Of a stretch of DNA of 64,000 nt, positions 1 through 64,000 are shown one piece after another. Location of the stretch: the NCBI RefSeq assembly GCF_001570585.1, contig NZ_BBXF01000003.1:593353-657352 (forward strand), read 5' to 3'. Below the pieces are notes generated by a model. The model was not told the DNA's origin, made no database searches, and worked only from the letters and a program-made list of their open reading frames with translations. The DNA is from Herbidospora daliensis. GTDB lineage: Bacteria > Actinomycetota > Actinomycetes > Streptosporangiales > Streptosporangiaceae. How positions within the stretch are numbered: position 1 is the stretch's first letter; the number at the start of each line of letters is the position of its first letter. The translations under genes and the position numbers were made by a program.

Positions 1-1
1 A

Positions 2-358
2 CTGGGCGTCGAACCGGTCGTGCTCGGCCCGGTGCCCCACGACGACCTCCCGGGCCTGGTCGCGGGCGCGGCGGCGTTCGCGTTCCCGTCGACGAAGGAG
101 GGCTTCGGCCTGGCCGCGATGGAGGCGCTCGCGGCCGGGGTCCCGCTGGTCGTGCGCGACCTGCCGGTCTTCCGCGAGGTCTTCACCGGCGCGGCCCTGT
201 TCGCGACCGACCTCGCCTCGCTCGCGGCGGCGCTCCACGAGGCGATCACGGCCCCGTCGCCGGAGCGGGTGGCGAACGGAAAGGCGCTGGCCGCCCGGCA
301 CACGTGGCGCCGGGCGGCCGAGGCCCATCTGGAGTTCTACCGGGCGTACCTGACGTGA
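2..358 (+). CDS. Glycosyltransferase family 4 (GT-B), C-terminal fragment
   Basis: The frame is open to the left window edge, so only about 118 C-terminal residues are present; the internal GTG at 20 is probably not the start. The fragment carries the signature of the nucleotide-sugar-binding half of GT4 retaining glycosyltransferases. It has a PHDDLPGLVAGA helix, then FPSTKEGFGLAAMEALAAG, which contains the E-x7-E pair that contacts the donor, then a VPLVVRDLPVFREV segment. It stops with TGA at 356-358 and runs tail to tail with the next gene on the minus strand. The acceptor and sugar cannot be told from this piece. It may belong with the glycan genes at 3.3-7.6 kb, but it is on the other strand and that link is inference. 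Confidence 0.85.
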   Translation: MGVEPVVLGPVPHDDLPGLVAGAAAFAFPSTKEGFGLAAMEALAAGVPLVVRDLPVFREVFTGAALFATDLASLAAALHEAITAPSPERVANGKALAARHTWRRAAEAHLEFYRAYLT

Positions 359-363
359 CAGCC

Positions 364-871
364 TCAGGCGTCGGCCTCGCAGGCCGTCTCGGTCTCCGCC
401 GTGCACCGGTCGAAGCCGCCGACCCCGTTGGCCGTGTCGATCCCGTCGTTGCCCTTCAGGATGTCGTCGTCGGCGCCCCCCGTTGAGCCCGTCGCGGCCC
501 GAGCCGCCGTTCAGGACGTCGAGCCCGGCGCCGCCCCGCACGGCCGACTGGAACCCGGTGCCGTTCGAGAACGTGTCGTCGCCCCCGAGCAGCGAGACGT
601 CCAGGAACTGGATGGCGCTGGAGCACTGGGCCACCGCGCCCGACTTGACGCACCCCGCGCCGACGACGATCCCCGACGTGGAGTCGACGGTCAGCGTCCC
701 CGAGAGGAAGCTGACGTTGACCGTCTCCCCGTCGCCGGTGCCGACGATGAAGAGCGTCTTCCCGGAGACGTGGACGGACGTGTCCGTCGCCGCCTGCGCG
801 GGACTCGTGACCATCACCAGGCCGGCCGCGACCAGCGCTAACGCGGTGATGATCCGTTTTGCGAGTGACAT
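364..871 (-). pseudogene. Secreted RTX-like calcium-binding protein, frameshifted
   Basis: The ATG at 871-869 is preceded by a GGGGGA ribosome site. It opens a signal peptide ([18 protein letters not shown], ending PAQAA) and a beta-rich domain, then glycine/aspartate repeats of the RTX type (GGAGLDVLNGGSGRDGLNGG). Right there the frame is lost at a run of six C on the plus strand (476-481). Removing one base restores a continuing repeat (ADDDILKGNDGIDTANG) and a cysteine-containing tail (GFDRCTAETETACEADA) that stops with TGA at 364-366. The intact product would be about 168 residues, exported and Ca2+-binding. A real single-base insertion and a homopolymer sequencing error both fit. Confidence 0.75.
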
Positions 872-879
872 GTGATTTC

Positions 880-901
880 CCCCGTCTGGTTGTTGACGGG
901 G
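880..901 (-). promoter_or_regulatory. Hairpin overlapping the RTX-like gene's ribosome site
   Basis: CCCCGTC at 880-886 pairs perfectly with GACGGGG at 895-901 across an 8-nt loop. Read on the minus strand, the 3' arm contains the G-run that serves as ribosome site for the ATG at 871. The stem could therefore hide that site, or end transcription coming from the gene at 945-1808. There is no U-tract, so a simple intrinsic terminator is less likely. Confidence 0.4.
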
Positions 902-944
902 TCCAGGAAACCGCGGAAGCCGGTGGGCGTCTGCGGACAAATAC

Positions 945-1808
945 TCACGGCTCCAGGGACTCGGGGATGGAGTCGCTGTTGCCATTGGGCCGCTCGGTCT
1001 TCCCGGCCGCGTCGTAGATCTTGACCCACTTCACCGTCGGGAACTGCTTCAGGGTCGCGTTGAGGTGGTTGGCGACGGTGAAGGTCGCGCCGCCGCTCTT
1101 CACCTTGCCCGTCAGGTAGACCCGCGCGACCTTGTTCGTCACGGTCAGCTTGCTGTAGCCGGTCGCGCCGGAGTTCACGAACCGCAGCCCGGCCGCCTGC
1201 TCGGCCGCCGTCGGCCCGGCGAAGAGCCGCTGGAGCGCGCCGTTGGCGGTGCTGGGCGGGATCACCGGCCGCGACACGGCCTTGAGCTTCGGCTCGCGGG
1301 GCAGGTCGAGGAAGTACGCCTTCACCGGGACGGTCCGGTAGTTGACGGTGAAGTCGACGACGACCCGGCTCGGCTTGGTCAGCGTGTACATGCGGAAGGG
1401 CACCTTCTTGGCCAGCCCGACGCCGAACGACAGGGTCGCCTCCCAGTCGCCGGTCCTGACCACCTGGACGATCCCCGGCAGGGCGTACGTCCGGCGGGCC
1501 GCGCCGTAGGTCGAGCCGCCCGAGTCGTTGTGCCCGCGGGCGTCGAAGAACCGCAGGGCCAGCTTGGCCGCGCCGGGCACCGGCACGGTGTGGCCCGAGC
1601 CGTCTTCGATCAGCTTGGGCACGTACTCCGCGATGCGCGTGGGTGGCAGCCCGTTGCGGAACTCGAAGACGAGGCGGTCGACGCCGGGGTGGCGGTCGGC
1701 CCTGATCGCCACCAGCTGGGGCACGGTGTCGGCCGAGGCTGCGGCGGCGGGGAACAGGACGGCGGGGGCGAGCAGGGCTCCGGTGAGCAGGGAGCGCAGG
1801 GTGTTCAT
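945..1808 (-). CDS. Secreted AMIN-like / GerMN two-domain protein
   Basis: The 287-residue product begins with a Sec signal peptide (MNTLRSLLTGALLAPAVL, cleavage near AASA-DT). A beta-rich AMIN-like domain follows at about 29-155 (DRLVFEF and VVVDFTVN strands), then a GerMN-type domain at about 160-270 (GALQRLFAGPTAAE, then the VARVYLTG strand). AMIN-like domains are associated with cell-wall targeting and GerMN with spore germination or envelope proteins; the actual ligand is unknown. The ATG at 1808 has a good GGAGAG site. It lies between a CHAP cell-wall enzyme and the RTX-like protein, all on the minus strand, so an envelope role is likely. Many actinobacterial relatives are lipoproteins; this one shows no lipobox. 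Confidence 0.8.
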   Translation of the reverse strand: MNTLRSLLTGALLAPAVLFPAAAASADTVPQLVAIRADRHPGVDRLVFEFRNGLPPTRIAEYVPKLIEDGSGHTVPVPGAAKLALRFFDARGHNDSGGSTYGAARRTYALPGIVQVVRTGDWEATLSFGVGLAKKVPFRMYTLTKPSRVVVDFTVNYRTVPVKAYFLDLPREPKLKAVSRPVIPPSTANGALQRLFAGPTAAEQAAGLRFVNSGATGYSKLTVTNKVARVYLTGKVKSGGATFTVANHLNATLKQFPTVKWVKIYDAAGKTERPNGNSDSIPESLEP

Positions 1809-1947
1809 GGTCTCTCCGAGGGTTTGTCACGTTCCAGGGACGAGCCGTCCCGGAGCCGTGGGCTCCGGGCGCGGCTGTCCTTAAAGACGCGGCGAACCGC
1901 TCATCAGTTCTCCGACCGTATGGAGATGTCGCTTCCCGGCAATCCCG

Positions 1948-3270
1948 TCAGAACGTCCCGCTGAACGGGCCCGGGTTCGTCACCCCCGCCCCCGGCCCGA
2001 ACGTGTGCCGCACGCCCGTCTTCGTCGTGACGACGTAGCCGGTCGGCGTGACGGCGATGTCGGCGGCCTCGGCCGAGCCCTCGGGCAGGTCGCCCAGGTG
2101 CTTCGCGTCGCCGAAGGCGAACACGTTCCCGGCCACGTCGACCATCACGTAGCCCTTGCCGGTCGCCGTGCCCGACATGGCGACGATCGCGCGCTCGAAC
2201 GTCGTGGCGTTGCCGAACCACTTCGCCGCGCCGAACGGGTGCACCTGCCCGGCCGAGGTCAGCAGCCAGTAGCCGCCCGTCGTGACCTCGATGTCGACGA
2301 ACTGGCCGCTGTAGCCCTCCGGCGCATCGGTGATCCACACGCCGGGCCCGTAGACCTGGCCCGTGGAGGTCGTCACCAGATAGCCGTTCGGAGCCGCGTC
2401 GATCGCGACCAGCTCACCCTCGGCGGCGGCCGGGCGGGCGACGGGGGGCGCGGCGTCCCCGTACGGGAAGATCTGACCCGACGACGAGAGCAGCCAGTAG
2501 CCCGCGCCCGACGGCGTGACGGCGGCGTCGGTGACGCGCCCCGACACCGTCGGGGCCGCGCCGGGCAGGCCGCCGAACACCTGGCCGGTCGAGGTGACCG
2601 ACAGGTAGCCCGCGCCGAACGGCCGGGCGCCGCCGCCGTTCACCATCGCCGGGTAGTCGGCCGGGCCGCCGTCGGTCGACAGGATGCCGATGTTCTTCTT
2701 CGCGTGGACGACCCCCGCGACGCTGTAGGACGCCCAGAACGAGTCGAGCCGCCCGCCGTGCCAGCGCATCGGGTTGCGCACCACCTGGGAGTTCTGCCCG
2801 ACCGTGACGACGTTCCTGGTGCCGTCCTTGTTGACGGTGACGCGTTCGACCACGACCACGTGGCCGGCCGCGCCGCTGCGGTTCATGACGACCATGTCGC
2901 CCGGCACGATCGCCTTGATCGAGCCGTTGGCCTGCCGCTCCATGCCGAGCGCCGCCGCCCGGGTGAAGATCTGCGAGGCGATGCCGACACCGGAGAAGAT
3001 CCCCGAGTGCCAGCCGCGCTTCAGGTAGAAGCGCTGCGGCAGTTCCACGCACTGCCACCAGTTGTAGGAGACGCCGCCGACGTGGCGTTGGCCGGCGCAG
3101 CTCGTGGCGGTGCTGGCGCCGCAGACGGGCACGCCGCCGCCGGCGAACCAGGAGGTGCCCGCGAGTCTCAGCGGAGCCCCCGCCGCCGACGCCTCGGCCG
3201 GCACGGTGGGGGCGAGCACGCCGGCGGCGGCCATTCCGCCGGCGATGATCTGTTTGAGAGGGGTGGACAT
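1948..3270 (-). CDS. Secreted CHAP-domain protein with GYW-type beta repeats
   Basis: 440 residues. After a signal peptide (about 1-29) comes a CHAP/NlpC-P60-like cysteine peptidase-amidase domain at about 45-165. Its candidate catalytic Cys is C74 in WWQC and its His is H137 in AAGHVVVVERV. Residues 225-435 hold about six repeats of the form GYWLLSSSGQIFPYGDA and GGYWLLTSAGQVHPFG, which probably fold as a small propeller for wall or glycan binding. CHAP enzymes usually cut peptidoglycan cross-bridges or the amide bond to muramic acid. No strong ribosome site precedes the ATG. The upstream gap to the glycan operon is 70 bp and holds an ATACC/GGTAT inverted repeat, so it may have its own promoter. 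Confidence 0.83.
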   Translation of the reverse strand: MSTPLKQIIAGGMAAAGVLAPTVPAEASAAGAPLRLAGTSWFAGGGVPVCGASTATSCAGQRHVGGVSYNWWQCVELPQRFYLKRGWHSGIFSGVGIASQIFTRAAALGMERQANGSIKAIVPGDMVVMNRSGAAGHVVVVERVTVNKDGTRNVVTVGQNSQVVRNPMRWHGGRLDSFWASYSVAGVVHAKKNIGILSTDGGPADYPAMVNGGGARPFGAGYLSVTSTGQVFGGLPGAAPTVSGRVTDAAVTPSGAGYWLLSSSGQIFPYGDAAPPVARPAAAEGELVAIDAAPNGYLVTTSTGQVYGPGVWITDAPEGYSGQFVDIEVTTGGYWLLTSAGQVHPFGAAKWFGNATTFERAIVAMSGTATGKGYVMVDVAGNVFAFGDAKHLGDLPEGSAEAADIAVTPTGYVVTTKTGVRHTFGPGAGVTNPGPFSGTF

Positions 3271-3340
3271 GACGGCAAGAGTGCCGAAACCTCACGTCAC
3301 AGAATGTGTGGAATACCCCTTTGGTATCACCCGGAACCGA

Positions 3341-4624
3341 TCAGCCTTTGACGATCTGCTTCAGCCGGGCGAGGCCGGTCTTCGGCGGCGGCGGGGGCGG
3401 CGGCGCGGGTTTCTCGATGAGGCCCAGCGCCTCAAGGCGCTTCTTCTTGAAGTAGCGCATCGGGCCGTTGGCCCTGACGTACGCGTCGGCCGCCGCCCGC
3501 AGCCCCGGGTGGGCGGCGCTCTGCATGCAGTAGGCGACCGCGTCGACCAGACCGGCCGGATCGGCGACCGCCGGGTCGGTCAGCGTGCCGTCGGCGTCGA
3601 GGCGGGGGACCGTCGCGTCGACGATCGTGACGGGCACCCGGTTGCTGTTCTCGTACGGCGTCAGCCGCTCCAGCAGCAGGTCTGCCCCCATCGTGGCGAC
3701 CGGGAGGCCGAAGAAGCGGCGGGCCGTCATCAGCGCCGTGGAGAAGCAGCTCACCACCAGTCGGGCGCGGCGGGCGGCGAACAGCACCTCGGCCGGGACC
3801 TCGTCGGGCGCCACCGTCAGGGTCGCGTTCAGGCCCGCCGCGATCTGGGCCAGCTCACGGCCCTGGCGGCGGCCGGCGGCCGGGTGGGGCTTGAAGACGA
3901 TCGACCGGTGGCCGCGCGCGACGACGCCGCGGACCATGTCGGCGTGCAGCTTGAACTCCTCGTCGGGGGTGAGGATGCCCAGCGACGACAGGTACTGGCC
4001 CAGGACGATCGCCTCGCCCTCGGGCATCGGCCCCGACGCCGCCGCGACCCGGCCGACGACGTCGGTGAACGCCCCAGCGGGCACGGCCTGGGCCGGCACG
4101 CCGTATTCGGTCAGCAGCAGCGGGGTCTGGCCGGGCACCAGGTCGAGGTGGAGCAGCCGGGTGATGCGCTGGGAGATCTCGCCCGGGAGCACGTCGCGGG
4201 TCGGGCTGTGGGCCATCAGGCCGTCGGAGTAGATCGTCAGCATGGCGTCCTTGAACAGGCCCGGCAGGGCCCGCGCGGGCGGCACGATGACCGACTCCAG
4301 CACCATCTCGTCGATGTGCTCCAGGCCCATCGCCCTCTGCAGTAGGCGGCCCAGCATGGGGGTCTCGATCGAGCGGGGCTTCCAGTCTGACGGGTGGAGC
4401 GGTGCGATGATCTCGTTCCACGAGACGATCCGGTCGAAGCGGTCGCGCAGCGCCCCGAACCCGGGCGCCTCGTCGAGGCCGAGCGCGGCCTCGGGGATCG
4501 GGGCGTTGTTGGTGACGATCAGGACCCGCTCGGCGGAGCCCGGCGGGCCGAACGCCCCGGCGTCGACCGCCGCCGCCAGGGACATGGCGCCGAAGAACCG
4601 CGAGGCGTGGAAGACCTGCGTCAC
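3341..4624 (-). CDS. Polysialyltransferase-like glycosyltransferase
   Basis: 427 residues from the GTG at 4624. This start overlaps the stop of the upstream glycosyltransferase by 4 nt (GTGA), so translation is coupled. The protein has hallmarks of GT-B CMP-sialic acid-dependent transferases of the alpha-2,8-polysialyltransferase type (PF07388-like). These are a YSDG segment near 132-135, the HP motif in IVFKPHPAAGRR (H257) and an S-T pair in SCFSTALMT (S305/T306). The C-terminus has a run of nine prolines followed by a basic tail (LARLKQIVKG), perhaps for membrane contact. As the last gene of the NeuA-HAD-NeuB operon it should use the CMP-nonulosonate made there. Whether it polymerises or adds single residues is not visible. 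Confidence 0.78.
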   Translation of the reverse strand: MTQVFHASRFFGAMSLAAAVDAGAFGPPGSAERVLIVTNNAPIPEAALGLDEAPGFGALRDRFDRIVSWNEIIAPLHPSDWKPRSIETPMLGRLLQRAMGLEHIDEMVLESVIVPPARALPGLFKDAMLTIYSDGLMAHSPTRDVLPGEISQRITRLLHLDLVPGQTPLLLTEYGVPAQAVPAGAFTDVVGRVAAASGPMPEGEAIVLGQYLSSLGILTPDEEFKLHADMVRGVVARGHRSIVFKPHPAAGRRQGRELAQIAAGLNATLTVAPDEVPAEVLFAARRARLVVSCFSTALMTARRFFGLPVATMGADLLLERLTPYENSNRVPVTIVDATVPRLDADGTLTDPAVADPAGLVDAVAYCMQSAAHPGLRAAADAYVRANGPMRYFKKKRLEALGLIEKPAPPPPPPPKTGLARLKQIVKG

Positions 4625-5559
4625 GAAACCTCCAATAGCCGGGCGAGGTGCTCCCGGCGGTCGGGCTCGATGGCGTCGAAGCTCTCCCTGACCATCGCCT
4701 CGGGCAGGCGGCCCAGCCGGTCGGCCCCGCGCGCCTCGAACTTCGCCAGGATCTCGGGCGTGAACCGCTCGCGGTTGGCCAGGTGGTTGTCGAGCAGGGC
4801 CAGGAAGGTGCGCACCACCTTCGGCAGGAACCGCTCCTCCACCTCTTCGAAGACGAGGTCGAAGGCGTCGAAGAAGTGCAGCTGCCGCTCGTCGCCGATC
4901 TGGGTCAGCGACTGCGGCACGCCCCGGCGGTAGAAGACCCCGGCCAGCGAGACCGCCGCGAACGAGCGGGCCCGCTGGTGCAGCCGCCAGATCCACGGCC
5001 GGTCTTCGGCGGTGTGCAGGCCGCCGGGGAAGGTGAGCAGGTCGCCGAGCGACTCGCGGCGGTAGACGCCGGCCCACGCGTAGGGGTAGTCGACCATCGT
5101 CTTGGCGTCGGGCGGCAGGATCGACTCACGCGGGTCGAGCACCACCCCGCGCCGGGCGACCGGCGCGCGGTGGGTCTCTCTCTTCAGGCCGTTCACCTGG
5201 ACGTGGTCGACCCGGACGAAGTCGCAGCCCAGGCCGTCGATCGCGGCGACCAGGTCGGCCAGGTAGCCCCGGCCGATCCAGTCGTCGCCGTCGAGGAAGG
5301 TCACGTAGCGGCCGGAGGCCAGCTTCAGCCCGGTGTTGCGGGCGTCGGCCAGCCCGACCGGCACCTGGTTGCGGATCAGGTGCAGGCCGGGGAGTTCCGT
5401 GCGGAACTCGTCGGTGATCGCGCCCGTGTCGTCGGCCGAGCCGTCGTCGACGACGATGTACTCGAAGTCGGCCCGCTGGTTGCGGACCAGCGACGTGAGC
5501 GCGTCGGCGATGAAGGGCGCGCCGTCGCGGACCGGGACGATCACCGAAAGGCTGATCAC
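4621..5559 (-). CDS. Family 2 (GT-A) glycosyltransferase
   Basis: 312 residues starting at the GTG at 5559, which overlaps the upstream stop by 4 nt. The N-terminus is a classical GT2 fold: SVIVPVRDGAPFIADAL, the nucleotide-binding DDGS at 38-41, then the DxD-containing FLDGDDW near 88-94. HTAEDRPWIWRLH supplies the conserved ED of the acceptor/base region. The C-terminal 100 residues are helical. It sits between the NeuA-HAD-NeuB enzyme and the polysialyltransferase-like gene in a tightly coupled operon. It probably adds an initiating or alternating sugar of the same surface glycan. The donor sugar cannot be predicted. Confidence 0.88.
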   Translation of the reverse strand: MISLSVIVPVRDGAPFIADALTSLVRNQRADFEYIVVDDGSADDTGAITDEFRTELPGLHLIRNQVPVGLADARNTGLKLASGRYVTFLDGDDWIGRGYLADLVAAIDGLGCDFVRVDHVQVNGLKRETHRAPVARRGVVLDPRESILPPDAKTMVDYPYAWAGVYRRESLGDLLTFPGGLHTAEDRPWIWRLHQRARSFAAVSLAGVFYRRGVPQSLTQIGDERQLHFFDAFDLVFEEVEERFLPKVVRTFLALLDNHLANRERFTPEILAKFEARGADRLGRLPEAMVRESFDAIEPDRREHLARLLEVS

Positions 5560-7610
5560 ACGGTCACCCTGCGCAGGCGGGCCCGGGGGGCCTCCTCGCC
5601 GGGGAAGACGCGCTTGACGCCGTCGCCCAGGGCCTTCTCGATGATGCGGATGTCGCGGACGAGGTGCTCCAGGCCGCTCGGCTCCAGCGAGGCGGCGTGG
5701 TCGGAGCCCCACATCGTGCGGTCGAGCGTGATGTGGCGCTCGACCGTGACGGCGCCGAGGGTGACGGCCGCCAGCGAGATCTGCAGGCCGCGCTCGTGGC
5801 CCGAGTAGCCGACCGGGACGCCGTAGCGCTCGCGCAGGGTGATGATCGTGCGCAGGTTGGCCTCCTCGGGAGGCAGCGGGTAGGTCGAGGTGGCGTGCAT
5901 CATGACCAGGTTCTGGGTGCCCAGGATGTCGACGGCGGCGTCGATCTCCTCGAGGGTCGACATGCCGGTCGAGAGCAGGATCGGCTTGCGGGTCTCGGCC
6001 AGCGCGCGCAGCAGCTCGTGGTCGGTGATCGACGCCGAGGCGACCTTGTGGGTCAGCACGTTCATGTTCTCGAGGAACTCCACCGACGGGACGTCCCACG
6101 GCGAGGCGAACCAGTCGATGCCCTTCTCGGCGCAGTAGAGGGCGATCTGCTGGTATTCGTCCTTGCCGAACTCGGTCCGGATCTTGTACTCCATGTAGGT
6201 CATCTCGCCCCACGGAGTCTGCCGGATCTGCGAGCGCTGCTCCATGGGCACGCAGATCTCGGGGGTGCGCTTCTGGAACTTCACCGCGTCGCAACCGGCC
6301 TCGACGGCCACGTCGATGAGCTTCTTGGCGATCTCGACGTCGCCGTTGTGGTTGATGCCGATCTCGCCGATGACGTAGACCGGGTGGCCCGCGCCGAGCA
6401 GCTTCTCGCCGATGGCGACGGCCTTCGGCTCGACCGTGACGGCGCGCGGCCGCAGGATCGGGGCGGGGGTGTCGGCGGCCTTGGGACGGGCGGCGAGCAC
6501 CCGGTCGGCCAGCTCGCGGACGGCGCCGGCGCCGCCGCTCTGCGTCAGCACGACCCGGGCGGCCTTGCGCACCTCGGCGTGGGCCTCGGGGACGGTGATC
6601 GGCCAGCCGACCAGCGCCATGCAGCCGAGGTCGTTGACGTCGTTGCCGACGTAGGCGACCCGCTCGGGGTCGAGGCCCTCGATGGCCAGCCAGTCGGCCA
6701 GCGCGCTCCGCTTGGCCGACAGGCCCTGCAGCACCGGCACGCCGAGCTTGCGGGCGCGGGCGGCCACGACCGGGTTCTGCTCGGTCGACAGGACCAGCAC
6801 CTTGACGCCCGAGCGCAGCAGCAGCGAGACGCCCATGCCGTCGGCGCGCGAGACGGAGACCATCTCGCGGCCCTCGGAGTCGACGAACGCGCGGTCGTCG
6901 GTGTGCACGCCGTCGAAGTCGGTGACCACGGCGTCGACGTCGATCGGCAGCGGCGTGTCGACCACGTGGGCCAGCGCACGCACGATCTCGAGGTCTTCGG
7001 GGGTGTCGATCTCGTGGGCGGTCACGCTCCTGACCGGCTGCACGGCGACGGTGCCGAAGAAGCGGTGACCGGCCTCCAGGAAACCCTGGGCGCGCATGGC
7101 GTAGAAGGCGCCGGTCTCGCGGAAGTGGGGCTCGCGGTCCTGGCGGCGCGGGCGGGTCGCGGGGTCGTGGTTGACGCCCTCGCCGCCCTCCGTCCAGATG
7201 AACTCGTAGGTCTCCAGACCGGAGAACACGACGTCGGCCTCGCCCGACAGCACCTTCGCCACGGCGGCGTCGACGTCGGCCGGGTCGATGAACGCGCTGG
7301 TGCACTGGACGAGCAGGACGACCTCGGGGGTCTCGTCGAGCGACGACAGGGCGTGCAGGACGGCCGACTCGCTCGACGCGGTCGACCCCGCGATGTCGGC
7401 GGGACGGTCGACGACCTGGGCGCCGGCGGCCTCGGCGGCGGCGGCGATCCCGTGGTGGTCGGTGCTCACGACCACGGTGTCGACGGACCCGGCGCGGACG
7501 AGCGCGCTGACGGCCCGGGAGACCAGGGGGATTCCTCCGACCCGCTCCAGGTTCTTCAGCGGGACTCCCACCGAACCACCGCGGGCGGGGACAACGGCCA
7601 GGACTCGCAC
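5556..7610 (-). CDS. Trifunctional NeuA-HAD phosphatase-NeuB fusion
   Basis: 684 residues from the GTG at 7610, with GAGGAG eight nt upstream. Residues 1-218 are a CMP-acylneuraminate cytidylyltransferase (VLAVVPARGGS...PLKN, VQCTSAFI, HEIDTPEDLEI). Residues 226-375 are a KdsC-like HAD phosphatase with every motif present: DFDG (D231/D233), LST, the Lys in SAKRSA, and GNDVNDL. Residues 395-670 are a NeuB-type synthase (VIGEIGINHNGDV, AVKFQKRTPE, LLSTGMSTLEEI, YSGHERG). The C-terminal SAF domain usual in NeuB is absent. One polypeptide could thus condense PEP with a 6-carbon sugar, dephosphorylate the product and activate it with CTP. The phosphatase suggests a phosphorylated 9-carbon intermediate, as in Kdn synthesis. 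Two glycosyltransferases are coupled downstream. Confidence 0.9.
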   Translation of the reverse strand: MRVLAVVPARGGSVGVPLKNLERVGGIPLVSRAVSALVRAGSVDTVVVSTDHHGIAAAAEAAGAQVVDRPADIAGSTASSESAVLHALSSLDETPEVVLLVQCTSAFIDPADVDAAVAKVLSGEADVVFSGLETYEFIWTEGGEGVNHDPATRPRRQDREPHFRETGAFYAMRAQGFLEAGHRFFGTVAVQPVRSVTAHEIDTPEDLEIVRALAHVVDTPLPIDVDAVVTDFDGVHTDDRAFVDSEGREMVSVSRADGMGVSLLLRSGVKVLVLSTEQNPVVAARARKLGVPVLQGLSAKRSALADWLAIEGLDPERVAYVGNDVNDLGCMALVGWPITVPEAHAEVRKAARVVLTQSGGAGAVRELADRVLAARPKAADTPAPILRPRAVTVEPKAVAIGEKLLGAGHPVYVIGEIGINHNGDVEIAKKLIDVAVEAGCDAVKFQKRTPEICVPMEQRSQIRQTPWGEMTYMEYKIRTEFGKDEYQQIALYCAEKGIDWFASPWDVPSVEFLENMNVLTHKVASASITDHELLRALAETRKPILLSTGMSTLEEIDAAVDILGTQNLVMMHATSTYPLPPEEANLRTIITLRERYGVPVGYSGHERGLQISLAAVTLGAVTVERHITLDRTMWGSDHAASLEPSGLEHLVRDIRIIEKALGDGVKRVFPGEEAPRARLRRVTV

Positions 7611-7868
7611 GGGTCAACTCCTCAAAGGGCGGCAACCCCCCAGGGATGGGGGTCCCAGGAAACCTAGTCACGAGTGTGACCTGAATGGGGTTGCTGAGCT
7701 TAACGGTTATGAACGTGCATGTTAACTTTCCGTGCCGTTAGCATCACTTTGATCTCCGTGATCGCGCTGACCTGCCGCTATTTCCCGGCGTTTCAGGGGG
7801 TATCGACGTCGTTTACCCATAAATCTTGACCCCTACCCAAATGATCAAAATTTAGATAGAAGACACAT
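7611..7868. promoter_or_regulatory. AT-rich divergent promoter region
   Basis: This 258-bp gap separates the nonulosonate operon (minus) from the lipoprotein gene (plus) and is clearly richer in A/T than its surroundings. A weak plus-strand promoter reads TTGACC at 7826-7831, 17 bp, AATTTA at 7849-7854, which would leave an almost leaderless mRNA. TTAAC and GTTAA inverted arms flank a central segment near 7713-7735. A CCCCC/GGGGG hairpin lies in the 5' leader of the operon around 7636-7651. No known regulator site could be recognised. Confidence 0.4.
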
Positions 7869-8807
7869 ATGAGACGTATTTTGCTGGCGGTGAGTTTACC
7901 TCTGGTTCTCCTTGCCGCCGGATGCTCCGGCACCCCTCAGGAAAGGCAGGACCCGTTGACCACCGCCCTCACCCCCCGCGTCGCCGGCACCGCCGCCGTC
8001 GACGGCCGCCAGGACCTCCTGACGATCGCCTCGGCCGCCCTCGGCCGCGAGGCGCTGGTGTGGGTGCTCAAACCGGCGGGCTGGACGGAGGGCTCGACCG
8101 GCTGGCCGGTCCTCTACCTGCTGCACGGCTGCTGCGAGCCGACCGGCGACACCTGGCTGACCAAGGGCGAGGCGGCACGTGTCACCGAGAACCTGAAGGC
8201 GGTCGTGGTCGTCCCCGAGGGCGGCGGCGACGGCTGGTACGCCGACTGGCTCGACGGCCCGGCGTGGGAGACCTTCCACCTGAAGGAGATGCTCCCCCTG
8301 GTGGAGGACCTCTACGGCGTGGGCGACCGCCGCGCGATAGCGGGCCTGTCGATGGGCGGCCACGGCGCGATGGGCTACGCCGCCCGCAACCCCGGCCTGT
8401 TCGAGGCGGCGGCCTCGTTCTCCGGCGTGCTCGACATCAGAATGGACGTCCCCGGTTTCTCGTCCTTCCTGAAGGACAACGGCGCCGACCCCGACCAGCT
8501 CTGGGGCCCGCTGCCCGCCCGCGAGGACAACTGGCGCGCCCACAACCCCGCCGACCTCGCCGCGCAACTGAAAGACCTGCGCCTCTACGTGTCGTCGGGC
8601 AACGGCGAACCGGGCGAACTCGACGACGGCGGCGGCACCGACTTCGGCGAACAGTCCATCCTCCGCCAGAACCAGCGTTTCCTCCGCGCCGCCCGCCTCG
8701 CCGGCCTGACCGTCGAAACCGACCTCTACGGCAACGGCAAACACGACTGGCCCTATTGGACCCGCGCCCTGGAACGCGCCCTCCCCACCCTGTTGCCAGA
8801 AGCCTGA
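7869..8807 (+). CDS. Esterase lipoprotein (alpha/beta hydrolase, PF00756 type)
   Basis: 312 residues. A lipoprotein signal ends in LLAAGC, placing the lipidated Cys at position 19 and the enzyme on the outer face of the membrane. The fold is that of the esterase D / antigen 85 family. It has YLLHGCCEPTGDTWL for the oxyanion region, the nucleophile elbow GLSMGG with S161, and GNGKHDWPYW supplying the catalytic His near residue 295. Family members hydrolyse short acyl esters or transfer acyl groups onto sugars. The substrate here is unknown. Its divergent position next to the sialic-type glycan operon makes glycan O-deacetylation a possibility, but only by proximity. No strong ribosome site was found; a near-leaderless mRNA is possible. 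Confidence 0.83.
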   Translation: MRRILLAVSLPLVLLAAGCSGTPQERQDPLTTALTPRVAGTAAVDGRQDLLTIASAALGREALVWVLKPAGWTEGSTGWPVLYLLHGCCEPTGDTWLTKGEAARVTENLKAVVVVPEGGGDGWYADWLDGPAWETFHLKEMLPLVEDLYGVGDRRAIAGLSMGGHGAMGYAARNPGLFEAAASFSGVLDIRMDVPGFSSFLKDNGADPDQLWGPLPAREDNWRAHNPADLAAQLKDLRLYVSSGNGEPGELDDGGGTDFGEQSILRQNQRFLRAARLAGLTVETDLYGNGKHDWPYWTRALERALPTLLPEA

Positions 8808-8830
8808 TCCGTCCCGCCGTCGATGCTCAC

Positions 8831-8872
8831 AACCCTTTTTCCGTTACGGCTCCGCCGGGCCGGCCACCCGAC
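8831..8872. repeat. Dispersed repeat, copy 1
   Basis: About 42 bp beginning with a T5 run (TTTTTCCGTTACGGCTCCGC) and continuing into GGCCGGCCACCCGACC. It recurs with two mismatches at 31637-31678 in the same orientation. Both copies lie just downstream of a plus-strand stop codon. It may be a shared 3'-end or repetitive extragenic element. Nothing in it looks coding. Confidence 0.7.
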
Positions 8873-8915
8873 CACGCGCGACCACCCGACCTGCCCGCGC
8901 CGGGAATGCGGAGCC

Positions 8916-9152
8916 CGACACCCCTGAGCTCTGCGGCAGTCGTGCCCGCGCGGGAATGAGAAGGCCCGACGACCCTCGGTTCGTTCGAGCGGTCGGGCCC
9001 GCGCGGGCTCGACACCCTAGAGCTCTGCGGCAGTCGTGCCCGCGCGGGAATGCGATGGCCCGACGACCCTTGGTTCGTTCGAGCGGTCGTGCCCGCGCGA
9101 ATGCGAAGGCTCGACGACCCTCGGTTCGTTCGAGCGGTCGTGTCCGCGCGGG
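8916..9152. repeat. 94-bp tandem repeat with palindromic sub-units, non-coding
   Basis: Two full units (8916-9009 and 9010-9103) share two blocks. Block A (8916-8958 and 9010-9052) contains GAGCTC, CTGCGGCAG and the palindrome CCCGCGCGGG. Block B (8967-8995 and 9061-9089) recurs a third time at 9112-9140 in a truncated unit. Block B folds into a stem: ACGACC and CTCG pair with CGAG and GGTCGT around a 7-nt loop, with one bulged base. Open frames across the tract are arginine-rich with no start context, so it is taken as a REP-like extragenic array between the esterase gene and the NRPS locus. Confidence 0.75.
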
Positions 9153-9174
9153 CGTTGTGTCTTTTCTCTTTCTG

Positions 9175-9200
9175 TGATTTGCCGAAATTTCCGGAAATCA
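9175..9200 (-). terminator. Possible stem-loop at the end of the NRPS minus-strand operon
   Basis: TGATTT-g-CCG pairs with CGG-AAATCA around a 7-nt loop, with one bulged base. The stem includes the stop codon of the condensation-like gene. Read on the minus strand it is followed by a purine-rich stretch rather than a U-run, so termination efficiency is doubtful. Confidence 0.35.
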
Positions 9201-10670
9201 GCGGCCGGACCCCTCGGAGCCCGCCACGACATAGTGGCGAGGGGTGGTCGCCGCCATTCGGCCGGGGAGGAGGCGGAGGCATTCGGTGTGCAATTCCGCC
9301 GGGGTCAGCGGCGTTTCCACGCGGCAGACGAGATCTTTGTCGACCGACGCCGGAATGCCGCAGGCGTCCGTCGCCAGTCGGGTCACTTCCGGCAGTGAGA
9401 TCCATTGTCCGTCGCTGAACACCCAGGAATCGTCCCGCTCAACCGGGACGATTCCTGAAATTTCGGAAATGTCGCAGACATTTCCGTCCCCGGCCGCGAT
9501 CAATATCTTGGCGATTCCCTCGCCCAGCCTCAGTGTGTCCTGCCGGGGCAGCACACGCGGGTCGGACCACAGGGTCAGGTCGAGTTCGCCGTGCAGGCGG
9601 TTGACCCACAACGCCGTCCGGCACGGCAGCGTCGCCTCCGGCAGCCACACGGCCCGCACCTCGTCGCCGCTCGTCGCCGGACGCCCGGTGCGGCCGGCGC
9701 CGCTCATGTCGTTGAACACCAGGTCGCGGGCGAAGAACACGCCGCGGTCGCGCTGCACGCGCTCCATGACGGCGATCAGCGCGTCCGCGTCGAAGCGGCT
9801 GTTCTGGTACGCCCCCAGCGCCGCCCCCCGCACCCCCGCGAGCACCTCCTCGAAGGAGGCCGACACCGGCACCGGGACCAGCGCGTCCTGGGCCAGGGGG
9901 CCGACGTAGGAGCGCAGGTCGGGGCGGAACCGGTTGGCCGAGATCGATAAGACCGCCGTCAGCGGCAGGCCGCCCCGCAGGCCCGACAGCGCCGCGTACG
10001 CGGCCAGGACGGCGGCCGAGGCGCTCACCCCGGTCCGGGCGGAGATGCGGGCCAGCGCGCGGGCCGCGCCGGCCGAGCGCACCCGCAGGCGCGGCAGCCG
10101 CCACTCGTGCCCCGTGTCGTCGACCGACACGGTGAGCGTCGAGCGCGGCACCCGCGTCAGCGCGCCGTCCCAGTAGCGCAGCGCCGCCTCGGCCCGTTTG
10201 CGGCCCGCCGGGGAGGTCTCGGCGAGCGCGACGTCGACGGGCTGCGGGGCGGTGACGGGGTCGAGCGGCTTGCCGACGGCGATGTCGTCCCAGTCGGCCA
10301 GCAGCACGGCGAGCCCGGCCGCGTCGGCGGCGCTGTGGGTGGTCACCAGCGTCACCTGGTCGCCCGACACGCCCACCCGCAGCGGCAGCTCGTGCTCCAG
10401 GTCGAACCGGACCGTGTGGTCGGCCTCGGGGCCGAGCGCGATCTCGCCGGAGCCGTGCACCCGCTGCACGTCGCCGTGGAAGGTGGTCCGCAGCGACTCG
10501 TGCCGGGCCACGAGGCGGCGCACCGCCTCCTCGACCGCGACGCCGGCCGGGAGGGTGCGTACCACCCGGTAGTTCATGTGCTCGGGCGGGTCGGTGCGCA
10601 CGCAGCGCACCATGTTGGCCTGGCCCATCGTGAGCGGGCCCTCGCGGGCGGGCAGCCCGGAGAAGTTCAC
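9198..10670 (-). CDS. Stand-alone condensation-domain-like protein
   Basis: 490 residues from the GTG at 10670, overlapping the stop of the large synthetase by 4 nt. It has the two-lobed condensation fold in outline: an N-terminal MVRCVRTDPPEHMNYRVVRTLP, a core strand VTLVTTHSAADAAG, and a C-terminal YVGPLAQDALVPVPVSASFEEVL region. The catalytic HHxxxDG motif is degenerate: T111-H112-S-A-A-D116-A117. The second His and the Asp remain, but the first His and the Gly are lost. It may act as an interface or release partner, as a free C domain joining the chain to a soluble nucleophile, or be non-catalytic. The last roughly 110 residues are not recognisably condensation-like. Confidence 0.75.
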   Translation of the reverse strand: MNFSGLPAREGPLTMGQANMVRCVRTDPPEHMNYRVVRTLPAGVAVEEAVRRLVARHESLRTTFHGDVQRVHGSGEIALGPEADHTVRFDLEHELPLRVGVSGDQVTLVTTHSAADAAGLAVLLADWDDIAVGKPLDPVTAPQPVDVALAETSPAGRKRAEAALRYWDGALTRVPRSTLTVSVDDTGHEWRLPRLRVRSAGAARALARISARTGVSASAAVLAAYAALSGLRGGLPLTAVLSISANRFRPDLRSYVGPLAQDALVPVPVSASFEEVLAGVRGAALGAYQNSRFDADALIAVMERVQRDRGVFFARDLVFNDMSGAGRTGRPATSGDEVRAVWLPEATLPCRTALWVNRLHGELDLTLWSDPRVLPRQDTLRLGEGIAKILIAAGDGNVCDISEISGIVPVERDDSWVFSDGQWISLPEVTRLATDACGIPASVDKDLVCRVETPLTPAELHTECLRLLPGRMAATTPRHYVVAGSEGSGR

Positions 10671-13600
10671 TGGGGCCTCCCGTGGACGAGCGCGGCGGCC
10701 TCCTCGTCGGAGAGCTCGTCGAGCTCGGCGACGATCATCTCCTCCAGCACGGCGGCCAGCTGCTCCACGGTCGGGGCGTCGAAGATGACCCTGATCGGCA
10801 CCTCGATCCCGGTGATGGCCTTGATCCTCGCCAGCGCGCGGGCCGCCAGCAGCGAGTGGCCGCCGATGGCGAAGAAGTCGTCCAGCGCGCCGACCCCGGT
10901 GAGGCCGAGCACCGAGTCGTACACCTCCGCGACGAGCGCCTCGGCGTCGCCGCGCGGTTCGACGTGCCCGAGCGAGGCGCCCGCGTCGGGCGCCGGCAGC
11001 GCCCGCCGGTCGACCTTCCCGTGGGGGGTCAGCGGCAGCGCGTCGAGCCACATCCAGACCGAGGGGATCATGTACGACGGCAGCGCGTCGCCCGTCCATC
11101 CGGCCAGGTCGGTCCGGGTGCCGGTGACGTAGGCGACCAGGCGGTCGGCGTCGGCGACGACCACGGCCCCGGTGACCGCCGGATGCGCGGTCAGCCGCAG
11201 CTCGATCTCGGCCGGTTCGACCCGGTGGCCGCGCACCTTCACCTGGTCGTCGACGCGCCCGAGGAACTCCAGCCGCCCGTTGGCCAGGAACCGGGCCCGG
11301 TCGCCGGTCAGGTAGAGCCGCCCGTCGGGCGTGGGCCGGAACCGCTCGGCGGTCAGCGCGGGCCGGTTCAGGTAGCCGTCGGCCAGCCCGGGGCCGCCCA
11401 GGCAGAGCTCGCCCGGCATGCCCGGCGGCACCGGATGCCCGTGGGCGTCCAGCACCCGCGCCACCACGCCCCCGACGGGCCGCCCGATCGACGGGCGCTC
11501 CTCGCCGGTCACGTCGCCCGCGGTGGCGATGATGGTGCCCTCGGTCGGCCCGTAGGTGTTCACCAGGCGGATCGACTCGCCGAACCGGGCCCGCCACCGG
11601 GCCACGGCCGCGCCGCTCAGCTCCTCGCCGCCGAGGACGACCAGCCGCAGCCCCGGGGGCATCTCGACGTCGAGGGTGACCAACTCGTGGAAGTAGGCCG
11701 TCGGCAGGTCGAGCACCGTCACGTCGCGCCCGCGCGGCGAGGCCAGGAAGGCCGGCAGCGTCAGCGGCCCGCCGGGCAGCAGTTCGAGGGTGGCCCCGGC
11801 GGCCAGCGCCGGATAGATCTCCTCGGCGTGGGTGTCGAAGGAGTAGGCCGCGAACTGCACCACGTGGTCGCCCGGTGCGAGCCCGTACGCCTCCCGCATC
11901 CACGCCACCCGCGTGGCCAGCGCCCGGTGCCCGACCACGACGCCCTTGGGCGTGCCGGTGGAGCCCGAGGTGAACAGCACGTAGGCGGCGTCCTCGTGGC
12001 TTCCCCCGGCGGCCTCGGCGCGCAGGAACGCCTTGCGCGCCTCGGGCAGCGCCGGGTCGACGGGCAGGTACGCCGCCCCGGAGGCCCAGGCCCCCAGGAG
12101 CGCCCCGATGCCCTCGGGGGTGCGGTCGAGCCCGACCTCCCGGATCGTGCGCCCGTTCTCGTGCACGGCGATCGGCAGTTCCCCGTAGGCGACGACGCGC
12201 CCGTCGGTCCGGATGGCGGTCGCGCCGGGCCGTTCGGCGATCTGCCGGGCGATCATCGCGGGCACCCGCTCGGGTTCGGGCAGCGCGGGCCCGTGCCCGG
12301 CCTCCTCCAGGAAGGCGAGGTCGGCGTCGGTCAGCAGCGGCAGCTCCGAGAGCCGCCGGGCCGGGTCGGCGACCACGCCGAGCAGCAGCGTCTTCAGCCG
12401 GGCGGCCAGGCCCTCGGCGGTGGCGGCGTCGTAGAGCAGGGTGTCGTACTCCAGCTGGACGTGCAGGCCCTCGGGGTCCTGCCAGGCCTCCAGCAGCAGG
12501 TCGAACTTGGCCTGGGCGTGCCCGCTCGGCAGGTCGGTCACCGTCAGCCCGGCGAACGGGCGCGGCACCCGGCCGGTCTCGTGGGTGTGCAGGATCGCCA
12601 TCGTCTGGAAGACCGGCGTCCGGGTCAGGTCGCGCTCCAGCCGGAGCTCGGTGACCAGCTTCTCGAACGGGACGCCGCGGTGCTGGAAGGCGTCCAGGAC
12701 GGTGGCCCGGGTCGACCGCAGCAGGTCGGTGAAGAGCGGGTCGCCCGACAGGTCGCCGCGCAGCACCAGGATGTCGGTCAGGTAGCCGATCACCGATTCG
12801 AGCGCGACCGTGTCGCGCCCGGCGTTGGAGGTGCCGACGAGGATGTCGGTCCGCCCGGTGTGCCGGGACAGGGTGGTCTGGTAGGCGGCCAGCAGCGCCA
12901 TGAACAGCGTGACCCGGTTGTCGCGGGCCAGCGCGACCAGCCGCTCGGTCTCGGCGAGGCCGATGCGGAAGGAGACCGTCGCGCCCGGCCCGGCGTTGCC
13001 CGTGCGGGGCCGGTCGGGGTGCAGGTCGAGCGGGGTGGGGGCGGCCAGCTGCCGCCGCCAGTAGTCGACCGCCGGGCCGGCGTCGCGGGCCCGCTGCCAG
13101 ACCGCGACGTCGCCGAACTGCAGCGGCACCGGCGGCAGCTCGACGCCGGAGTAGGCGTCGGCGAGCTCGTCGAGCAGGATGTTCAGCGACACCCCGTCGC
13201 CGGTGATGTGGTGGGCCACCACGCAGAGCACGTGCGCGCCCGGCGCCTCGACCACGGTGACCCTGATCGCCGGTCCGGCGGTGAGGTCGAACGGGGTGTT
13301 GACCCGGTCGGCGACCGGCCGGGCGGGGTCGTCGGCGGTGATCCACTCGATGACCGGGGTGGTGTCGAGGATCGCGACGACGGGCTCGCCGTCGACCGCG
13401 GGGAAGCTGGTGCGGAGGATCTCGTGCCGGTTGGCGACCGTGGTCAGGGCGTCCTGGAGCCGGGCGCGGTCGAGGTCGCCGGCCAGGCGCCGGACCATCC
13501 ACATGTTGAACCCGGCGTCGGTGTCGGGGTGGAGCCGGTTGAGGAACCACAGGCGCTCCTGCCCGGCCGACAGCGGCGGCGTGGTGCCGGCCGGGCGCGG

Positions 13601-16579
13601 CCGGGGCACGTGGTCGACCGGCGGGCGGGCCGCGTCGACCTCGGCGGCCAGCCCGGCGACCGTCGGGTGCAGGAACACCGTGCTCACCGGCAGCCTGACC
13701 GGCAGGCGGGCGATCACCCGGGTGGCCAGCAGCGAGTGCCCGCCCAGGGCGAAGAAGTCGTCGTCGCCCCCCGGGAGCTCCGCGTTGAGCACGTCGGCGA
13801 ACACCTTGGCGACCAGCCGCTCGGTCCGGGTCTTCAGCATGCGGGCCGGCGCGGCGGTGGCCCCGGCCTTCGGCAGCGCCTTGCGGTCGACCTTCCCGTT
13901 GGGGGTCAGCGGCAGCGCGTCGAGCACCACGACCCGGCTCGGCACCATGTACGCCGGCAGCAGCCGCCGCGTCTCGTCGCGCACGCGGGCGGCGTCGCCG
14001 GTGACGAACGCGACGATGGTGTCGTCCTGGACGGCGCACACCGCCTGGCCGACCCCGTCGATCGCCTCCAGCACGGTCTCGATCTCGCCGAGCTCGATCC
14101 GGTGCCCGCGCAGCTTGACCTGGTTGTCGGTCCGGCCGAGGAACTCCAGGGTCCCGTCGCCGAGCATCCTGACCAGGTCGCCGGTCCGGTAGAACCCGTC
14201 GGCGGTGAACCGCTCGGCGGTCAGCTCGGGCCGGTCGTGGTAGCCCAGGGCGACGCCGAGCCCGCCGATGCGCAGCTCGCCGGGCACCCCGATGGGGGCC
14301 AGGTCGCCGTGGGGCGCGACGACCCGGACGACCGTGCCCGGAGTCGGGCGGCCGATGCTGATGGCCTCGGCGTCGCGCGGCACGTCCCAGGTGGTCGAGT
14401 AGATCGTGGTCTCGGTGGGGCCGTAGCCGTTGATCAGCCGCCGGGTGCGGGCGGTCAGCTCGCGGGCGAGCTTGGGCGGCAGGGGCTCCCCGGCGGTGAT
14501 CGCGGTGACCGGCGGCCAGTCGGCGGTGAGCAGCACCCGCCAGCCCGACGGCGTCGCCTGCACGTGGGTGACCCCGTGGTCGCGGATGAGGTCGGCGACC
14601 ACCTGGGCGTCGCGGGCGTCGTCGGCGAACACCAGCCGCCCGCCCGTGATCAGCGGCAGGAACAGCTCGACGGCCGAGATGTCGAACGCGGTGCTGGTGA
14701 GCGCCAGCCACACGTCGGCGGGCGTCGACCCGACGACGTCGCGCATGCCGAGCAGCAGGTTCGCCAGCGCCGGGTGCGGCACGACCACGCCCTTGGGCCG
14801 GCCGGTTGACCCGGAGGTGTAGAGAATGTAAGCGGGTGCGTCAGAGGAGGTCGGGGTGAAGTCGGCTTCGGGGACGGCGAGGTCCTCGTCGCGCAGCACG
14901 ACCTCCGCGCCTGAATCTTTCAGAATGTATTCAACCCGCGCCTGCGGGTAGGCCGGGTCGACCGGCAGGTAGGCCGCCCCCGCGAAGTGGGCCGCCAGCA
15001 TCGCGACGACGGTCTGCACGCCCCGCGAGGTCCTGATCGCGACCAGCCGCGCGGGCGGCAGCGAGGCCGCCACCGACGTCGCCCAGCGCAGCAGCTCGCC
15101 GTAGGTGACGTCGTCGACGGCCAGTGCGTCGGGGGTGCGCCCGGCCTGCTCGACGAACAGCGAGGTCCAATTGGCGACGTCGTACCCGGGCGCGCCCCGG
15201 CCCTGCTCGGTCAGCCAGGCCCGCTCGGCGGCGGGCAGCAGGTCGGCGGTGTCGAGCGGCCGGTCGGGCGCGTCGAGGAGGGCGGCCAGCAGGGTGGCGA
15301 AGCGGGCGCCCATGTTCCGGGCGGTGGCCTCGGTGAACAACTCGGCGGAGTAGATCAGCGAGCCGGTCATGGTGCCGTCGGGGTGCGGCCACAGGTCGAG
15401 CGAGAGGTCGCAGCGGGCGCCGGTGAAGCCGCTCGGGAACGCCTCGGCGTCGAGCCCGGGGAGCGGGCTCGACACCGTGTCGGCGGTGTAGCTGTGCAGG
15501 GCGAACATGGTCTGGAAGACCGGCGTGCGGCTCAGGTCGCGGGGAAGGCCGAGCTCGGCGATGACGCGCTCCAGCGGCACGTCGGCGTGGGACATGGCCT
15601 CGATCAGCGTCCGCCGGGTCGCCTTGACCGCCTCGGCGAACGTGCCGGCCGGGGCTAATCGGAGCGGCAGCGTGTTGGTCAGGTGGCCGATGACCTGCTC
15701 CAGGCCGACGTCGTCGCGGCGGGAGACCGGGGTGCCGACGCAGAAGTCGTCCTGGCCGGAGTGCCGCGCCAGGAACACCGCGAACGCGGTCAGGTAGAGC
15801 ATGAACGGCGTGGCCCGCATGGCGCGCGCCGTCTCGGCGGCCCGTACGGCGGTCGCGGCGTCGATCTCCACGATCACCTCGCCGCCCGCGCCGCCGCGCC
15901 GGGCCGGGCGCGGCAGGTCGGTCGGCAGGTCGAGCACCGGCACGTCGCGCAGCCGCTCGACCCACCAGCTCGTGTGCCCCGCCTCGGGCGCGTGGACCTG
16001 CGGTTTCAGTGGTGGGAGCGCTCCAGTTCCGCCGTACGCGTCGGCCAGCTCGCGGGCCAGCACCGCCACCGACAGGCCGTCGGCGATGATGTGGTGCAGC
16101 GCGACGGCCAGCACGTGGTCGTCGGGGGCCAGCTCGATCAGCACGACCCTGATCGGCGGTTGCGACAGGTCCATCGGCGTGTTCGCCAGGTCGCGCACCA
16201 TCTCCCGCGCCCGGCCGGGATCGGCCGCCGTGAGCCGGGTGATCGGCACCGGGCCCGGCGGCAGCACCTCGGCGGCCGCGGTGGGGAAGCGGGTGCGCAG
16301 GTTCTCCTGCCGGGCGGCCGCGGTCTCGAACGCCAGGGCCAGCCTCGGGACGTCGAGGGGGCCGCGCAACCGGTAGGCGTGGCAGGTCGTGTAGGACGGG
16401 TCTTCGGGGTCGAGCTGGTGCAGGAACCAGAGGCGTTCCTGCCCGGGGGAGAGGGCGCGAGCCAAAGGGGGAACCGCCAAACTAAAACTGGAAAGTTTGC
16501 TTACAGTTAGCGAGATCGCCGTCAGTGAACCACGCGGACGGAGGGGCCGACAAGACCTCCTCCCGGTCATTGTCCGCAC
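10667..16579 (-). CDS. Dimodular NRPS, C-A-PCP-C-A-PCP
   Basis: About 1,970 residues counted from the GTG at 16579. Order: C1 (LSPGQERLWFLHQL; HHIIADG near 158), A1 (about 469-900; YTSGSTGRPKG near 583), PCP1 (GGHSLL near 949), C2 (about 1000-1430; HHITGDG near 1121), A2 (about 1438-1865; FTSGSTGTPKG near 1538), PCP2 (GGHSLL near 1906). No epimerase or thioesterase is present. Pocket residues aligned by eye to GrsA are D-I-V-Q-I-A-G-I-Y (A1, unassigned) and D-T-E-D-V-G-T-I-I (A2; the acidic pair suggests a cationic amino acid). The start is uncertain: GTG 16579, ATG 16570 and a TTG at 16480 are in frame, none with a good ribosome site. It lacks release chemistry and probably hands its chain to the divergent synthetase. 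Confidence 0.92.
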   Translation of the reverse strand: MRTMTGRRSCRPLRPRGSLTAISLTVSKLSSFSLAVPPLARALSPGQERLWFLHQLDPEDPSYTTCHAYRLRGPLDVPRLALAFETAAARQENLRTRFPTAAAEVLPPGPVPITRLTAADPGRAREMVRDLANTPMDLSQPPIRVVLIELAPDDHVLAVALHHIIADGLSVAVLARELADAYGGTGALPPLKPQVHAPEAGHTSWWVERLRDVPVLDLPTDLPRPARRGGAGGEVIVEIDAATAVRAAETARAMRATPFMLYLTAFAVFLARHSGQDDFCVGTPVSRRDDVGLEQVIGHLTNTLPLRLAPAGTFAEAVKATRRTLIEAMSHADVPLERVIAELGLPRDLSRTPVFQTMFALHSYTADTVSSPLPGLDAEAFPSGFTGARCDLSLDLWPHPDGTMTGSLIYSAELFTEATARNMGARFATLLAALLDAPDRPLDTADLLPAAERAWLTEQGRGAPGYDVANWTSLFVEQAGRTPDALAVDDVTYGELLRWATSVAASLPPARLVAIRTSRGVQTVVAMLAAHFAGAAYLPVDPAYPQARVEYILKDSGAEVVLRDEDLAVPEADFTPTSSDAPAYILYTSGSTGRPKGVVVPHPALANLLLGMRDVVGSTPADVWLALTSTAFDISAVELFLPLITGGRLVFADDARDAQVVADLIRDHGVTHVQATPSGWRVLLTADWPPVTAITAGEPLPPKLARELTARTRRLINGYGPTETTIYSTTWDVPRDAEAISIGRPTPGTVVRVVAPHGDLAPIGVPGELRIGGLGVALGYHDRPELTAERFTADGFYRTGDLVRMLGDGTLEFLGRTDNQVKLRGHRIELGEIETVLEAIDGVGQAVCAVQDDTIVAFVTGDAARVRDETRRLLPAYMVPSRVVVLDALPLTPNGKVDRKALPKAGATAAPARMLKTRTERLVAKVFADVLNAELPGGDDDFFALGGHSLLATRVIARLPVRLPVSTVFLHPTVAGLAAEVDAARPPVDHVPRPRPAGTTPPLSAGQERLWFLNRLHPDTDAGFNMWMVRRLAGDLDRARLQDALTTVANRHEILRTSFPAVDGEPVVAILDTTPVIEWITADDPARPVADRVNTPFDLTAGPAIRVTVVEAPGAHVLCVVAHHITGDGVSLNILLDELADAYSGVELPPVPLQFGDVAVWQRARDAGPAVDYWRRQLAAPTPLDLHPDRPRTGNAGPGATVSFRIGLAETERLVALARDNRVTLFMALLAAYQTTLSRHTGRTDILVGTSNAGRDTVALESVIGYLTDILVLRGDLSGDPLFTDLLRSTRATVLDAFQHRGVPFEKLVTELRLERDLTRTPVFQTMAILHTHETGRVPRPFAGLTVTDLPSGHAQAKFDLLLEAWQDPEGLHVQLEYDTLLYDAATAEGLAARLKTLLLGVVADPARRLSELPLLTDADLAFLEEAGHGPALPEPERVPAMIARQIAERPGATAIRTDGRVVAYGELPIAVHENGRTIREVGLDRTPEGIGALLGAWASGAAYLPVDPALPEARKAFLRAEAAGGSHEDAAYVLFTSGSTGTPKGVVVGHRALATRVAWMREAYGLAPGDHVVQFAAYSFDTHAEEIYPALAAGATLELLPGGPLTLPAFLASPRGRDVTVLDLPTAYFHELVTLDVEMPPGLRLVVLGGEELSGAAVARWRARFGESIRLVNTYGPTEGTIIATAGDVTGEERPSIGRPVGGVVARVLDAHGHPVPPGMPGELCLGGPGLADGYLNRPALTAERFRPTPDGRLYLTGDRARFLANGRLEFLGRVDDQVKVRGHRVEPAEIELRLTAHPAVTGAVVVADADRLVAYVTGTRTDLAGWTGDALPSYMIPSVWMWLDALPLTPHGKVDRRALPAPDAGASLGHVEPRGDAEALVAEVYDSVLGLTGVGALDDFFAIGGHSLLAARALARIKAITGIEVPIRVIFDAPTVEQLAAVLEEMIVAELDELSDEEAAALVHGRPQ

Positions 16580-16614
16580 GTGGCGGGCCGTGCGAGACTG
16601 ACGATCTCCGCTTA

Positions 16615-16635
16615 ACTGTAAAGACTATTTACAGT
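16615..16635. promoter_or_regulatory. Operator palindrome in the divergent NRPS promoter
   Basis: ACTGTAAA (16615-16622), 5 bp, TTTACAGT (16628-16635): perfect 8-bp arms, and nearly symmetric flanks (TTA / AA). A third related half-site, TTACAGTTAG, lies at 16501-16510. The dyad covers the -10 hexamer of the minus-strand promoter described next and lies 39 bp before the plus-strand start at 16674. It is therefore well placed for a dimeric repressor controlling both synthetases. The TGTAAA-N5-TTTACA core is compatible with several families (GntR-, TetR- or Crp-like); the regulator is not evident nearby. Confidence 0.6.
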
Positions 16636-16650
16636 AAGGGAAATTGACAA
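16622..16650 (-). promoter_or_regulatory. Promoter of the dimodular NRPS gene
   Basis: On the minus strand TTGTCA (16650-16645), an exact 17-bp spacer and TAGTCT (16627-16622) form a good sigma-70-type promoter. It would start RNA near 16614, about 35 nt before the GTG at 16579. The -10 box sits inside the palindrome, implying repression. No equally good plus-strand promoter was found; TATTTA at 16626-16631 could serve as its -10. Confidence 0.5.
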
Positions 16651-16673
16651 ACCGTCGTCGGAAGAGACCTTGC

Positions 16674-19600
16674 GTGAGCACACTGTCGGCCGACAAGAAG
16701 GCCCTCCTCGCCCAGCGGTTACGGCGCAGGGAGGAGACCCGGGCGATACCCCCGCGCGACCCGGCCGCGCCTCTCGTGCTCTCGCCGGCCCAGGAACGGC
16801 TGTGGTTCCTGGAGCAGTACCGGCCGGGCACCACGACCTACACCGTCCCGCTGACGATCCGCCTCCAGGGCGAGCTCGACGACGCGGTGCTCGAATCGGC
16901 CTTCCACCAGGTCGCCGCCCGGCACGAGGTGTTCCGCGCCCGGTTCGCCGCCGACGACGAGGGCGTTCCGGTGGTGACCCTGCGGCCCGAGGCCGGGGCC
17001 GAGTTCCGGCTGGCCGAGGCGGCCACCGACGACGAGGCCCGGCAGATCGTCGAGGCCGCCCTGACACGCCCGTTCGACCTGGAGCACGGCCCGGTGCTGC
17101 GCGCCCTGGTGGTCCGGCTCGCGCCCGGCGACCGGATCCTGCTGCTGTCGGCCCACCACCTGGTCACCGACGGCTGGTCGCACGACATCGTGTTGTCGGA
17201 GCTGCTCGCGCTGGCCCGCGGCGAGGAGCCCAAGGCGCCCCCGGCGGTCGCCTACGCCGACTACGCCGTCTGGCAGCGCGACCGCGACCACACCCGCGAC
17301 ATCGCCCACTGGCGCGAGCGGCTGAGCGGCGTCCCGGTGCTCGACCTGCCCGCCGACCGGCCGCGTCCGCCCGAGATGGGCCACGCCGGGGCCGTGTACG
17401 AGGTCCCGCTCGACGTGACCATCGCCCGCGACGGCGCCGTGACCCCGTACATGGTGCTGATGGCGACCTTCCAGGTGCTGCTGGGCCGCTACTCGGGCCA
17501 GGACGACTTCGCCGTCGCCTCCCCGAGCGCCGGCCGGAGCGTGCCCGAGCTCGACGACGTCGTGGGCATGTTCGTCAACACCCTGGCCATGCGCGCCGAC
17601 CTGACCGGCGACCCGACCTTCACCGACCTGGTGGCCCGGGTCCGCGACCGCGCCCTCGACGCCTACGCCCACCAGGAGCTCCCGTTCGACCGGCTCGTCC
17701 AGGAACTGGAGGTCGAGCGCGACGTCTCCCGCTCGCCGATCGCCCAGGTGACGATGGCGCTGCAGAACTGGCGGCAGGGCCTCGACGGCCACGGCCTGAC
17801 CCTGACGCCGTTCCGCGTCGAGGCCGGGGTGAGCCGCTTCGACCTGTCGCTCTACCTGTACGAACGCCCCGGCGGCTACTGGGCCCAGTTCGCGTACAAC
17901 ACCGACCTGTTCGACCGCAGCACGGTCGAGCGCCTCGCGGAGCACTTCGCGGCGCTGCTGGCCCAGGTCGTCGCCGACCCCGGCCGGCCGATCTCCTCCT
18001 ACGCCCTCCCAGCCGGCGAGGCGCTCGCCTTCTCCGACGGCGGCCCCGTGGCGCGGGCGGGAACCCTGCTGCACGAGGTGGTCGACGGCCCGGCCGACCG
18101 GGTGGCCGTGCGCTGCGACGGCGTCGACCTGACCTACGGCGAGCTGGCGGACCGTTCCGACGCGCTGGCCGCCCGATTACGCGACCTCGGCGCCGGACGC
18201 GACGCCCGGATCGCCGTCTGCCTGGAGCAGTCGGCCGAGATCGCGGTCGCCATCCTCGGCGTGCTGAAGGCGGGCGCCGCCTATGTGCCGCTTGACCCGG
18301 CGCAACCCGACGACCGCCTCGCCTACCTCGTCGCCGACGCGGGCATCGAGATCGCCGTCACCCGGCGCGACCTGCCCGGCGTCGCCCACGCCGTCACCCC
18401 GGACGAACGCGGCTCGGCGGCGCTGCCCGAGGTCTCCGAGACCGACCTCGCGTACGTCATCTACACCTCCGGCACCACCGGCCGCCCCAAGGGCGTGGCC
18501 GTGCAGCACCGGCAGATCCTCACCTATCTCTCCGGCGTCCGCGACCGCCTGGACCCCAGGCCGCAGGGCTCCTACGCCCTCCTCCAGTCGCTCAGCTTCG
18601 ACTTCGGGATCACCGTCTTCTACCTGTCGCTGATGACCGGCGGCACGCTGACCCTGCTCAACCCGCGCCTCCCGGCCGAGGAGCTCGCCCGCACCATGGC
18701 GGAGAGCGACTACCTGAAGATCACCCCGTCGCACCTGGCGTCGCTGCTGCCGGAGGCCGACGTCCTGCCGAAGGAACTGCTGCTGCTCGGCGGCGAGGCC
18801 TCCCCGGCCGAGTGGGCCGCGGGCCTGCGGCGGCCCGGCCTGCGGGTGGTCAACCACTACGGGCCCACCGAGACGACGGTCGGGGTCACCACCCACGACG
18901 TCCGCGACGGGGAGGCGGGCCTGCTGCCGATCGGCCGCCCGCTGCCGGGCGCGCGCGTCTACGTGCTCGACCCGGCCGGGAACCCGTGCCCGGTCGGCGT
19001 GCCCGGCGAGGTCTGTCTCGGCGGCGACCGGCTGGCCCGCGGCTACCTGGGCCGGCCCGCGCTGACCGCCGAGAAGTTCGTGCCCGACCCGTTCGGCGAG
19101 CCGGGCGCCCGCATGTACCGCACCGGCGACCTCGGCCGCTGGTCGCCCTCCGGCGAGCTCCAGTTCCTCGGCCGCCGCGACCTCCAGGTGAAGGTCCGCG
19201 GCTACCGGGTCGAGCTCGCGGAGATCGAGATCGTCCTGGCCGACCGCGAGGGAGTCGGCCAGGCCGTCGTCGAGCTGCGCGACGACCGCCTCGTCGCCTA
19301 CCTGGTCGGCGAGCCGCGCGACCTGCGCGCCGAACTGGCCGACCTGCTGCCCGACTACATGATCCCGTCGCGGTACGTCTGGCTGGAGGCCCTGCCGCTC
19401 AAGTCGCACGGCAAGGTCGACCGCGCCGCCCTGCCCGACCCCGGCACCGACCGCCAGGCGGCGTCGGCGTACGTCCCCCCGGCGACCCCGCTCGAACAGG
19501 CCATCGCCGACGTCTGGGCCGCCGTGCTCAACGTCGACCAGGTCGGCGCCGAGGACGACTTCTTCGCCCTCGGGGGCCACTCCCTGCTGGCCGCCCAGGT

Positions 19601-21839
19601 CGTGGCCAAGCTCCGCCGCGTCACCGAACGCCCGGTGACGATCATGGACATCTTCCGGCACCGCACCGTCCGGGCCCTCGCCTCCCGCGGCGACGACGGC
19701 CCGCGCCGGTTCCTGCACCGCCTCACCCCGCCCCGGCGCACCACCACGAACCTGGTCTGCGTCCCGTACGGCGGCGGCAGCGCCGCGATCTACCAGCCCC
19801 TCGCCGACGCCCTGCCCGATCACGTCGCCCTCTACTCCGTCGCCGTGCCCGGCCAGGAGTGGGGCCTCGACGAGGAGGCGCGGCCGGTCCCCGAGGTCGC
19901 CGACGCCTGCGTCGCGGAGATCCTCGAACGGGTGCCCGGCCCGATCGCCCTCTACGGCCACTGCGGCCTGGGCGTCATGCTCGCCGTCGAGATCACCCGC
20001 CGCCTGGAGGCCGCCGGGCGCGAGGTCGAGGTGCTGCACCTCGGCGGCGTCTTCCCGTTCTCCCGCCCGGGTTCGCTCGCCGGGCGGATCCGCACCGCCG
20101 CGGAGAAGCTGCGATCGGACCGCATGTGGGCCAACGGCCTCATCGCGGCCGGTCTCGACGTCGAGGAGCTCGACGACGACCAGCTCAAGGCGATCATCAA
20201 GAACCGCCGCGAGGGCACCCGCGAGGCCGAGGCGTACTTCACCCGGCTCTGGTCGGAGTCGGGCGGCCCGGTCATCAACGCGCCGATCACCGCCGTCGTC
20301 GGCGAACGCGACCCGGCCACCGAGTTCTACCAGGAACGGTTCCGCGAGTGGCTGCGGCTGGCCCCGGCCAGCTCGTGCGTGGTCCTCGACGAGGCCGGCC
20401 ACTTCTTCCTCAAGCACCGCGCCGAGGAGCTCGCCGAGATCGTCACCACCCGCGAGAAGGTGCCCCGCACCCCCGAACGCACCTGGTGGACCCAGGCGAC
20501 CTCCGACGAGCCCGTCGCCGACGAGGGCCCGAAGCCGAGCATGAAACGCTTCGGCGCGGTCGCCGCCGGGCAGCTCGTCTCGATCGTCGGCTCGGCCCTG
20601 ACCGAGTTCGCCGTGCCGCTGTGGATCTACGTCACCACCGGCTCCCTGGTGAACTTCGCGCTGTTCTCGGTGATCGGCCTGCTCCCCGGCATGCTGGTCG
20701 CCCCGCTCGCGGGCGTGATCGTCGACCGGTACGACCGCCGCAAGGTCATGCTCGCCGGAGACGTCGGCGCCTGGTCGACCCAGCTCGCGCTCGGCGTCCT
20801 GTTGTGGACCGGCAACCTGCACATCTGGACGATCTTCCCGCTGCTGGCGATCCTGTCGGTCGCGCTGACCTTCCAGCGCCTCGCCTACGGCGCGTCGATC
20901 CCGCAGCTGGTGCCCAAACGGCTGCTCGGGCACGCCAACGGCGTCGTGCAGATGGTCACCGGGTCGGTCCAGCTGATCGTGCCGCTGATCGCCGCCGGCC
21001 TGATGGCCACGATCGGCCTGGAAGGCATCCTCGTCATCGACGTCGCCAGCTACACCTTCGCCATCGTCTCGGTGCTGCTGGTCAAGTTCCCCCGCGTGAT
21101 GGGGCTGCGCCGCCGCGAGACCATCTGGGCCGAGATGGTGGCCGGCTTCCGCTACACCTGGTTCAACCGCAGCTTCCGCGCCATGCTGCTGTTCTTCGCC
21201 GGCCTGAACGTCTTCCTGTCGCCGCTGTTCCTGCTGCTCAGCCCGCTCGTGCTGGCCTTCGGCGGCAACACGATCGACGACGTGGGCCGGGTGTCGTTCT
21301 TCGGCGGCATCGGGGTGCTGCTGGGCGGGCTCGCCATCGCCCTGTGGGGCGGCCCGCGCCGGCGCCGCATGCGCGGCATGCTGCTGGCCACCCTCGCGCT
21401 CGCGGTCTTCTGCGCCGTCACCGGCCTGCGGCAGGACCTCGCCGTGATCGCGGTCGGCGCGTTCGGCATGTCGCTCGCGCTGACCGTCGTCAACGGCATC
21501 TACGCCACGATCGTCCAGGTCAAGGTGCCGCAGCGGTTCCACGGCCGGGTCATCGCGCTGAACACCCTGATCGCCTGGTCGACCCTGCCGCTGGCCTTCG
21601 GGGTGGTCGCCCCGTTCGGCTCGGAGCTCATGGAGAGCCTCGTCGACGGCCCGAAGGGCGCCGGCATCGGGCTCCTGTACGTCGTCTTCGCCGCCGCCAT
21701 CGCCCTCATCGCCCTCGTGGCGCTGCGGGTGCCGAGGCTGGCCCGGTTCGACGCCGACGTGCCCGACGCCCCGCCGGACGACCTCATCGGTCTTCAGGCG
21801 GTGGCGGACCGGCGAGCGGCAACCGCATCACGAAGCTGA
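16674..21839 (+). CDS. NRPS C-A-PCP-TE fused to an MFS exporter
   Basis: 1,721 residues from the GTG at 16674, chosen for its GGAAGAG site. C (HHLVTDG near 161), A (about 463-930; YTSGTTGRPKG near 597), PCP (S970 in GGHSLL), TE (about 1023-1265), then an MFS transporter from about 1290 with 10-12 membrane helices and the loop motif DRYDRRKV. The A pocket reads D-F-T-K-L-G-H-V-G, very close to known Asp/Asn codes. The TE elbow is YGHCGLG: Cys1097 replaces the usual Ser, with Asp in GERDPA and His in EAGHFFL. Cys-type TEs are known, for example in beta-lactone release. Two TTA codons (16719, 18177) allow bldA-type control. Its 3' end overlaps the opposing kinase gene by 56 bp. Confidence 0.93.
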   Translation: MSTLSADKKALLAQRLRRREETRAIPPRDPAAPLVLSPAQERLWFLEQYRPGTTTYTVPLTIRLQGELDDAVLESAFHQVAARHEVFRARFAADDEGVPVVTLRPEAGAEFRLAEAATDDEARQIVEAALTRPFDLEHGPVLRALVVRLAPGDRILLLSAHHLVTDGWSHDIVLSELLALARGEEPKAPPAVAYADYAVWQRDRDHTRDIAHWRERLSGVPVLDLPADRPRPPEMGHAGAVYEVPLDVTIARDGAVTPYMVLMATFQVLLGRYSGQDDFAVASPSAGRSVPELDDVVGMFVNTLAMRADLTGDPTFTDLVARVRDRALDAYAHQELPFDRLVQELEVERDVSRSPIAQVTMALQNWRQGLDGHGLTLTPFRVEAGVSRFDLSLYLYERPGGYWAQFAYNTDLFDRSTVERLAEHFAALLAQVVADPGRPISSYALPAGEALAFSDGGPVARAGTLLHEVVDGPADRVAVRCDGVDLTYGELADRSDALAARLRDLGAGRDARIAVCLEQSAEIAVAILGVLKAGAAYVPLDPAQPDDRLAYLVADAGIEIAVTRRDLPGVAHAVTPDERGSAALPEVSETDLAYVIYTSGTTGRPKGVAVQHRQILTYLSGVRDRLDPRPQGSYALLQSLSFDFGITVFYLSLMTGGTLTLLNPRLPAEELARTMAESDYLKITPSHLASLLPEADVLPKELLLLGGEASPAEWAAGLRRPGLRVVNHYGPTETTVGVTTHDVRDGEAGLLPIGRPLPGARVYVLDPAGNPCPVGVPGEVCLGGDRLARGYLGRPALTAEKFVPDPFGEPGARMYRTGDLGRWSPSGELQFLGRRDLQVKVRGYRVELAEIEIVLADREGVGQAVVELRDDRLVAYLVGEPRDLRAELADLLPDYMIPSRYVWLEALPLKSHGKVDRAALPDPGTDRQAASAYVPPATPLEQAIADVWAAVLNVDQVGAEDDFFALGGHSLLAAQVVAKLRRVTERPVTIMDIFRHRTVRALASRGDDGPRRFLHRLTPPRRTTTNLVCVPYGGGSAAIYQPLADALPDHVALYSVAVPGQEWGLDEEARPVPEVADACVAEILERVPGPIALYGHCGLGVMLAVEITRRLEAAGREVEVLHLGGVFPFSRPGSLAGRIRTAAEKLRSDRMWANGLIAAGLDVEELDDDQLKAIIKNRREGTREAEAYFTRLWSESGGPVINAPITAVVGERDPATEFYQERFREWLRLAPASSCVVLDEAGHFFLKHRAEELAEIVTTREKVPRTPERTWWTQATSDEPVADEGPKPSMKRFGAVAAGQLVSIVGSALTEFAVPLWIYVTTGSLVNFALFSVIGLLPGMLVAPLAGVIVDRYDRRKVMLAGDVGAWSTQLALGVLLWTGNLHIWTIFPLLAILSVALTFQRLAYGASIPQLVPKRLLGHANGVVQMVTGSVQLIVPLIAAGLMATIGLEGILVIDVASYTFAIVSVLLVKFPRVMGLRRRETIWAEMVAGFRYTWFNRSFRAMLLFFAGLNVFLSPLFLLLSPLVLAFGGNTIDDVGRVSFFGGIGVLLGGLAIALWGGPRRRRMRGMLLATLALAVFCAVTGLRQDLAVIAVGAFGMSLALTVVNGIYATIVQVKVPQRFHGRVIALNTLIAWSTLPLAFGVVAPFGSELMESLVDGPKGAGIGLLYVVFAAAIALIALVALRVPRLARFDADVPDAPPDDLIGLQAVADRRAATASRS

Positions 21840-23145
21840 CGCCGCCCGGGACCGGCTCGACCTTGACCGTGCCGTGGTGGGCCTCGACCACCTCGCGGGC
21901 GATGGCCAGGCCCAGGCCGGTGCCGCCGCGCATCCGGCTGCGGGCCGTGTCGAGCCGGGTGAACCGCTCGAAGATGCGCTCACGGTCGGCCTCGGGGATG
22001 CCGTCGCCGTCGTTCTGCACCGTCAGCACGGCCTGGTCGCCCTCGGCGGCCAGGCTGACGGTGACCTCGCTGGCGGCGTGCCGGTCGGCGTTGTCGAGCA
22101 GCTCGCCGAAGGCCCGCGCGAGTTGCGGCTCGATCGCCTCGACGACCACGCCGGGCTCCAGGCGCAGCTTGCGCGGCATGCGCTCGGAGCTCGGCTTGAG
22201 CCGGGCGCCGACCAGCCCGGCCAGGTCGACCCGCTCCTTGACGTTCGCCTCGGCCGAGCCCACCCGGGCCAGGAACAGCAGGTCGGTGCAGATCGCCTCC
22301 AGGCGGTCGGTGTCGCGCAGCGCCGCCTCGATCGCCTCCGGCATGTCCTCGGCGTGCAGCCGGCCGCTCTCCAGCTGGGCCCGGATGCCCGCGATGGGGG
22401 TGCGCAGCTCGTGGGAGGCGTCGGCGGCGAACTGGCGCTGCTGCTCCACCGCCCGCTGCATGCGGCCCAGGGTCGCGTTGGCGGTGCGCGCCAGCCGGGC
22501 GATCTCGTCGTCGCCGGGCGGGACCGGCACCCGCCGGGTGAGGTCGCGGACGGTGATCTCGGCCAGCTCGTTGGTGATGTCCTCGACCGGGTGGAGGGCC
22601 CGGCCGGTGATCCGCCAGGCCAGCCAGCCGATCAGCGCCGTCAGCAGGGCGACCTGCACGGCGATGGCCAGGGCCAGGCTACGGGTGGTGAGGAAGCTCG
22701 GGGCTTCCCTGGCTGCGTACACGACCTCGCTGTTGGCGCCCGTGGTCGCTCTTATACCGACCCCGTAGACGCAGTTCTTCTCCGGCAGCATGCACGAGGT
22801 GAACCGGATGATCCGGTTGTCGGGGGCCGGCCAGACGGCCGTGACCGGGGGCAGGTCGCGGGCCGGGTTGCTCGACTCGATCACCCGGCCGCCGGGGGCG
22901 ACGACCTGCACGTAGGTGATCTCGTCGCGGATCGGGATGGGGGAGGGCACCTGGCCCATGCGGATCTCCGCCGACACCTGCGAGGCGACGTTCTGGCTGG
23001 CCTCGAAGATGTTGTCGATCACCAGCCTGCGGGTGATCAGGTTGCCGCCGACCCCGACCGGGACGAGGATCAGCAGCGCGATGGCCACCGCGACCAGCGT
23101 GAGGCGCGCGCGGATCGAGCGGGTCCGCAGCCAGGGGAGGGACAT
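21784..23145 (-). CDS. Sensor histidine kinase, orphan
   Basis: 453 residues with two membrane helices (about 16-36 and 155-175) enclosing a roughly 115-residue extracytoplasmic sensor containing two cysteines (SCMLPEKNC). A HAMP linker, HisKA (ADASHELRTP, phospho-acceptor H245) and HATPase (N box ELLDNADRHA, G boxes NDGDGIPEADR and GGTGLGLAIA) follow. No response regulator lies on either side, so its partner is elsewhere. It overlaps the 3' end of the NRPS-MFS gene convergently. Antisense interference is possible but unproven. A role in sensing the NRPS product is an idea from position only. Confidence 0.9.
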   Translation of the reverse strand: MSLPWLRTRSIRARLTLVAVAIALLILVPVGVGGNLITRRLVIDNIFEASQNVASQVSAEIRMGQVPSPIPIRDEITYVQVVAPGGRVIESSNPARDLPPVTAVWPAPDNRIIRFTSCMLPEKNCVYGVGIRATTGANSEVVYAAREAPSFLTTRSLALAIAVQVALLTALIGWLAWRITGRALHPVEDITNELAEITVRDLTRRVPVPPGDDEIARLARTANATLGRMQRAVEQQRQFAADASHELRTPIAGIRAQLESGRLHAEDMPEAIEAALRDTDRLEAICTDLLFLARVGSAEANVKERVDLAGLVGARLKPSSERMPRKLRLEPGVVVEAIEPQLARAFGELLDNADRHAASEVTVSLAAEGDQAVLTVQNDGDGIPEADRERIFERFTRLDTARSRMRGGTGLGLAIAREVVEAHHGTVKVEPVPGGVSFVMRLPLAGPPPPEDR

Positions 23146-23315
23146 CCCTTGAGGCTACTCACCGTGATCTCATCGCGCCGCCCCGACAACACCAAAGGTC
23201 GGCCAAGCCCCGGGCGGGAATCGGACGCCGCCTTATGCTGGACATCCTTCCGGAACACGACCGAAACGTGCGTAAGCCAGTGTGGTGGTCGGCGGGGGAA
23301 GAAAGGAGGCTGGTC

Positions 23316-23930
23316 ATGCTGCTGCGTCTGCGGGTGTCGCTGCCCGATCGGCCGGGAGTGCTCGGCCAGGTGGCCAGGGCCTTCGGGGTGATGGGGGCCG
23401 ACATCCTCCAGGTGACCGTGCTCGAACGCGAAGCGGGCCGGGCGATCGACGACTTCACCGTCTCGTGGTCGGCCGTCTTCAGCGCCGACGAACTGCGCGA
23501 GCGCATCGGCGTCGTGCCCGGGGTGCGGGTCGAGGCGGCCTGGCCCACCCGGGAGACGCCCGGCGCGAGCCCCGACTACGACCTGCTCGGCCACGTCGCG
23601 GCCGAACCGCAGCGGGCCGTGCTCACCCTGGTCGACGCGGTGCCCGACCTGGTCAGCGCCGAATGGGCGGTCGCCGTCGACTGCGCGTCGGGCGAGGTCG
23701 TGCACGGCAGCTGGCAGGCCCCCGAGGCCCTCGACGCCACCCGGCTGACCGCGCCCCGCGCGACGGCGTTCTCCGAGGGCACGCTGAACCTGCTCAGCGT
23801 GCCGATCGGCGACCTGTGCCTGGTCGTGGCGCGACGGCAGGGCCCGGCGTTCCACCGGGCCGAACAGGACAAGGTGACCCGGCTGGTCGGCGTGGTCTCG
23901 GTGCTCGCCCACGCGGGGGCGAGCCGCTAG
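23316..23930 (+). CDS. ACT-domain protein
   Basis: 204 residues. The ATG at 23316 is chosen because GAAAGGAGG sits six nt upstream; an ATG at 23235 lacks such a site. The first 75 residues are an ACT domain (LLRLRVSLPDRPGVLGQVARAFGVMGADILQVTV), a fold that usually binds amino acids to regulate metabolism. The remainder resembles a GAF-like sensor fold (AVDCASGEVVHG, GTLNLLSVPIGDLCLVVARRQGPAF). Catalytic or DNA-binding motifs are not visible. It is divergent from the histidine kinase and runs tail to tail with the sugar ATPase, 3 bp apart. Function unknown; a small-molecule sensor is the likeliest reading. Confidence 0.78.
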   Translation: MLLRLRVSLPDRPGVLGQVARAFGVMGADILQVTVLEREAGRAIDDFTVSWSAVFSADELRERIGVVPGVRVEAAWPTRETPGASPDYDLLGHVAAEPQRAVLTLVDAVPDLVSAEWAVAVDCASGEVVHGSWQAPEALDATRLTAPRATAFSEGTLNLLSVPIGDLCLVVARRQGPAFHRAEQDKVTRLVGVVSVLAHAGASR

Positions 23931-23933
23931 CCG

Positions 23934-25226
23934 CTAGCGACGAGGGGGGTCGATGCGCGCGCCGGTGTGGGTGAACAACATCAGCCGCGACACGTCGACG
24001 GCCACCCGGGCGTGCTCGCCCGCGCGCCACGACGGCCGGGCGCCCAGCCGGACGATCAGGTCGGCCCGGCGGTGCGACCCGAGCCCGTTCGGGCCGCCGA
24101 CGGGCTGCGGGCCTGACGGGGTCTCGTCGGCGTCGGTGTCGGAGTTGAACAACCGCCGCATCATCGACCGGGTCTTCGAGCCGTTGGCCCCGCCGTTCGC
24201 GGTCCGGAACCTCGGGTCGGGCGGCTCGGGCACGGCCACGGCCGGGATCCCGCACTCGACGTAGGCCAGCCACTCGTGGCCGTGGTATTCGAGCGTGCGG
24301 ACCCGGCCCATGAACATCGGGCCGTCCATGCCCTCGGGCATCGGCGCGAGCGCGTCGGGGCGGATGCCGACGATGATCTGGCTGCCGGTGTGTTGTGACA
24401 CCGCGTAAGCACGTGGATCGGTCCACGGCATCGTGATCTGGTGGGTGCCGAAGTCCAGCATTATGAACTGGTTCTGCGGTGTACGCACCGTGGCCGCCAG
24501 CAGGTTGAGCTGCTGCGAGCTGAGGAACGCCGCCGTGAAGGCGGTCGCCGGGTCGTTGTAGACCTGCGCCGGGGTGCCGATGTCCTGCAGCACGCCCCGG
24601 TTCATGATCGCGATCCGGTCGGCGAGCGTGAGGGCCTCGATCTGGTCGTGCGTCACGTAGATGGTGGTGACGCCGAGGGCGCGGACGAGGCTGGAGATCT
24701 CCATGCGGAGCTCGGTGCGCATGCCGGCGTCGAGGTTCGAGAGGGGCTCGTCCATCAGGAAGAGCGACGGCTGACGCACTATGGCACGGCCCATGGCCAC
24801 CCGCTGGCGCTGGCCGCCGGAGAGCGTTCCAGGCCGGCGGTCGAGCGTCTCGTCGATGTGCAGCGCCTTCGACAACTCCACGACGCGGTCGCGCACCATC
24901 TGGGGGTCGGCTTTGGCGATCTCCAAGGGGAAGGACAGGTTCCCCCGCACCGTCCGGTGCGGATAGAGCGCGCCGTTCTGGAACACCATCGCCACGTCGC
25001 GGTCGCGGGGCGCCAGATGGTTGGCGATCTTCCCGCCCAGCCAGAGGTCGCCGTCGGTGATGTCCTCAAGACCGGCGATCATGCGGAGCAAGGTGGACTT
25101 CCCGCAGCCCGACGGCCCGAGTAACACCAGTAGTTCGCCGTCCTCGGCGCGCAGATTCATCCGGTCCACAGCCAGGAATCCGCCTGGGTAGACCTTGGTG
25201 ACGTTGTCGAGGACGACCTGGCTCAT
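23934..25226 (-). CDS. Sugar ABC transporter ATPase, MsiK/UgpC type
   Basis: 430 residues from the ATG at 25226. Walker A GPSGCGKST, Q-loop MVFQNGALYPHRTV, signature LSGGQRQR, Walker B LFLMDEPLSNLD and the H-loop THDQ are all present. A C-terminal TOBE/regulatory region (GIRPDALAPM, RTLEYHGHEWLAYV) marks the carbohydrate-importer subfamily. That C-terminal region carries a long polar insert (about 345-385) of unknown use. No permease or binding protein lies nearby. In Streptomyces the single ATPase MsiK energises many sugar importers; this orphan could do the same. The neighbouring LacI regulator may control it. Confidence 0.87.
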   Translation of the reverse strand: MSQVVLDNVTKVYPGGFLAVDRMNLRAEDGELLVLLGPSGCGKSTLLRMIAGLEDITDGDLWLGGKIANHLAPRDRDVAMVFQNGALYPHRTVRGNLSFPLEIAKADPQMVRDRVVELSKALHIDETLDRRPGTLSGGQRQRVAMGRAIVRQPSLFLMDEPLSNLDAGMRTELRMEISSLVRALGVTTIYVTHDQIEALTLADRIAIMNRGVLQDIGTPAQVYNDPATAFTAAFLSSQQLNLLAATVRTPQNQFIMLDFGTHQITMPWTDPRAYAVSQHTGSQIIVGIRPDALAPMPEGMDGPMFMGRVRTLEYHGHEWLAYVECGIPAVAVPEPPDPRFRTANGGANGSKTRSMMRRLFNSDTDADETPSGPQPVGGPNGLGSHRRADLIVRLGARPSWRAGEHARVAVDVSRLMLFTHTGARIDPPRR

Positions 25227-25652
25227 AGGTTCTCGTTCCCTTCCGGGCGCGCAGTGCCCGGAGCCCGCCATCTGGGTGATTGATGAGGTAGTACATCGCG
25301 TGGGCACGGTCCATGTCCATACATGTCGTGAAAAAGGGGAGGCCGGGGGGTTACCGGGGTGTTGCCGGGACCAGGGGTGACCCAATCGAACGACGGTGAC
25401 CCGGTGTTCTGGGTGGCCCGAAATGCCGTGAGCTGTATCTGGAGCCCCAACTGGCTTGCGGAACTTCCTGCTGGTTTTCACGACGTTCTTCGTCATGAGC
25501 TGACATTTCCCGAAACGCCGACATGAAAGGTTCATTTGACTTCCGGCCCTGACAAGGGCGGATCAAAGGTGAGCGGCCTACTTTCTGCAATGCGAAGAAC
25601 AGGTGAAGTAGCGTTCCTGGCCCGAAAGCCGCCGGGCGGTGAGGATACGCGC
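25227..25652. other. Intergenic region between the sugar ATPase and the LacI regulator
   Basis: 426 bp, less GC-rich than the genes. It must hold the divergent promoters of both neighbours. A TTGACT hexamer at 25534-25539 could be a -35 for the LacI gene, but no clear -10 follows at 17-18 bp. A GATG/CATC inverted repeat occurs near 25282-25297. No convincing coding frame, RNA or operator was found. Confidence 0.4.
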
Positions 25653-26675
25653 ATGAACAACGCCCGGCTCGCCGACATCGCGGTGCAGGCGGGGGTCAGT
25701 GAGGCGACCGTGAGCCGCGTGCTCAACGGGAAGGCGGGGGTCTCCCCGTCCACCCGGCAGGCCGTCCTGACTGCCCTCGACTTCATGGGGTACGAACGCC
25801 CGCTCCGATTACGCCAGCGCAGCAACGGCCTGATCGGACTGGTCACCCCCGAGCTGGACAACCCCGTCTTCCCGGCCTTCGCCCAGGCGGTCGAGAAGGC
25901 CCTGGGCCAGCACGGCTACACCCCCGTCCTGTGCACCCAGCTGTCCGGGGGCGCCCCCGAAGACGAGTTCACCGAGATGCTCATCGACCGGGGCGTCAGC
26001 GGCATCGTCTTCATCTCCGGCCTGCACGCCGACGCCACCGCCCGCATGGACCGCTATACCCGGATGACCGACCGCGGCCTGCCGATCGTCCTGGTCGACG
26101 GCTACAACGAGGCGATCCAGGCGCCCTTCATCTCCCCGGACGACCGCCTGGCCACCCGCCTGGCCGTCCGCCACCTGGTCGACCTCGGGCACGAGCGCAT
26201 CGGGCTCGCGCTCGGCCAGCGCCGGTTCGTCCCGGCCCTGCGCAAGATCGAGGGCTTCCGGCAGGCCATGACCCACCTGCCCCGGGCCGCCGACGCCGAC
26301 GACCTGATCGAGCACAGCCTGGCCACGGTCGAGGGGGGCCAGGCGGCGGCGGGGGCGCTGTTCGACCGGGGCTGCACGGCCGTGTTCTGCGCCAGCGACC
26401 TGATGGCCCTCGGCGCGATCAGGGCCGCCCGGCAGCGCGGGCTCAACGTGCCCGGCCACGTCTCGGTGGTCGGCTTCGACGACTCCCCGCTGATCCCGTT
26501 CACCGACCCGCCGCTGACGACCGTGCGCAAGCCCATCGGCGCGATGGCCTCGGCGGCCGTGGAGACCCTGCTGGAGATCGTCGACGGCGCGCCGTCGAAG
26601 AACCTGGAGCTGATGTTCCAGCCCGAGCTGGTGGTCCGCCGCTCGACCGGCGCCAGGCACGGGAAGGGCCCGTGA
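25653..26675 (+). CDS. LacI-family transcriptional regulator
   Basis: 340 residues from the ATG at 25653, preceded by GAGG at about eight nt. The N-terminal helix-turn-helix and hinge helix are typical (ARLADIAVQAGVSEATVSRVLNGKAGVSPSTRQAVLTAL). A periplasmic-binding-like effector domain follows (IGLVTPELDNPVFPAFAQAVE, SGIVFISG, RLAVRHLVDLGHERIGLAL, VVGFDDSPLIPFTDPPLTTVRKP). LacI proteins repress sugar-uptake genes until a sugar binds. Its divergent position suggests the MsiK-type ATPase gene as target. It contains one TTA codon (25809). A strong terminator overlaps its stop codon. Confidence 0.9.
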   Translation: MNNARLADIAVQAGVSEATVSRVLNGKAGVSPSTRQAVLTALDFMGYERPLRLRQRSNGLIGLVTPELDNPVFPAFAQAVEKALGQHGYTPVLCTQLSGGAPEDEFTEMLIDRGVSGIVFISGLHADATARMDRYTRMTDRGLPIVLVDGYNEAIQAPFISPDDRLATRLAVRHLVDLGHERIGLALGQRRFVPALRKIEGFRQAMTHLPRAADADDLIEHSLATVEGGQAAAGALFDRGCTAVFCASDLMALGAIRAARQRGLNVPGHVSVVGFDDSPLIPFTDPPLTTVRKPIGAMASAAVETLLEIVDGAPSKNLELMFQPELVVRRSTGARHGKGP

Positions 26676-26700
26676 CGTCCTGGTTGGGTGTCACGGGCCC
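26666..26700 (+). terminator. Strong hairpin terminator after the LacI gene
   Basis: GGGCCCGTGAC (26666-26676) and GTCACGGGCCC (26690-26700) form a perfect 11-bp stem with a 13-nt loop. The LacI stop codon lies within the 5' arm. There is no U-run, as is common for terminators of high-GC actinobacteria. It could also end transcripts arriving from the eda side. Confidence 0.7.
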
Positions 26701-26787
26701 CGGTACCCATGGCCGTGTTTCCGGGTTGCGGACGCGGGCATGGCCGCCAGCTTCGGCCGAGGGAGGATGGCCTGGCTGACGAGGCTG

Positions 26788-27402
26788 TCAACGGAGCCTG
26801 GCGGCCTCCGCGGCGAGTTTCTCGATGAGGGCGTAGTCTCCGGCGGCCAGCGCGTCGGCGGGCGTGAGCCACGTGCCGCCGACGCAGCCGACGTTGGGCA
26901 GCGCGAGGTAGTCGGGCGCGGTCGCCAGGCGGATGCCGCCGGTGGGGCAGAAGCGCACCTCGGGCAGCGGGCCGCCCAGGGCCTTCAGGTAGCCGACGCC
27001 GCCGGCCTGCTCGGCCGGGAAGAACTTCATCTCCCGCAGGCCGCGCTCGAACAGCGCCATGACCTCGGTCGCGGTCGCCACGCCCGGCAGGAACGGCACG
27101 CCCGAGGCGGTCATCTCGTCGATCAGGGCGGCGGGGGAGCCGGGGGAGACCAGGAAGCTCGACCCCGCCTCGACGGCGGCCGCGACGTCGGCGGGGCGGC
27201 GGACCGTGCCCGCGCCCACGACCGCTCCCTCGACCTCGGCGGCGATCCGGCGGATCGACTCCAGCCCGGCCTCGGTCCGCAGGGTGACCTCGATGACCGG
27301 CAGCCCGCCGGCCACCAGGGCGCGGGCCATCGGCACGGCGGTGTCGACGTCGTCGATCACGACGACGGGCACCACGGGGGCGAGGTCGAGGAGGGAACTC
27401 AT
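26788..27402 (-). CDS. eda: KDPG (2-keto-3-deoxy-6-phosphogluconate) aldolase
   Basis: 204 residues, usual size for the family. It is a class I aldolase splitting KDPG into pyruvate and glyceraldehyde 3-phosphate. The catalytic Glu lies in [14 protein letters not shown]. The Schiff-base Lys lies in [10 protein letters not shown], and the phosphate-binding loops are VGAGTV, VSPG and CPTGGI. The ATG at 27402 overlaps the stop of glk by 4 nt (ATGA), so it is the translationally coupled last gene of edd-glk-eda. Together these supply a complete Entner-Doudoroff branch from glucose and 6-phosphogluconate. A shorter, unconnected role in hydroxyglutarate metabolism is known for homologues. Confidence 0.94.
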
Positions 27403-28358
27403 ACGTACTCCACACTAGTGGCCCGCTGCTGGAGCCAGGCGGCCGCACCCGTCAGAGCGGGCTGCTCGGCGACGATCAGCGAGGTGGCGATGGCGGTCAG
27501 ATAGTCGGACAGGGCCGGACCGGTCAGTTCGAACCGGGACCGGAAGTCGCTGCCGCGGACGCGGTCGACGATCCGGGGCAGCACCCCGCCGCCGAGGTAG
27601 ACGCCGCCGCGCGCGCCCAGCGTGAGCGCGACGTTGCCGGCGAACCCGCCCAGCAGGGCGAGGAACACCTCGACGGTCTCGTGGCACAGGTCGTCGTCGC
27701 CCGCCACGATCTCCGAGGCGCTCTTGCGGGTGGTCTTGATGCCGCGGACCAGAGCGAGGCCCCGGTGCAGCCGGGGCAGGCCCGAGCCCGAGAGCAGGTG
27801 CTCGGCGTCGACGTAGGGCAGGCCGTCGGCGCGCAGCGCCTTGACGATCTCGAACTCCAGGTCGGTCACCGCCGGGACGGACACGTGCCCGCCCTCGCCC
27901 GGCACCGGCACCCAGCCGTCGCCGGCCGGCACCAGGCCGGCCACGCCCAGCCCCGTGCCGGGCCCGAGCACCGCCTTCACCATCCCGGCCGCCGGCGCCG
28001 GGCCGCCCAGCGCCACCAGGTCGTCGCCCGCCAGGTGGGGCAGCGAGATCGCCAGCGCCTCGAAGTCGTTCAGCACGTGCGACTGCGGGATGCCGAGGCC
28101 CGTCACCGAGCCCGACCACGAACCGTTGGTCAGTGTGTAGTGGTCACCCTTGACCGGCCCGGCGATCGCCACGCAGGCCGCGCCCGGCCGCACGCCGTCG
28201 GCGTGGTCGGCCAGATACGCGGATATCGCGTCGGGCAACGTCGGGTGTTCCGCCACGTTGAGGACGGCCACCGCCTCGGGCACCGCGCCCGGCCCGGAGA
28301 CGATTCCAAAACGTGCATTGGTGCCGCCGATGTCGGCGACGAGCCAGGGGTAGCTCAC
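27399..28358 (-). CDS. glk: Glucokinase
   Basis: 319 residues from the GTG at 28358. ATP-dependent phosphorylation of glucose to glucose 6-phosphate in the cytoplasm. It is of the proteobacterial Glk type (PF02685) rather than the ROK type common in actinobacteria. Motifs: [13 protein letters not shown] (phosphate loop), [15 protein letters not shown] with the catalytic Asp, [13 protein letters not shown], and GEGGHVSVP. It starts directly after the edd stop (no gap) and overlaps eda by 4 nt, so the three genes form one unit. It supplies the pathway entry reaction, while glucose-6-phosphate dehydrogenase and lactonase must be elsewhere. Confidence 0.92.
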
Positions 28359-30182
28359 TTAGAACCCTCCGAAGATGCTGGCACCGCGTTCCGCGGGTCC
28401 AACCGTACGACGGAAGGCGGCAAAAAGCTCGCGTCCGGTTCCCACCCATTTGTCATCAGGTTTCGCGGCGCCGTCGGGGGTCCGGGCGCTCAGGTCGGCC
28501 AGCACGTCGAGCGTCCCGGCGGTCGAGTCGAGCCTGATCGGGTCGCCGTCCCTGATCAGCGCGATCGCGCCGCCGTCGGCCGCCTCGGGCGACAGGTGGA
28601 TCGCGGCGGGCACCTTGCCCGACGCGCCCGACATACGGCCGTCTGTAACGATTGCGACCTTCTGTCCTCGGTCGAGCAGCACGGCCAGCGGCGGGGTCAG
28701 CTTGTGCAGCTCCGGCATGCCGTTGGCGCTCGGCCCCTGGTAGCGCACGACCGCGACGAAGTCCTGTCCGTCGAGCTCACCGGCCTCGAACGCGCGCAGC
28801 AGGTCGAGCTGGTCGTCGAACACCTTCGCCGGCGCCTCGATCACCAGGTGCTCGGGCTTGACCGCCGACACCTTCGACACCGCCCGGCCCAGGTTGCCGC
28901 CGACCATGTGGATGCCGCCGTCGGGCGAGAAAGGTTCATCGGCGGGGCGCAGCACCGACAGGTCGCCGCTGCCTTCGGCGCGCTCGGTCCAGACGAGCTC
29001 TCCCTCCTTCAGCTCCGGCGCCGACCGGTAGAGGCCGAGCCCCCGCCCGGCCACCGTCAGCACGTCGTCGTGCAGCAGCCCGGCGTCCAGCAGCGTGCCG
29101 ATGAACACCTGCATGCCGCCTGCGGCGTGGAAGTGGTTCACGTCGGCTTCGCCGTTGGGGTACATCCGGGTCAGCAGCGGCACGACCTTCGACAACGCCG
29201 CCATGTCGTCCCAGGTCAGCGTGATGCCGGCGGCGTTAGCCATGGCGACCAGGTGCATGGTGTGGTTGGTCGAGCCGCCCGAGGCCAGCAGCGCGACGAC
29301 GGCGTTCACGATCGCCTTCTCGTCGACGACGTGGCCGATCGGGGTGTACTCGTCGCCGTGCGCGGTCAGCTCCACCACACGCTTGGCGGCTGCGGCCGTC
29401 AGCGCGTGGCGCAGCTCGGTGCGCGGGTTGACGAAGGTCGAGCCCGGCAGGTGCAGGCCCATGACCTCCATCAGCAGCTGGTTGGAGTTGGCGGTGCCGT
29501 AGAAGGTGCAGGTGCCGGGGGAGTGGTAGCTGTCGGCCTCGGCGTCGAGCATCTCCGCGCGGCCGATCTTGCCCTCGGCGAACTTCTGCCGGGCCCGCGC
29601 CTTCACCTTGTTCGGCAGCCCCGACGTCATCGGCCCGGCCGGCACGAACATCGCCGGCAGGTGCCCGAACCGCAGCGCCCCGATGAACAGCCCCGGCACG
29701 ATCTTGTCGCAGACCCCGAGCAGCAGCGAGGCGTCGAACATGTCGTGCGAGAGCGCGATGGCCGTCGACATGGCGATGACGTCGCGGCTGTAGAGGGACA
29801 ACTCCATGCCCGCGCGGCCCTGGGTGACCCCGTCGCACATGGCCGGCACCCCGCCGGCCACCTGCGCGACACCCCCGGCCGCCCGGACCGCCTTCTTGAG
29901 TTCCGGCGGGTAGCTCTCGTACGGCTGGTGCGCCGAGAGCATGTCGTTGTACGACGTCACGATCGCCACGCCCGGCCGGGTGGACGCCCGCAGCAGCGGC
30001 TTGTCGTCACCGGCGGCGGCGAACCCGTGCGCCAGGTTGGCGCAGCCCAGATGGCCCCGTGCGGGCCCCCGTCGACGCAGCTCGGCCGCGTCGGCGTCCA
30101 CACGGGACAGGTAGGCGGTGCGGGACTCCCGGCTGCGATCGGCGATGCGTTGGGTGACCTCGGCCACGGCCGGGTGTGTCAT
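28359..30182 (-). CDS. edd: 6-phosphogluconate dehydratase
   Basis: 607 residues, normal length. An iron-sulphur dehydratase of the IlvD/Edd family making KDPG from 6-phosphogluconate. Recognisable: [27 protein letters not shown] (cluster Cys), [11 protein letters not shown] (cluster Cys), [15 protein letters not shown] (cluster Cys), and [17 protein letters not shown] near the C-terminus. [14 protein letters not shown] is diagnostic for Edd over IlvD. First gene of the edd-glk-eda operon, preceded by GAGGAGGGG six nt before the ATG at 30182. It diverges from a ROK regulator that probably controls it through the shared 112-bp promoter. Confidence 0.95.
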
Positions 30183-30234
30183 GACGTCCCCTCCTCAATA
30201 CGGACAAGGGGGACATTAGCCCGAACCTTAGGTA

Positions 30235-30275
30235 TTCATCAAGCCGACTTTTGTAACTTAGAATGAATAAGTCGG
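30235..30275 (+). promoter_or_regulatory. ROK gene promoter with overlapping operator
   Basis: A plus-strand -10 (TAGAAT, 30259-30264) lies 18 bp after a weak -35 (TTCATC, 30235-30240). The -10 is enclosed by an inverted repeat ACTTA (30256-30260) / TAAGT (30268-30272), and a wider dyad CCGACTT (30244-30250) / AAGTCGG (30269-30275) surrounds it. A repressor bound here would block the regulator's own promoter and could reach the divergent edd operon. A TTGACC on the minus strand (30289-30284) may belong to the edd promoter. The ROK protein is the obvious candidate binder. Confidence 0.5.
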
Positions 30276-30294
30276 TGAACTTCGGTCAACCACT

Positions 30295-31449
30295 ATGCTT
30301 GAGGCGATGCCACGTATGTCACGGATTGCCACCACCGGTGAGGTGCTCCAGCTGATCCGCGGCGGAGAGGCGACGACCCGCGCCGAGATCGGCCGCGTCA
30401 CCGCGCTCTCCCGCCCCGCGGTCACCCACCGCGTCAACGAGCTGCTGCAACGCGGCCTCGTCGTGGAGGACGCCGAAGGCCCGTCGACCGGCGGCCGGCC
30501 CCCCGTGCGGCTGCGCTTCAACGCCTCGGGCGGCGTCGTGGCCGTGGCCTCCCTGGGCGCCAGCCGCACCCAGATCGCCCTGTGCGACCTGGCCGGCGAT
30601 GTGATCGAACGCACAGACCTGGTGATCGACGTCGAGTCGGGCCCCGACGCCGTCCTCGGCCTCGTGATGGACACGTGGGAGAAACTGCTGGAGGGCCGGG
30701 GCCCTCTCGCGGGCGTCGGCCTGGGCGTGCCCGCCACCGTCGAATACGCCCGGGGCCGCACCGAGTCGGCCCGCGTGATGGCCTCGTGGACGGGCGTCGA
30801 GATCCCGCCCCGCATCGCCAAACGCTTCCCCGTCCCGGTCCTGGTCGACAACGACGTGAACGTCATCGCGATGGGCGAACACCGCGGCGTCTACCCCGAC
30901 CAGGACGACCTGCTGTTCGTGAAGGTCTCCACCCGCATAGGAGCCGGCGTCGTCTCCAGCGGCACCGTCATGCGCGGCGCCCTCGGCGCGGCCGGCGAGA
31001 TCGGCCACATCCCGGTCCGCGACGGCGGCGGCGTGTTGTGCCGCTGCGGCAACCTCGACTGCGTCGACTCGGTCGCCAGCGGCACCGCGATCCTGCGCAC
31101 CCTCCGCGAACGCGGCCGCGACGTCGAGACCCTCGCCGACGTGACCGTCCTGGTCCGCCAGGGCGACGCCGAGACGATGGCCGTGGTCCGCCAGGCCGGC
31201 CGCTGGCTCGGCGAGGTCATCGCCAGCGCGGTCAACCTGCTCAACCCGTCGGTGGTGGTGCTCGGCGGCGACGTGGCGGAGATGTTCCAGCCGCTCGTCT
31301 CGGGCGTGCGCGAGGTCGTCTACCAGCGCTCCACCCAGCTCGCCACCCGCAGCCTCCGCATCGAACGCAGCCGCCTGGGCCCGGGAGCGGGCATCACCGG
31401 CTGCGCCCTCCTGGTGATCGACCGCATCCTCGACCCCGACGCGATCTGA
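30295..31449 (+). CDS. ROK-family transcriptional regulator
   Basis: 384 residues counted from the ATG at 30295. Starts at 30307 and 30316 are equally possible, since the only GAGG lies at 30301-30304. An N-terminal winged helix (GEATTRAEIGRVTALSRPAVTHRVNELLQRGLV) is joined to a sugar-kinase-like ROK domain (GVGLGVPATV, VLVDNDVNVIAMGEH, GAAGEIGHIPV). The ROK zinc motif is CRCGNLDC. The kinase-like motif IGAGVVSSGT is present, but transcription factors of this family usually sense sugars rather than phosphorylate them. Divergent from edd-glk-eda, so a glucose- or gluconate-responsive regulator of that operon is likely. Confidence 0.88.
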   Translation: MLEAMPRMSRIATTGEVLQLIRGGEATTRAEIGRVTALSRPAVTHRVNELLQRGLVVEDAEGPSTGGRPPVRLRFNASGGVVAVASLGASRTQIALCDLAGDVIERTDLVIDVESGPDAVLGLVMDTWEKLLEGRGPLAGVGLGVPATVEYARGRTESARVMASWTGVEIPPRIAKRFPVPVLVDNDVNVIAMGEHRGVYPDQDDLLFVKVSTRIGAGVVSSGTVMRGALGAAGEIGHIPVRDGGGVLCRCGNLDCVDSVASGTAILRTLRERGRDVETLADVTVLVRQGDAETMAVVRQAGRWLGEVIASAVNLLNPSVVVLGGDVAEMFQPLVSGVREVVYQRSTQLATRSLRIERSRLGPGAGITGCALLVIDRILDPDAI

Positions 31450-31478
31450 CGGGGGGACGACCCCCCGAACCCCCCGCT

Positions 31479-31501
31479 GTGAGGGGGCTGCGCCCCCTCA
31501 C
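31479..31501 (+). terminator. Hairpin terminator after the ROK gene
   Basis: GTGAGGGGGC (31479-31488) and GCCCCCTCAC (31492-31501) form a perfect 10-bp stem on a 3-nt loop. A GGGGGG/CCCCCC hairpin precedes it at 31451-31466. The rest of the 31.45-31.87 kb gap is GC-rich, shows no supportable gene and includes the dispersed repeat at 31637. Confidence 0.65.
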
Positions 31502-31636
31502 GCTCCCCCCGGCCCGCTTCGCGGTCCCGGCCGTCGCATTCGCTCCGGAGGTCGCTGCCGCTCCCGGGCGAAGGGCTCCGCCCCTCGCACTCCCTGGAAA
31601 GCCTCGCTCCGCTCGGACGGCTGCTCGCTCCGCTCG

Positions 31637-31678
31637 AAATCCTTTTTCCGTTACGGCTCCGCCCGGCCGGCCACCCGA
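31637..31678. repeat. Dispersed repeat, copy 2
   Basis: Matches 8831-8872 with two mismatches over 42 bp and the same orientation. The sequence just upstream (31600-31636) is also internally repetitive, with GCTCGCTCCGCTCG-like motifs. It lies about 190 bp after the ROK stop codon. Confidence 0.7.
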
Positions 31679-31869
31679 CCCCCTGCCGCCACCCGATCTC
31701 TCAGCGTGGCGGGTGAGATCATCCTCCCCATCTGAAACATCCGAACTCGGGCGGAATGTGATCAAATTCGGGGTGCCGATCCCCTCCCACGGTTCGCGGG
31801 GCCCGCGTGTCGGGGCCTGGCGGCGGGCCTCTGCGGGGCGGGGAACCCCTCCACGCACAGGAGTACCGT

Positions 31870-32691
31870 TTGACCACTCCCGAGAGTCTCCCCGACTTCC
31901 CCGACGGGCTTCCCGCCGGGATCGACACCACGACCACCAGCGCGGCGCGGATCTACGACTACCTGCGCGGGGGCACGAACAACTTCGAGGTCGACCGTCA
32001 GGCCGCCGAGGTGTTCAAGCAGCGTTTCCCCGAGGCGATGCCGTCGGTGCGGGCGACCGTCCAGTTCCTCAAGCGGGTGGTGCCGTTCCTGGCCGACCAG
32101 GGGGTCGCCCGGTTCCTCGACATCGGCGCGGGTCTGCCCACCGACGACAACGTGCACGAGATCGCCCAGCGGCGCCGGCCGGACGCCCGCGTCGTCTACG
32201 TCGACAACGATCCCATGGCCGTCGCCATGGCCGCGACGATGCTGAGCGACAACCCGCTGACCCGCTACGTCCGGGGCGACTTCCGGCGGCCGCAGGAGAT
32301 CCTCGCCGACCCCGCCGTCCGGGAGCTGCTGGAGCCCGGCGAGCCGGTCGCGCTGATGCTGGTGGCGCTGCTCCACTTCGTCCCCGACCACGAGAAGCCC
32401 GCCGAGGCGATGCGCACGCTCGTCGACGCCCTGCCGCCGGGCAGCTACGTGGCCCTGTCGCACGCGTGCACCGACGGCTTCGACGCGACCGCCCTCGACG
32501 GCATCGCCGACGCCAACCAGGCGCTCACCGCGCCGTTCATCCTGCGGCCGAGCGACGAGGTCGCCGCCATGTTCGAGGGCCTGGAGCTGGTGCCGCCGGG
32601 GCTGGTGCAGTGCGGCCGGTGGACGGTGAACGGCGAGGAACCGAACCATCTGAACTCCCGCATCCTCGGCGGGGTCGCGGTCAAGCCCTGA
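31870..32691 (+). CDS. SAM-dependent methyltransferase, PF04672 family
   Basis: 273 residues. The start is taken as the TTG at 31870, six nt after AGGAG; a GTG at 31807 has no ribosome site. Typical family features: TTTSAARIYDYLRGGTNNFEVDR at the N-terminus, the SAM-binding FLDIGAGLPTDDNVHEIAQ, VVYVDNDPMAV and YVRGDFRRPQEIL, then VALMLVALLHFVPDHEKPAEAM. The family is abundant in actinobacteria and mostly uncharacterised. A few members act in secondary metabolism. A second, more divergent copy follows 58 bp downstream. Substrate unknown. Confidence 0.88.
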   Translation: MTTPESLPDFPDGLPAGIDTTTTSAARIYDYLRGGTNNFEVDRQAAEVFKQRFPEAMPSVRATVQFLKRVVPFLADQGVARFLDIGAGLPTDDNVHEIAQRRRPDARVVYVDNDPMAVAMAATMLSDNPLTRYVRGDFRRPQEILADPAVRELLEPGEPVALMLVALLHFVPDHEKPAEAMRTLVDALPPGSYVALSHACTDGFDATALDGIADANQALTAPFILRPSDEVAAMFEGLELVPPGLVQCGRWTVNGEEPNHLNSRILGGVAVKP

Positions 32692-32708
32692 TCCGCGGTT
32701 TCGCGCGA

Positions 32709-32730
32709 CCCTCCGGCGAAGGCCGGAGGG
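32709..32730 (+). terminator. Hairpin between the two methyltransferase genes
   Basis: CCCTCCGGC (32709-32717) and GCCGGAGGG (32722-32730) pair perfectly around a 4-nt loop, followed by GTTTC. It lies 18 bp after one stop codon and 19 bp before the next start. It may attenuate rather than fully stop transcription into the second gene. Confidence 0.55.
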
Positions 32731-32749
32731 GTTTCGACTTAGGAGCCCC

Positions 32750-33535
32750 GTGGAAAAGCCCGACGGCGACCGCGCGCCCTCATTGGCGCACGTCTACCTC
32801 CACCTGGTCGGATCGGAGCGGGAACGGCCGCAGGACCGCAGGGCGGCCGACGAGGTGGCCGCCGCCGCGCCCGCGCTGGTCGACCTCGCCCGGCAGAGCA
32901 CCCGGTTCCTCATGGAGGCCGTCGCCTACTGCGCCCGGCAGGGCGTCGACCAGTTCCTCGACATCGGGTCGGGCACGCCCGGCAGCCCTCCCGTCCACGA
33001 GGCGGCGCACGCCGTGAACCCGGCCGCCCGCATCGTGTACGTCGACAGCGACCCGGGCGCCCCCAGCCGGGTGCCTCCCCGGCACTTCGACGCCACCCGG
33101 CGGGTGTGGCAGATCAAGGCCGCGGCCGGCGACACCGAGGGCATCCTGTCGCACGGCACCGTCATCCGGGTCCTCGACCTGACCCGCCCGGTCGCCGTCC
33201 TGTGGACCTCGACCATGTCGCTGATCCCCGACCACGACGACCCGGTCGGCATCGCCCGGGCGATGATGGAGGAGATGCCGTCCGGCAGCCACATGGTGAT
33301 GTCCCACGTCACCTCCGACGGCGCCGACCCGGAGATGCTGGCGTACGTGCACCGCCGGAACCCGCTGTTCCACCGGCCGCTGCAGCTGCGGCGACGCCAC
33401 CAGATCGTGTCGTTCTTCGACGGCCTCGACCTGGTCGGGCCCGGCCTGGTGCCGGTGACCGACTGGCCGGCCCCGGCCGACCCGCCGGTCGTGCTGCCGC
33501 TCTCGGGGTACGCCGCGGTCGGCCGCAAACCCTGA
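32750..33535 (+). CDS. Divergent PF04672-type methyltransferase paralogue
   Basis: 261 residues from the GTG at 32750, AGGAG four nt upstream. It shares the family scaffold (AHVYLHLVGSERERPQDRRAADE, FLDIGSGTPG, VYVDSDPGAPSR, VAVLWTSTMSLIPDHDDP). The segment after the first glycine loop differs from the paralogue: SPPVHEAAHA replaces the usual TxDNxHE, and the second SAM-contact region is shortened (RHFDATRRVWQI). The YLRGG of the N-terminus reads YLHLVG. SAM binding may be altered or lost. It probably arose by duplication of the gene just upstream. Tail to tail with the SARP regulator, 5 bp apart. Confidence 0.78.
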   Translation: MEKPDGDRAPSLAHVYLHLVGSERERPQDRRAADEVAAAAPALVDLARQSTRFLMEAVAYCARQGVDQFLDIGSGTPGSPPVHEAAHAVNPAARIVYVDSDPGAPSRVPPRHFDATRRVWQIKAAAGDTEGILSHGTVIRVLDLTRPVAVLWTSTMSLIPDHDDPVGIARAMMEEMPSGSHMVMSHVTSDGADPEMLAYVHRRNPLFHRPLQLRRRHQIVSFFDGLDLVGPGLVPVTDWPAPADPPVVLPLSGYAAVGRKP

Positions 33536-33540
33536 CCGCG

Positions 33541-36393
33541 TCACTTCCGGTACGCGTCCTCGACGGCGCGGGCCTTGGCCAGGCACGCCGCGCGCCGCCT
33601 GCGGTCGCCGTGCAGGTCGGCCGCCTGCCACCACGCCGCCACGGCCGTCCACCGGTCGCCGGCCGACGCCAGCAGGTCGCCGTGGTGCTCGTGGATCGTC
33701 GCCGCCACCCGGGCCAGGCCCGCGTACTCGGCCAGTTCGGCCGCCGGGAGCGACAACGCGATCGCCTCGTCGGCCTCCCCGGCCTCGGTCAGGACCCGGA
33801 TCAGCGCCCACGTGGCGACCACCTCGTAGGAGGCGCGTTCGTCGCCGGGGCTGGGCCGCGTCCCCTCGGGGAGTTCCCGGGCGCGGGAGAGCGCCCGGCG
33901 CGACAGCGCGACCGCTTCGGCCAGGTCGCCCTCGCGCGCCGCCACGTCGGCCGACGAGACGTCGGCGTTGATCATGGGCAGCGGATCCTGCGATTCGGCC
34001 GCGACCGCGACCGCCCGGTCGGCGTCCTCCCGGCCCGCGTCGAGGCGGCCGGCCCTGGTGTGCAGGCGGGCCCGCAGGGCGAGGGCGCGGGCCAGCGCCC
34101 GCCGGTCCTGCCGCTCGGCGAAGTGGTCGATGCTGGTGGCCAGCATCGGCAGCGCCCGCCGCCCCTCACCCTGGCGGGCCAGCAGCCGCGCCATCCGGTA
34201 CCGCGCCTCGGCCGCGATCTTGACGTCGGTGTCCTCGGCGGCGTTCAGCACCATCCGCCACATCGTGTACGCCTCGCCGGTGCGCCCGTTCACGTACAAC
34301 CACGCCGACAACCGGCGGGCCAGGCCGCAGGCGAACAGGACCTGCTGCTGCCGGCAGGCCACCTTCACCGCCGTCAGCAGGGAGGCCGTCGAGGCGGCGA
34401 ACCAGGCGCGGGCGTCGTCCTCGATGAGCGCGAACGCCGCCTTGAGGCCGGTCGGCTGCGGGCCGAACGACGTGATCGCCTGCAGGGCGGGCGCGAACGG
34501 CTCGACCGGCATGAACCCGTCGGCGAAGGTGACCAGCAGCAACCACGCGACGAGCATGCGCCGCATCGTCGACTCGTGCTCGGGCGCGTGCCCGGGGTCG
34601 GCCAGCCGGGCGTGCGCGAACTCGCGGAACAGGTCGTGCATCGCCCACCGGTCGCGGCCGGCGCCGTCGAGCCCGGCGGGGAAGATCATGTTGTGCCGGG
34701 CCAGGGTCTCGTGGACCGGCGCGGGGTCGTCGACGCCGAGCAGCATCGCGGCCTGCCAGTCGAGCCACGGGCCCGGCCCGGCCATGCCCAGCATCCGGTA
34801 CGCCGCCCGCGCGTCCTCCGGTAAGAAGGTGTAGCTGGACTGGAGCAGCCCCTCCACGACGGCGTCGCCGTTGCGCAGGTGCGGCAGCACCTCGGCCCCC
34901 GACAGGCGCGCCGCCAGGCCGGTCAGCCCGAGGTCAGGGCGGGTGGCCAGCACGCCGGTGGTGACGCGGACGGCGAACGGCAACCCGCCGCACGCCGCGG
35001 CGATCGAGGCGGCCGCGCCCGGGTCGGCGTCGACGAGGTCGGCGCCCACGATGCCGCGCAGCATCTCGAGCGACTCGTGCTCCAAGACGGGCTCGACCCG
35101 GAACGGCGCCGCCTCGGGCAGGCTCAGCAGCAGCCGCGAGGTCACCATGACCGCGCTCCCGGCGCCGGCGGGCACCAGCGGGGTCACGTGGTGGTCGGAG
35201 GTGACGTCGTCGATCACGACCAGGACCCGCCGGTCGGCCAGCATGGTGCGCATCAGCGCGGTCCGTTCTGCCACCGCGCCCGGGACGTCGGCGTCGGCGA
35301 CGCCGAGCCCGCGCAGCAGCTCGGCCAGCAGGTCGGCCGGTTTGCGCGGCTGCTCCGACATGCCCGACATGGCCAGCCAGATCTGCCCGTCAGGGAAGGC
35401 GTCGCGGATCCGGTGCGCGACGTGCACGGCCAGCGCGGTCTTCCCCACGCCCGCCGGTCCGGACAGGGTGACGACGGGCACGCCGTCGTGGGTGCGGGTG
35501 ACGGCGCGGGCGACGTCCCGCACCAGACGGGCCCGGCCGGAGAAGCCGACGACGGCCGGGGGGAGCTGCTGCGGCACCCGGGCACGCTCCGGCGGCGCGT
35601 CCGGGAACGCTCCCGCCGCCGGGGGCACCACGGGAGACAGGCCGGCCACCTGGAGCGCGTCGGCCTCAGGAAGGTCGGCGCTGATGGCGTCCCGCACCGC
35701 CCGCATCACCCGGCCCGGCCCGGAGCCGGTCTCGTCGTGGAGCATCCGCGCCGCCGCCTCGTAGTGCGAGAGCGCCGCCCGCCGCTGGTCGTTGCGGTAG
35801 AGGCTGACCATCAGCAGCGTGTGCAGGTCTTCGGCGAACGGGTCGTCGACCAGGACCGGCCGCAGGCTGCCCGCCAGCTCCACCCACTGCCCCGCCCGCG
35901 CCTGCAGCCGGAACAGCGCGGCGCGGGCCGTCGTGAACTCCTCCGTCAGCGACACCCTGACCGCGTCCAGTTCCGGCGTCTCGGGCAGGTCGCCGAGCGG
36001 CTCGTCGTCCCACCGCCGCAGGGCCGCCTTCAGCGCCTCGATCGCCGCGGCGCGGCGGCCGGCGGCCTGGTGGTCGTGGGCCGCCGCGACCAGGGCGCGG
36101 AACTCGTGGACGTCGACCTCGTCGGCGTCGGCCAGCTCGATGCGGTAGACGTCGGCCAGCACCGGGACCCGGCCGGGGAGTTTGCGCCGCAGCTGGTAGA
36201 TCGCCGACGAGAGCGAGTTCCCGTTGCGTTCGCGAGGGCCCCAGACGGCGTCCGCGAGCGCGTCGGGGGAGCTTCCCCGGGGGCCGGCGACGATCAGGCA
36301 GGTCAGGAGACGCCGGTGGATCGGGGACAGGGAGATCCCGCCCCCGGATTCGTCGGCGACGTGTGTTCTCCGCCGCAGGACCGCGAACCGCAC
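33541..36393 (-). CDS. AfsR/SARP-type regulator (wHTH-BTAD-NB-ARC-TPR)
   Basis: 950 residues. The GTG at 36393 is preferred over the one at 36441: GGGAG lies four nt upstream and the resulting VRFAVLRRR is the usual SARP beginning. Order: winged helix 1-95 (HRRLLTCLIVAG, LADAVWGPR, LSSAIYQLRRKL), BTAD about 95-240 (DVHEFRALVAAA, LVDDPFAEDLHTLLMVSLYRN), NB-ARC ATPase about 270-560 (Walker A SGPAGVGKTALA, VLVVIDDV, CGGLPFAVRV), then TPR-like repeats to the end. SARPs activate secondary-metabolite operons by binding direct repeats; such repeats occur just upstream. The NRPS locus 12 kb away is a possible target, not shown. Confidence 0.9.
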   Translation of the reverse strand: MRFAVLRRRTHVADESGGGISLSPIHRRLLTCLIVAGPRGSSPDALADAVWGPRERNGNSLSSAIYQLRRKLPGRVPVLADVYRIELADADEVDVHEFRALVAAAHDHQAAGRRAAAIEALKAALRRWDDEPLGDLPETPELDAVRVSLTEEFTTARAALFRLQARAGQWVELAGSLRPVLVDDPFAEDLHTLLMVSLYRNDQRRAALSHYEAAARMLHDETGSGPGRVMRAVRDAISADLPEADALQVAGLSPVVPPAAGAFPDAPPERARVPQQLPPAVVGFSGRARLVRDVARAVTRTHDGVPVVTLSGPAGVGKTALAVHVAHRIRDAFPDGQIWLAMSGMSEQPRKPADLLAELLRGLGVADADVPGAVAERTALMRTMLADRRVLVVIDDVTSDHHVTPLVPAGAGSAVMVTSRLLLSLPEAAPFRVEPVLEHESLEMLRGIVGADLVDADPGAAASIAAACGGLPFAVRVTTGVLATRPDLGLTGLAARLSGAEVLPHLRNGDAVVEGLLQSSYTFLPEDARAAYRMLGMAGPGPWLDWQAAMLLGVDDPAPVHETLARHNMIFPAGLDGAGRDRWAMHDLFREFAHARLADPGHAPEHESTMRRMLVAWLLLVTFADGFMPVEPFAPALQAITSFGPQPTGLKAAFALIEDDARAWFAASTASLLTAVKVACRQQQVLFACGLARRLSAWLYVNGRTGEAYTMWRMVLNAAEDTDVKIAAEARYRMARLLARQGEGRRALPMLATSIDHFAERQDRRALARALALRARLHTRAGRLDAGREDADRAVAVAAESQDPLPMINADVSSADVAAREGDLAEAVALSRRALSRARELPEGTRPSPGDERASYEVVATWALIRVLTEAGEADEAIALSLPAAELAEYAGLARVAATIHEHHGDLLASAGDRWTAVAAWWQAADLHGDRRRRAACLAKARAVEDAYRK

Positions 36394-36445
36394 ACCACTC
36401 CCGTTCCTGACGTTCCGCCTCAACGTGAAGGAAGTCGCCACAAAT

Positions 36446-36478
36446 CATTAGCGACCCATTAGCGCCCCATCATCACAC
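36446..36478 (-). promoter_or_regulatory. 11-bp direct repeats upstream of the SARP gene
   Basis: On the plus strand CATTAGCGACC (36446-36456) is followed without gap by CATTAGCGCCC (36457-36467) and a weaker third unit beginning CATCATC (36468-36478). On the transcribed strand the repeated heptamer is CGCTAAT at exactly one helical turn. SARP proteins bind heptamers spaced at 11 bp just upstream of a -10 box. The array lies 53-85 bp before the preferred SARP start, so autoregulation is plausible. Confidence 0.55.
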
Positions 36479-36603
36479 GATGAGTCCCGGAGGCTATGGT
36501 CACGCCCACAGGACTCGCGCCCTGGCGAGGGGCGCGTGGGGGAGGTCCCCTCGGGCACACCCGAAACAACCCCCAAGTGCCCGGGGGGACACCGCCGCCG
36601 GCG

Positions 36604-37329
36604 TCAGTGGGCGCAGACCAGGCAGGCCAGCGCGTGCTCCAGCGCCTCCGGGCTCTGCGCCGGCGTCGGCCACGGCATCCGGACCAGCCGGTCGCGGCCC
36701 GCCCTGACCGTCGCGCCGTACCGGTCGAGCTCCCACAACCACGCGTCGGGGGCCGGTTCGCCCATCAGCCGCTCCACGGCGGCCACCAGCTGCGCCCGGT
36801 GCGAGGAGTTCACGTGGTGCAGCATGCGTTCGGCCACGTCGAGGAACGGGTCGGGCTCGGCGTCGAGGTAGTCGTCGGAGTCGAGGACGCCCGACTCGGT
36901 GCCCGTCAGGTAGACCACGTCGGCCACGTCGACGCGCAGCAGGCGCGGGGCGCGGTCGCCGTTCTCGATGACGGCGAAGAGGTCCTCGTCGGGGCAGCGT
37001 TCGGCGATGGCGACGGCCGTCTCGCGGACCTCGTGGCCGGGGACCGTGGCGGCCCAGCCCCTGATCTTCAGCATGCCCCGGGCGCGTTCGGCCTCGCCCA
37101 TGGTGCGGGTGGCGACCAGGTCGACGGTGACCGCCAGGTCGTCGCGGCAGCCGTACAGGACCTCATCGGGTTTGACCAGCAGGACCGGGCGGCCCTGCGC
37201 GTCGACGCCGCCGCGCGCCGGGAGGGCCGTCAGCTCGGAGCCGGCCACCGCGACGTGCGTGGGCGCCGCCGTCGCGGCCAGGGTGCGGACGCGTTCGGTG
37301 ATCGGGGGAGCCGAGACGGGCTGGGTCAT
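36604..37329 (-). CDS. HugZ-like / DUF2470 heme-utilisation protein
   Basis: 241 residues. Residues 1-165 resemble a pyridoxamine-phosphate-oxidase-type split barrel (GRPVLLVKPDEVLYG, AVTVDLVATRTMGEAERARGMLKIRGW). Residues 170-225 match DUF2470 (MLHHVNSSHRAQLVAAVERLM...WELDRYGATVRA), the combination found in HugZ-type heme oxygenases and heme-binding proteins. A CLVCAH tail could bind metal or heme. Start ATG 37329 with AAGGAGAG upstream. The promoter region contains a perfect iron box, supporting a role in iron or heme supply. Enzymatic heme cleavage is not assured from the motifs alone. Confidence 0.78.
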   Translation of the reverse strand: MTQPVSAPPITERVRTLAATAAPTHVAVAGSELTALPARGGVDAQGRPVLLVKPDEVLYGCRDDLAVTVDLVATRTMGEAERARGMLKIRGWAATVPGHEVRETAVAIAERCPDEDLFAVIENGDRAPRLLRVDVADVVYLTGTESGVLDSDDYLDAEPDPFLDVAERMLHHVNSSHRAQLVAAVERLMGEPAPDAWLWELDRYGATVRAGRDRLVRMPWPTPAQSPEALEHALACLVCAH

Positions 37330-37350
37330 CGTGACTCTCCTTCGGTCTGT

Positions 37351-37369
37351 TAAGGTAAGGCTTACCTTA
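37351..37369. promoter_or_regulatory. Iron box (DtxR/IdeR-type operator)
   Basis: TAAGGTAAG-G-CTTACCTTA is a perfect 19-bp palindrome closely matching the DtxR/IdeR consensus (TTAGGTTAGGCTAACCTAA). Directly after it GGTTACCTAA (37375-37384) matches the right half of that consensus at 8 of 10 positions, so two overlapping sites are possible. It lies 21 bp before the HugZ-like start (minus) and 31 bp before the S4 start (plus), and can repress both when iron is plentiful. Confidence 0.82.
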
Positions 37370-37400
37370 GCAAGGGTTACCTAACCACAGAGGAGTGCAC

Positions 37401-38015
37401 GTGCGCTACACGGGTCCGAAGGTGCGGTTGTCGCGGCGGGCGGGCGTCCCGCTGACCCGCAAGGCCGTGAAGTACTTCGAAGCGCGGCCCTACCCGCCCG
37501 GGGAGCACGGCCGGAAGACCAACCGCCGCAACGTCGGCGACTACGGCATGCGGCTGATGGAGAAGCAGAAGCTGCGCTGGTACTACGACGTGTCCGAGCG
37601 CCAGCTGCGCCGCTACTGGGACCTGGCCGTGCGCCGCCCCGGACGCTCTGGCGAGGAGCTGCTGGCCATCCTGGAGACCCGGCTCGCCTCGGTCGTGGTC
37701 CGCTCGGGGCTGGCCGCCTCGATCTACGCCGCCCGCCAGTACGTCAACCACGGCCACATCACCGTCGACAGCCGTAAGGTCGACATCCCCAGCTACCTCG
37801 TCAAGCCCGGCCAGGTCATCGGCGTGCGGGCCCGGTCGCGGCAGATGCAGCCGTTCGTCGCCGCCGCCGAGGGCGTCTACGCCGACGAGCGCCCGGCCGC
37901 CTATCTGTCGGTCGACCTGAAGGAGCTCACGGTGACCCTTGTGTCGGCGCCGACGCGCGAGCAGATCGCCGTCCCGGTCGACGAGCAACTCGTCGTGGAA
38001 CACTACTCTCGGTAG
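37401..38015 (+). CDS. rpsD: 30S ribosomal protein S4, cysteine-free form
   Basis: 204 residues. The GTG at 37401 is preferred, with AGAGGAG five nt upstream; the GTG at 37395 lies inside that site. S4 binds 16S rRNA and helps start 30S assembly. Diagnostic sequence: KVRLSRRAGVPLTRKAVKYFEARPYPPGEHGR, YGMRLMEKQKLRWYYDVSERQLRRYW, and the S4 RNA-binding domain (LETRLASVVVRSGLAASIYAARQYVNHGHITVDSRKVDIPSY). There are no cysteines, so it is the zinc-free type. It stands alone rather than in the alpha operon, as in Streptomyces, but here the upstream region carries an iron box. It may be the only S4 or an alternative copy. Confidence 0.93.
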   Translation: MRYTGPKVRLSRRAGVPLTRKAVKYFEARPYPPGEHGRKTNRRNVGDYGMRLMEKQKLRWYYDVSERQLRRYWDLAVRRPGRSGEELLAILETRLASVVVRSGLAASIYAARQYVNHGHITVDSRKVDIPSYLVKPGQVIGVRARSRQMQPFVAAAEGVYADERPAAYLSVDLKELTVTLVSAPTREQIAVPVDEQLVVEHYSR

Positions 38016-38119
38016 CCTTTGGCCGGGGATCGCCGTATTTCCCGGGGTCCCCGGGCATTCGTTCGACCGCGATTACGCTCGCCTGCTGTTCCTGTTCGCT
38101 TCCCCCGGGGGCAAAAACG

Positions 38120-38878
38120 GTGCGCGAGCGTGTCCGGTACATCATCGAGTCCAAGCGGTTCCAGCAGGCGATCATCGCCGTCATCCTGATCAACTCGGCC
38201 GCCCTCGGCGTGGAGACCTCCGCCGACGCGATGGCCCGCTACGGCGACCTCCTCCATCTCATCGACCGCGTCTCCCTGGTCATCTTCGTCGTGGAACTGG
38301 CCGCGCGGCTCTACGTCCAGCGCGCCCGGTTCCTCCGCGACCCGTGGAACGTCTTCGACTCCATCGTCGTGGTGGTCTCGCTCATGCCGGCCGCCGGCGG
38401 GCTGACCGTCCTGCGGTCGCTGCGGGTGCTGCGGGCGCTCCGGCTGGTCTCGGCGGTGCCGAGCCTGCGCCGGGTCGTGGGCGCGCTGCTCACCGCCGTC
38501 CCCGGCGTCGCCTCGATCGCGGCGCTGCTGGGTCTGGTCCTGTACGTCGCCGCGGTCATGGGCACCCGCATGTACGGCCACGTCGCCCCCGACTACTTCG
38601 GGACCCTGCAGACGTCGTTGTTCACCCTGTTCCAGATCATGACCGGCGACGGCTGGTCGGACATCACCCGCCAGGTCATGACCGTCTACCCGTCGGCCTG
38701 GATCTTCTTCGTCGTCTTTGTGCTGATCTGCACCTTCGTCGTGGTCAACCTCTTCATCGCGGTCGTGGTGAGCGCCATGGACGAGGAGGAGGTCGAGGTC
38801 AGCGAGCGCATCCTGGCCGAACTGGCCGAGCTCAGAGAAGAGGTCAGGTCGCTGCGCGAGCCCGCAGGCGCGCCGTGA
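38120..38878 (+). CDS. Voltage-gated cation channel (NaChBac-like)
   Basis: 252 residues with six membrane helices in the one-domain plan of bacterial voltage-gated Na+/Ca2+ channels. S3 has the conserved Asp (DPWNVFDSIVVVVS). S4 carries regularly spaced arginines R99, R102, R105, R108 (VLRSLRVLRALRLV). The pore loop is LFTLFQIMTGDGWSDI, followed by S6 (VVNLFIAVVVSAMDEEE) and a short C-terminal coiled coil (ERILAELAELREEVRSLRE). The filter TGDGWSD (175-181) differs from NaChBac TLESWAS, so selectivity is uncertain and may favour Ca2+. A GGGGGC is the only weak ribosome site. Overlaps the LtrA gene tail to tail by 35 bp. Confidence 0.9.
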   Translation: MRERVRYIIESKRFQQAIIAVILINSAALGVETSADAMARYGDLLHLIDRVSLVIFVVELAARLYVQRARFLRDPWNVFDSIVVVVSLMPAAGGLTVLRSLRVLRALRLVSAVPSLRRVVGALLTAVPGVASIAALLGLVLYVAAVMGTRMYGHVAPDYFGTLQTSLFTLFQIMTGDGWSDITRQVMTVYPSAWIFFVVFVLICTFVVVNLFIAVVVSAMDEEEVEVSERILAELAELREEVRSLREPAGAP

Positions 38879-40037
38879 ACTGCGGGAACCACACCTGCCA
38901 TCCGGCGACCGCCAGCAGGCCGAGCACCAGCCCCCAGCCGGGGAGCGGCAGCAGCCCGAGGACCACCGGCCCGGCGACGGCGGGCAGCGTCCAGCCGAGC
39001 AGCCAGCCGATCGGCGCCTTCGAGGCGGCCGCGATGACGCCCGACGTGAGGAAGTAGACGACCGTCCCGCCGCAGAGGGTCCACTTCACCGCCTCCTCCA
39101 GGTGGCCCTCCGGGTGGGCGACCAGCGCCCCGAGCCCGGCCGCGATGGCCGCGACCCCCGCGGTCATCGCGAAGTGGCTCGGCAGCGTGACCTTCGCCTT
39201 CACCTCCTGTACGGGGGCCGCGGAGGCCCCGTACCGGAGGGTGAGCCACCAGAAGCAGACCAGCAGCCCGAACCCGGCCATCGCCGACACGACCAGCGGG
39301 CGGGTCCACTCGATCTCCGAGGTGGCCACCACGACCTGCATGACCGCCTCGCCCAGCACGATGATCACGAACAGCCCGAGCCGCTCGGCGAGGTGGTCGC
39401 CGTCGACCCGCGCGGGCCGGGGCAGCGTGATCGGCCGCAACCGCCGGCCGCGCGCCAGCCGCCGCTCCTGATGCTCCTCGAACCGCTTGCTCATCCGGCT
39501 GAGCTGCTGCTCGCTGTCGCCGCCGCGCAGGAACGAGAAGGTCAGGTCGAGCGCGATGCCGATACCCCACAACCAGTAGCGGTTGGCCGGCTCGTGCGCC
39601 CAGATCGAGATCACCCACGGGATCAGCCCCGCGCCGTTCTGCGCGGCGGGCCAGCCGCCGAAGAACGTGTTCGTGGAGCCCCACGTGGAGGTGGCCAGCA
39701 GGCGGCAGTAGACGTAGGCGATGGCGAACGCGGTCCCGTGTTCCCCGGTGGCCTCCGGCACCGACGCGGCCATGACCGCGATCCCGAACATCGCCGCCAG
39801 CATCGCCCGCTGCCGGGTCTTCGGCCCGGCGACGTTGGCGTAGAGCGTGAACGAGGTCCAGACGCTCCAGATGGCGTAGTAGAGCCCCAGGAAGAGCAGC
39901 ACTCTCTGGACGTCGAGAGGATGCTCGGGCGTGGGATGCAGGATGTGGGCCAGCTGCGCGACGGCCACCACGATGATCAGATCGAAGAACAGCTCCAGCC
40001 AACTGGCGTGCCGCTCGACCGCTTCCACCTCAGACAC
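38844..40037 (-). CDS. LtrA-family membrane protein
   Basis: 397 residues, polytopic with about 10-11 hydrophobic helices. The N-terminus WLELFFDLIIVVAVAQLAH is the family signature (low temperature requirement protein A), followed by LYYAIWSVWTSFTLYANV and ERLGLFVIIVLGEAVMQVV. The biochemical role of LtrA is not known; the name comes from cold-growth defects in Listeria. A basic cytoplasmic loop (KRFEEHQERRLARGRRLRP) lies mid-protein. The GTG at 40037 has no clear ribosome site. Convergent with the ion channel gene, the two 3' ends overlapping. Confidence 0.88.
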   Translation of the reverse strand: MSEVEAVERHASWLELFFDLIIVVAVAQLAHILHPTPEHPLDVQRVLLFLGLYYAIWSVWTSFTLYANVAGPKTRQRAMLAAMFGIAVMAASVPEATGEHGTAFAIAYVYCRLLATSTWGSTNTFFGGWPAAQNGAGLIPWVISIWAHEPANRYWLWGIGIALDLTFSFLRGGDSEQQLSRMSKRFEEHQERRLARGRRLRPITLPRPARVDGDHLAERLGLFVIIVLGEAVMQVVVATSEIEWTRPLVVSAMAGFGLLVCFWWLTLRYGASAAPVQEVKAKVTLPSHFAMTAGVAAIAAGLGALVAHPEGHLEEAVKWTLCGGTVVYFLTSGVIAAASKAPIGWLLGWTLPAVAGPVVLGLLPLPGWGLVLGLLAVAGWQVWFPQFTARLRARAAT

Positions 40038-40085
40038 GCACAGGAATGTACGCGTTGCCCGCCCGGTGACATAACCGGCATCGCG

Positions 40086-40643
40086 TCAGACGATTCCCCG
40101 GCGCTCCAGCTGCCGTTCCATCGGCTCCGCCCCGGGGCGGTTGTCGATCTCGACGTGATCGACGACGGGCGGTTCGTCGACCTTGATCGCCTTCAGGTAG
40201 GCCGCGAACGCCGCCAGTTTCCCCCGGTCCCGTTCGAGCCCTCGGGCGACGATGCGCTCGCGCAGGGTCGCCGCGTCGGACCTGACCCAGAGCAGCCGGA
40301 CGTCGCCGCCGCCCAGCTCCTCGGCCCATTCGTCCCAGCGGGACTTCGAGTGGACCTGGCCGGTGAAGGGGCCGCTCAGCAGGACGGGCGTGCCGTGGCG
40401 CCGGATCTCCCGGGCGGTGACGGTCATGCCCGCGTACTCGTACCTCTTGATGTGCTGGTCGTACCAGGGGCCCTCGCGCTCGCCCTCGTCGCGGCCGGCG
40501 GCGGCCAGGATCGCGCTGACCATGCCGCCGTACATGGTGTCCTTGTCGAGCAGGGCGGGCACCGGGTCGAGGCGGGCCAGCAGGAGCTCACACAGTGTGG
40601 TCTTGCCGCTCCCGGGCGGGCCCGCCACGATCCAGCAGGTCAT
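40086..40643 (-). CDS. P-loop ATPase/kinase, zeta-toxin-like fold
   Basis: 185 residues from the ATG at 40643, AGGAAGG upstream. Walker A is GPPGSGKTT at the N-terminus. [16 protein letters not shown] resembles the conserved D-x-D/R region of zeta toxins and AAA_33 kinases. [10 protein letters not shown] and [29 protein letters not shown] form the lid with paired arginines. Such proteins phosphorylate small molecules, nucleotides or peptidoglycan sugars. Its start overlaps the stop of the 82-residue gene by 4 nt, and that gene overlaps the subtilase, so all three are co-translated. Substrate unknown; a toxin role is not supported by any visible antitoxin pairing. Confidence 0.8.
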
Positions 40644-40888
40644 CGGTCCTTCCTGGGCGGCCCCATCGGCTCGATCTTCGGATCGGCCCACGGGCCGTCC
40701 ATCGCCTCGGGGGTCGCGGTCAGCCGGTGGGCGGCCATGGCGCTGACCCGCAGGCCGTAGAGCCCGTGGTCGGGGTCGATCGCCACGACGCCGTAGCCGA
40801 CGTCGACTTCTTCCTTTTTCAGCCGCAGTTCGCGCAGCGCCATGTCAAGGGTGGCGCCGCGCGGCAGCCGTACGGTGATCAGAACCAT
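40640..40888 (-). CDS. Small protein between subtilase and ATPase, unknown function
   Basis: 82 residues from the ATG at 40888, sharing one base with the subtilase stop (TGATG); a GTG at 40891 is the alternative. It is not recognised. The first half alternates strand-helix-strand ([49 protein letters not shown]), a pattern like small alpha/beta folds including I9-type protease propeptides. The C-terminal 28 residues are polar, proline-rich and probably disordered ([23 protein letters not shown]). Its strict coupling to a subtilase without its own signal peptide makes a protease inhibitor, chaperone or substrate conceivable. That is inference. Confidence 0.72.
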
Positions 40889-42249
40889 CACACAACAACT
40901 CCGGTCGCCCTAGCATGCAGGGCCTCGACGATGCCGGGCACGTTCACGACTCCGTATCCGTAGTCGTAGTCATACCCCAGCACACCACGATCATCGGCAC
41001 TTCTCATCAGCAAAGTCCTCAAATCGGACGGCGAGAGGACCGTGGACGGCACCCGCGACCGGATCGCCGCCACGACCCCGGCCGCGACCGGGCAGGCGGC
41101 GCTGGTGCCCGAGTCGGGCTCGCCGGGGCCGAACGCCCCCGACCCGGCGAAATGGGTGTAGGCGGCCAGGTCGGGCTTGCGGTCGGCCAGGCGGCCGGGG
41201 CCCTGCGAGGAGTAGCCGACCCGCTCGCCGGTCACGTCGACCCCGGCCACCGACAACACCGCCGGGTGGGAGTTGGCCCCGGTGATCGGCTGGTCGGGAT
41301 AGGCGCAGCGGCCGTCGGGGCACTCGCGCCCGCAGTTGCCGGCCGCGAACAGGATGTCGGCCCCGGCGGCGGCCAGCGAGCCGACGATCAGGTTGAACGG
41401 GTGGGCGGGGTTGTCGGAGTAGTTGCCGGGGTGGCCGGGCGGGAAGTCCCAGTCGGGGGAGAAGGAGCCCCAGCTGTTGGTGACCACGAGAGCCCGCGAC
41501 TCGGCGGGCTGGGCGTCGAGCACGGTGCGCAGGTGGGCGAAGGCGGCCATCGCGTCGGACAGCAGGCCGTCGAGCGCCGAGCCGCCGGGGCGGCGCGACA
41601 GCAGCACCGGGATGTCGATCACCGACGCCTTCGGGGCGGCCAGCAGCGCGTCGAAGGCGCACATCGTGCCGTGGTCGACGTCGAACTCGCCCGGCCGCCC
41701 GAGCACGCCGTCGGGCGACCAGCTGCGCTCCCGGTCGAGCGTGAAGTCGCCGCCCAGGGCGGCCGACACGTGACGCTGGTTCACCCCGGTGTCGGTGACG
41801 GCCAGGGCGACCCCGGAGCCGTCGTACCCCTCGGCGTGGAGTCTTTCGACGGCGAGCAGCCGGCGCACGTCGCGCCAGCCGCCGACGGGACCGTCGCCGC
41901 CGCAGGTGAGGGAGGTCTGGATGACCGGGTCGGCATAGACGCCGACCACGCCGCCCCGGCCGGGCAGCAGGGCCAGCCGGGTCGACACCTCGTCGTCGGC
42001 GATCTCGCCCCGGACCAGCACCGAGGCGTCGCGGGGCGCCATCGAGAAGATCAGCGGCTGGTTCAGCGACAGCGGGTCGCCGCCCGCGCGGGCGGGCAGC
42101 GGCCGGGGCACCGCGACGGGGGTGAACGTGGGGTCGAGCAGCACGCCGGGGAGCCCGTTGGCGACGTCGGCCGCGGTGGCCGTCACGGTGGGGTCGGCGA
42201 CCGCGGCGACCACGTCGGGGGCGGGGCGGAGCTGGACGAGCACGCGCAT
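40888..42249 (-). CDS. Subtilisin-like serine protease (S8), no signal peptide
   Basis: 453 residues from the ATG at 42249, GGAAG six nt upstream (an ATG at 42261 is possible). The full subtilase set is present: Asp153 in ALAVTDTGVN, His193 in VDHGTMCAFD, oxyanion Asn305 in FAAGNCG, Ser383 in GTSAACP. Five cysteines near 306-325 (CGREC, GRC) and elsewhere may bind metal or form disulphides. The N-terminal 130 residues (MRVLVQLRPAPDVVAAVAD) look like a propeptide-like or adaptor domain. No signal peptide or membrane segment is visible, so it is predicted to act in the cytoplasm. First gene of a coupled subtilase/82-residue protein/P-loop ATPase operon. Confidence 0.87.
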   Translation of the reverse strand: MRVLVQLRPAPDVVAAVADPTVTATAADVANGLPGVLLDPTFTPVAVPRPLPARAGGDPLSLNQPLIFSMAPRDASVLVRGEIADDEVSTRLALLPGRGGVVGVYADPVIQTSLTCGGDGPVGGWRDVRRLLAVERLHAEGYDGSGVALAVTDTGVNQRHVSAALGGDFTLDRERSWSPDGVLGRPGEFDVDHGTMCAFDALLAAPKASVIDIPVLLSRRPGGSALDGLLSDAMAAFAHLRTVLDAQPAESRALVVTNSWGSFSPDWDFPPGHPGNYSDNPAHPFNLIVGSLAAAGADILFAAGNCGRECPDGRCAYPDQPITGANSHPAVLSVAGVDVTGERVGYSSQGPGRLADRKPDLAAYTHFAGSGAFGPGEPDSGTSAACPVAAGVVAAIRSRVPSTVLSPSDLRTLLMRSADDRGVLGYDYDYGYGVVNVPGIVEALHARATGVVV

Positions 42250-42377
42250 GGGAGCTTCCATCCGGTCAGGGGGAGTCGACGCCCACCAATCTCGCGTACG
42301 CCCGCCGACCGGTCCACCGGATGAAGTCGCGTCAATCCACTCCGTACCCGTCGATACCTCCGGAGTGGTACGACGAT

Positions 42378-43820
42378 CTAACTCCCCGGCTTGTGCAGCA
42401 CGACGAAGCCGTCGCGTTCGAACACCACCATGTAGCCCGCCGCCCGGCGCTCCTCGACCGCGTTCTTCGCGTCGTCGACCGACCCCCACGGCCAGGCCCA
42501 CTGCCCGAGGTCGGCCAGCACCCACGGCGCGCTGCGGGGGGTGGGCTCCCAGACCAGCACGGTCGTCCGGTGGGTCAGCATCGGGCCCATGTGGTTGGGC
42601 GCCTCGACCACCACGCCGTCGGGGATCACGGCCATCGCCTGGTACGCCGCCGCCGACCGGTCGTGCGGCTTGTAGAAGCCGGGGTCGGCGAGCTGGTCGA
42701 AGGCGAACCGGGGGACCTGGGTCAGCCCGGCGACGGCCACCGCGGCCGCCCACGCGATCACCGCGATCCGCTTCGCCTCGTCACCCCTGATGCGTCGCAG
42801 CAGCCGGGTCGCGCCGTCGACCCCGGCGCAGAAGACGATCGCCACGACGAAGGCGTTGTAGTGGTACTCGGTCGACCACCACAGGCTGTTCTCCGAGACG
42901 AGCCGCTCCAGCACCATCGGCGCGGCCGCCAGGATCAGCGGCGAGAACAGGCACAGGAACAGCGTCAGCCAGCAGAGCAGCACCAGCGTGTCGATCTTCC
43001 CGGCGTCGCCGAACACCAGGTGGAGGGTGTTGAGCGGATCGCTCACCAGCTTCAGCACCGCCGCCGGGAGCGTCTCGCCGAGGTGGGTGTAGCGCCAGTG
43101 GTTGTCGTTGGAGCCGCCCGCCCACGGGATCAGCACCCCCCGGATCAGCGCCAGCGCGCCGAGGCCCATCGCGGCCACGATCGCGCCGTCGAGCCGCCTG
43201 CGGGTCAGCGCCAGCGCCGCGCCGAAGCCGATCAGCATCAGCCCCATGTCCTCCTTGACCAGCAGCAGCCCGAACGCCGCGAGGTAGGCGGGCAGCCGCC
43301 GGCCCCGGTCGAAGCGCTCGATCATGATCGCGCTCAGCACCGGGACGAACATGACCTCGTGGACGTCGAAGTTGACCGCCTGGGCCACCGGGAACGACAC
43401 CGCGTAGGCCCCGGCCACGAGGTAGGCGGCCACGACCCCCAGCCGCCTGCGGGCGTACATCCACAGGAACGGGATGGCGGCGGCGAACAGGGCGGCCTGG
43501 CAGATGATCAGGGTGCGGGGGCTGTCGTGGATCGCGTAGAAGGGGGCGAGCAGCGCGTAGATGGGGGAGAAGTGGTCGGCCAGCTGGAGGAAGTCGAGCC
43601 CGTAGCCCTTCTGCACGCCGACCGAGGGGGCGTAGGGCGGCCCGAAGGAGGCGTAGCCGCGCACCGCCTGGTCGACGATCACGAGGTCGAAGATGGTCGC
43701 CCGGAACGTCCCGAACCTCACCAGGCCGAGCAGCGCGTAGGTCACCGCCGACACCCAGGCCAGTGACCAGACGCCGATGCGATGAGGGGTCAGATGGCGG
43801 GTGATCGGGAGAAACACCAT
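42378..43820 (-). CDS. DUF2079 polytopic membrane protein
   Basis: 480 residues, about 11-12 membrane helices. The ATG at 43820 is chosen because residues upstream of it are not hydrophobic; GGGA lies just before it. The first large loop has FDLVIVDQAVRGYASFG and a downstream HFSPIYALLAPFY motif characteristic of DUF2079, a family with the layout of GT-C lipid-phosphate-sugar glycosyltransferases. The acidic FDLxxxD at the first outer loop fits a GT-C catalytic position. The C-terminal 100 residues are soluble and outside the membrane. Activity has not been established for this family. Separated from the upstream ROK gene by a nested inverted repeat. Confidence 0.82.
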   Translation of the reverse strand: MVFLPITRHLTPHRIGVWSLAWVSAVTYALLGLVRFGTFRATIFDLVIVDQAVRGYASFGPPYAPSVGVQKGYGLDFLQLADHFSPIYALLAPFYAIHDSPRTLIICQAALFAAAIPFLWMYARRRLGVVAAYLVAGAYAVSFPVAQAVNFDVHEVMFVPVLSAIMIERFDRGRRLPAYLAAFGLLLVKEDMGLMLIGFGAALALTRRRLDGAIVAAMGLGALALIRGVLIPWAGGSNDNHWRYTHLGETLPAAVLKLVSDPLNTLHLVFGDAGKIDTLVLLCWLTLFLCLFSPLILAAAPMVLERLVSENSLWWSTEYHYNAFVVAIVFCAGVDGATRLLRRIRGDEAKRIAVIAWAAAVAVAGLTQVPRFAFDQLADPGFYKPHDRSAAAYQAMAVIPDGVVVEAPNHMGPMLTHRTTVLVWEPTPRSAPWVLADLGQWAWPWGSVDDAKNAVEERRAAGYMVVFERDGFVVLHKPGS

Positions 43821-43851
43821 CACATCGTCCCAGAACCCCTGACGTGAAAAG

Positions 43852-43942
43852 CCCGTCCGCCTGGCCTCCGGGTGGCACATCCCCGTGGCGCCGAGGTCGG
43901 CGAGGTCGGCGCCACGAAGAACCGGAAAGCCAGGCGAACGGG
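43852..43942. repeat. Nested inverted repeat (probable terminator or cruciform)
   Basis: Outer arms CCCGTCCGCCTGGC (43852-43865) and GCCAGGCGAACGGG (43929-43942) match at 13 of 14 positions. Inside, GTGGCGCCGA (43885-43894) and TCGGCGCCAC (43906-43915) form a perfect 10-bp stem. It lies 14 bp beyond the ROK stop and 31 bp before the next start on the minus strand. It is well placed to end ROK transcription. The two-level symmetry is also seen in small non-autonomous mobile elements, but no target duplication is evident. Confidence 0.6.
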
Positions 43943-43956
43943 AGTCTGGGGTCGCG

Positions 43957-45240
43957 TCAGGCCAAGGTGCTCAGAGTGGTGGGCGGTATCTCCACAGTGG
44001 TCGGATTGGCCAGGACGCGGTCGACCACGACCCCGGCCGCGCCGCGCGAGGCGGCGCCGAAGCCCAGGTCGGAGGCGACGAAGGTGCAGCGGGCGACGGA
44101 GCCGGTGACCCCCAGGCGGGCGAGTTCCGCCTGGGCGCGCGGGAGGATGTGCCCCTCCAGCCGCGCGAAGAAGCCGCCGACGACGATGACCCGGGGGTTG
44201 AAGAGCCGGACGAGGGTGGCGGAGCCGCGGCCCAGCCAGCGGCCGACCTCCGCCAGGGCGTGGTCGACCTGGGGATCGCCCGCCGCCAGGCGGCGCTCGA
44301 TCTCGCTCAGGCGTTCCTCGGGGTCGCGGACGATGCCGTCGCGCACCCCGTAGGCGTGGTCGGGGGTGACCATGCGCACCAGCGCGGCCAGCCCCACCTT
44401 GGTCTCCCAGCAGCCGATGCGGCCGCAGCCGCAGCGCTCGCCGGAGGAGTCGACCATGACGTGGCCCACTTCACCGGCGAAGCCGTCGGCGCCGCCGAGG
44501 AGGCGTCCGCCGGCGATGATGCCGCCGCCGACGCCGACCTCACCGGTCAGGTAGACCATGTCGGTCGATCCGGCGGCCACGCCGTTGGTGAACTCGGCCA
44601 GCGCGGCCAGGTTGGCGTCGTTGGCGACGGTGACCGGGACGCCGGGGGCGACCTCCCAGAGGCGCTCGGCGACGGGGACGCCGTACCAGCCGAGGTTCGG
44701 GGCGACGTGGACGACCCCGTTGGTGCCGTCTATGAGGCCGGGCACGGCGACCGTTATCCCGGCCACCCGCACGCCCAGCATGTGGAGTTCGGCTATCGCG
44801 TCGCGGGCCACGCGGGCGAGCTCGTCGAGCGACTGCTCGGGCTCACAGCCCATGGCGTCGAACCCGACGCGGCGGTCGACCAGGACGCGGCCCGCCAGGT
44901 CGGTGGCGAAGGCGGCGATGTAGTCGACGTTGATCTCGAGCCCGAGGGCGCCGACGCCCGCGCCGTCGAGGGCCAGGGCGAGGCCGGGACGGCCGACGGA
45001 GCCGGCGTGCTGGGGGCCGATCTCGCGGATAAGGCCACGGGCTCGTAACTCGCCGACGAGGCTGGTGACGGTCGCCTTGTTCAGCCCGGTCTCGGCGGCG
45101 ACCGCCGAACGCGAGCGGGGGCCGTGCTCCTGGAGGTGACGCAGGACGAGCGACAGGTTGGACCGGCGGATCATGGTCTGATCGACGGGCACGCCCGTGG
45201 AGCCGTTCCTGCCCAGCGCGGGCCCTGAGGTTAGTCGCAC
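43957..45240 (-). CDS. ROK-family transcriptional regulator (XylR type)
   Basis: 427 residues from the GTG at 45240, GGAAG six nt upstream. N-terminal winged helix (MIRRSNLSLVLRHLQEHGPRSRSAVAAETGLNKATVTSLVGELRARGLI), then a ROK domain (GLEINVDYIAAFATDLAG, TVAVPGLID, VTVANDANLAALAEF, GFAGEVGHVMVD) with the zinc motif CGCGRIGC. Family members repress sugar-utilisation genes. The next genes upstream are the divergent CBM6-bearing dehydrogenase and 3-keto-glycoside hydrolase. The 374-bp intergenic region holds a clear palindrome, so control of those two genes is the likely job. Confidence 0.9.
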   Translation of the reverse strand: MRLTSGPALGRNGSTGVPVDQTMIRRSNLSLVLRHLQEHGPRSRSAVAAETGLNKATVTSLVGELRARGLIREIGPQHAGSVGRPGLALALDGAGVGALGLEINVDYIAAFATDLAGRVLVDRRVGFDAMGCEPEQSLDELARVARDAIAELHMLGVRVAGITVAVPGLIDGTNGVVHVAPNLGWYGVPVAERLWEVAPGVPVTVANDANLAALAEFTNGVAAGSTDMVYLTGEVGVGGGIIAGGRLLGGADGFAGEVGHVMVDSSGERCGCGRIGCWETKVGLAALVRMVTPDHAYGVRDGIVRDPEERLSEIERRLAAGDPQVDHALAEVGRWLGRGSATLVRLFNPRVIVVGGFFARLEGHILPRAQAELARLGVTGSVARCTFVASDLGFGAASRGAAGVVVDRVLANPTTVEIPPTTLSTLA

Positions 45241-45614
45241 GTCTTGCTTCCCGTCGGTCTGCTTGCGGCCGTTCGTCTCGAATTAATTTGCATGCCTCGC
45301 CGAATTAAATGTCCTGGACGCATGTGCCACAAGTGTCGAACCGCTTCGCCTTGCATTACAGTTTCGTAACACGAAACTCTGGCCCGTTCCGCAGAGTCCC
45401 GGGTCTGTACACGGGGATGACAGGTGTGTTAGAAATCGGTAAATTCCATCAGCTGTTACGCAAAAGTTAGACGGAATGACGCATCTCAGTGACGTGGCAC
45501 CGTCGTGATTTGCGTCGGCATGACCCCGATTTACCTGTTGTAGCCCGGGCACAAGCGCGGCGGCGCGCGCCTTGCCTGACTGAATCCCCTGGTCAGGAAA
45601 GGATCACCCCCTAC
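45241..45614. promoter_or_regulatory. Divergent regulatory region with a 19-bp palindrome
   Basis: 374 bp between the ROK regulator and the secreted dehydrogenase, noticeably AT-rich. The best signal is AGTTTCGT (45360-45367), AAC, ACGAAACT (45371-45378): perfect 8-bp arms. CGAATTAA occurs twice, near 45278 and at 45301. The palindrome is a strong operator candidate for the ROK protein or for a LacI-type regulator. No gene of its own is supportable here. Confidence 0.55.
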
Positions 45615-48600
45615 ATGTCTCGACCCCACCGGTTACGGGCGTTAGCCGCCCTGACCACGCTCCTGGTGACGATGGGCGTCGTCGTGGCGCCACCCAGCGC
45701 CCACGCGGCCGACATCCCGGCCTCGGACTACCAGCAAGTCGCGCTCGCCACCGGACCTGGCGAGCTCGGTGAGGCGATGTCCCTGGCCGTGCTGCCGAAC
45801 CGGTCCGTCCTGCACACCGCGCGCGGCGGCCAGGTCAGGATCACCGACGTCAACGGCAACACCTCGCTCGCGGGCACGCTCAACGTGTACACGCACGACG
45901 AGGAGGGCCTGCAGGGCGTGGCGGTAGACCCGAACTTCGCCACCAACCGGCACATCTGGCTCTACTACTCGCCCCGGCTGAGCACCCCCAACGGCGACGC
46001 GCCGACGACGGGCACCCAGACCGACTGGAACACCTGGAAGGGGCAGTTCTACCTGTCCCGGTTCACGCTGACCACGGGCAACACCATCGACATGGCCAGC
46101 GAGGTGATCGTGCTGCGGGTCGACAACGACCGCGGCCAGTGCTGCCACGCCGGCGGCGACATCGACTTCGACGCCCAGGGCAACCTCTACCTGACCACGG
46201 GCGACGACACGAACCCGTTCGAGTCGAACAGCTACACCCCGATCGACGAGCGCACCAACCGCAACCCGCAGTTCGACGCGCAGCGCTCCTCGGGCAACAC
46301 CAACGACCTGCGCGGCAAGGTGCTCCGCATCAAGCCCCAGTCGAACGGGACGTACACGATCCCGTCGGGCAACCTCTTCCCGTCGGGCACCGCCAACACC
46401 CGTCCCGAGATCTACGCGATGGGCCTGCGCAACCCGTTCCGGATGAGCGTCGACAAGGCGACCGGCATCGTCTACCTGGGCGACTACGGCCCCGACGCCG
46501 GCGGCGCCGACGCCAACCGCGGCCCCGGCGGCCAGGTCGAGTTCAACCGCATCACCTCGGCGGGCAACTACGGCTGGCCCTACTGCACCGGCAACAACAC
46601 CACGGCCGAGACCTACAACGAGTACACGTTCCCGAGCGGCCCGTCGCAGGCCAAGTACAACTGCGCGGCCGGCCCGACCAACAACTCGTTCCGCAACACC
46701 GGCCTGCAGACCCTGCCGCCGGCCAAGCCCGCCTGGATCCGCTACGGCGGCGAGGCCGGCAGCCCGCCGGAGTTCGGCGGCGGCTCGGAGTCCCCGATGG
46801 GCGGCCCGGTCTACCGCTACGACCCGAACAACACCTCCCCGGTCAAGTTCCCGCAGTCGCTCGACGGCCGCTTCTTCGCCGGCGAGTACGGCCGCCGCTG
46901 GATCAAGGCCATCGCGGTGACCTCCTCGGGCGGCGTCGGCGAGATCAGCGGCTTCCCGTGGACCGGCACCCAGGTCATGGACATGGCCTTCGGCCCCGAC
47001 GGCGCCCTGTACGTGCTCGACTACGGCACCGGCTCGGGCAACCAGGCCCTCTACCGCATCGAGTACATCGGCGGCGCGAACCGCAACCCGATCGCCAAGG
47101 CCGCGGCCACCCCGACCTCCGGCGTCGCCCCGCTCGCGGTGAGCTTCTCCTCGGCGGGCTCGTCCGACCCCGAGGGCTCGGCGCTCACCTACGCGTGGAA
47201 CTTCGGCGACGGCACCACCTCCACGGCCGCCAACCCGTCGAAGACCTACACCGCCAACGGCACCTACAACGTGACCCTGACGGTCCGTGACAGCGGCGGC
47301 CTGACCGGCTCGGCGAACGTGACGATCACGGTCGGCAACACCGCCCCGACGGTCAACCTGCAGACCCCGCTGAGCGGCGCGCTGTTCAACTTCGGCGACA
47401 CGATCCCGTACACGATCTCGGTCAGCGACCCGCAGGACGGCACGATCAACTGCGCCCGGGTGAAGTTCACCTACTTCCTCGGCCACGACAGCCACTCCCA
47501 CCAGATCACCTCCAAGGACGGCTGCTCGGGCACCATCACCGTGCCGACCGACGGCGAGCACGACGCCGCCGCCAACATCTACGGCGTCTTCACGGCCGAG
47601 TACACCGACAACGGCGGCCTGACCACCACGGTCACCCGCACCCTCCAGCCCCGGCACCGCCAGGGCGAGCACTGGGGCGCCCAGAACGGCGTCCAGACCG
47701 CCCAGCACGCCGCCGCCGAGGGCGGCACCACGGTCGGGTTCGTCGACAACGGCGACTGGGTCAGCTTCACCCCGTACAACCTGACGGGCGCCACCTCGTT
47801 CGTCGCCCGGGTCTCCTCCGGCGGCGTCGGCGGCACCCTCGAAGTGCGCGCGGGCTCGGCGACCGGCACCCTGCTGGGCACCGCCACGGTGGCCAACACC
47901 GGCAGCTGGGACACCTTCACCAACGTCACGGCCAACCTGAGCAACGTGCCGACCTCGACGACCACGCTGTTCCTGGTCTTCAAGGGCGTCACCGGCCAGG
48001 GCAACCTGTTCGACCTCGACGCGTTCACCATCAACGGCGGCACGAGCAACCCGCCCGCCGGGACGATCGAGGGCGAGGCGTTCACGTCGAACTCCGGCGT
48101 TCAGACCGCGGCCCACGCCGCCGCTTCTGGCGGTCTGACCGTCGGCTACATCGACAACGGCGACTGGGCCGGCTACTCCAACGTCAGCACCTCGGGCAAG
48201 ACCTCGTTCACCGCCCGGATCTCCTCCGGCGGCCCCGGCGGCACCATCACGATCCGCTCGGGCAGCCAGACCGGCGCCGTCCTCGGCACGGTCGCGGTCC
48301 CGAACACCGGCAGCTTCGACACCTTCCAGAACGTCTCCACGACGCTCAACGGGAACGGCACCGGCGCCCTCTTCCTCACCTTCACCGGCGGGTCGGGCGC
48401 GCTGTTCGACATCGACACCTTCTCGCTCGGCAGCACCCCGCCGCCGAGCACCACGGTCGAGGGCGAGGCCTTCACGTCCACCTCGGGCGTGCAGGTCGCC
48501 ACGCACACCCCGGCGAGCGGCGGCCTGACCGCCGGGCACATCGAGAGCGGCGACTGGGCCGCCTACAACCAGGTCACCGTGAACGGCGCCACCGGCATCT

Positions 48601-48830
48601 CGGTCCGCTACTCCTCGGCCGGTCCCGGCGGGACCATCGAGGTGCGGGCCGGCTCGGCGACCGGGACGGTGCTCGGCACCCTCGCGATCCCGAACACCGG
48701 CGGCTGGGAGACCTTCGCCACGGCGACGGCGAGCCTGACGTCCGGCTCGGCGACGGGCCAGGTCGTGCTCCGGTTCACCGGCGGCTCGGGCGCCCTCTTC
48801 GACGTCGACACCTTCACCATCCAGAAGTGA
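45615..48830 (+). CDS. Secreted GSDH-type sugar dehydrogenase with PKD and three CBM6
   Basis: 1,071 residues from the ATG at 45615. Signal peptide to about residue 30 (VVVAPPSAHA-AD). A glucose/sorbosone-dehydrogenase beta-propeller spans about 38-485 (EGLQGVAVDPNF, CCHAGGDIDFDAQGNLYLTTGD with the probable catalytic His, MGLRNPFRMSVD, FAGEYGRRWIKAI). A PKD domain covers about 490-572. A beta domain rich in His/Asp (FLGHDSHSHQI) precedes three CBM6 modules (about 682-808, 816-938, 944-1071), each with the DNGDW-type ligand motif; the third reads ESGDW. The propeller class uses PQQ to oxidise sugars outside the cell. Next gene starts 9 bp on, so they are co-transcribed. Two early TTA codons. 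Confidence 0.88.
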   Translation: MSRPHRLRALAALTTLLVTMGVVVAPPSAHAADIPASDYQQVALATGPGELGEAMSLAVLPNRSVLHTARGGQVRITDVNGNTSLAGTLNVYTHDEEGLQGVAVDPNFATNRHIWLYYSPRLSTPNGDAPTTGTQTDWNTWKGQFYLSRFTLTTGNTIDMASEVIVLRVDNDRGQCCHAGGDIDFDAQGNLYLTTGDDTNPFESNSYTPIDERTNRNPQFDAQRSSGNTNDLRGKVLRIKPQSNGTYTIPSGNLFPSGTANTRPEIYAMGLRNPFRMSVDKATGIVYLGDYGPDAGGADANRGPGGQVEFNRITSAGNYGWPYCTGNNTTAETYNEYTFPSGPSQAKYNCAAGPTNNSFRNTGLQTLPPAKPAWIRYGGEAGSPPEFGGGSESPMGGPVYRYDPNNTSPVKFPQSLDGRFFAGEYGRRWIKAIAVTSSGGVGEISGFPWTGTQVMDMAFGPDGALYVLDYGTGSGNQALYRIEYIGGANRNPIAKAAATPTSGVAPLAVSFSSAGSSDPEGSALTYAWNFGDGTTSTAANPSKTYTANGTYNVTLTVRDSGGLTGSANVTITVGNTAPTVNLQTPLSGALFNFGDTIPYTISVSDPQDGTINCARVKFTYFLGHDSHSHQITSKDGCSGTITVPTDGEHDAAANIYGVFTAEYTDNGGLTTTVTRTLQPRHRQGEHWGAQNGVQTAQHAAAEGGTTVGFVDNGDWVSFTPYNLTGATSFVARVSSGGVGGTLEVRAGSATGTLLGTATVANTGSWDTFTNVTANLSNVPTSTTTLFLVFKGVTGQGNLFDLDAFTINGGTSNPPAGTIEGEAFTSNSGVQTAAHAAASGGLTVGYIDNGDWAGYSNVSTSGKTSFTARISSGGPGGTITIRSGSQTGAVLGTVAVPNTGSFDTFQNVSTTLNGNGTGALFLTFTGGSGALFDIDTFSLGSTPPPSTTVEGEAFTSTSGVQVATHTPASGGLTAGHIESGDWAAYNQVTVNGATGISVRYSSAGPGGTIEVRAGSATGTVLGTLAIPNTGGWETFATATASLTSGSATGQVVLRFTGGSGALFDVDTFTIQK

Positions 48831-48838
48831 GGCGGGAC

Positions 48839-50929
48839 ATGAAGCGCAGACTCCTCGGCGCGATCGCCGCGGCGGCCGTCGCCGCGACGACGCTGACGCC
48901 GACGGCGGCGCACGCCGCCGACCCGGCCTACCAGGTGCTCGTCTTCTCCAAGACGGCGGGCTTCCGGCACGACTCGATCCCGCAGGGCATCGCGGCGATC
49001 CAGGCCATCGGCTCGGCCAACAACTTCACCGTCACCGCGACGGAGGACGCCGGCGCGTTCACCGCCGGCAACCTGGCCAACTTCAAGGCCGTCGTCTTCC
49101 TGAGCACCACGGGCGACGTGCTGAACGCAACCCAGCAGACCGCGTTCGAGAACTACGTCAACGGCGGCGGCGGCTACGTCGGCGTGCACGCGGCGGCCGA
49201 CACCGAGTACGACTGGTCGTACTACGGCAACCTCGTCGGCGCGTGGTTCCAGAGCCACCCGGCCATCCAGACGGCCACCATCCGCACCGAGGACCGCGCC
49301 CACGCGGCCACCGCCCACCTGGGCGGCACCTGGTCGCGATCTGACGAGTGGTATTCGTACCGCACGAACCCGAGAAACAGCGCGAAGATCCTGCAAAATC
49401 TCGACGAATCGAGTTACTCGGGTGGCGGGATGGGCGACCATCCCATCACCTGGTGCAAGAACGTGAACAACGGCCGCAGCTTCTACACCGGTCTGGGCCA
49501 CACCCAGTCGACCTACGGCGAGACCGCGTTCCGCACGCTGCTGCTCGGCGGCATCCGGTACGCGGCCGGCTGGGCCAAGCAGGACTGCCGCGTCGAGACC
49601 GGCTACACGCCGATCTACAACGGCTCCACCACCGGCTGGTCGCAGGCCGGACCGGGCAGCTTCACCAACTCCGACGCGACCCTGAAGTCGACCGGCGGCA
49701 TGGGCATGCTCTGGTACTCCGCCAAGGAGTACGGCTCGTACTCGCTGAAGCTCGACTGGAAGATGGACGGCGACGACAACTCCGGCATCTTCGTCGGCTT
49801 CCCGTCGTCCACCAACCCCCAGTCGGCCATCGACAACGGGTACGAGATCCAGATCGACGCCACCGACACCTCCGACAAGACGACGGGCTCGGTCTACGGC
49901 TTCAAGTCGGCCGACGTCGGCGCCCGCGACGCCGCACTCAACCCCCCGGGCGAGTGGAACGGCTACGAGATCCTCGTCGAGGGCGAGCGGCTGCGCGTCT
50001 ACCTGAACGGCCGCCTGATCAACGACTTCACCAACACCGTGGCCAACCGGTCGCTCGTCCAGGGCTACATCGGCATCCAGAACCACGGCACCGGTGACGA
50101 CGTGTCGTTCCGCAACATCCGCATCAAGGAGCTGAGCGGCAACCCGCCGCAGCAGCCGGCCACGATCGAGGCCGAGTCGTACACCTCGAACTCCGGGGTG
50201 CAGCCCGCCGGGCACGCCGCCGCCAGCGGCGGCACCACCGTCGGCTACATCGACAACGGCGACTGGGTCGGCTACAGCAACTTCTCCACCGCCGGGAAGA
50301 ACAGCTTCTCCGCCCGCGTCTCCTCGGGCGGCCCCGGCGGCACCATCACGATCCGGGCGGGCTCCCAGACCGGCACGGTGCTGGGCACGGTCAACGTGCC
50401 GAACACCGGCAGCTGGGACACCTTCCAGACCGTCACCACCTCGCTGAACAGCAACGCGTCGGGCCCGCTGTTCCTCACCTTCAGCGGCGGCTCCGGCGCC
50501 CTGCTCGACGTCGACACCATCACCCTGACCACCGGCAGCACGCCGACGCAGACCACGGTCCAGGGCGAGGCGGCGACGTCGCAGTCGGGCACCCAGATCG
50601 CCGCCCACGGCCCCGCCGTCGGCGGCCAGACCCTCGGCCACATCGACAACGGCGACTGGGCCGGCTACACCCAGGTCACCGCGAACGGGGCGACCCGCAT
50701 CACGGTGCGCTACAGCTCGGCCGGACCGGGCGGCCAGATCCAGGTCCGCGCGGGCTCGGCGACCGGCACCCAGATCGGGACGGTGACGATCCCGAACACC
50801 GGCAGCTGGGACACCTTCCAGAGCGTCTCGGCGAACCTGACGAGCTCGGCCTCCGGGGCGATCTTCCTGAGGTTCACGGGCGGCTCGGGCTCCCTGTTCG
50901 ACGTCGACCAGTTCACCATCGAGAAGTAA
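48839..50929 (+). CDS. Secreted ThuA / 3-keto-glycoside hydrolase with two CBM6
   Basis: 696 residues from the ATG at 48839 (GAGGCGGGAC just before). Signal peptide to about 26 (TPTAAHA-AD). ThuA-like glutamine-amidotransferase fold at about 29-245 (VLVFSKTAGFRHDSIPQGIAAI, GGGGYVGVHAAADTEYDW, MGDHPITWCK, FYTGLGHTQSTYGE). DUF1080 / 3-keto-disaccharide hydrolase domain at about 255-432 (YNGSTTGWSQAG, SYSLKLDWKMDGDDNSGIFVGFP, VYLNGRLINDF). Two CBM6 modules at about 440-565 and 575-696. ThuA and DUF1080 members act on 3-keto sugars, so this enzyme probably cleaves a polysaccharide oxidised by the dehydrogenase encoded 8 bp upstream. The glycan is unknown. Confidence 0.88.
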   Translation: MKRRLLGAIAAAAVAATTLTPTAAHAADPAYQVLVFSKTAGFRHDSIPQGIAAIQAIGSANNFTVTATEDAGAFTAGNLANFKAVVFLSTTGDVLNATQQTAFENYVNGGGGYVGVHAAADTEYDWSYYGNLVGAWFQSHPAIQTATIRTEDRAHAATAHLGGTWSRSDEWYSYRTNPRNSAKILQNLDESSYSGGGMGDHPITWCKNVNNGRSFYTGLGHTQSTYGETAFRTLLLGGIRYAAGWAKQDCRVETGYTPIYNGSTTGWSQAGPGSFTNSDATLKSTGGMGMLWYSAKEYGSYSLKLDWKMDGDDNSGIFVGFPSSTNPQSAIDNGYEIQIDATDTSDKTTGSVYGFKSADVGARDAALNPPGEWNGYEILVEGERLRVYLNGRLINDFTNTVANRSLVQGYIGIQNHGTGDDVSFRNIRIKELSGNPPQQPATIEAESYTSNSGVQPAGHAAASGGTTVGYIDNGDWVGYSNFSTAGKNSFSARVSSGGPGGTITIRAGSQTGTVLGTVNVPNTGSWDTFQTVTTSLNSNASGPLFLTFSGGSGALLDVDTITLTTGSTPTQTTVQGEAATSQSGTQIAAHGPAVGGQTLGHIDNGDWAGYTQVTANGATRITVRYSSAGPGGQIQVRAGSATGTQIGTVTIPNTGSWDTFQSVSANLTSSASGAIFLRFTGGSGSLFDVDQFTIEK

Positions 50930-50940
50930 CCGCACCACCC

Positions 50941-50976
50941 GAAGCCCCGGGCGCCGCGACGCGGCCCCGGGGCTTC
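50941..50976. terminator. Bidirectional terminator hairpin
   Basis: GAAGCCCCGGG (50941-50951) and CCCGGGGCTTC (50966-50976) form a perfect 11-bp stem with a 14-nt loop. It lies between the convergent hydrolase (plus) and phospholipase D-like (minus) genes, serving both directions. Confidence 0.75.
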
Positions 50977-50989
50977 CCCCGTTCTCCGT

Positions 50990-52954
50990 TCAGCGGGCGG
51001 GCGGGACCTCCACCTGGGTGAAGCGCCGGGTCTTCAGGTCGACGACGTCGAGTTTCGTGCCGACGATCGCGGCGGCCGCCTCGAACGAGCACGCGTCCCC
51101 GGAACGCACCTCACGGCAGCCGATCCGGTTGCCGTGGGCGACGAGGTAGCCGCCGCCCGAAGAGGTCTCGGCCGTGACGTTCACCCTGACCCGCGACCCG
51201 TCGCCCACCCGGCCGGTCCGGATGGAGACCAGGGCCGGCGGGCGGTTCTTCTGCCAGTCGTAGCGGGCGCCGTCGCGCGAATACCGCCACTGCTTGTCGA
51301 GGAACTCGGCCTTGAGGTGCGCGACCGCGGCCGCGTCCTCGACGAAGTAGCCGGCGTCGAGGTGGAAGGACGGGTAGACGTTCTTGGAGCCGATGTAGAA
51401 GATCTGGTCGTCCACCACGATCACCTTGCTGTGCAGGGCGTAGGCGCACTTGGTGTTCTTCTTGTCGCAGTTCTCGCCCTTGCCGGTCTCGCCCTTCCAC
51501 TGCGGCTCGTCGCTGCTGCGCATCGCCGCGTACTGGAGGGTGTCGAGCATGACGGCCTCGGCCTCCTGGCGGCCCCCCGCCTGCAGGGCGATGCGTCTGC
51601 GCAGCAGGTCGGTGAAGTGGCGCAGATCGTCGGTCGTGGACTCCTGGCTGCCCGGCGTGGAGACGACGACGCGGACCTTCACGCCCTGGATCATCCTGGC
51701 GGCGAGCGCGTCGAGCAGGCGCAGGTCGCCGAGCGGCTGGACGGCCTTCAGCGGGCCCCTGATGGACGCGCACCACCCGTAGAGGTCCTGCTGGGAGAAG
51801 ACGGTCGAGCGGGTGGCGGAGGCCACCATCTCCCGGAGCGCGGTCTCCTCGGGGTTGACGGTCTGGTAGTCGCGGTCGAAGTTGACCACGTCCTCGTCGG
51901 CGAAGCTCCTGGTGCACTTGGCGTCGTCGGGGTCCCTGAGCTCGGACAACGTGTAATCCGATCGGCTGTCCTCGTCCTGGACGCCGACCCCGAGGCCGCC
52001 GACCATCAGCATGTCGAGGTCGCCCGCCTGTTCGGCGGCGGGGGTGGGCAGCCGGGCGACGCAGTCGCGGAACCTCGGCCACACCCACGAGCCGGTGAGC
52101 GCGCCCAGGTTCAGGTCGTTGCGGTTGGCGCAGGTCCATTCCCAGATGCGGTCGATGTAGTCGGCCGCCGACCTGGCCGCGGGCCCCCGGACCGCCATCA
52201 TCACGTCGGTGACGGGGTTGGGGCCCTCGATGTAGCCCCGGGCGAACGGGTTGACCCCGCCGGTGATGATGGTGCGCCCGTCGACGACGATCAGCTTGGA
52301 GTGGTTCCAGGAGGGCGTGAAGCCGCCGACCGGGACGAGCGGGGCGCCCGCGTACGAGGTGGTCATCGTCGCCACCTGGAACACGACGTTGGCCGAGGCC
52401 CTCGGGCCGAGGGTCTTCTTCACCTGGTCGTCGAGCCACCTCTGCGGGTTGCCGGCCAGGCTCAGCACCGGCGCGCCCACCAGCATCCGGAAAGTGATCT
52501 TCGTCGGCGACCGCAGCGCCGCCCTCTTCAGCCCCATCACGATGGCGTCGAAGAAGTCCCCATCAGGGAAGGTCTCGCATGGCGAGCCGGGCACGCTCGG
52601 GCAGCCGAGCGCGGTGATGTCGACCGTGCTCGTGGCCTCGCCGATGTTGTCCCTGATCTTGGCGAGGAGCCGTTTGGTGCCCGGCCGCCCGCCCAGCGAA
52701 TCGGTCGGCACGCACGGGTTGACCCCCCAGCAGTCGGGGGTCTGCAACAACCAGCTGCCCGCCGAGTCGTCGAGCCGGTTGCCGCTCGTGCGTTCCCAGA
52801 CGTGGCCTTCCAGGCCGGGCGACACGTGCCTGACGGCCCGCTCGATCCGGTCGAGATAGGGCGTCGGCGTGGTCGACGACGACGCCGGAGAGGACGGGAC
52901 GGCGGCGGCCGCGGCCACCACCATGCCGATCATGGCCATTCTCATGAACGCCAC
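50990..52954 (-). CDS. Secreted phospholipase D-like protein
   Basis: 654 residues from the GTG at 52954; the ATG at 52945 is an equal option. A signal peptide covers about 1-25. Two HKD motifs define the PLD superfamily: HSKLIVVD near 218 with GGVNP after it, and HSKVIVVD near 507 followed by YIGSKN. Both copies are complete, so a bilobed active site is expected. Eight or more cysteines suggest disulphides in a secreted enzyme. Substrates in the superfamily include phospholipids, cardiolipin and DNA; none can be chosen here. The last 80 residues are an extra beta domain ending in SFEAAAAIVGTKLDVVDLKTRRF. Confidence 0.86.
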   Translation of the reverse strand: MAFMRMAMIGMVVAAAAAVPSSPASSSTTPTPYLDRIERAVRHVSPGLEGHVWERTSGNRLDDSAGSWLLQTPDCWGVNPCVPTDSLGGRPGTKRLLAKIRDNIGEATSTVDITALGCPSVPGSPCETFPDGDFFDAIVMGLKRAALRSPTKITFRMLVGAPVLSLAGNPQRWLDDQVKKTLGPRASANVVFQVATMTTSYAGAPLVPVGGFTPSWNHSKLIVVDGRTIITGGVNPFARGYIEGPNPVTDVMMAVRGPAARSAADYIDRIWEWTCANRNDLNLGALTGSWVWPRFRDCVARLPTPAAEQAGDLDMLMVGGLGVGVQDEDSRSDYTLSELRDPDDAKCTRSFADEDVVNFDRDYQTVNPEETALREMVASATRSTVFSQQDLYGWCASIRGPLKAVQPLGDLRLLDALAARMIQGVKVRVVVSTPGSQESTTDDLRHFTDLLRRRIALQAGGRQEAEAVMLDTLQYAAMRSSDEPQWKGETGKGENCDKKNTKCAYALHSKVIVVDDQIFYIGSKNVYPSFHLDAGYFVEDAAAVAHLKAEFLDKQWRYSRDGARYDWQKNRPPALVSIRTGRVGDGSRVRVNVTAETSSGGGYLVAHGNRIGCREVRSGDACSFEAAAAIVGTKLDVVDLKTRRFTQVEVPPAR

Positions 52955-53010
52955 TCAACCCGGGCGGCCCGCCTCCGCGGCGGCGGGCCACACCGGGCCA
53001 AGGTAAAGCG

Positions 53011-54927
53011 TCAGAACCCGCAGAGCTCGGCGAGCGACTTGTCCTCGGTCGCCTGGGAGTTCGGCGTCGGTGTCAGGGTCGGCTTGGCCGCCGTCGGGGT
53101 CGGGCTCGGGCCGGCGCCCGAGGCCGACGGGTTGGGGCCGCTCGGGGAGGCCGTCACGCCCGCCTGGACGGGGGCCGCCGCGCCGTTGGACTTGCGGATG
53201 GCCGTGAGGACCATCTTCTTGATCTTCTCCCAGTCGGCGCTGCCCGGCCAGATCTGCGGGGGCACGAACTGGGTGCTGGTGATCTTGGCGTCCTTCACCT
53301 TCATGCCGAGCGTCACCAGGTGCTCCAGCAGGGGGCGAGGGATGTCGGTGCGGAACAGCCGCTTCGCCGCCTGGACGATCTTCGTGAAGTTGGCCAGCAC
53401 GACCGGGGGCGACGCCTGCTGGGCCAGCGCGCCGATCACGCAGCGCTGGCGGCCCATGCGGGAGAAGTCGTCGCTGCCGACGCGGGAGCGGCCGTACCAG
53501 AGGACCTGCTCGCCGTTCAGGACCCGCTTGCCCGCCTTGATGGTGCCGGCGGTGCCGTAGACGCCGCCGTACTTGATGTCGGTCTGTACGTTGATCTCCA
53601 GGCCGCCGATGGCGTCCACGAGGGCGGCGAAGCCGTACATGTCGACCATGGCGTAGTAGTCGACGTGGATGCCGAGCGTGGTGCTGATCGCGTCCTTCAG
53701 CGCCGTGGGGCCGCGCACGCCCAGGTTGGGGTAGTCCTCGGCGTACTGCCAGACCTCGTTCAGCAGGCCGCCGTTGGGCAGTTCGGCGCGGAAGCCGTTC
53801 GGGAACTGCCGGTTGAGCGGGCTGTTCTTGCTGAAGTGGACGTGCTGGAGGTTGCGCGGCAGCGCGAACAGGATCGTGTTGCCGGTCTGCACGTTGACGC
53901 TGGCCACCTGCATCGAGTCGGTGCGCACGCCCATCCGGTTGCCGGCCGCGTCACCGCCGATGAGCAGGAAGTTGACCCGCTTCTTGCCGTTCCACGGGTC
54001 GGCCGCCTTGATGGGCACGGCCTGCGGGTTCGTGCTGTCGTGGTCGCTGGGGAAGTTCTCCAGCAGGTCCTGCGCCGCGTTGACCGTCGTCGCGGCGAAC
54101 GCGAACGGCGCCATGACGGCCACGCACAACGCGCCCACCACGACGCCCGACACGATCTGGCCCCGCTGCGGCAGCCGGTCGGGCTGCAACGAGACGTAGG
54201 ACATCAGCACCAGCCCGAACCACGCCAGCGCGAGCACCGCCGAGCCGACCAGGACGGTCGTGAGCGTGCTCTCGCGGACGGCCGAGCCGACGTCGCCGAG
54301 GATGCCGATGCCGAACACGACGGCCGCCACGAGGATGAGCCCGAACGTGCCGAGGAAGGCGTAGCCCATCTTCCGCCGCCCGCTGCGCAGGTGCGCGGCG
54401 CCCGGCACGATCGCCGACAGGGCGGTCCAGCCGATGACGCCGCCGGTGGTCAGCGGACGCCCGAACTTCGGCGCCCGGCCGCCCTTGGCGGGACCGCGCG
54501 GCGGCAGGGGAGCGGGCCTGCGGGGCGGACCCGGCCGGGTCACCTCGTCGTCGGCGATGCGCTGCTCGGCGGGCGGGCCCTGCACGGCGGGCGGCGGCGT
54601 GAACTGCGGCCCGCTTGAGTTCGGCGGGGCGCCCACGTGCACGCCCCCGCTCGGGGCGCCCGAGTGCACGACCAGGTCGGGCCGGACGGAGGCCGCCGGT
54701 CCCGCGTTCTTGGGGACCGGGTCGGGCTGCGGCCCGGCGGTCTTCGGGATCGCGGCGAATGATCCGGTCTGCGGGGGTTCCGACGGTACAGACGCTTCTG
54801 CGGGCATCTGCTGTTCTTCGTATGTTTCGTCGGCTACGCCGCCGGGGAAGTCCTCGGACGACTTCTGGGGGCGCTTACGGGTGCGTCTCTGACGTGACTC
54901 GTCACCCGCGGCTCCCCCACGACCCAT
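53011..54927 (-). CDS. LytR-CpsA-Psr (LCP) family protein
   Basis: 638 residues. A long, Pro-rich cytoplasmic N-terminus (1-150) precedes four membrane helices (about 160-275), then an extracytoplasmic LCP domain (about 310-540). The domain has the conserved GGDAAGNRMGVRTDSMQVASVN, with the RTD that holds the polyprenyl phosphate, and YGRSRVGSDDFSRMGRQ. A Ser/Thr/Pro tail ends in CGF. LCP enzymes transfer glycopolymers from undecaprenyl pyrophosphate to peptidoglycan. The extra membrane helices are more than the single one usual in LytR. It may attach teichoic- or nonulosonate-type polymers made in this strain. GAGGAG lies 10 nt before the ATG. Confidence 0.87.
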   Translation of the reverse strand: MGRGGAAGDESRQRRTRKRPQKSSEDFPGGVADETYEEQQMPAEASVPSEPPQTGSFAAIPKTAGPQPDPVPKNAGPAASVRPDLVVHSGAPSGGVHVGAPPNSSGPQFTPPPAVQGPPAEQRIADDEVTRPGPPRRPAPLPPRGPAKGGRAPKFGRPLTTGGVIGWTALSAIVPGAAHLRSGRRKMGYAFLGTFGLILVAAVVFGIGILGDVGSAVRESTLTTVLVGSAVLALAWFGLVLMSYVSLQPDRLPQRGQIVSGVVVGALCVAVMAPFAFAATTVNAAQDLLENFPSDHDSTNPQAVPIKAADPWNGKKRVNFLLIGGDAAGNRMGVRTDSMQVASVNVQTGNTILFALPRNLQHVHFSKNSPLNRQFPNGFRAELPNGGLLNEVWQYAEDYPNLGVRGPTALKDAISTTLGIHVDYYAMVDMYGFAALVDAIGGLEINVQTDIKYGGVYGTAGTIKAGKRVLNGEQVLWYGRSRVGSDDFSRMGRQRCVIGALAQQASPPVVLANFTKIVQAAKRLFRTDIPRPLLEHLVTLGMKVKDAKITSTQFVPPQIWPGSADWEKIKKMVLTAIRKSNGAAAPVQAGVTASPSGPNPSASGAGPSPTPTAAKPTLTPTPNSQATEDKSLAELCGF

Positions 54928-55015
54928 GGTCGACCGCTCCTCTGCTCGTTGTTGCCCGTGCGATGCCCAGGGATTCTAGCCCTCAAATCTGGACAACACT
55001 GAACACATCCGGAAA

Positions 55016-55042
55016 GAAGGCCTTGTCTACGAGACGGCCTTC
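55016..55042 (-). terminator. Weak hairpin at the metallopeptidase stop codon
   Basis: GAAGGCC (55016-55022) pairs with GGCCTTC (55036-55042) over a 13-nt loop that contains the stop codon of the metallopeptidase gene. It could reduce read-through toward the LCP gene. Seven base pairs and no U-run make it a modest candidate. Confidence 0.35.
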
Positions 55043-56337
55043 GCGGGCATCGCCCACGTGTTGCACTGGTACGCCTGCTGCTTCTGCCACCCCTGCCGGA
55101 ACCACACGCCGTTGTTCCCCGGCGATCCGTGGTCACGCGGCCATCCCGGGTGGTCGCCGAGGTTGCCCCAGAACGTGAACAGGTCGTTGCGCCGCGCCGC
55201 CGGGACCGGATAGCTCGCCGCGACCGAGCGCATGAACATGCCGGCGAAGCAGTTCGCCTGGAGTTCGAGCCGCCGGCTCAGCGCCAGCCGCTGACCCTCC
55301 GACCCGGAGGCGAGGCTGCGCTCCCAGCGGGCCTGCGACAGGCCGGTGAGCTGCTGGACGTGGTGGCCGTACTCGTGGCCCATCATCGCCGTGTAGGCGC
55401 CGTGCCACGACGACATGCGCGCGTAGCCGACCGAGCCGCCGTTGCCGTTGGCCATGGCCTTGGTGGAGGCGTACACCGACATGGTGCGCGGGCAGTAGTA
55501 GGGCGCCGCGCTGTTCGCCTGCGGGAAGTCGCCGCACGGCCCCCGGCCCTTGCCCGAGGCGATGACCCACTTCGGCGGCTCGAACGGGATGCCGACCTTC
55601 TCCAGCGTCGCCTTCCACGCCCGGTCCATGCACGTGGCCGTCTTCAGGATGTGCGCCTTGATCTGCCTGTGGTCGAACACGTTCGCCCGCCCGCCCGGAC
55701 AGCGGGTGCGCGGCAGCGCGCCGGCCGTGTAGACCGTGTTCTCCTTCAGCGACCTGTTGAGCGGCGCCTTCTGTTCCTGTACGGGCCGACGCTCCTGCCG
55801 CTGAGGTTCGCGCACCGTCCGGCTCCCGTCGCCCGACGACGTGACGACCGCCGACTCGCTGTCCGGCCGCTCGGCGACCGACGCCCCGAGCACGACCACC
55901 ACGAACCCCACGGCGACCAGCCCGAGGATCCCCCCGATGATCGGCCCCGCGCTCGACTTCCGTCGAGGCTGCCAGTGCGGCGGCATCTGCCGCGGCGGCC
56001 CATAGGGCCCCGCGGGCGCGGGCCGCATCCCGGGCGGAAAATGCGGCTGCCGCGAGGGCGGACCGGGCGGACCCGAGTGCCCGTTCGGTCCCGGATGTGA
56101 AGGCGGTCCCGGATGTCCATACGGGGCTGGGTGTCCCTGGTTTCCGGAGCCGTCCAGGGGTGCCGGGCGGCTCGGGGCGCGCGGGGGAGCGGGGTGGCCC
56201 GGCGGGGGCGGTGGCGGGGCGGCTCGGGGGGCCGGCTGGGCCGGGGGAGGGGGTGCAGGGTACCCCGGTAAGGGCGGCCGCGGGCCGCCTGGACCGTATG
56301 GGTGACGCCCGGGAGCCGGTGGATACGGCTGCCCCAT
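55027..56337 (-). CDS. Membrane-anchored neutral zinc metallopeptidase (PF04228 type)
   Basis: 436 residues. The first 125 residues are a Pro/Gly/His-rich low-complexity cytoplasmic segment, followed by one membrane helix (GPIIGGILGLVAVGFVVVVLG). The catalytic domain outside the membrane has the zinc site HEYGHHVQQ (about 319-324 for HEXXH) and the downstream Glu in RRLELQANCFAG. CPRTMSVYAS and the C-terminal CNTWAMP add cysteines. The family (YpfJ-like) is widespread but its substrates are unknown. It diverges from a LysR gene across 153 bp. The low-complexity N-terminus resembles that of actinobacterial proteins involved in membrane or septum scaffolding, though no partner is implied. Confidence 0.85.
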   Translation of the reverse strand: MGQPYPPAPGRHPYGPGGPRPPLPGYPAPPPPAQPAPRAAPPPPPPGHPAPPRAPSRPAPLDGSGNQGHPAPYGHPGPPSHPGPNGHSGPPGPPSRQPHFPPGMRPAPAGPYGPPRQMPPHWQPRRKSSAGPIIGGILGLVAVGFVVVVLGASVAERPDSESAVVTSSGDGSRTVREPQRQERRPVQEQKAPLNRSLKENTVYTAGALPRTRCPGGRANVFDHRQIKAHILKTATCMDRAWKATLEKVGIPFEPPKWVIASGKGRGPCGDFPQANSAAPYYCPRTMSVYASTKAMANGNGGSVGYARMSSWHGAYTAMMGHEYGHHVQQLTGLSQARWERSLASGSEGQRLALSRRLELQANCFAGMFMRSVAASYPVPAARRNDLFTFWGNLGDHPGWPRDHGSPGNNGVWFRQGWQKQQAYQCNTWAMPAKAVS

Positions 56338-56490
56338 CTCTTCGACCCCCTTGGTTGGAGATTGGGCAGAACAATACTGATTTCACACTCGTCACGGATG
56401 TAGCACTGATCGCGCACGGGCCGTAATCATGCGAGGTGATCTCTGCGATGTTCCGGATTCGGACGGCTCGTCTGCCCTAGCGTCTTTGGC

Positions 56491-57360
56491 ATGAATCTGC
56501 AACAGCTCCGCTATGTGGTAGCCACCGCAGAGCACCGCACCATGACCGACGCCGCACGGTCCCTCTACATCGCGCAGCCCGCGTTATCCCGCGCGATCCG
56601 GGACCTCGAACGGGAACTCGGCATGACCCTCTTCGCGCGTTCCGGGCGGGGAGTGGTCGTGACCGCGCAGGGGCGGCGGGTCGTCAAGCTCGCCCGGGAG
56701 GCGCTCGACGCCGTCCGGGAGATCGAGGCGCTGGCGACCCAGTCGCACACGGCGGGAGCCGAACTGCGCATCGCGTCGACGCCGAGCCTCGAACCGGGGC
56801 TCGCGGGTCGCCTGCTGCCCGCCTACGTGGCGGAGCATCCGGGGATCCGCGTGCACATCGTCCGCTGCGACGGGCGGGACAGCGTCGTCACCGCCGTCCG
56901 CGAGCAGCGGGCCGACCTCGGGCTGACCGACCTGCCGGTGCCCACCGACCTGGTCAGCCATCCGCTGGAGCGGCAGGAGATCGTGCTGATCTCCCCGCCC
57001 GGTCTCGACCTGCCCGATCCGGTGCCGATGAGCAGGCTCAACGGCATGCGGCTGGTGCTGCCCGGCCAGGGCAGCCCGCGCCGCCGGGAGTTCGACCAGA
57101 TCTTCGCCTCGTACGGCGTCCGGCCCATCCCCGCGCTGGAGTCGGACGAGCGGGCCCGGTGGCTGCCCGCCGTGCGTGAAGGTCAGGCCTCGCTCCTGTG
57201 GTATCGCGGCATGGCCGAGCAGGCGGCCCGCGCCGGCCTGGTCGTGCGGTCGCTCGACCCCGCCCCCAGGAAGATCATCGCGATCGTGCACGCCCGCAAA
57301 CGGCTGCCCGCGACCGCGCAGGACTTCGTGACCCTGGCAGAAGGAGGATCCGCCGCCTAA
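56491..57360 (+). CDS. LysR-family transcriptional regulator
   Basis: 289 residues. Standard winged helix at the N-terminus (MNLQQLRYVVATAEHRTMTDAARSLYIAQPALSRAIRDLERELGMTLFARSGRGVVVTAQG) and a periplasmic-binding-like effector domain (LRIASTPSLEPGLAGRLLPAYVAEHPGIRVHIVRCDGRDSVVTAVREQRADLGLTDLPV). LysR proteins usually regulate a divergent gene; here that is the zinc metallopeptidase. An ATC-N9-GAT dyad near 56427-56441 is a possible binding site. The decamer CCGGATTCGG occurs just before the gene (56453-56462) and just after it (57389-57398). Effector unknown. Confidence 0.9.
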   Translation: MNLQQLRYVVATAEHRTMTDAARSLYIAQPALSRAIRDLERELGMTLFARSGRGVVVTAQGRRVVKLAREALDAVREIEALATQSHTAGAELRIASTPSLEPGLAGRLLPAYVAEHPGIRVHIVRCDGRDSVVTAVREQRADLGLTDLPVPTDLVSHPLERQEIVLISPPGLDLPDPVPMSRLNGMRLVLPGQGSPRRREFDQIFASYGVRPIPALESDERARWLPAVREGQASLLWYRGMAEQAARAGLVVRSLDPAPRKIIAIVHARKRLPATAQDFVTLAEGGSAA

Positions 57361-57494
57361 TTGCTTGGACCGTTCCAAATCCGACATGCCGGATTCGGGG
57401 CCGGATCTGTGGGGGCACTTCTGGATCGGCCATTTCCCGAAGCGTTCCCTCGTCCCGGCAGACGCGGAGAAGGCGCGGAGTAGGCTCGCTGACG

Positions 57495-58322
57495 ATGTCT
57501 ACTCTGCGCCTTCGTGGCCGTGCGTTCGGCCCCGGCGACCACGCGATCATGGCCGTGGTCAACCGCACGCCCGACTCCTTCTACGACCGGGGTGCGACCT
57601 ACGGCTTCGCCGCCGCCCTCGACGCCGCCTCCCGCCAGATCGAGGCGGGCGCCGACATCGTCGACATCGGCGGCGTGAAGGCCGGGCCGGGCGACGACGT
57701 CGACGTGACCGAGGAGATCCGCCGGGTCGCCGACCTCGTGGCGGCGGTCCGCGACCGGCACCCGTCCGTGATCATCAGCGTCGACACCTGGCGCGCCGAG
57801 GTCGGCGAGGTCGTCGCGGCGGCCGGCGCCGACCTGCTCAACGACACGTGGGGCGGGGTCGACCCCCGGCTGGCCGACGTGGCCGCCGAGCACGGCATCG
57901 GCCTGGTCTGCGCCCACGCCGGACGCGTCGAGCCGCGCACCCGCCCCCACCGGATCGCCTACGACGACGTGGTCGGCGATGTGGTGGCGTACACGACCGA
58001 TCTGGCGGAGAAGGCGCTCGCCGCGGGGGTGTCGGGGGACCGCATCCTGATCGACCCCGCCCACGACTTCGGCAAGAACACCTACCACTCCCTGGAGCTC
58101 AGCCGCCGCCTCGACGAGATGGTCGCGACCGGCTGGCCGGTCCTGGTGGCCGTCTCGAACAAGGACTTCGTCGGCGAGACCCTCGGCGGCCTCCCCGTCG
58201 ACCGCCGCCACGCCGGCACCCTCGCCACCCTGGCCATCTCCGCCGCCCAGGGCGCCCGGGTCTTCCGGGTCCACGACGCCGCCTCCGCCCGCACGGTCCT
58301 CAACGTGGTCGCCCGCGGCTGA
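57495..58322 (+). CDS. folP2: Dihydropteroate synthase homologue, FolP2 type
   Basis: 275 residues from the ATG at 57495. TIM-barrel pterin-binding fold with MAVVNRTPDSFYDRGATYGFAAAL, then ADIVDIGGVKAGPGDDVDV, ISVDTWRAEVGEVVAAAGADLLNDTWGGVD and ILIDPAHDFGKNTYHSLEL. GGVKAGPG replaces the GG-x-STRPG of true dihydropteroate synthases. That change, with NDTWGG, is the hallmark of mycobacterial FolP2, which does not make dihydropteroate and whose role is unknown. In mycobacteria folP2 neighbours a glucosyl-phosphoglycerate synthase gene; no such gene is here. It lies alone, 134 bp after the LysR gene. Confidence 0.87.
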   Translation: MSTLRLRGRAFGPGDHAIMAVVNRTPDSFYDRGATYGFAAALDAASRQIEAGADIVDIGGVKAGPGDDVDVTEEIRRVADLVAAVRDRHPSVIISVDTWRAEVGEVVAAAGADLLNDTWGGVDPRLADVAAEHGIGLVCAHAGRVEPRTRPHRIAYDDVVGDVVAYTTDLAEKALAAGVSGDRILIDPAHDFGKNTYHSLELSRRLDEMVATGWPVLVAVSNKDFVGETLGGLPVDRRHAGTLATLAISAAQGARVFRVHDAASARTVLNVVARG

Positions 58323-58387
58323 CCCGGCTCGACGCCGACCTGCCGCCGACCTGCCGTCGGCAATGCGCCGGCCGGGCGCGGTTCTGG

Positions 58388-59827
58388 TCAGCCGTAGATC
58401 ACGGACAGGAACCTGACCAGGATCGCCTCGCGGGTCTTAACGGGGAGCGCGTCCAAGACCGCGTTGACCGCGGCCATCTCCGGCTGGTCGCGCGAGGTCA
58501 GGTCGATGCCGACCGAGGCGGCCAGTTCGACGAAGGTCGGGTCGTCGAGCTCGTCGAGGTTCAGCGACGCGATCAGCTCCGGCAGGCCCTCGGGGACCGC
58601 CGCCGGGCCGCGTTCGCGGGCCGCCCGCGCCGATTCGGCGATGACGGCGAGCAGCGCGTCGACCCGTTCCAGGGTCACGCCGGTGACGGTGATGTGGACG
58701 TTCGCCGGGATGCCCGCGTAGGAGAGCTGCGGCTGGAGGAACCAGCCGCGTCTGCGGGCCTCGTCGGCCAGCACGAACACGTCGACCTCGGGGGAGCCCG
58801 CGATGGCGACCAGGGCGGCCTGCGGGTCGCCCAGCACCCGCAGGCCGGGGATCTTCGCGGCGCCTTCGGCGATCCGGCGGGTGGCCTCCAGGGTGGTGCG
58901 GCCCAGGTCGAGGTAGCCCTCGCGGCCCAGCGCGTGCAGGGTGCCCCACGCGCCGCCGAGCGGGCCGGCCGACCGGGAGCTCTGCACGGTCGCGTTGATG
59001 ATCGTGTAGCCGGGCCAGGCGGCCGAGGCGAAGTAGGCGGCGCGGCGCAGCGCCGCGTCCTTGAACAGCAGCACCGACGCGCCCTTGGGGGCGTACCCGA
59101 ACTTGTGCAGGTCGCAGGAGATCGAGGTGACGCCCGGCACCGACAGGTCGAACGGCGGCACCTCGGCCCCGGCCTCCCGCAACCACGGCAGCAGCCAGCC
59201 CCCGACGCACGCGTCGACGTGGCAGGGCACGCCCCGCGCGGCGGCCAGCGCCGCGACCTCGGCGACCGGGTCGATCACGCCCTGCGGGTAGGAGGGGGCC
59301 GACACCACCACGAGCACGGTCCGCTCGGTCATGGCCGCCTCGACGGCGGCGGGGTCGACGGTGAAAGTGGTGAGGTCGACCGGCACGGCGACCACCTCGA
59401 CCCCGAGGTAGTGCCCGGCCTTGTGGAACGCCGGGTGCGCGGTGACCGGCACCACCATCTGCGGCCGGTCGGTCGCGGCGGAGTCGCGGGCCGCCTTCAC
59501 CGCCAGCATGATCGACTCGGTGCCGCCGCTGGTGAAGATGCCCGGCGCGCCCGGCTGCCCCAGCTCCGCGGCCACGGCCCCGACGACGTCCTTCTCCAGG
59601 GCGACCATGCTGGGGAACGCGGTCGGGTCGAGCATGTTGACCTCGAGCATGCCCGCGTACGCCGCCGCGCCCGCCTCGTGGACCTCGGGGCGGCCGGTGT
59701 CGTACACGTAGGCGGTGACCTGGCCGCCCCGGACCGGGAGATCGGACTGCTGCGCCTCGGCCAGGCGGGCGAGCAGTTCCTCGGCGGTCACGCCGTGGTG
59801 GGGGAGCACCGTGACATCTCCTGACAT
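58388..59827 (-). CDS. PLP-dependent decarboxylase/lyase, sphingosine-phosphate-lyase-like
   Basis: 479 residues. Fold-type I PLP enzyme of the group II decarboxylase/S1P-lyase branch. FTSGGTESIMLAVKAAR binds the phosphate, HPAFHKAGHYLGVEVVAVPV stacks on the ring, VPCHVDACVGGWLLPW holds the PLP Asp, and SCDLHKFGYAPKGASVLLF supplies the Schiff-base Lys (near 241). The domain order and the STDxHKxG-like motif match sphingosine-1-phosphate lyase better than glutamate decarboxylase. Bacterial relatives also cleave or decarboxylate amino-acid-like substrates, so the substrate is open. The ATG at 59827 faces the secreted propeller gene across 75 bp. Confidence 0.83.
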   Translation of the reverse strand: MSGDVTVLPHHGVTAEELLARLAEAQQSDLPVRGGQVTAYVYDTGRPEVHEAGAAAYAGMLEVNMLDPTAFPSMVALEKDVVGAVAAELGQPGAPGIFTSGGTESIMLAVKAARDSAATDRPQMVVPVTAHPAFHKAGHYLGVEVVAVPVDLTTFTVDPAAVEAAMTERTVLVVVSAPSYPQGVIDPVAEVAALAAARGVPCHVDACVGGWLLPWLREAGAEVPPFDLSVPGVTSISCDLHKFGYAPKGASVLLFKDAALRRAAYFASAAWPGYTIINATVQSSRSAGPLGGAWGTLHALGREGYLDLGRTTLEATRRIAEGAAKIPGLRVLGDPQAALVAIAGSPEVDVFVLADEARRRGWFLQPQLSYAGIPANVHITVTGVTLERVDALLAVIAESARAARERGPAAVPEGLPELIASLNLDELDDPTFVELAASVGIDLTSRDQPEMAAVNAVLDALPVKTREAILVRFLSVIYG

Positions 59828-59902
59828 ACGTTGACGATTCGGATCACTTTACGGAAGCCTCACAGCCCTGCGTGAGACCCGACGACAGATGGGACCCGTT
59901 CC

Positions 59903-60814
59903 ATGCGCGTGGCAGCCTTCGTTGCCGGACTCTTAGCCGTCTTGGTGGCGGCTCCGCCCGCCGCCGCGTCGGCGGCCACTCCGAAATACCCGACCACGTT
60001 CCCCCTGCCCGCCGGCTTCCAGCCTGAGGGCGTCGCCGTCGACGAGGGCCGTTCGGCCTACTTCGGCTCCCGCGCCTCCGGCGCGATCTACAAGGTCGAC
60101 CTGCGCAGCGGGAGGGGCCGCGTCATCAACGAGGGCCCCGGCACCCCCTCGCTCGGCCTGAAGGTCAAGCGCAACCGCCTGTTCGTCGCGGGCGGCACCG
60201 CCGGGAACGCCCGGGTGCTGGACGCCCGCACCGGGAAGGTGCTCAAGAGCTACACCCTGGCCACCGGCGCCTCGTTCGTGAACGACGTCGTGCTGACCCG
60301 GGACGCCGCCTACTTCACCGACTCCACCAACCCCGTGCTCTACCGGCTCGACCTGCGCCGCTGGGGCCGCCTGCCCGCCGAGGCCCAGAAGATCCCGCTG
60401 ACCGGCGACCTGGCGTACACGACCGGCATCAACGTCAACGGCATCGCCCAGACGCCCGACGGGAAGGCGCTGCTGCTGGTCCAGTCGAACACCGGCAAGC
60501 TGTTCCGGGTCGACAAGAAGACCGGCGTCACCAAGCAGGTCGACCTCGGGACCGAACTGCTCACCAACGGCGACGGGCTGCTGCTGGAGGGCCGCCAGCT
60601 GGTGGTCGTCCAGAACTTCCTCAACACCGTCACCTGGGTCAAGCTCGACCGGCACGCGACGAAGGGCACGATCGACCGCAAGGTGACCGACCCCCGGTTC
60701 GACGTGCCGACCACCGTCGCGGCGTTCAAGGACCGCCTCTACCTGCCCAACGGCCGCTTCAGCACCACCCCGACGCCCACGACGCCCTACGACGTCGTGG
60801 CCATCGACCGCTGA
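59903..60814 (+). CDS. Secreted SMP-30/gluconolactonase-like beta-propeller
   Basis: 303 residues with a signal peptide (MRVAAFVAGLLAVLVAAPPAAA). The rest is six-bladed propeller repeats: GFQPEGVAVDEGRSAYFGSRASGAIYKVDL, ASFVNDVVLTRDAAYFTDSTNPVLYRLDL, GINVNGIAQTPDGKALLLVQSNTGKLFRVD, LTNGDGLLLEGRQLVVVQN. The ND and NGI positions fit the metal-binding residues of SMP-30/gluconolactonases. Many actinobacterial copies are loosely annotated as superoxide dismutase without support. Possible roles are lactone hydrolysis or binding. The two-component pair begins 19 bp downstream and might be co-transcribed. Confidence 0.8.
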   Translation: MRVAAFVAGLLAVLVAAPPAAASAATPKYPTTFPLPAGFQPEGVAVDEGRSAYFGSRASGAIYKVDLRSGRGRVINEGPGTPSLGLKVKRNRLFVAGGTAGNARVLDARTGKVLKSYTLATGASFVNDVVLTRDAAYFTDSTNPVLYRLDLRRWGRLPAEAQKIPLTGDLAYTTGINVNGIAQTPDGKALLLVQSNTGKLFRVDKKTGVTKQVDLGTELLTNGDGLLLEGRQLVVVQNFLNTVTWVKLDRHATKGTIDRKVTDPRFDVPTTVAAFKDRLYLPNGRFSTTPTPTTPYDVVAIDR

Positions 60815-60833
60815 GACGGAGCACGATGGGGGC

Positions 60834-62000
60834 ATGGCGACTGACGTAGCCGCGGCCGTCTGCGACTGGGAGGACGACCTCCGCCGCGCGGGCCGCGCCG
60901 CCCCCGCCGAGCTCTCGGTGATGTTCCGCGTCGGCGCGCCCGCGCTCGCCCTGGCCTTCACGGCCGGGGCGGTGCCGGCCGCCGCCCTCGCCGACCGGCC
61001 GTCGATCGCGGGCATCGTGCTGATCCTCCTCTCGGCGGTCCCGTGGGGGCGGTGGATCCTCAGGGGCGACGACGGGCCGTCGTGGTGGTTCGCGCTCGCG
61101 GTGCTCGGGCCGCTCGGGGCCGCCGTCCTGATCGGGCTGGGCAGCCCGGTGGCCTCCCTGATGGCGCTGGCGGTCGGCCTGCTGCTGGTGGCGCTGAACG
61201 TCGGGTTCGCGCCCGTGCCGCTGGCGGCGGGCGTCACCGCGCTGATCTATCTGCTCGCCGTCGCCGCCGCGCTGGGCGCGCCGCCGGTGGTCTGGGTCGC
61301 GCTGCACCTCGGGTTCGCCCTCACGCTGGCCGCCGCCTACGCGGTGCGGGTCAGCCACGAGTCGAGCCGCCTGGTCGCCCAGGCGCTGGAGGCGCTGGCC
61401 CTGCGGCGGGCCGCCGACCAGCGGCGCATCATGGCGCAGGACGTCCACGACGTCGTCGGGCACACCCTCGCGGTGACCATGCTGCACCTCACCGCCGCCC
61501 GGATGGCGATCAGGCGCGACGCCGCCGCCGAGGCCCTGGAGGCCCTTGAGGAGGCCGAGCGGCACGGCCGGGCGAGCCTGGCCGACCTGCGGCGGCTGGT
61601 GAAGGTGCTGCGGTCGGGCGAGGAGTCGCCGGCCGGACCGCAGCCCGGCCTCGCCGACGTCGAGGCGCTCGTGGAGGGCTTCCGCGGCGCCGTCGAGCTC
61701 ACCTTCTCCGTCGACGGGCTCGCGGTGGTGAACCCGGGGGCGGAGCTGGCGGCGTACCGGATCATTCAGGAGGCCCTGGCCAACGCGGTCAGGCACGGAA
61801 CCGGGACGGCCCGGGTCGCGCTGACCCTGGCGGACGGCGAACTGGCCGTCGAGGTCGCCAACCCCGTCGGCGCCCTCAGCGACGACGGGCCGGGCAGCGG
61901 CCTCGTGGGCATGCGCGAACGCGCCACCGCCGCCGGGGGCGAGCTCACCGCCGGATCGCGCGACGGGGAGTGGGTCGTGTCGGCGAGGATTCCGGTGTGA
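60834..62000 (+). CDS. NarL-type sensor histidine kinase
   Basis: 388 residues. Five to six membrane helices at about 28-165 form the sensor, without a large outer domain. A HisKA_3 dimerisation domain (QRRIMAQDVHDVVGHTLAVTMLHL; phospho-acceptor His about 205) and an HATPase with N box AYRIIQEALANAVRHG and G box GSGLVGMRERATAAGG follow. This architecture senses membrane stress or small hydrophobic ligands in actinobacteria. The stop overlaps the regulator's GTG by 3 nt (GTGA), so the pair is co-translated. Signal and targets unknown. Confidence 0.92.
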   Translation: MATDVAAAVCDWEDDLRRAGRAAPAELSVMFRVGAPALALAFTAGAVPAAALADRPSIAGIVLILLSAVPWGRWILRGDDGPSWWFALAVLGPLGAAVLIGLGSPVASLMALAVGLLLVALNVGFAPVPLAAGVTALIYLLAVAAALGAPPVVWVALHLGFALTLAAAYAVRVSHESSRLVAQALEALALRRAADQRRIMAQDVHDVVGHTLAVTMLHLTAARMAIRRDAAAEALEALEEAERHGRASLADLRRLVKVLRSGEESPAGPQPGLADVEALVEGFRGAVELTFSVDGLAVVNPGAELAAYRIIQEALANAVRHGTGTARVALTLADGELAVEVANPVGALSDDGPGSGLVGMRERATAAGGELTAGSRDGEWVVSARIPV

Positions 62001-62632
62001 TCACCGTCCTGCTGGTGGACGACCAGCCGCTCGTCCGCGCCGGCCTGCGCCGCATCCTCGAACCCGAAGGGACCTTCACGGTCGTCGGGGAGTGCGACGA
62101 CGGCGACCAGGTCGCCGCCGCCGTCGCCCGCTGGACCCCCGACGTGGTCGTCATGGACGTCCGGATGCGCCGCGTCGACGGCGCCGAGGCGACCCGCCGC
62201 CTGGCGGGAGCCGTGCCGGTGCTGATCCTGACCACCTTCGACGACGACGACACCGTCGCGGCGGCCCTCGGCGCGGGCGCGGCCGGGTTCATCCTGAAGG
62301 ACGCGCCAGGCGAGGACATCGTCCGCGCCGTCACGATGGTCGCCGAGGGCGGGTCGTGGCTCGACCCGCAGGTCGCGGGCCCGGTGCTGACGGCCTTCCG
62401 GCGGGTCGCCGACCGCGAACGGAAGGGCCGTTCTGCGGCGGCCCAGCTGACCCAGCGGGAACTCGACGTGCTGGCGCAGGTCGCGCGCGGGGCCACCAAC
62501 GCCGAGACGGCCGCCGCGCTGCACGTCTCGGAGGCGACGGTCAAGACCCACCTGGGCAACATCCTGACCAAACTCGGCCTCAGGGACCGGCAGGCCGCCA
62601 TCGTGTACGCCCACGACCACGGCCTGGCCTGA
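61997..62632 (+). CDS. NarL/LuxR-type response regulator
   Basis: 211 residues from the GTG at 61997. Receiver domain: acidic pair DD in VLLVDDQPLVRAGLRRIL, phosphorylated Asp in VVVMDVRM (about 54), Thr in LILTTFDDD, Lys in FILKDAPG. The C-terminal LuxR helix-turn-helix is AQLTQRELDVLAQVARGATNAETAAALHVSEATVKTHLGNILTKLGLRDRQAAI. Coupled to the preceding kinase. Its stop codon abuts the stop of the opposite-strand sensor kinase with no intergenic base. Confidence 0.94.
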   Translation: MITVLLVDDQPLVRAGLRRILEPEGTFTVVGECDDGDQVAAAVARWTPDVVVMDVRMRRVDGAEATRRLAGAVPVLILTTFDDDDTVAAALGAGAAGFILKDAPGEDIVRAVTMVAEGGSWLDPQVAGPVLTAFRRVADRERKGRSAAAQLTQRELDVLAQVARGATNAETAAALHVSEATVKTHLGNILTKLGLRDRQAAIVYAHDHGLA

Positions 62633-63976
62633 TCACACCGGCAGCCGGACCGTCGCCTTCAGGCCCGGTTCCGCGTCGTCGAGCGTGATCGAGCCGCCGT
62701 GCGCCTCGACCACCTCGCGCGCGATGGCCAGCCCCAGACCCGTGCCGCCGTCGTCGCGCGACCGCGAGGTGTCGAGCCGGGTGAACCGGTCGAAGACCCG
62801 CTCGCGGTCCTCCGCCGGGATGCCCGGCCCGTCGTCGGTGACGGTGATCAGCGCCCACGGCCCCGACTTCCAGAGCCCCACCCGCACCTTGTCGTGGGCG
62901 TGCCTGACCGCGTTGTCGATCAGGTTGACCAGCACCCGGCCCAGGTCCATCTCGGCCCCGATCACCACCACGGCCTCGGCCGGGATGTCGGCGCCGAGGC
63001 CGTAGCGGGCGGCGGTCCGGGTCACCAGGCGGCCGAGCTCGACCGGCTCGTGGCGCAGCGTGCGTCCCTCGTCGAGGCGGGCCAGCGCCAGCAGGTCCTC
63101 GGCCAGCTTCGACAACCGCAGGGTGTCCTCCAGGACGCCTTCGGCCGTCTCGCGCCAGTCCTGCCCGTCGGGGTGGCTCAGCGCGACCTCCAGCTGGAGG
63201 CGCATGCTGGCCAGCGGGCTGCGCAGTTCGTGGGCGGCGTCGCTGACCAGGGCGCGCTGCCGCGAACCGGCCTCCTCCAGGCGGGCCAGCATGTCGTTCA
63301 GGGTCATCGCCAGCGAGTGGACCTCGTCGTTGGCCTCGGGCACCGGCAGCCGCCGCGACGGCGACGAGCCGGTGATCTCGGTCGCGCCCCGGCGCAGCGC
63401 GCCGATCGGGCTCAGGGTCCGGCCGGTGATCACCCACGTCGCCCCGGCCAGCACGATCAGCAGCAGCGGGGTGCCGAGCAGCAGGACGTGGCCGGTCGCC
63501 TTCAGCGCCCGCTCGATCTCGCCGAACGAGCGGGCCGCCAGGACCGTCACGCCGTTGTCGGCGCTCATCACCGCGATCCGCAGCACCGACGGGATCCCGT
63601 AGGGGCGGCCGTCGAGGAACTGCGGCCTGCCCGAATCGGCGGCGGCCCTCCGGACGCCTTCGGGGAGCAGCGCGACCAGGCGGTCGGTCGACGGGGTCGC
63701 CGAGGTGATCCGCCCGTCGCGGTCGATGACCTGCACGATCGTCGCCTTCGTCGGCACGATCTCGCCGTCGAGCCGGCCCGCGTCCGACAGGGCCACGATC
63801 TCCCGGGCCCGCGAGGTCACCTCGTCGTCGATGGTGGCGATGAGGGAGCGGCCCAGGACGTTCACGAACACCCACGCCGCCACCGCCAGGCCGACGCCGA
63901 GCACGGCCGTGGCGACCACGGTCAGCCGGACCCGCAGGCTGCGCCGCCGCCACCACCGGAACGGGTTAGCCGCCAT
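62633..63976 (-). CDS. OmpR-partner sensor histidine kinase
   Basis: 447 residues. Two membrane helices (about 18-40 and 165-190) flank an extracytoplasmic domain of about 125 residues (TIVQVIDRDGRITSATPS). HAMP, HisKA (SDAAHELRSPLASMRLQLEVAL, His about 247) and HATPase (NLIDNAVRHA, TDDGPGIPAEDRERVFDRFTRLD, GGTGLGLAIAREVVEAHGG) follow. The C-terminal half is closely similar to the orphan kinase at 21784-23145, including RFTRLDTxRSR. Its start overlaps the stop of an OmpR-type regulator (see next), so here the cognate partner is present upstream. Confidence 0.93.
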   Translation of the reverse strand: MAANPFRWWRRRSLRVRLTVVATAVLGVGLAVAAWVFVNVLGRSLIATIDDEVTSRAREIVALSDAGRLDGEIVPTKATIVQVIDRDGRITSATPSTDRLVALLPEGVRRAAADSGRPQFLDGRPYGIPSVLRIAVMSADNGVTVLAARSFGEIERALKATGHVLLLGTPLLLIVLAGATWVITGRTLSPIGALRRGATEITGSSPSRRLPVPEANDEVHSLAMTLNDMLARLEEAGSRQRALVSDAAHELRSPLASMRLQLEVALSHPDGQDWRETAEGVLEDTLRLSKLAEDLLALARLDEGRTLRHEPVELGRLVTRTAARYGLGADIPAEAVVVIGAEMDLGRVLVNLIDNAVRHAHDKVRVGLWKSGPWALITVTDDGPGIPAEDRERVFDRFTRLDTSRSRDDGGTGLGLAIAREVVEAHGGSITLDDAEPGLKATVRLPV

Positions 63977-64000
63977 CGCTCGCCAGCCGGTATCCCGCCC
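63966..64000 (-). CDS. OmpR-family response regulator, C-terminal fragment
   Basis: Only the last ten codons are in the window. Read on the minus strand they give AGYRLASDGG and a TAA at 63968-63966. G-Y-R-L is the end of the wing in OmpR/PhoB winged helices (usually RGVGYRL). The stop lies 11 nt inside the kinase gene, the usual regulator-then-kinase arrangement. Confidence 0.65.
   Translation of the reverse strand, partial: AGYRLASDGG

Follow-up and report, generated by a model that had tools for sequence, protein, structure and literature searches.

A cysteine-type thioesterase fused to a transporter domain in a nonribosomal peptide synthetase family of Herbidospora daliensis and its relatives

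A nonribosomal peptide synthetase (NRPS) of Herbidospora daliensis ends in a cysteine-type thioesterase (TE) of the ObiF/SulM kind that runs on, within the same chain, into a transporter domain of the major facilitator superfamily (MFS). It is encoded in the 64,000-nucleotide stretch of DNA analysed here (hereafter the window), which belongs to an 8.5 Mb genome assembled in 18 contigs. The TE is of a known type; the fusion in which it occurs is widespread and appears to be new. Our preferred reading, to which we give a probability of roughly 55%, is that the peptide is released from a Cys thioester, more likely by internal capture, and is then exported by the same membrane-anchored terminal NRPS module. 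The features on which the following account draws are, with positions counted in the window:

16644..21839, forward strand: NRPS with the domain order C-A-T-TE-MFS in one frame (Pfam), 1731 aa from TTG 16644 or 1721 aa from GTG 16674, the start chosen by the gene caller; Pfam residue ranges in this ORF are Condensation 45-456, AMP-binding 479-802, PP-binding 952-1014, Thioesterase 1036-1268 and MFS_1 1307-1646
18078..19415, forward strand: adenylation (A) domain with the Asp-like code DFTKLGHVGK (Pfam, code alignment)
19749..20447, forward strand: Cys-type thioesterase domain with YGHC, Asp at position II and His (PF00975, model, alignment, tree)
20562..21581, forward strand: MFS domain (MFS_1/MFS_3) with a predicted MFS transporter fold (Pfam, structure prediction)
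10667..16579, reverse strand: divergent partner NRPS, C-A-T-C-A-T without a TE (Pfam)
9198..10670, reverse strand: 490-aa condensation-like protein with a 4-base overlap with the end of the partner NRPS (PF00668, motif check)

The TE domain scores 77 bits against PF00975 (cut-off 26.4) and has the nucleophile elbow YGHCGLG, an Asp in VVGERDP and a His in DEAGHF. A preliminary description of this DNA had pointed to a Cys in place of the catalytic Ser in GHCGLG, with its Asp and His partners retained, and this is what we see; the residue is Cys1107 counted from TTG 16644, and the Cys1097 given there follows the numbering from GTG 16674. In an alignment of 87 TEs (85 TE-MFS rows and two from proteobacterial proteins without MFS), the columns C81, D197 and H227 are invariant, and since the relatives were fetched with patterns that leave out the elbow, the constancy of the Cys cannot be put down to how they were collected. 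The usual Asp site (position I, column 109) is occupied by Gly in 84 and Ala in three TEs, and the Asp lies instead at position II (D197, 87/87). Arg115 is kept in 82 of the 87 TEs and replaced by Lys in two. Almost all family TEs (86/87) share a spacing of +13 from this Asp to a Trp and of +30 to the His (29 in one), as do ObiF1, SulTE and three plasmid-borne TEs described below, whereas Ser TEs of the type II kind have Trp at +11 and His at +28 (9/9, with +13/+30 in 0/9), in a comparison for which the Asp of the reference rows was picked by hand and the spacing criterion was drawn from these same rows. One of these nine, L002, is a Ser TE of the same H. daliensis genome. Another TE with a Cys elbow in this genome (L007, C5:709912; GFCMGS) is of a different type and is known from a fragment.

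The same gene is present in all six other genomes of the genus listed in the family sample, with TE identities of 92-99%. In five between-species comparisons, dN/dS was 0.04-0.20 for the TE, 0.24-0.26 for the MFS domain and 0.18-0.26 for C-A-T, and both TE and MFS domain are thus under purifying selection. A mis-call, a frameshift or a chance Ser-to-Cys change is ruled out by the same-genus copies, the Cys in all 87 TEs and the dN/dS values.

The continuation of the TE chain into an exporter, also proposed in the preliminary description, is borne out across the whole family. In the window protein, the MFS_1 match (66 bits) lies in the same ORF as the TE; the domain also matches PF05977 (MFS_3) and, below the curated cut-offs, NCBIfam TIGR00900 and Mef(B), and its predicted structure matches the folds of SPNS2, MdfA and NorA. 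We read 84 actinobacterial ORFs, namely the best 80 relatives plus the window gene, L009, L010 and L011; one stops at a contig edge, and all 83 with a complete 3' end encode 611-912 residues past the elbow. Thioesterase, MFS_1 and MFS_3 were all found by Pfam in 41/41 scanned TE-MFS members (43 rows first chosen, minus two plasmid rows). The MFS fusion is therefore a family trait.

Among all solved structures, the best match of the window TE is ObiF1, both in sequence and in fold. A phmmer search gave E-values of 2.1e-26 for ObiF1, 6.9e-19 for the type II TE BorB, 9e-14 for RifR and 2.2e-10 for the SulM TE. With a profile built from eight family TEs, ObiF1 scored 127.7 bits, BorB 91.9, RifR 66 and SulM 62.5, i.e. 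by sequence profile SulM ranks under BorB and RifR, not second. A Foldseek search with the TE model (pLDDT 78.6) placed ObiF1 first (TM 0.80) and SulM second (0.75), followed by RedJ, RifR and BorB. The layout of the triad agrees as well: ObiF1 has a Gly at the usual Asp position, as stated in the available part of its description (PMC6668435), and among the NRPS TEs compared in the accessible portion of the SulM paper, only ObiF1 and SulTE have an Asp after strand 7 (PMC11298585). By homology, the window TE is thus an ObiF/SulM-type cysteine TE, and the comparison with obafluorin biosynthesis drawn in the preliminary description holds at this level.

A tree of 26 Cys TEs and nine Ser TEs of the type II kind split the two groups with support of 100/100; it is unrooted, comprises 35 rows including 19 of the 85 TE-MFS rows, and was built without a Ser type I TE, RedJ or the L007 fragment. 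SulTE forms a long branch, and the branching order inside the Cys group has no firm support. A grouping of the 19 TE-MFS rows with L130 (see below) did not appear in the tree, nor could it be rejected (p-AU 0.444). The preliminary description had taken a grouping with type II editing enzymes as an outcome that would speak against its reading. The window TE stands apart from the Ser type II TEs, but such a grouping would discriminate poorly, because ObiF1 and SulTE themselves are placed among type II TEs in the tree of the SulM paper, as far as its available part goes (PMC11298585).

In a reverse search of plasmid records with the ObiF1 TE, nine records with TEs of the Cys kind matched with E-values of 3e-33 to 7e-13; for Embleya NBC_00896 and for two S. 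clavuligerus records out of three, the Cys kind is an expectation. The other nine records, which for the most part carry the annotation alpha/beta hydrolase or thioesterase, matched at 7e-9 or weaker. The closest of the plasmid hits, L130 (Embleya, NZ_CP108785.1), is an NRPS Cys TE with 39.8% identity to ObiF1; its protein has the A code DLTKIAHVSK and continues for 643 residues past the elbow, ending like the TE-MFS family. Two further NRPS Cys TEs, L131 (Streptomyces sp. NBC_01351 plasmid) and L132 (Vibrio tasmaniensis plasmid), fall on the SulTE branch (support 86/80). Both of these NRPSs end shortly past the TE; an MMPL transporter gene lies two genes further in L131, and AzlC/AzlD genes follow in L132, whose A code was read by eye as Ser-like.

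Members of the family are numerous among the relatives of H. daliensis. Its own genome encodes five TE-MFS proteins; when the MFS domain was used by itself as the query, the same five stood far above the next match (36%, a 692-aa frame). A scan of named genomes yielded 484 relatives among 575 candidate stretches, of which the best 80 were retained; their genera are ones we take to belong to Streptosporangiaceae and Streptomycetaceae. In the family sample, the TE matched in 157 of 297 genomes at 1e-15 and in 121 of 297 at 1e-40 (hand count). In the order sample, the TE-MFS query matched in 119 of 297 genomes at 1e-60, with three candidates scored per genome and a match meaning similarity to the query rather than a Cys elbow; among the matches listed, more than 100 extend over both domains and a few are confined to the MFS part, and several are interrupted by a single stop codon. 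In the phylum sample, this genome was the only one of 396 to match at 1e-40 (seven candidates scored per genome). Judged by these similarity searches, the TE-MFS family occurs mainly in this order and sporadically in Streptomycetaceae. One of the own-genome paralogues, L011 (also L127; G000:C3:567557-568282), lies about 45 kb upstream of the window TE and is a second Cys-TE-MFS NRPS with a TE identity of 48% and the A code DLPKVAEVGK; its neighbours encode PDH-like E1/E2, two glycosyltransferases, a PP-binding protein and a TauD dioxygenase.

The gene neighbourhoods vary. The 43 called genes of the window, some with slightly different start positions, were all scanned with Pfam, and two small genes gave no match. 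The pairing of the terminal NRPS with its divergent partner is kept in five Herbidospora loci (L045-L049). The second A domain of the partner has the code DTEDVGTIIK, which we take to select a basic residue. The 490-aa protein next to it matches PF00668 with 26.1 bits, under the cut-off of 30.6, and a motif check found no HHxxxDG motif in it. The genome has five MbtH matches, all of them, by coordinates, away from the five TE-MFS genes. Genes for PDH-like E1 alpha, E1 beta and E2 were found near TE-MFS genes in 38, 39 and 37 of the 87 fetched stretches, respectively; they are absent next to the window gene and present next to L011. In these 37-39 stretches (L058, L070 and others), the PDH-like genes are often accompanied by standalone A, C and carrier proteins. 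Such E1/E2 genes may provide for the synthesis of an acyl starter. Judging from the PDH-like and TauD genes found beside some of its members, the TE-MFS module appears to work in more than one kind of assembly line. Elsewhere in the window, genes for a sialic-acid-like sugar pathway lie at 3341-7610 (reverse strand). One of them has a polysialyltransferase-like domain (PF07388), another encodes a family 2 glycosyltransferase, and one ORF combines a cytidylyltransferase, a KdsC-like phosphatase (NCBIfam, under cut-off) and a NeuB domain. At 26788-30182 (reverse strand), genes for a KDPG aldolase, a glucokinase and a member of the dihydroxy-acid/phosphogluconate dehydratase family lie in a row, resembling an Entner-Doudoroff set.

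The A domain code DFTK[ILV]GH[VI]GK is found in 81 of 86 aligned ORFs; the exceptions are L009, L124, one own-genome paralogue and two proteobacterial NRPSs without MFS. The codes of L009 (Embleya) and L124 (Nonomuraea corallina) are presumably Ser-like, and that of the Cys-TE NRPS without MFS in Caballeronia is presumably Thr-like. The window code matches DLTKVGHVGK at eight of ten positions. In the available part of the tistrellabactin paper, a module with the latter code activates L-Asp, which a separate hydroxylase converts to beta-OH-Asp (PMC10391617), and a survey, likewise seen as an excerpt, describes the code as common to Asp and Asn domains, with most such codes favouring Asp (PMC12283262). 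The terminal A domain is therefore most likely Asp-selective. An apparent special kinship with the A domains of linear gramicidin synthase proved to be an artefact of summing two A domains, each of which alone scores 261-281 bits. An Asp-like code implies that the chain end would be without the beta-OH or beta-NH2 nucleophile used by ObiF1 and SulM unless one is added, and Pfam identified no TauD, Asp/Arg hydroxylase or other evident oxygenase among the 43 window genes. A strained or reactive product, as suggested in the preliminary description, would fit the homology of the TE to ring-forming enzymes, while the Asp-like A domain and the lack of a beta-hydroxylase among the Pfam matches of the window speak against it.

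While the domain anatomy, its conservation and the kinship with ObiF1 and SulM are established by the data, the product, its cyclisation and a coupling of release with export are inferred. Asp would be loaded by the A domain, as its code suggests, and joined by the C domain to a chain supplied by the divergent two-module partner, as the position of the genes suggests. Given the homology and the intact triad, the peptide would then be transferred as a thioester to Cys1107, and its release would more likely involve internal capture, as in both solved relatives, than simple hydrolysis. The fused MFS domain may export the product. The N-terminus of MFS transporters lies on the cytosolic side, and an MFS domain in this orientation would tether the whole synthetase to the membrane. 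Cyclisation is favoured because both characterised relatives cyclise and because a Cys-to-Ser exchange in SulTE led to rapid hydrolysis of the monobactam, as reported in the available part of the SulM paper (PMC11298585). It could be reconciled with Asp loading by a cyclic anhydride formed via the Asp side chain or by beta-hydroxylation in trans; no gene supporting either route was found within the window.

Another possibility, although an unlikely one, is that the enzyme is a hydrolase with an inherited Cys, yielding an ordinary linear peptide that ends in Asp and is exported by the fused MFS domain. The prevalence of the Asp-like code and the absence of a beta-nucleophile enzyme from the Pfam matches of the window would fit this, as would Arg115, which could hold the Asp carboxylate. 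However, both characterised members of the clade cyclise, and the hydrolysis seen with Ser in SulTE suggests that Cys, kept in every family TE, serves to avoid this outcome. More doubtful is a stronger form of coupling, in which the Cys TE would form an acyl product too reactive or strained for the cytosol, perhaps an Asp-derived beta-lactone or cyclic anhydride, and hand it to the transporter so that release and export become one step. We consider it improbable that the TE is a true beta-lactone or beta-lactam former that closes a four-membered ring after beta-hydroxylation of Asp in trans. The codes taken as Ser-like and Thr-like would carry a hydroxyl directly, a TauD dioxygenase gene adjoins the TE-MFS genes in L011 and L122, and the tistrellabactin Asp module sets a precedent for a separate hydroxylase (PMC10391617, available part), but the window genes include no hydroxylase in the Pfam scan and the TauD cluster, obtained by clustering, occurs in 2/87 stretches. 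A type II-like editing TE clearing misloaded T domains is hardly credible and was rejected on fusion, tree and loop signature, since the domain is fused in cis at the release position, carries Cys rather than Ser, is split 100/100 from the nine Ser TEs and has a different Asp loop, even though an Asp at position II occurs in type II TEs as well and ObiF1 and SulTE group with type II TEs in the excerpted SulM tree (PMC11298585).

Among the matches listed in the open-access literature, we found no description of a bacterial TE-MFS or NRPS-MFS fusion, although a report in a subscription journal is possible, and no known product of the TE-MFS family turned up in the literature searched. The family offers more than 100 sequences for asking what the Cys and the displaced Asp do, and its peptides, as yet uncharacterised, may include electrophilic ones. 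Should release be coupled to export, the product would have no need to pass through the cytosol, which would be unusual for an NRPS.

Compared with characterised systems, the window TE is most similar to that of ObiF1, with which it shares the Cys in YGHC, Gly at position I, Asp at position II and the +13/+30 spacing. In contrast, ObiF1 has a C-terminal MbtH-like domain and not an MFS domain, according to the available part of its description (PMC6668435), its substrate carries a beta-OH, and its elbow GHCAG is one residue shorter than the GHCGLG of the window TE, which has Gly after the Cys. The SulM TE shares the Cys, the Asp at position II and the Asp-Trp and Asp-His spacing and is the second-best fold match. 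Like ObiF1, it closes a four-membered ring, but its motif is QCN and its substrate is Dap, with sulfonation (PMC11298585, available part), whereas the window TE has His-Cys-Gly in place of the Gln-Cys-Asn of beta-lactam TEs, the window A domain has an Asp-like code, and no sulfotransferase family appeared among the Pfam matches of the 43 window genes. The type II TEs RifR, BorB and RedJ share the alpha/beta hydrolase fold, and RifR and RedJ also have their Asp at position II, again according to the available part of the SulM paper (PMC11298585). They are standalone proteins with a Ser nucleophile, whereas the window TE is fused in cis and has a Cys, and RifR, BorB and the seven other Ser TEs, with their +11/+28 spacing, form a clade separate from it. 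Finally, the MFS domain of the window protein resembles MFS_3 and Mef(B)-like exporters, the Mef(B) match lying below its cut-off, and differs from them in being the C-terminal domain of an NRPS.
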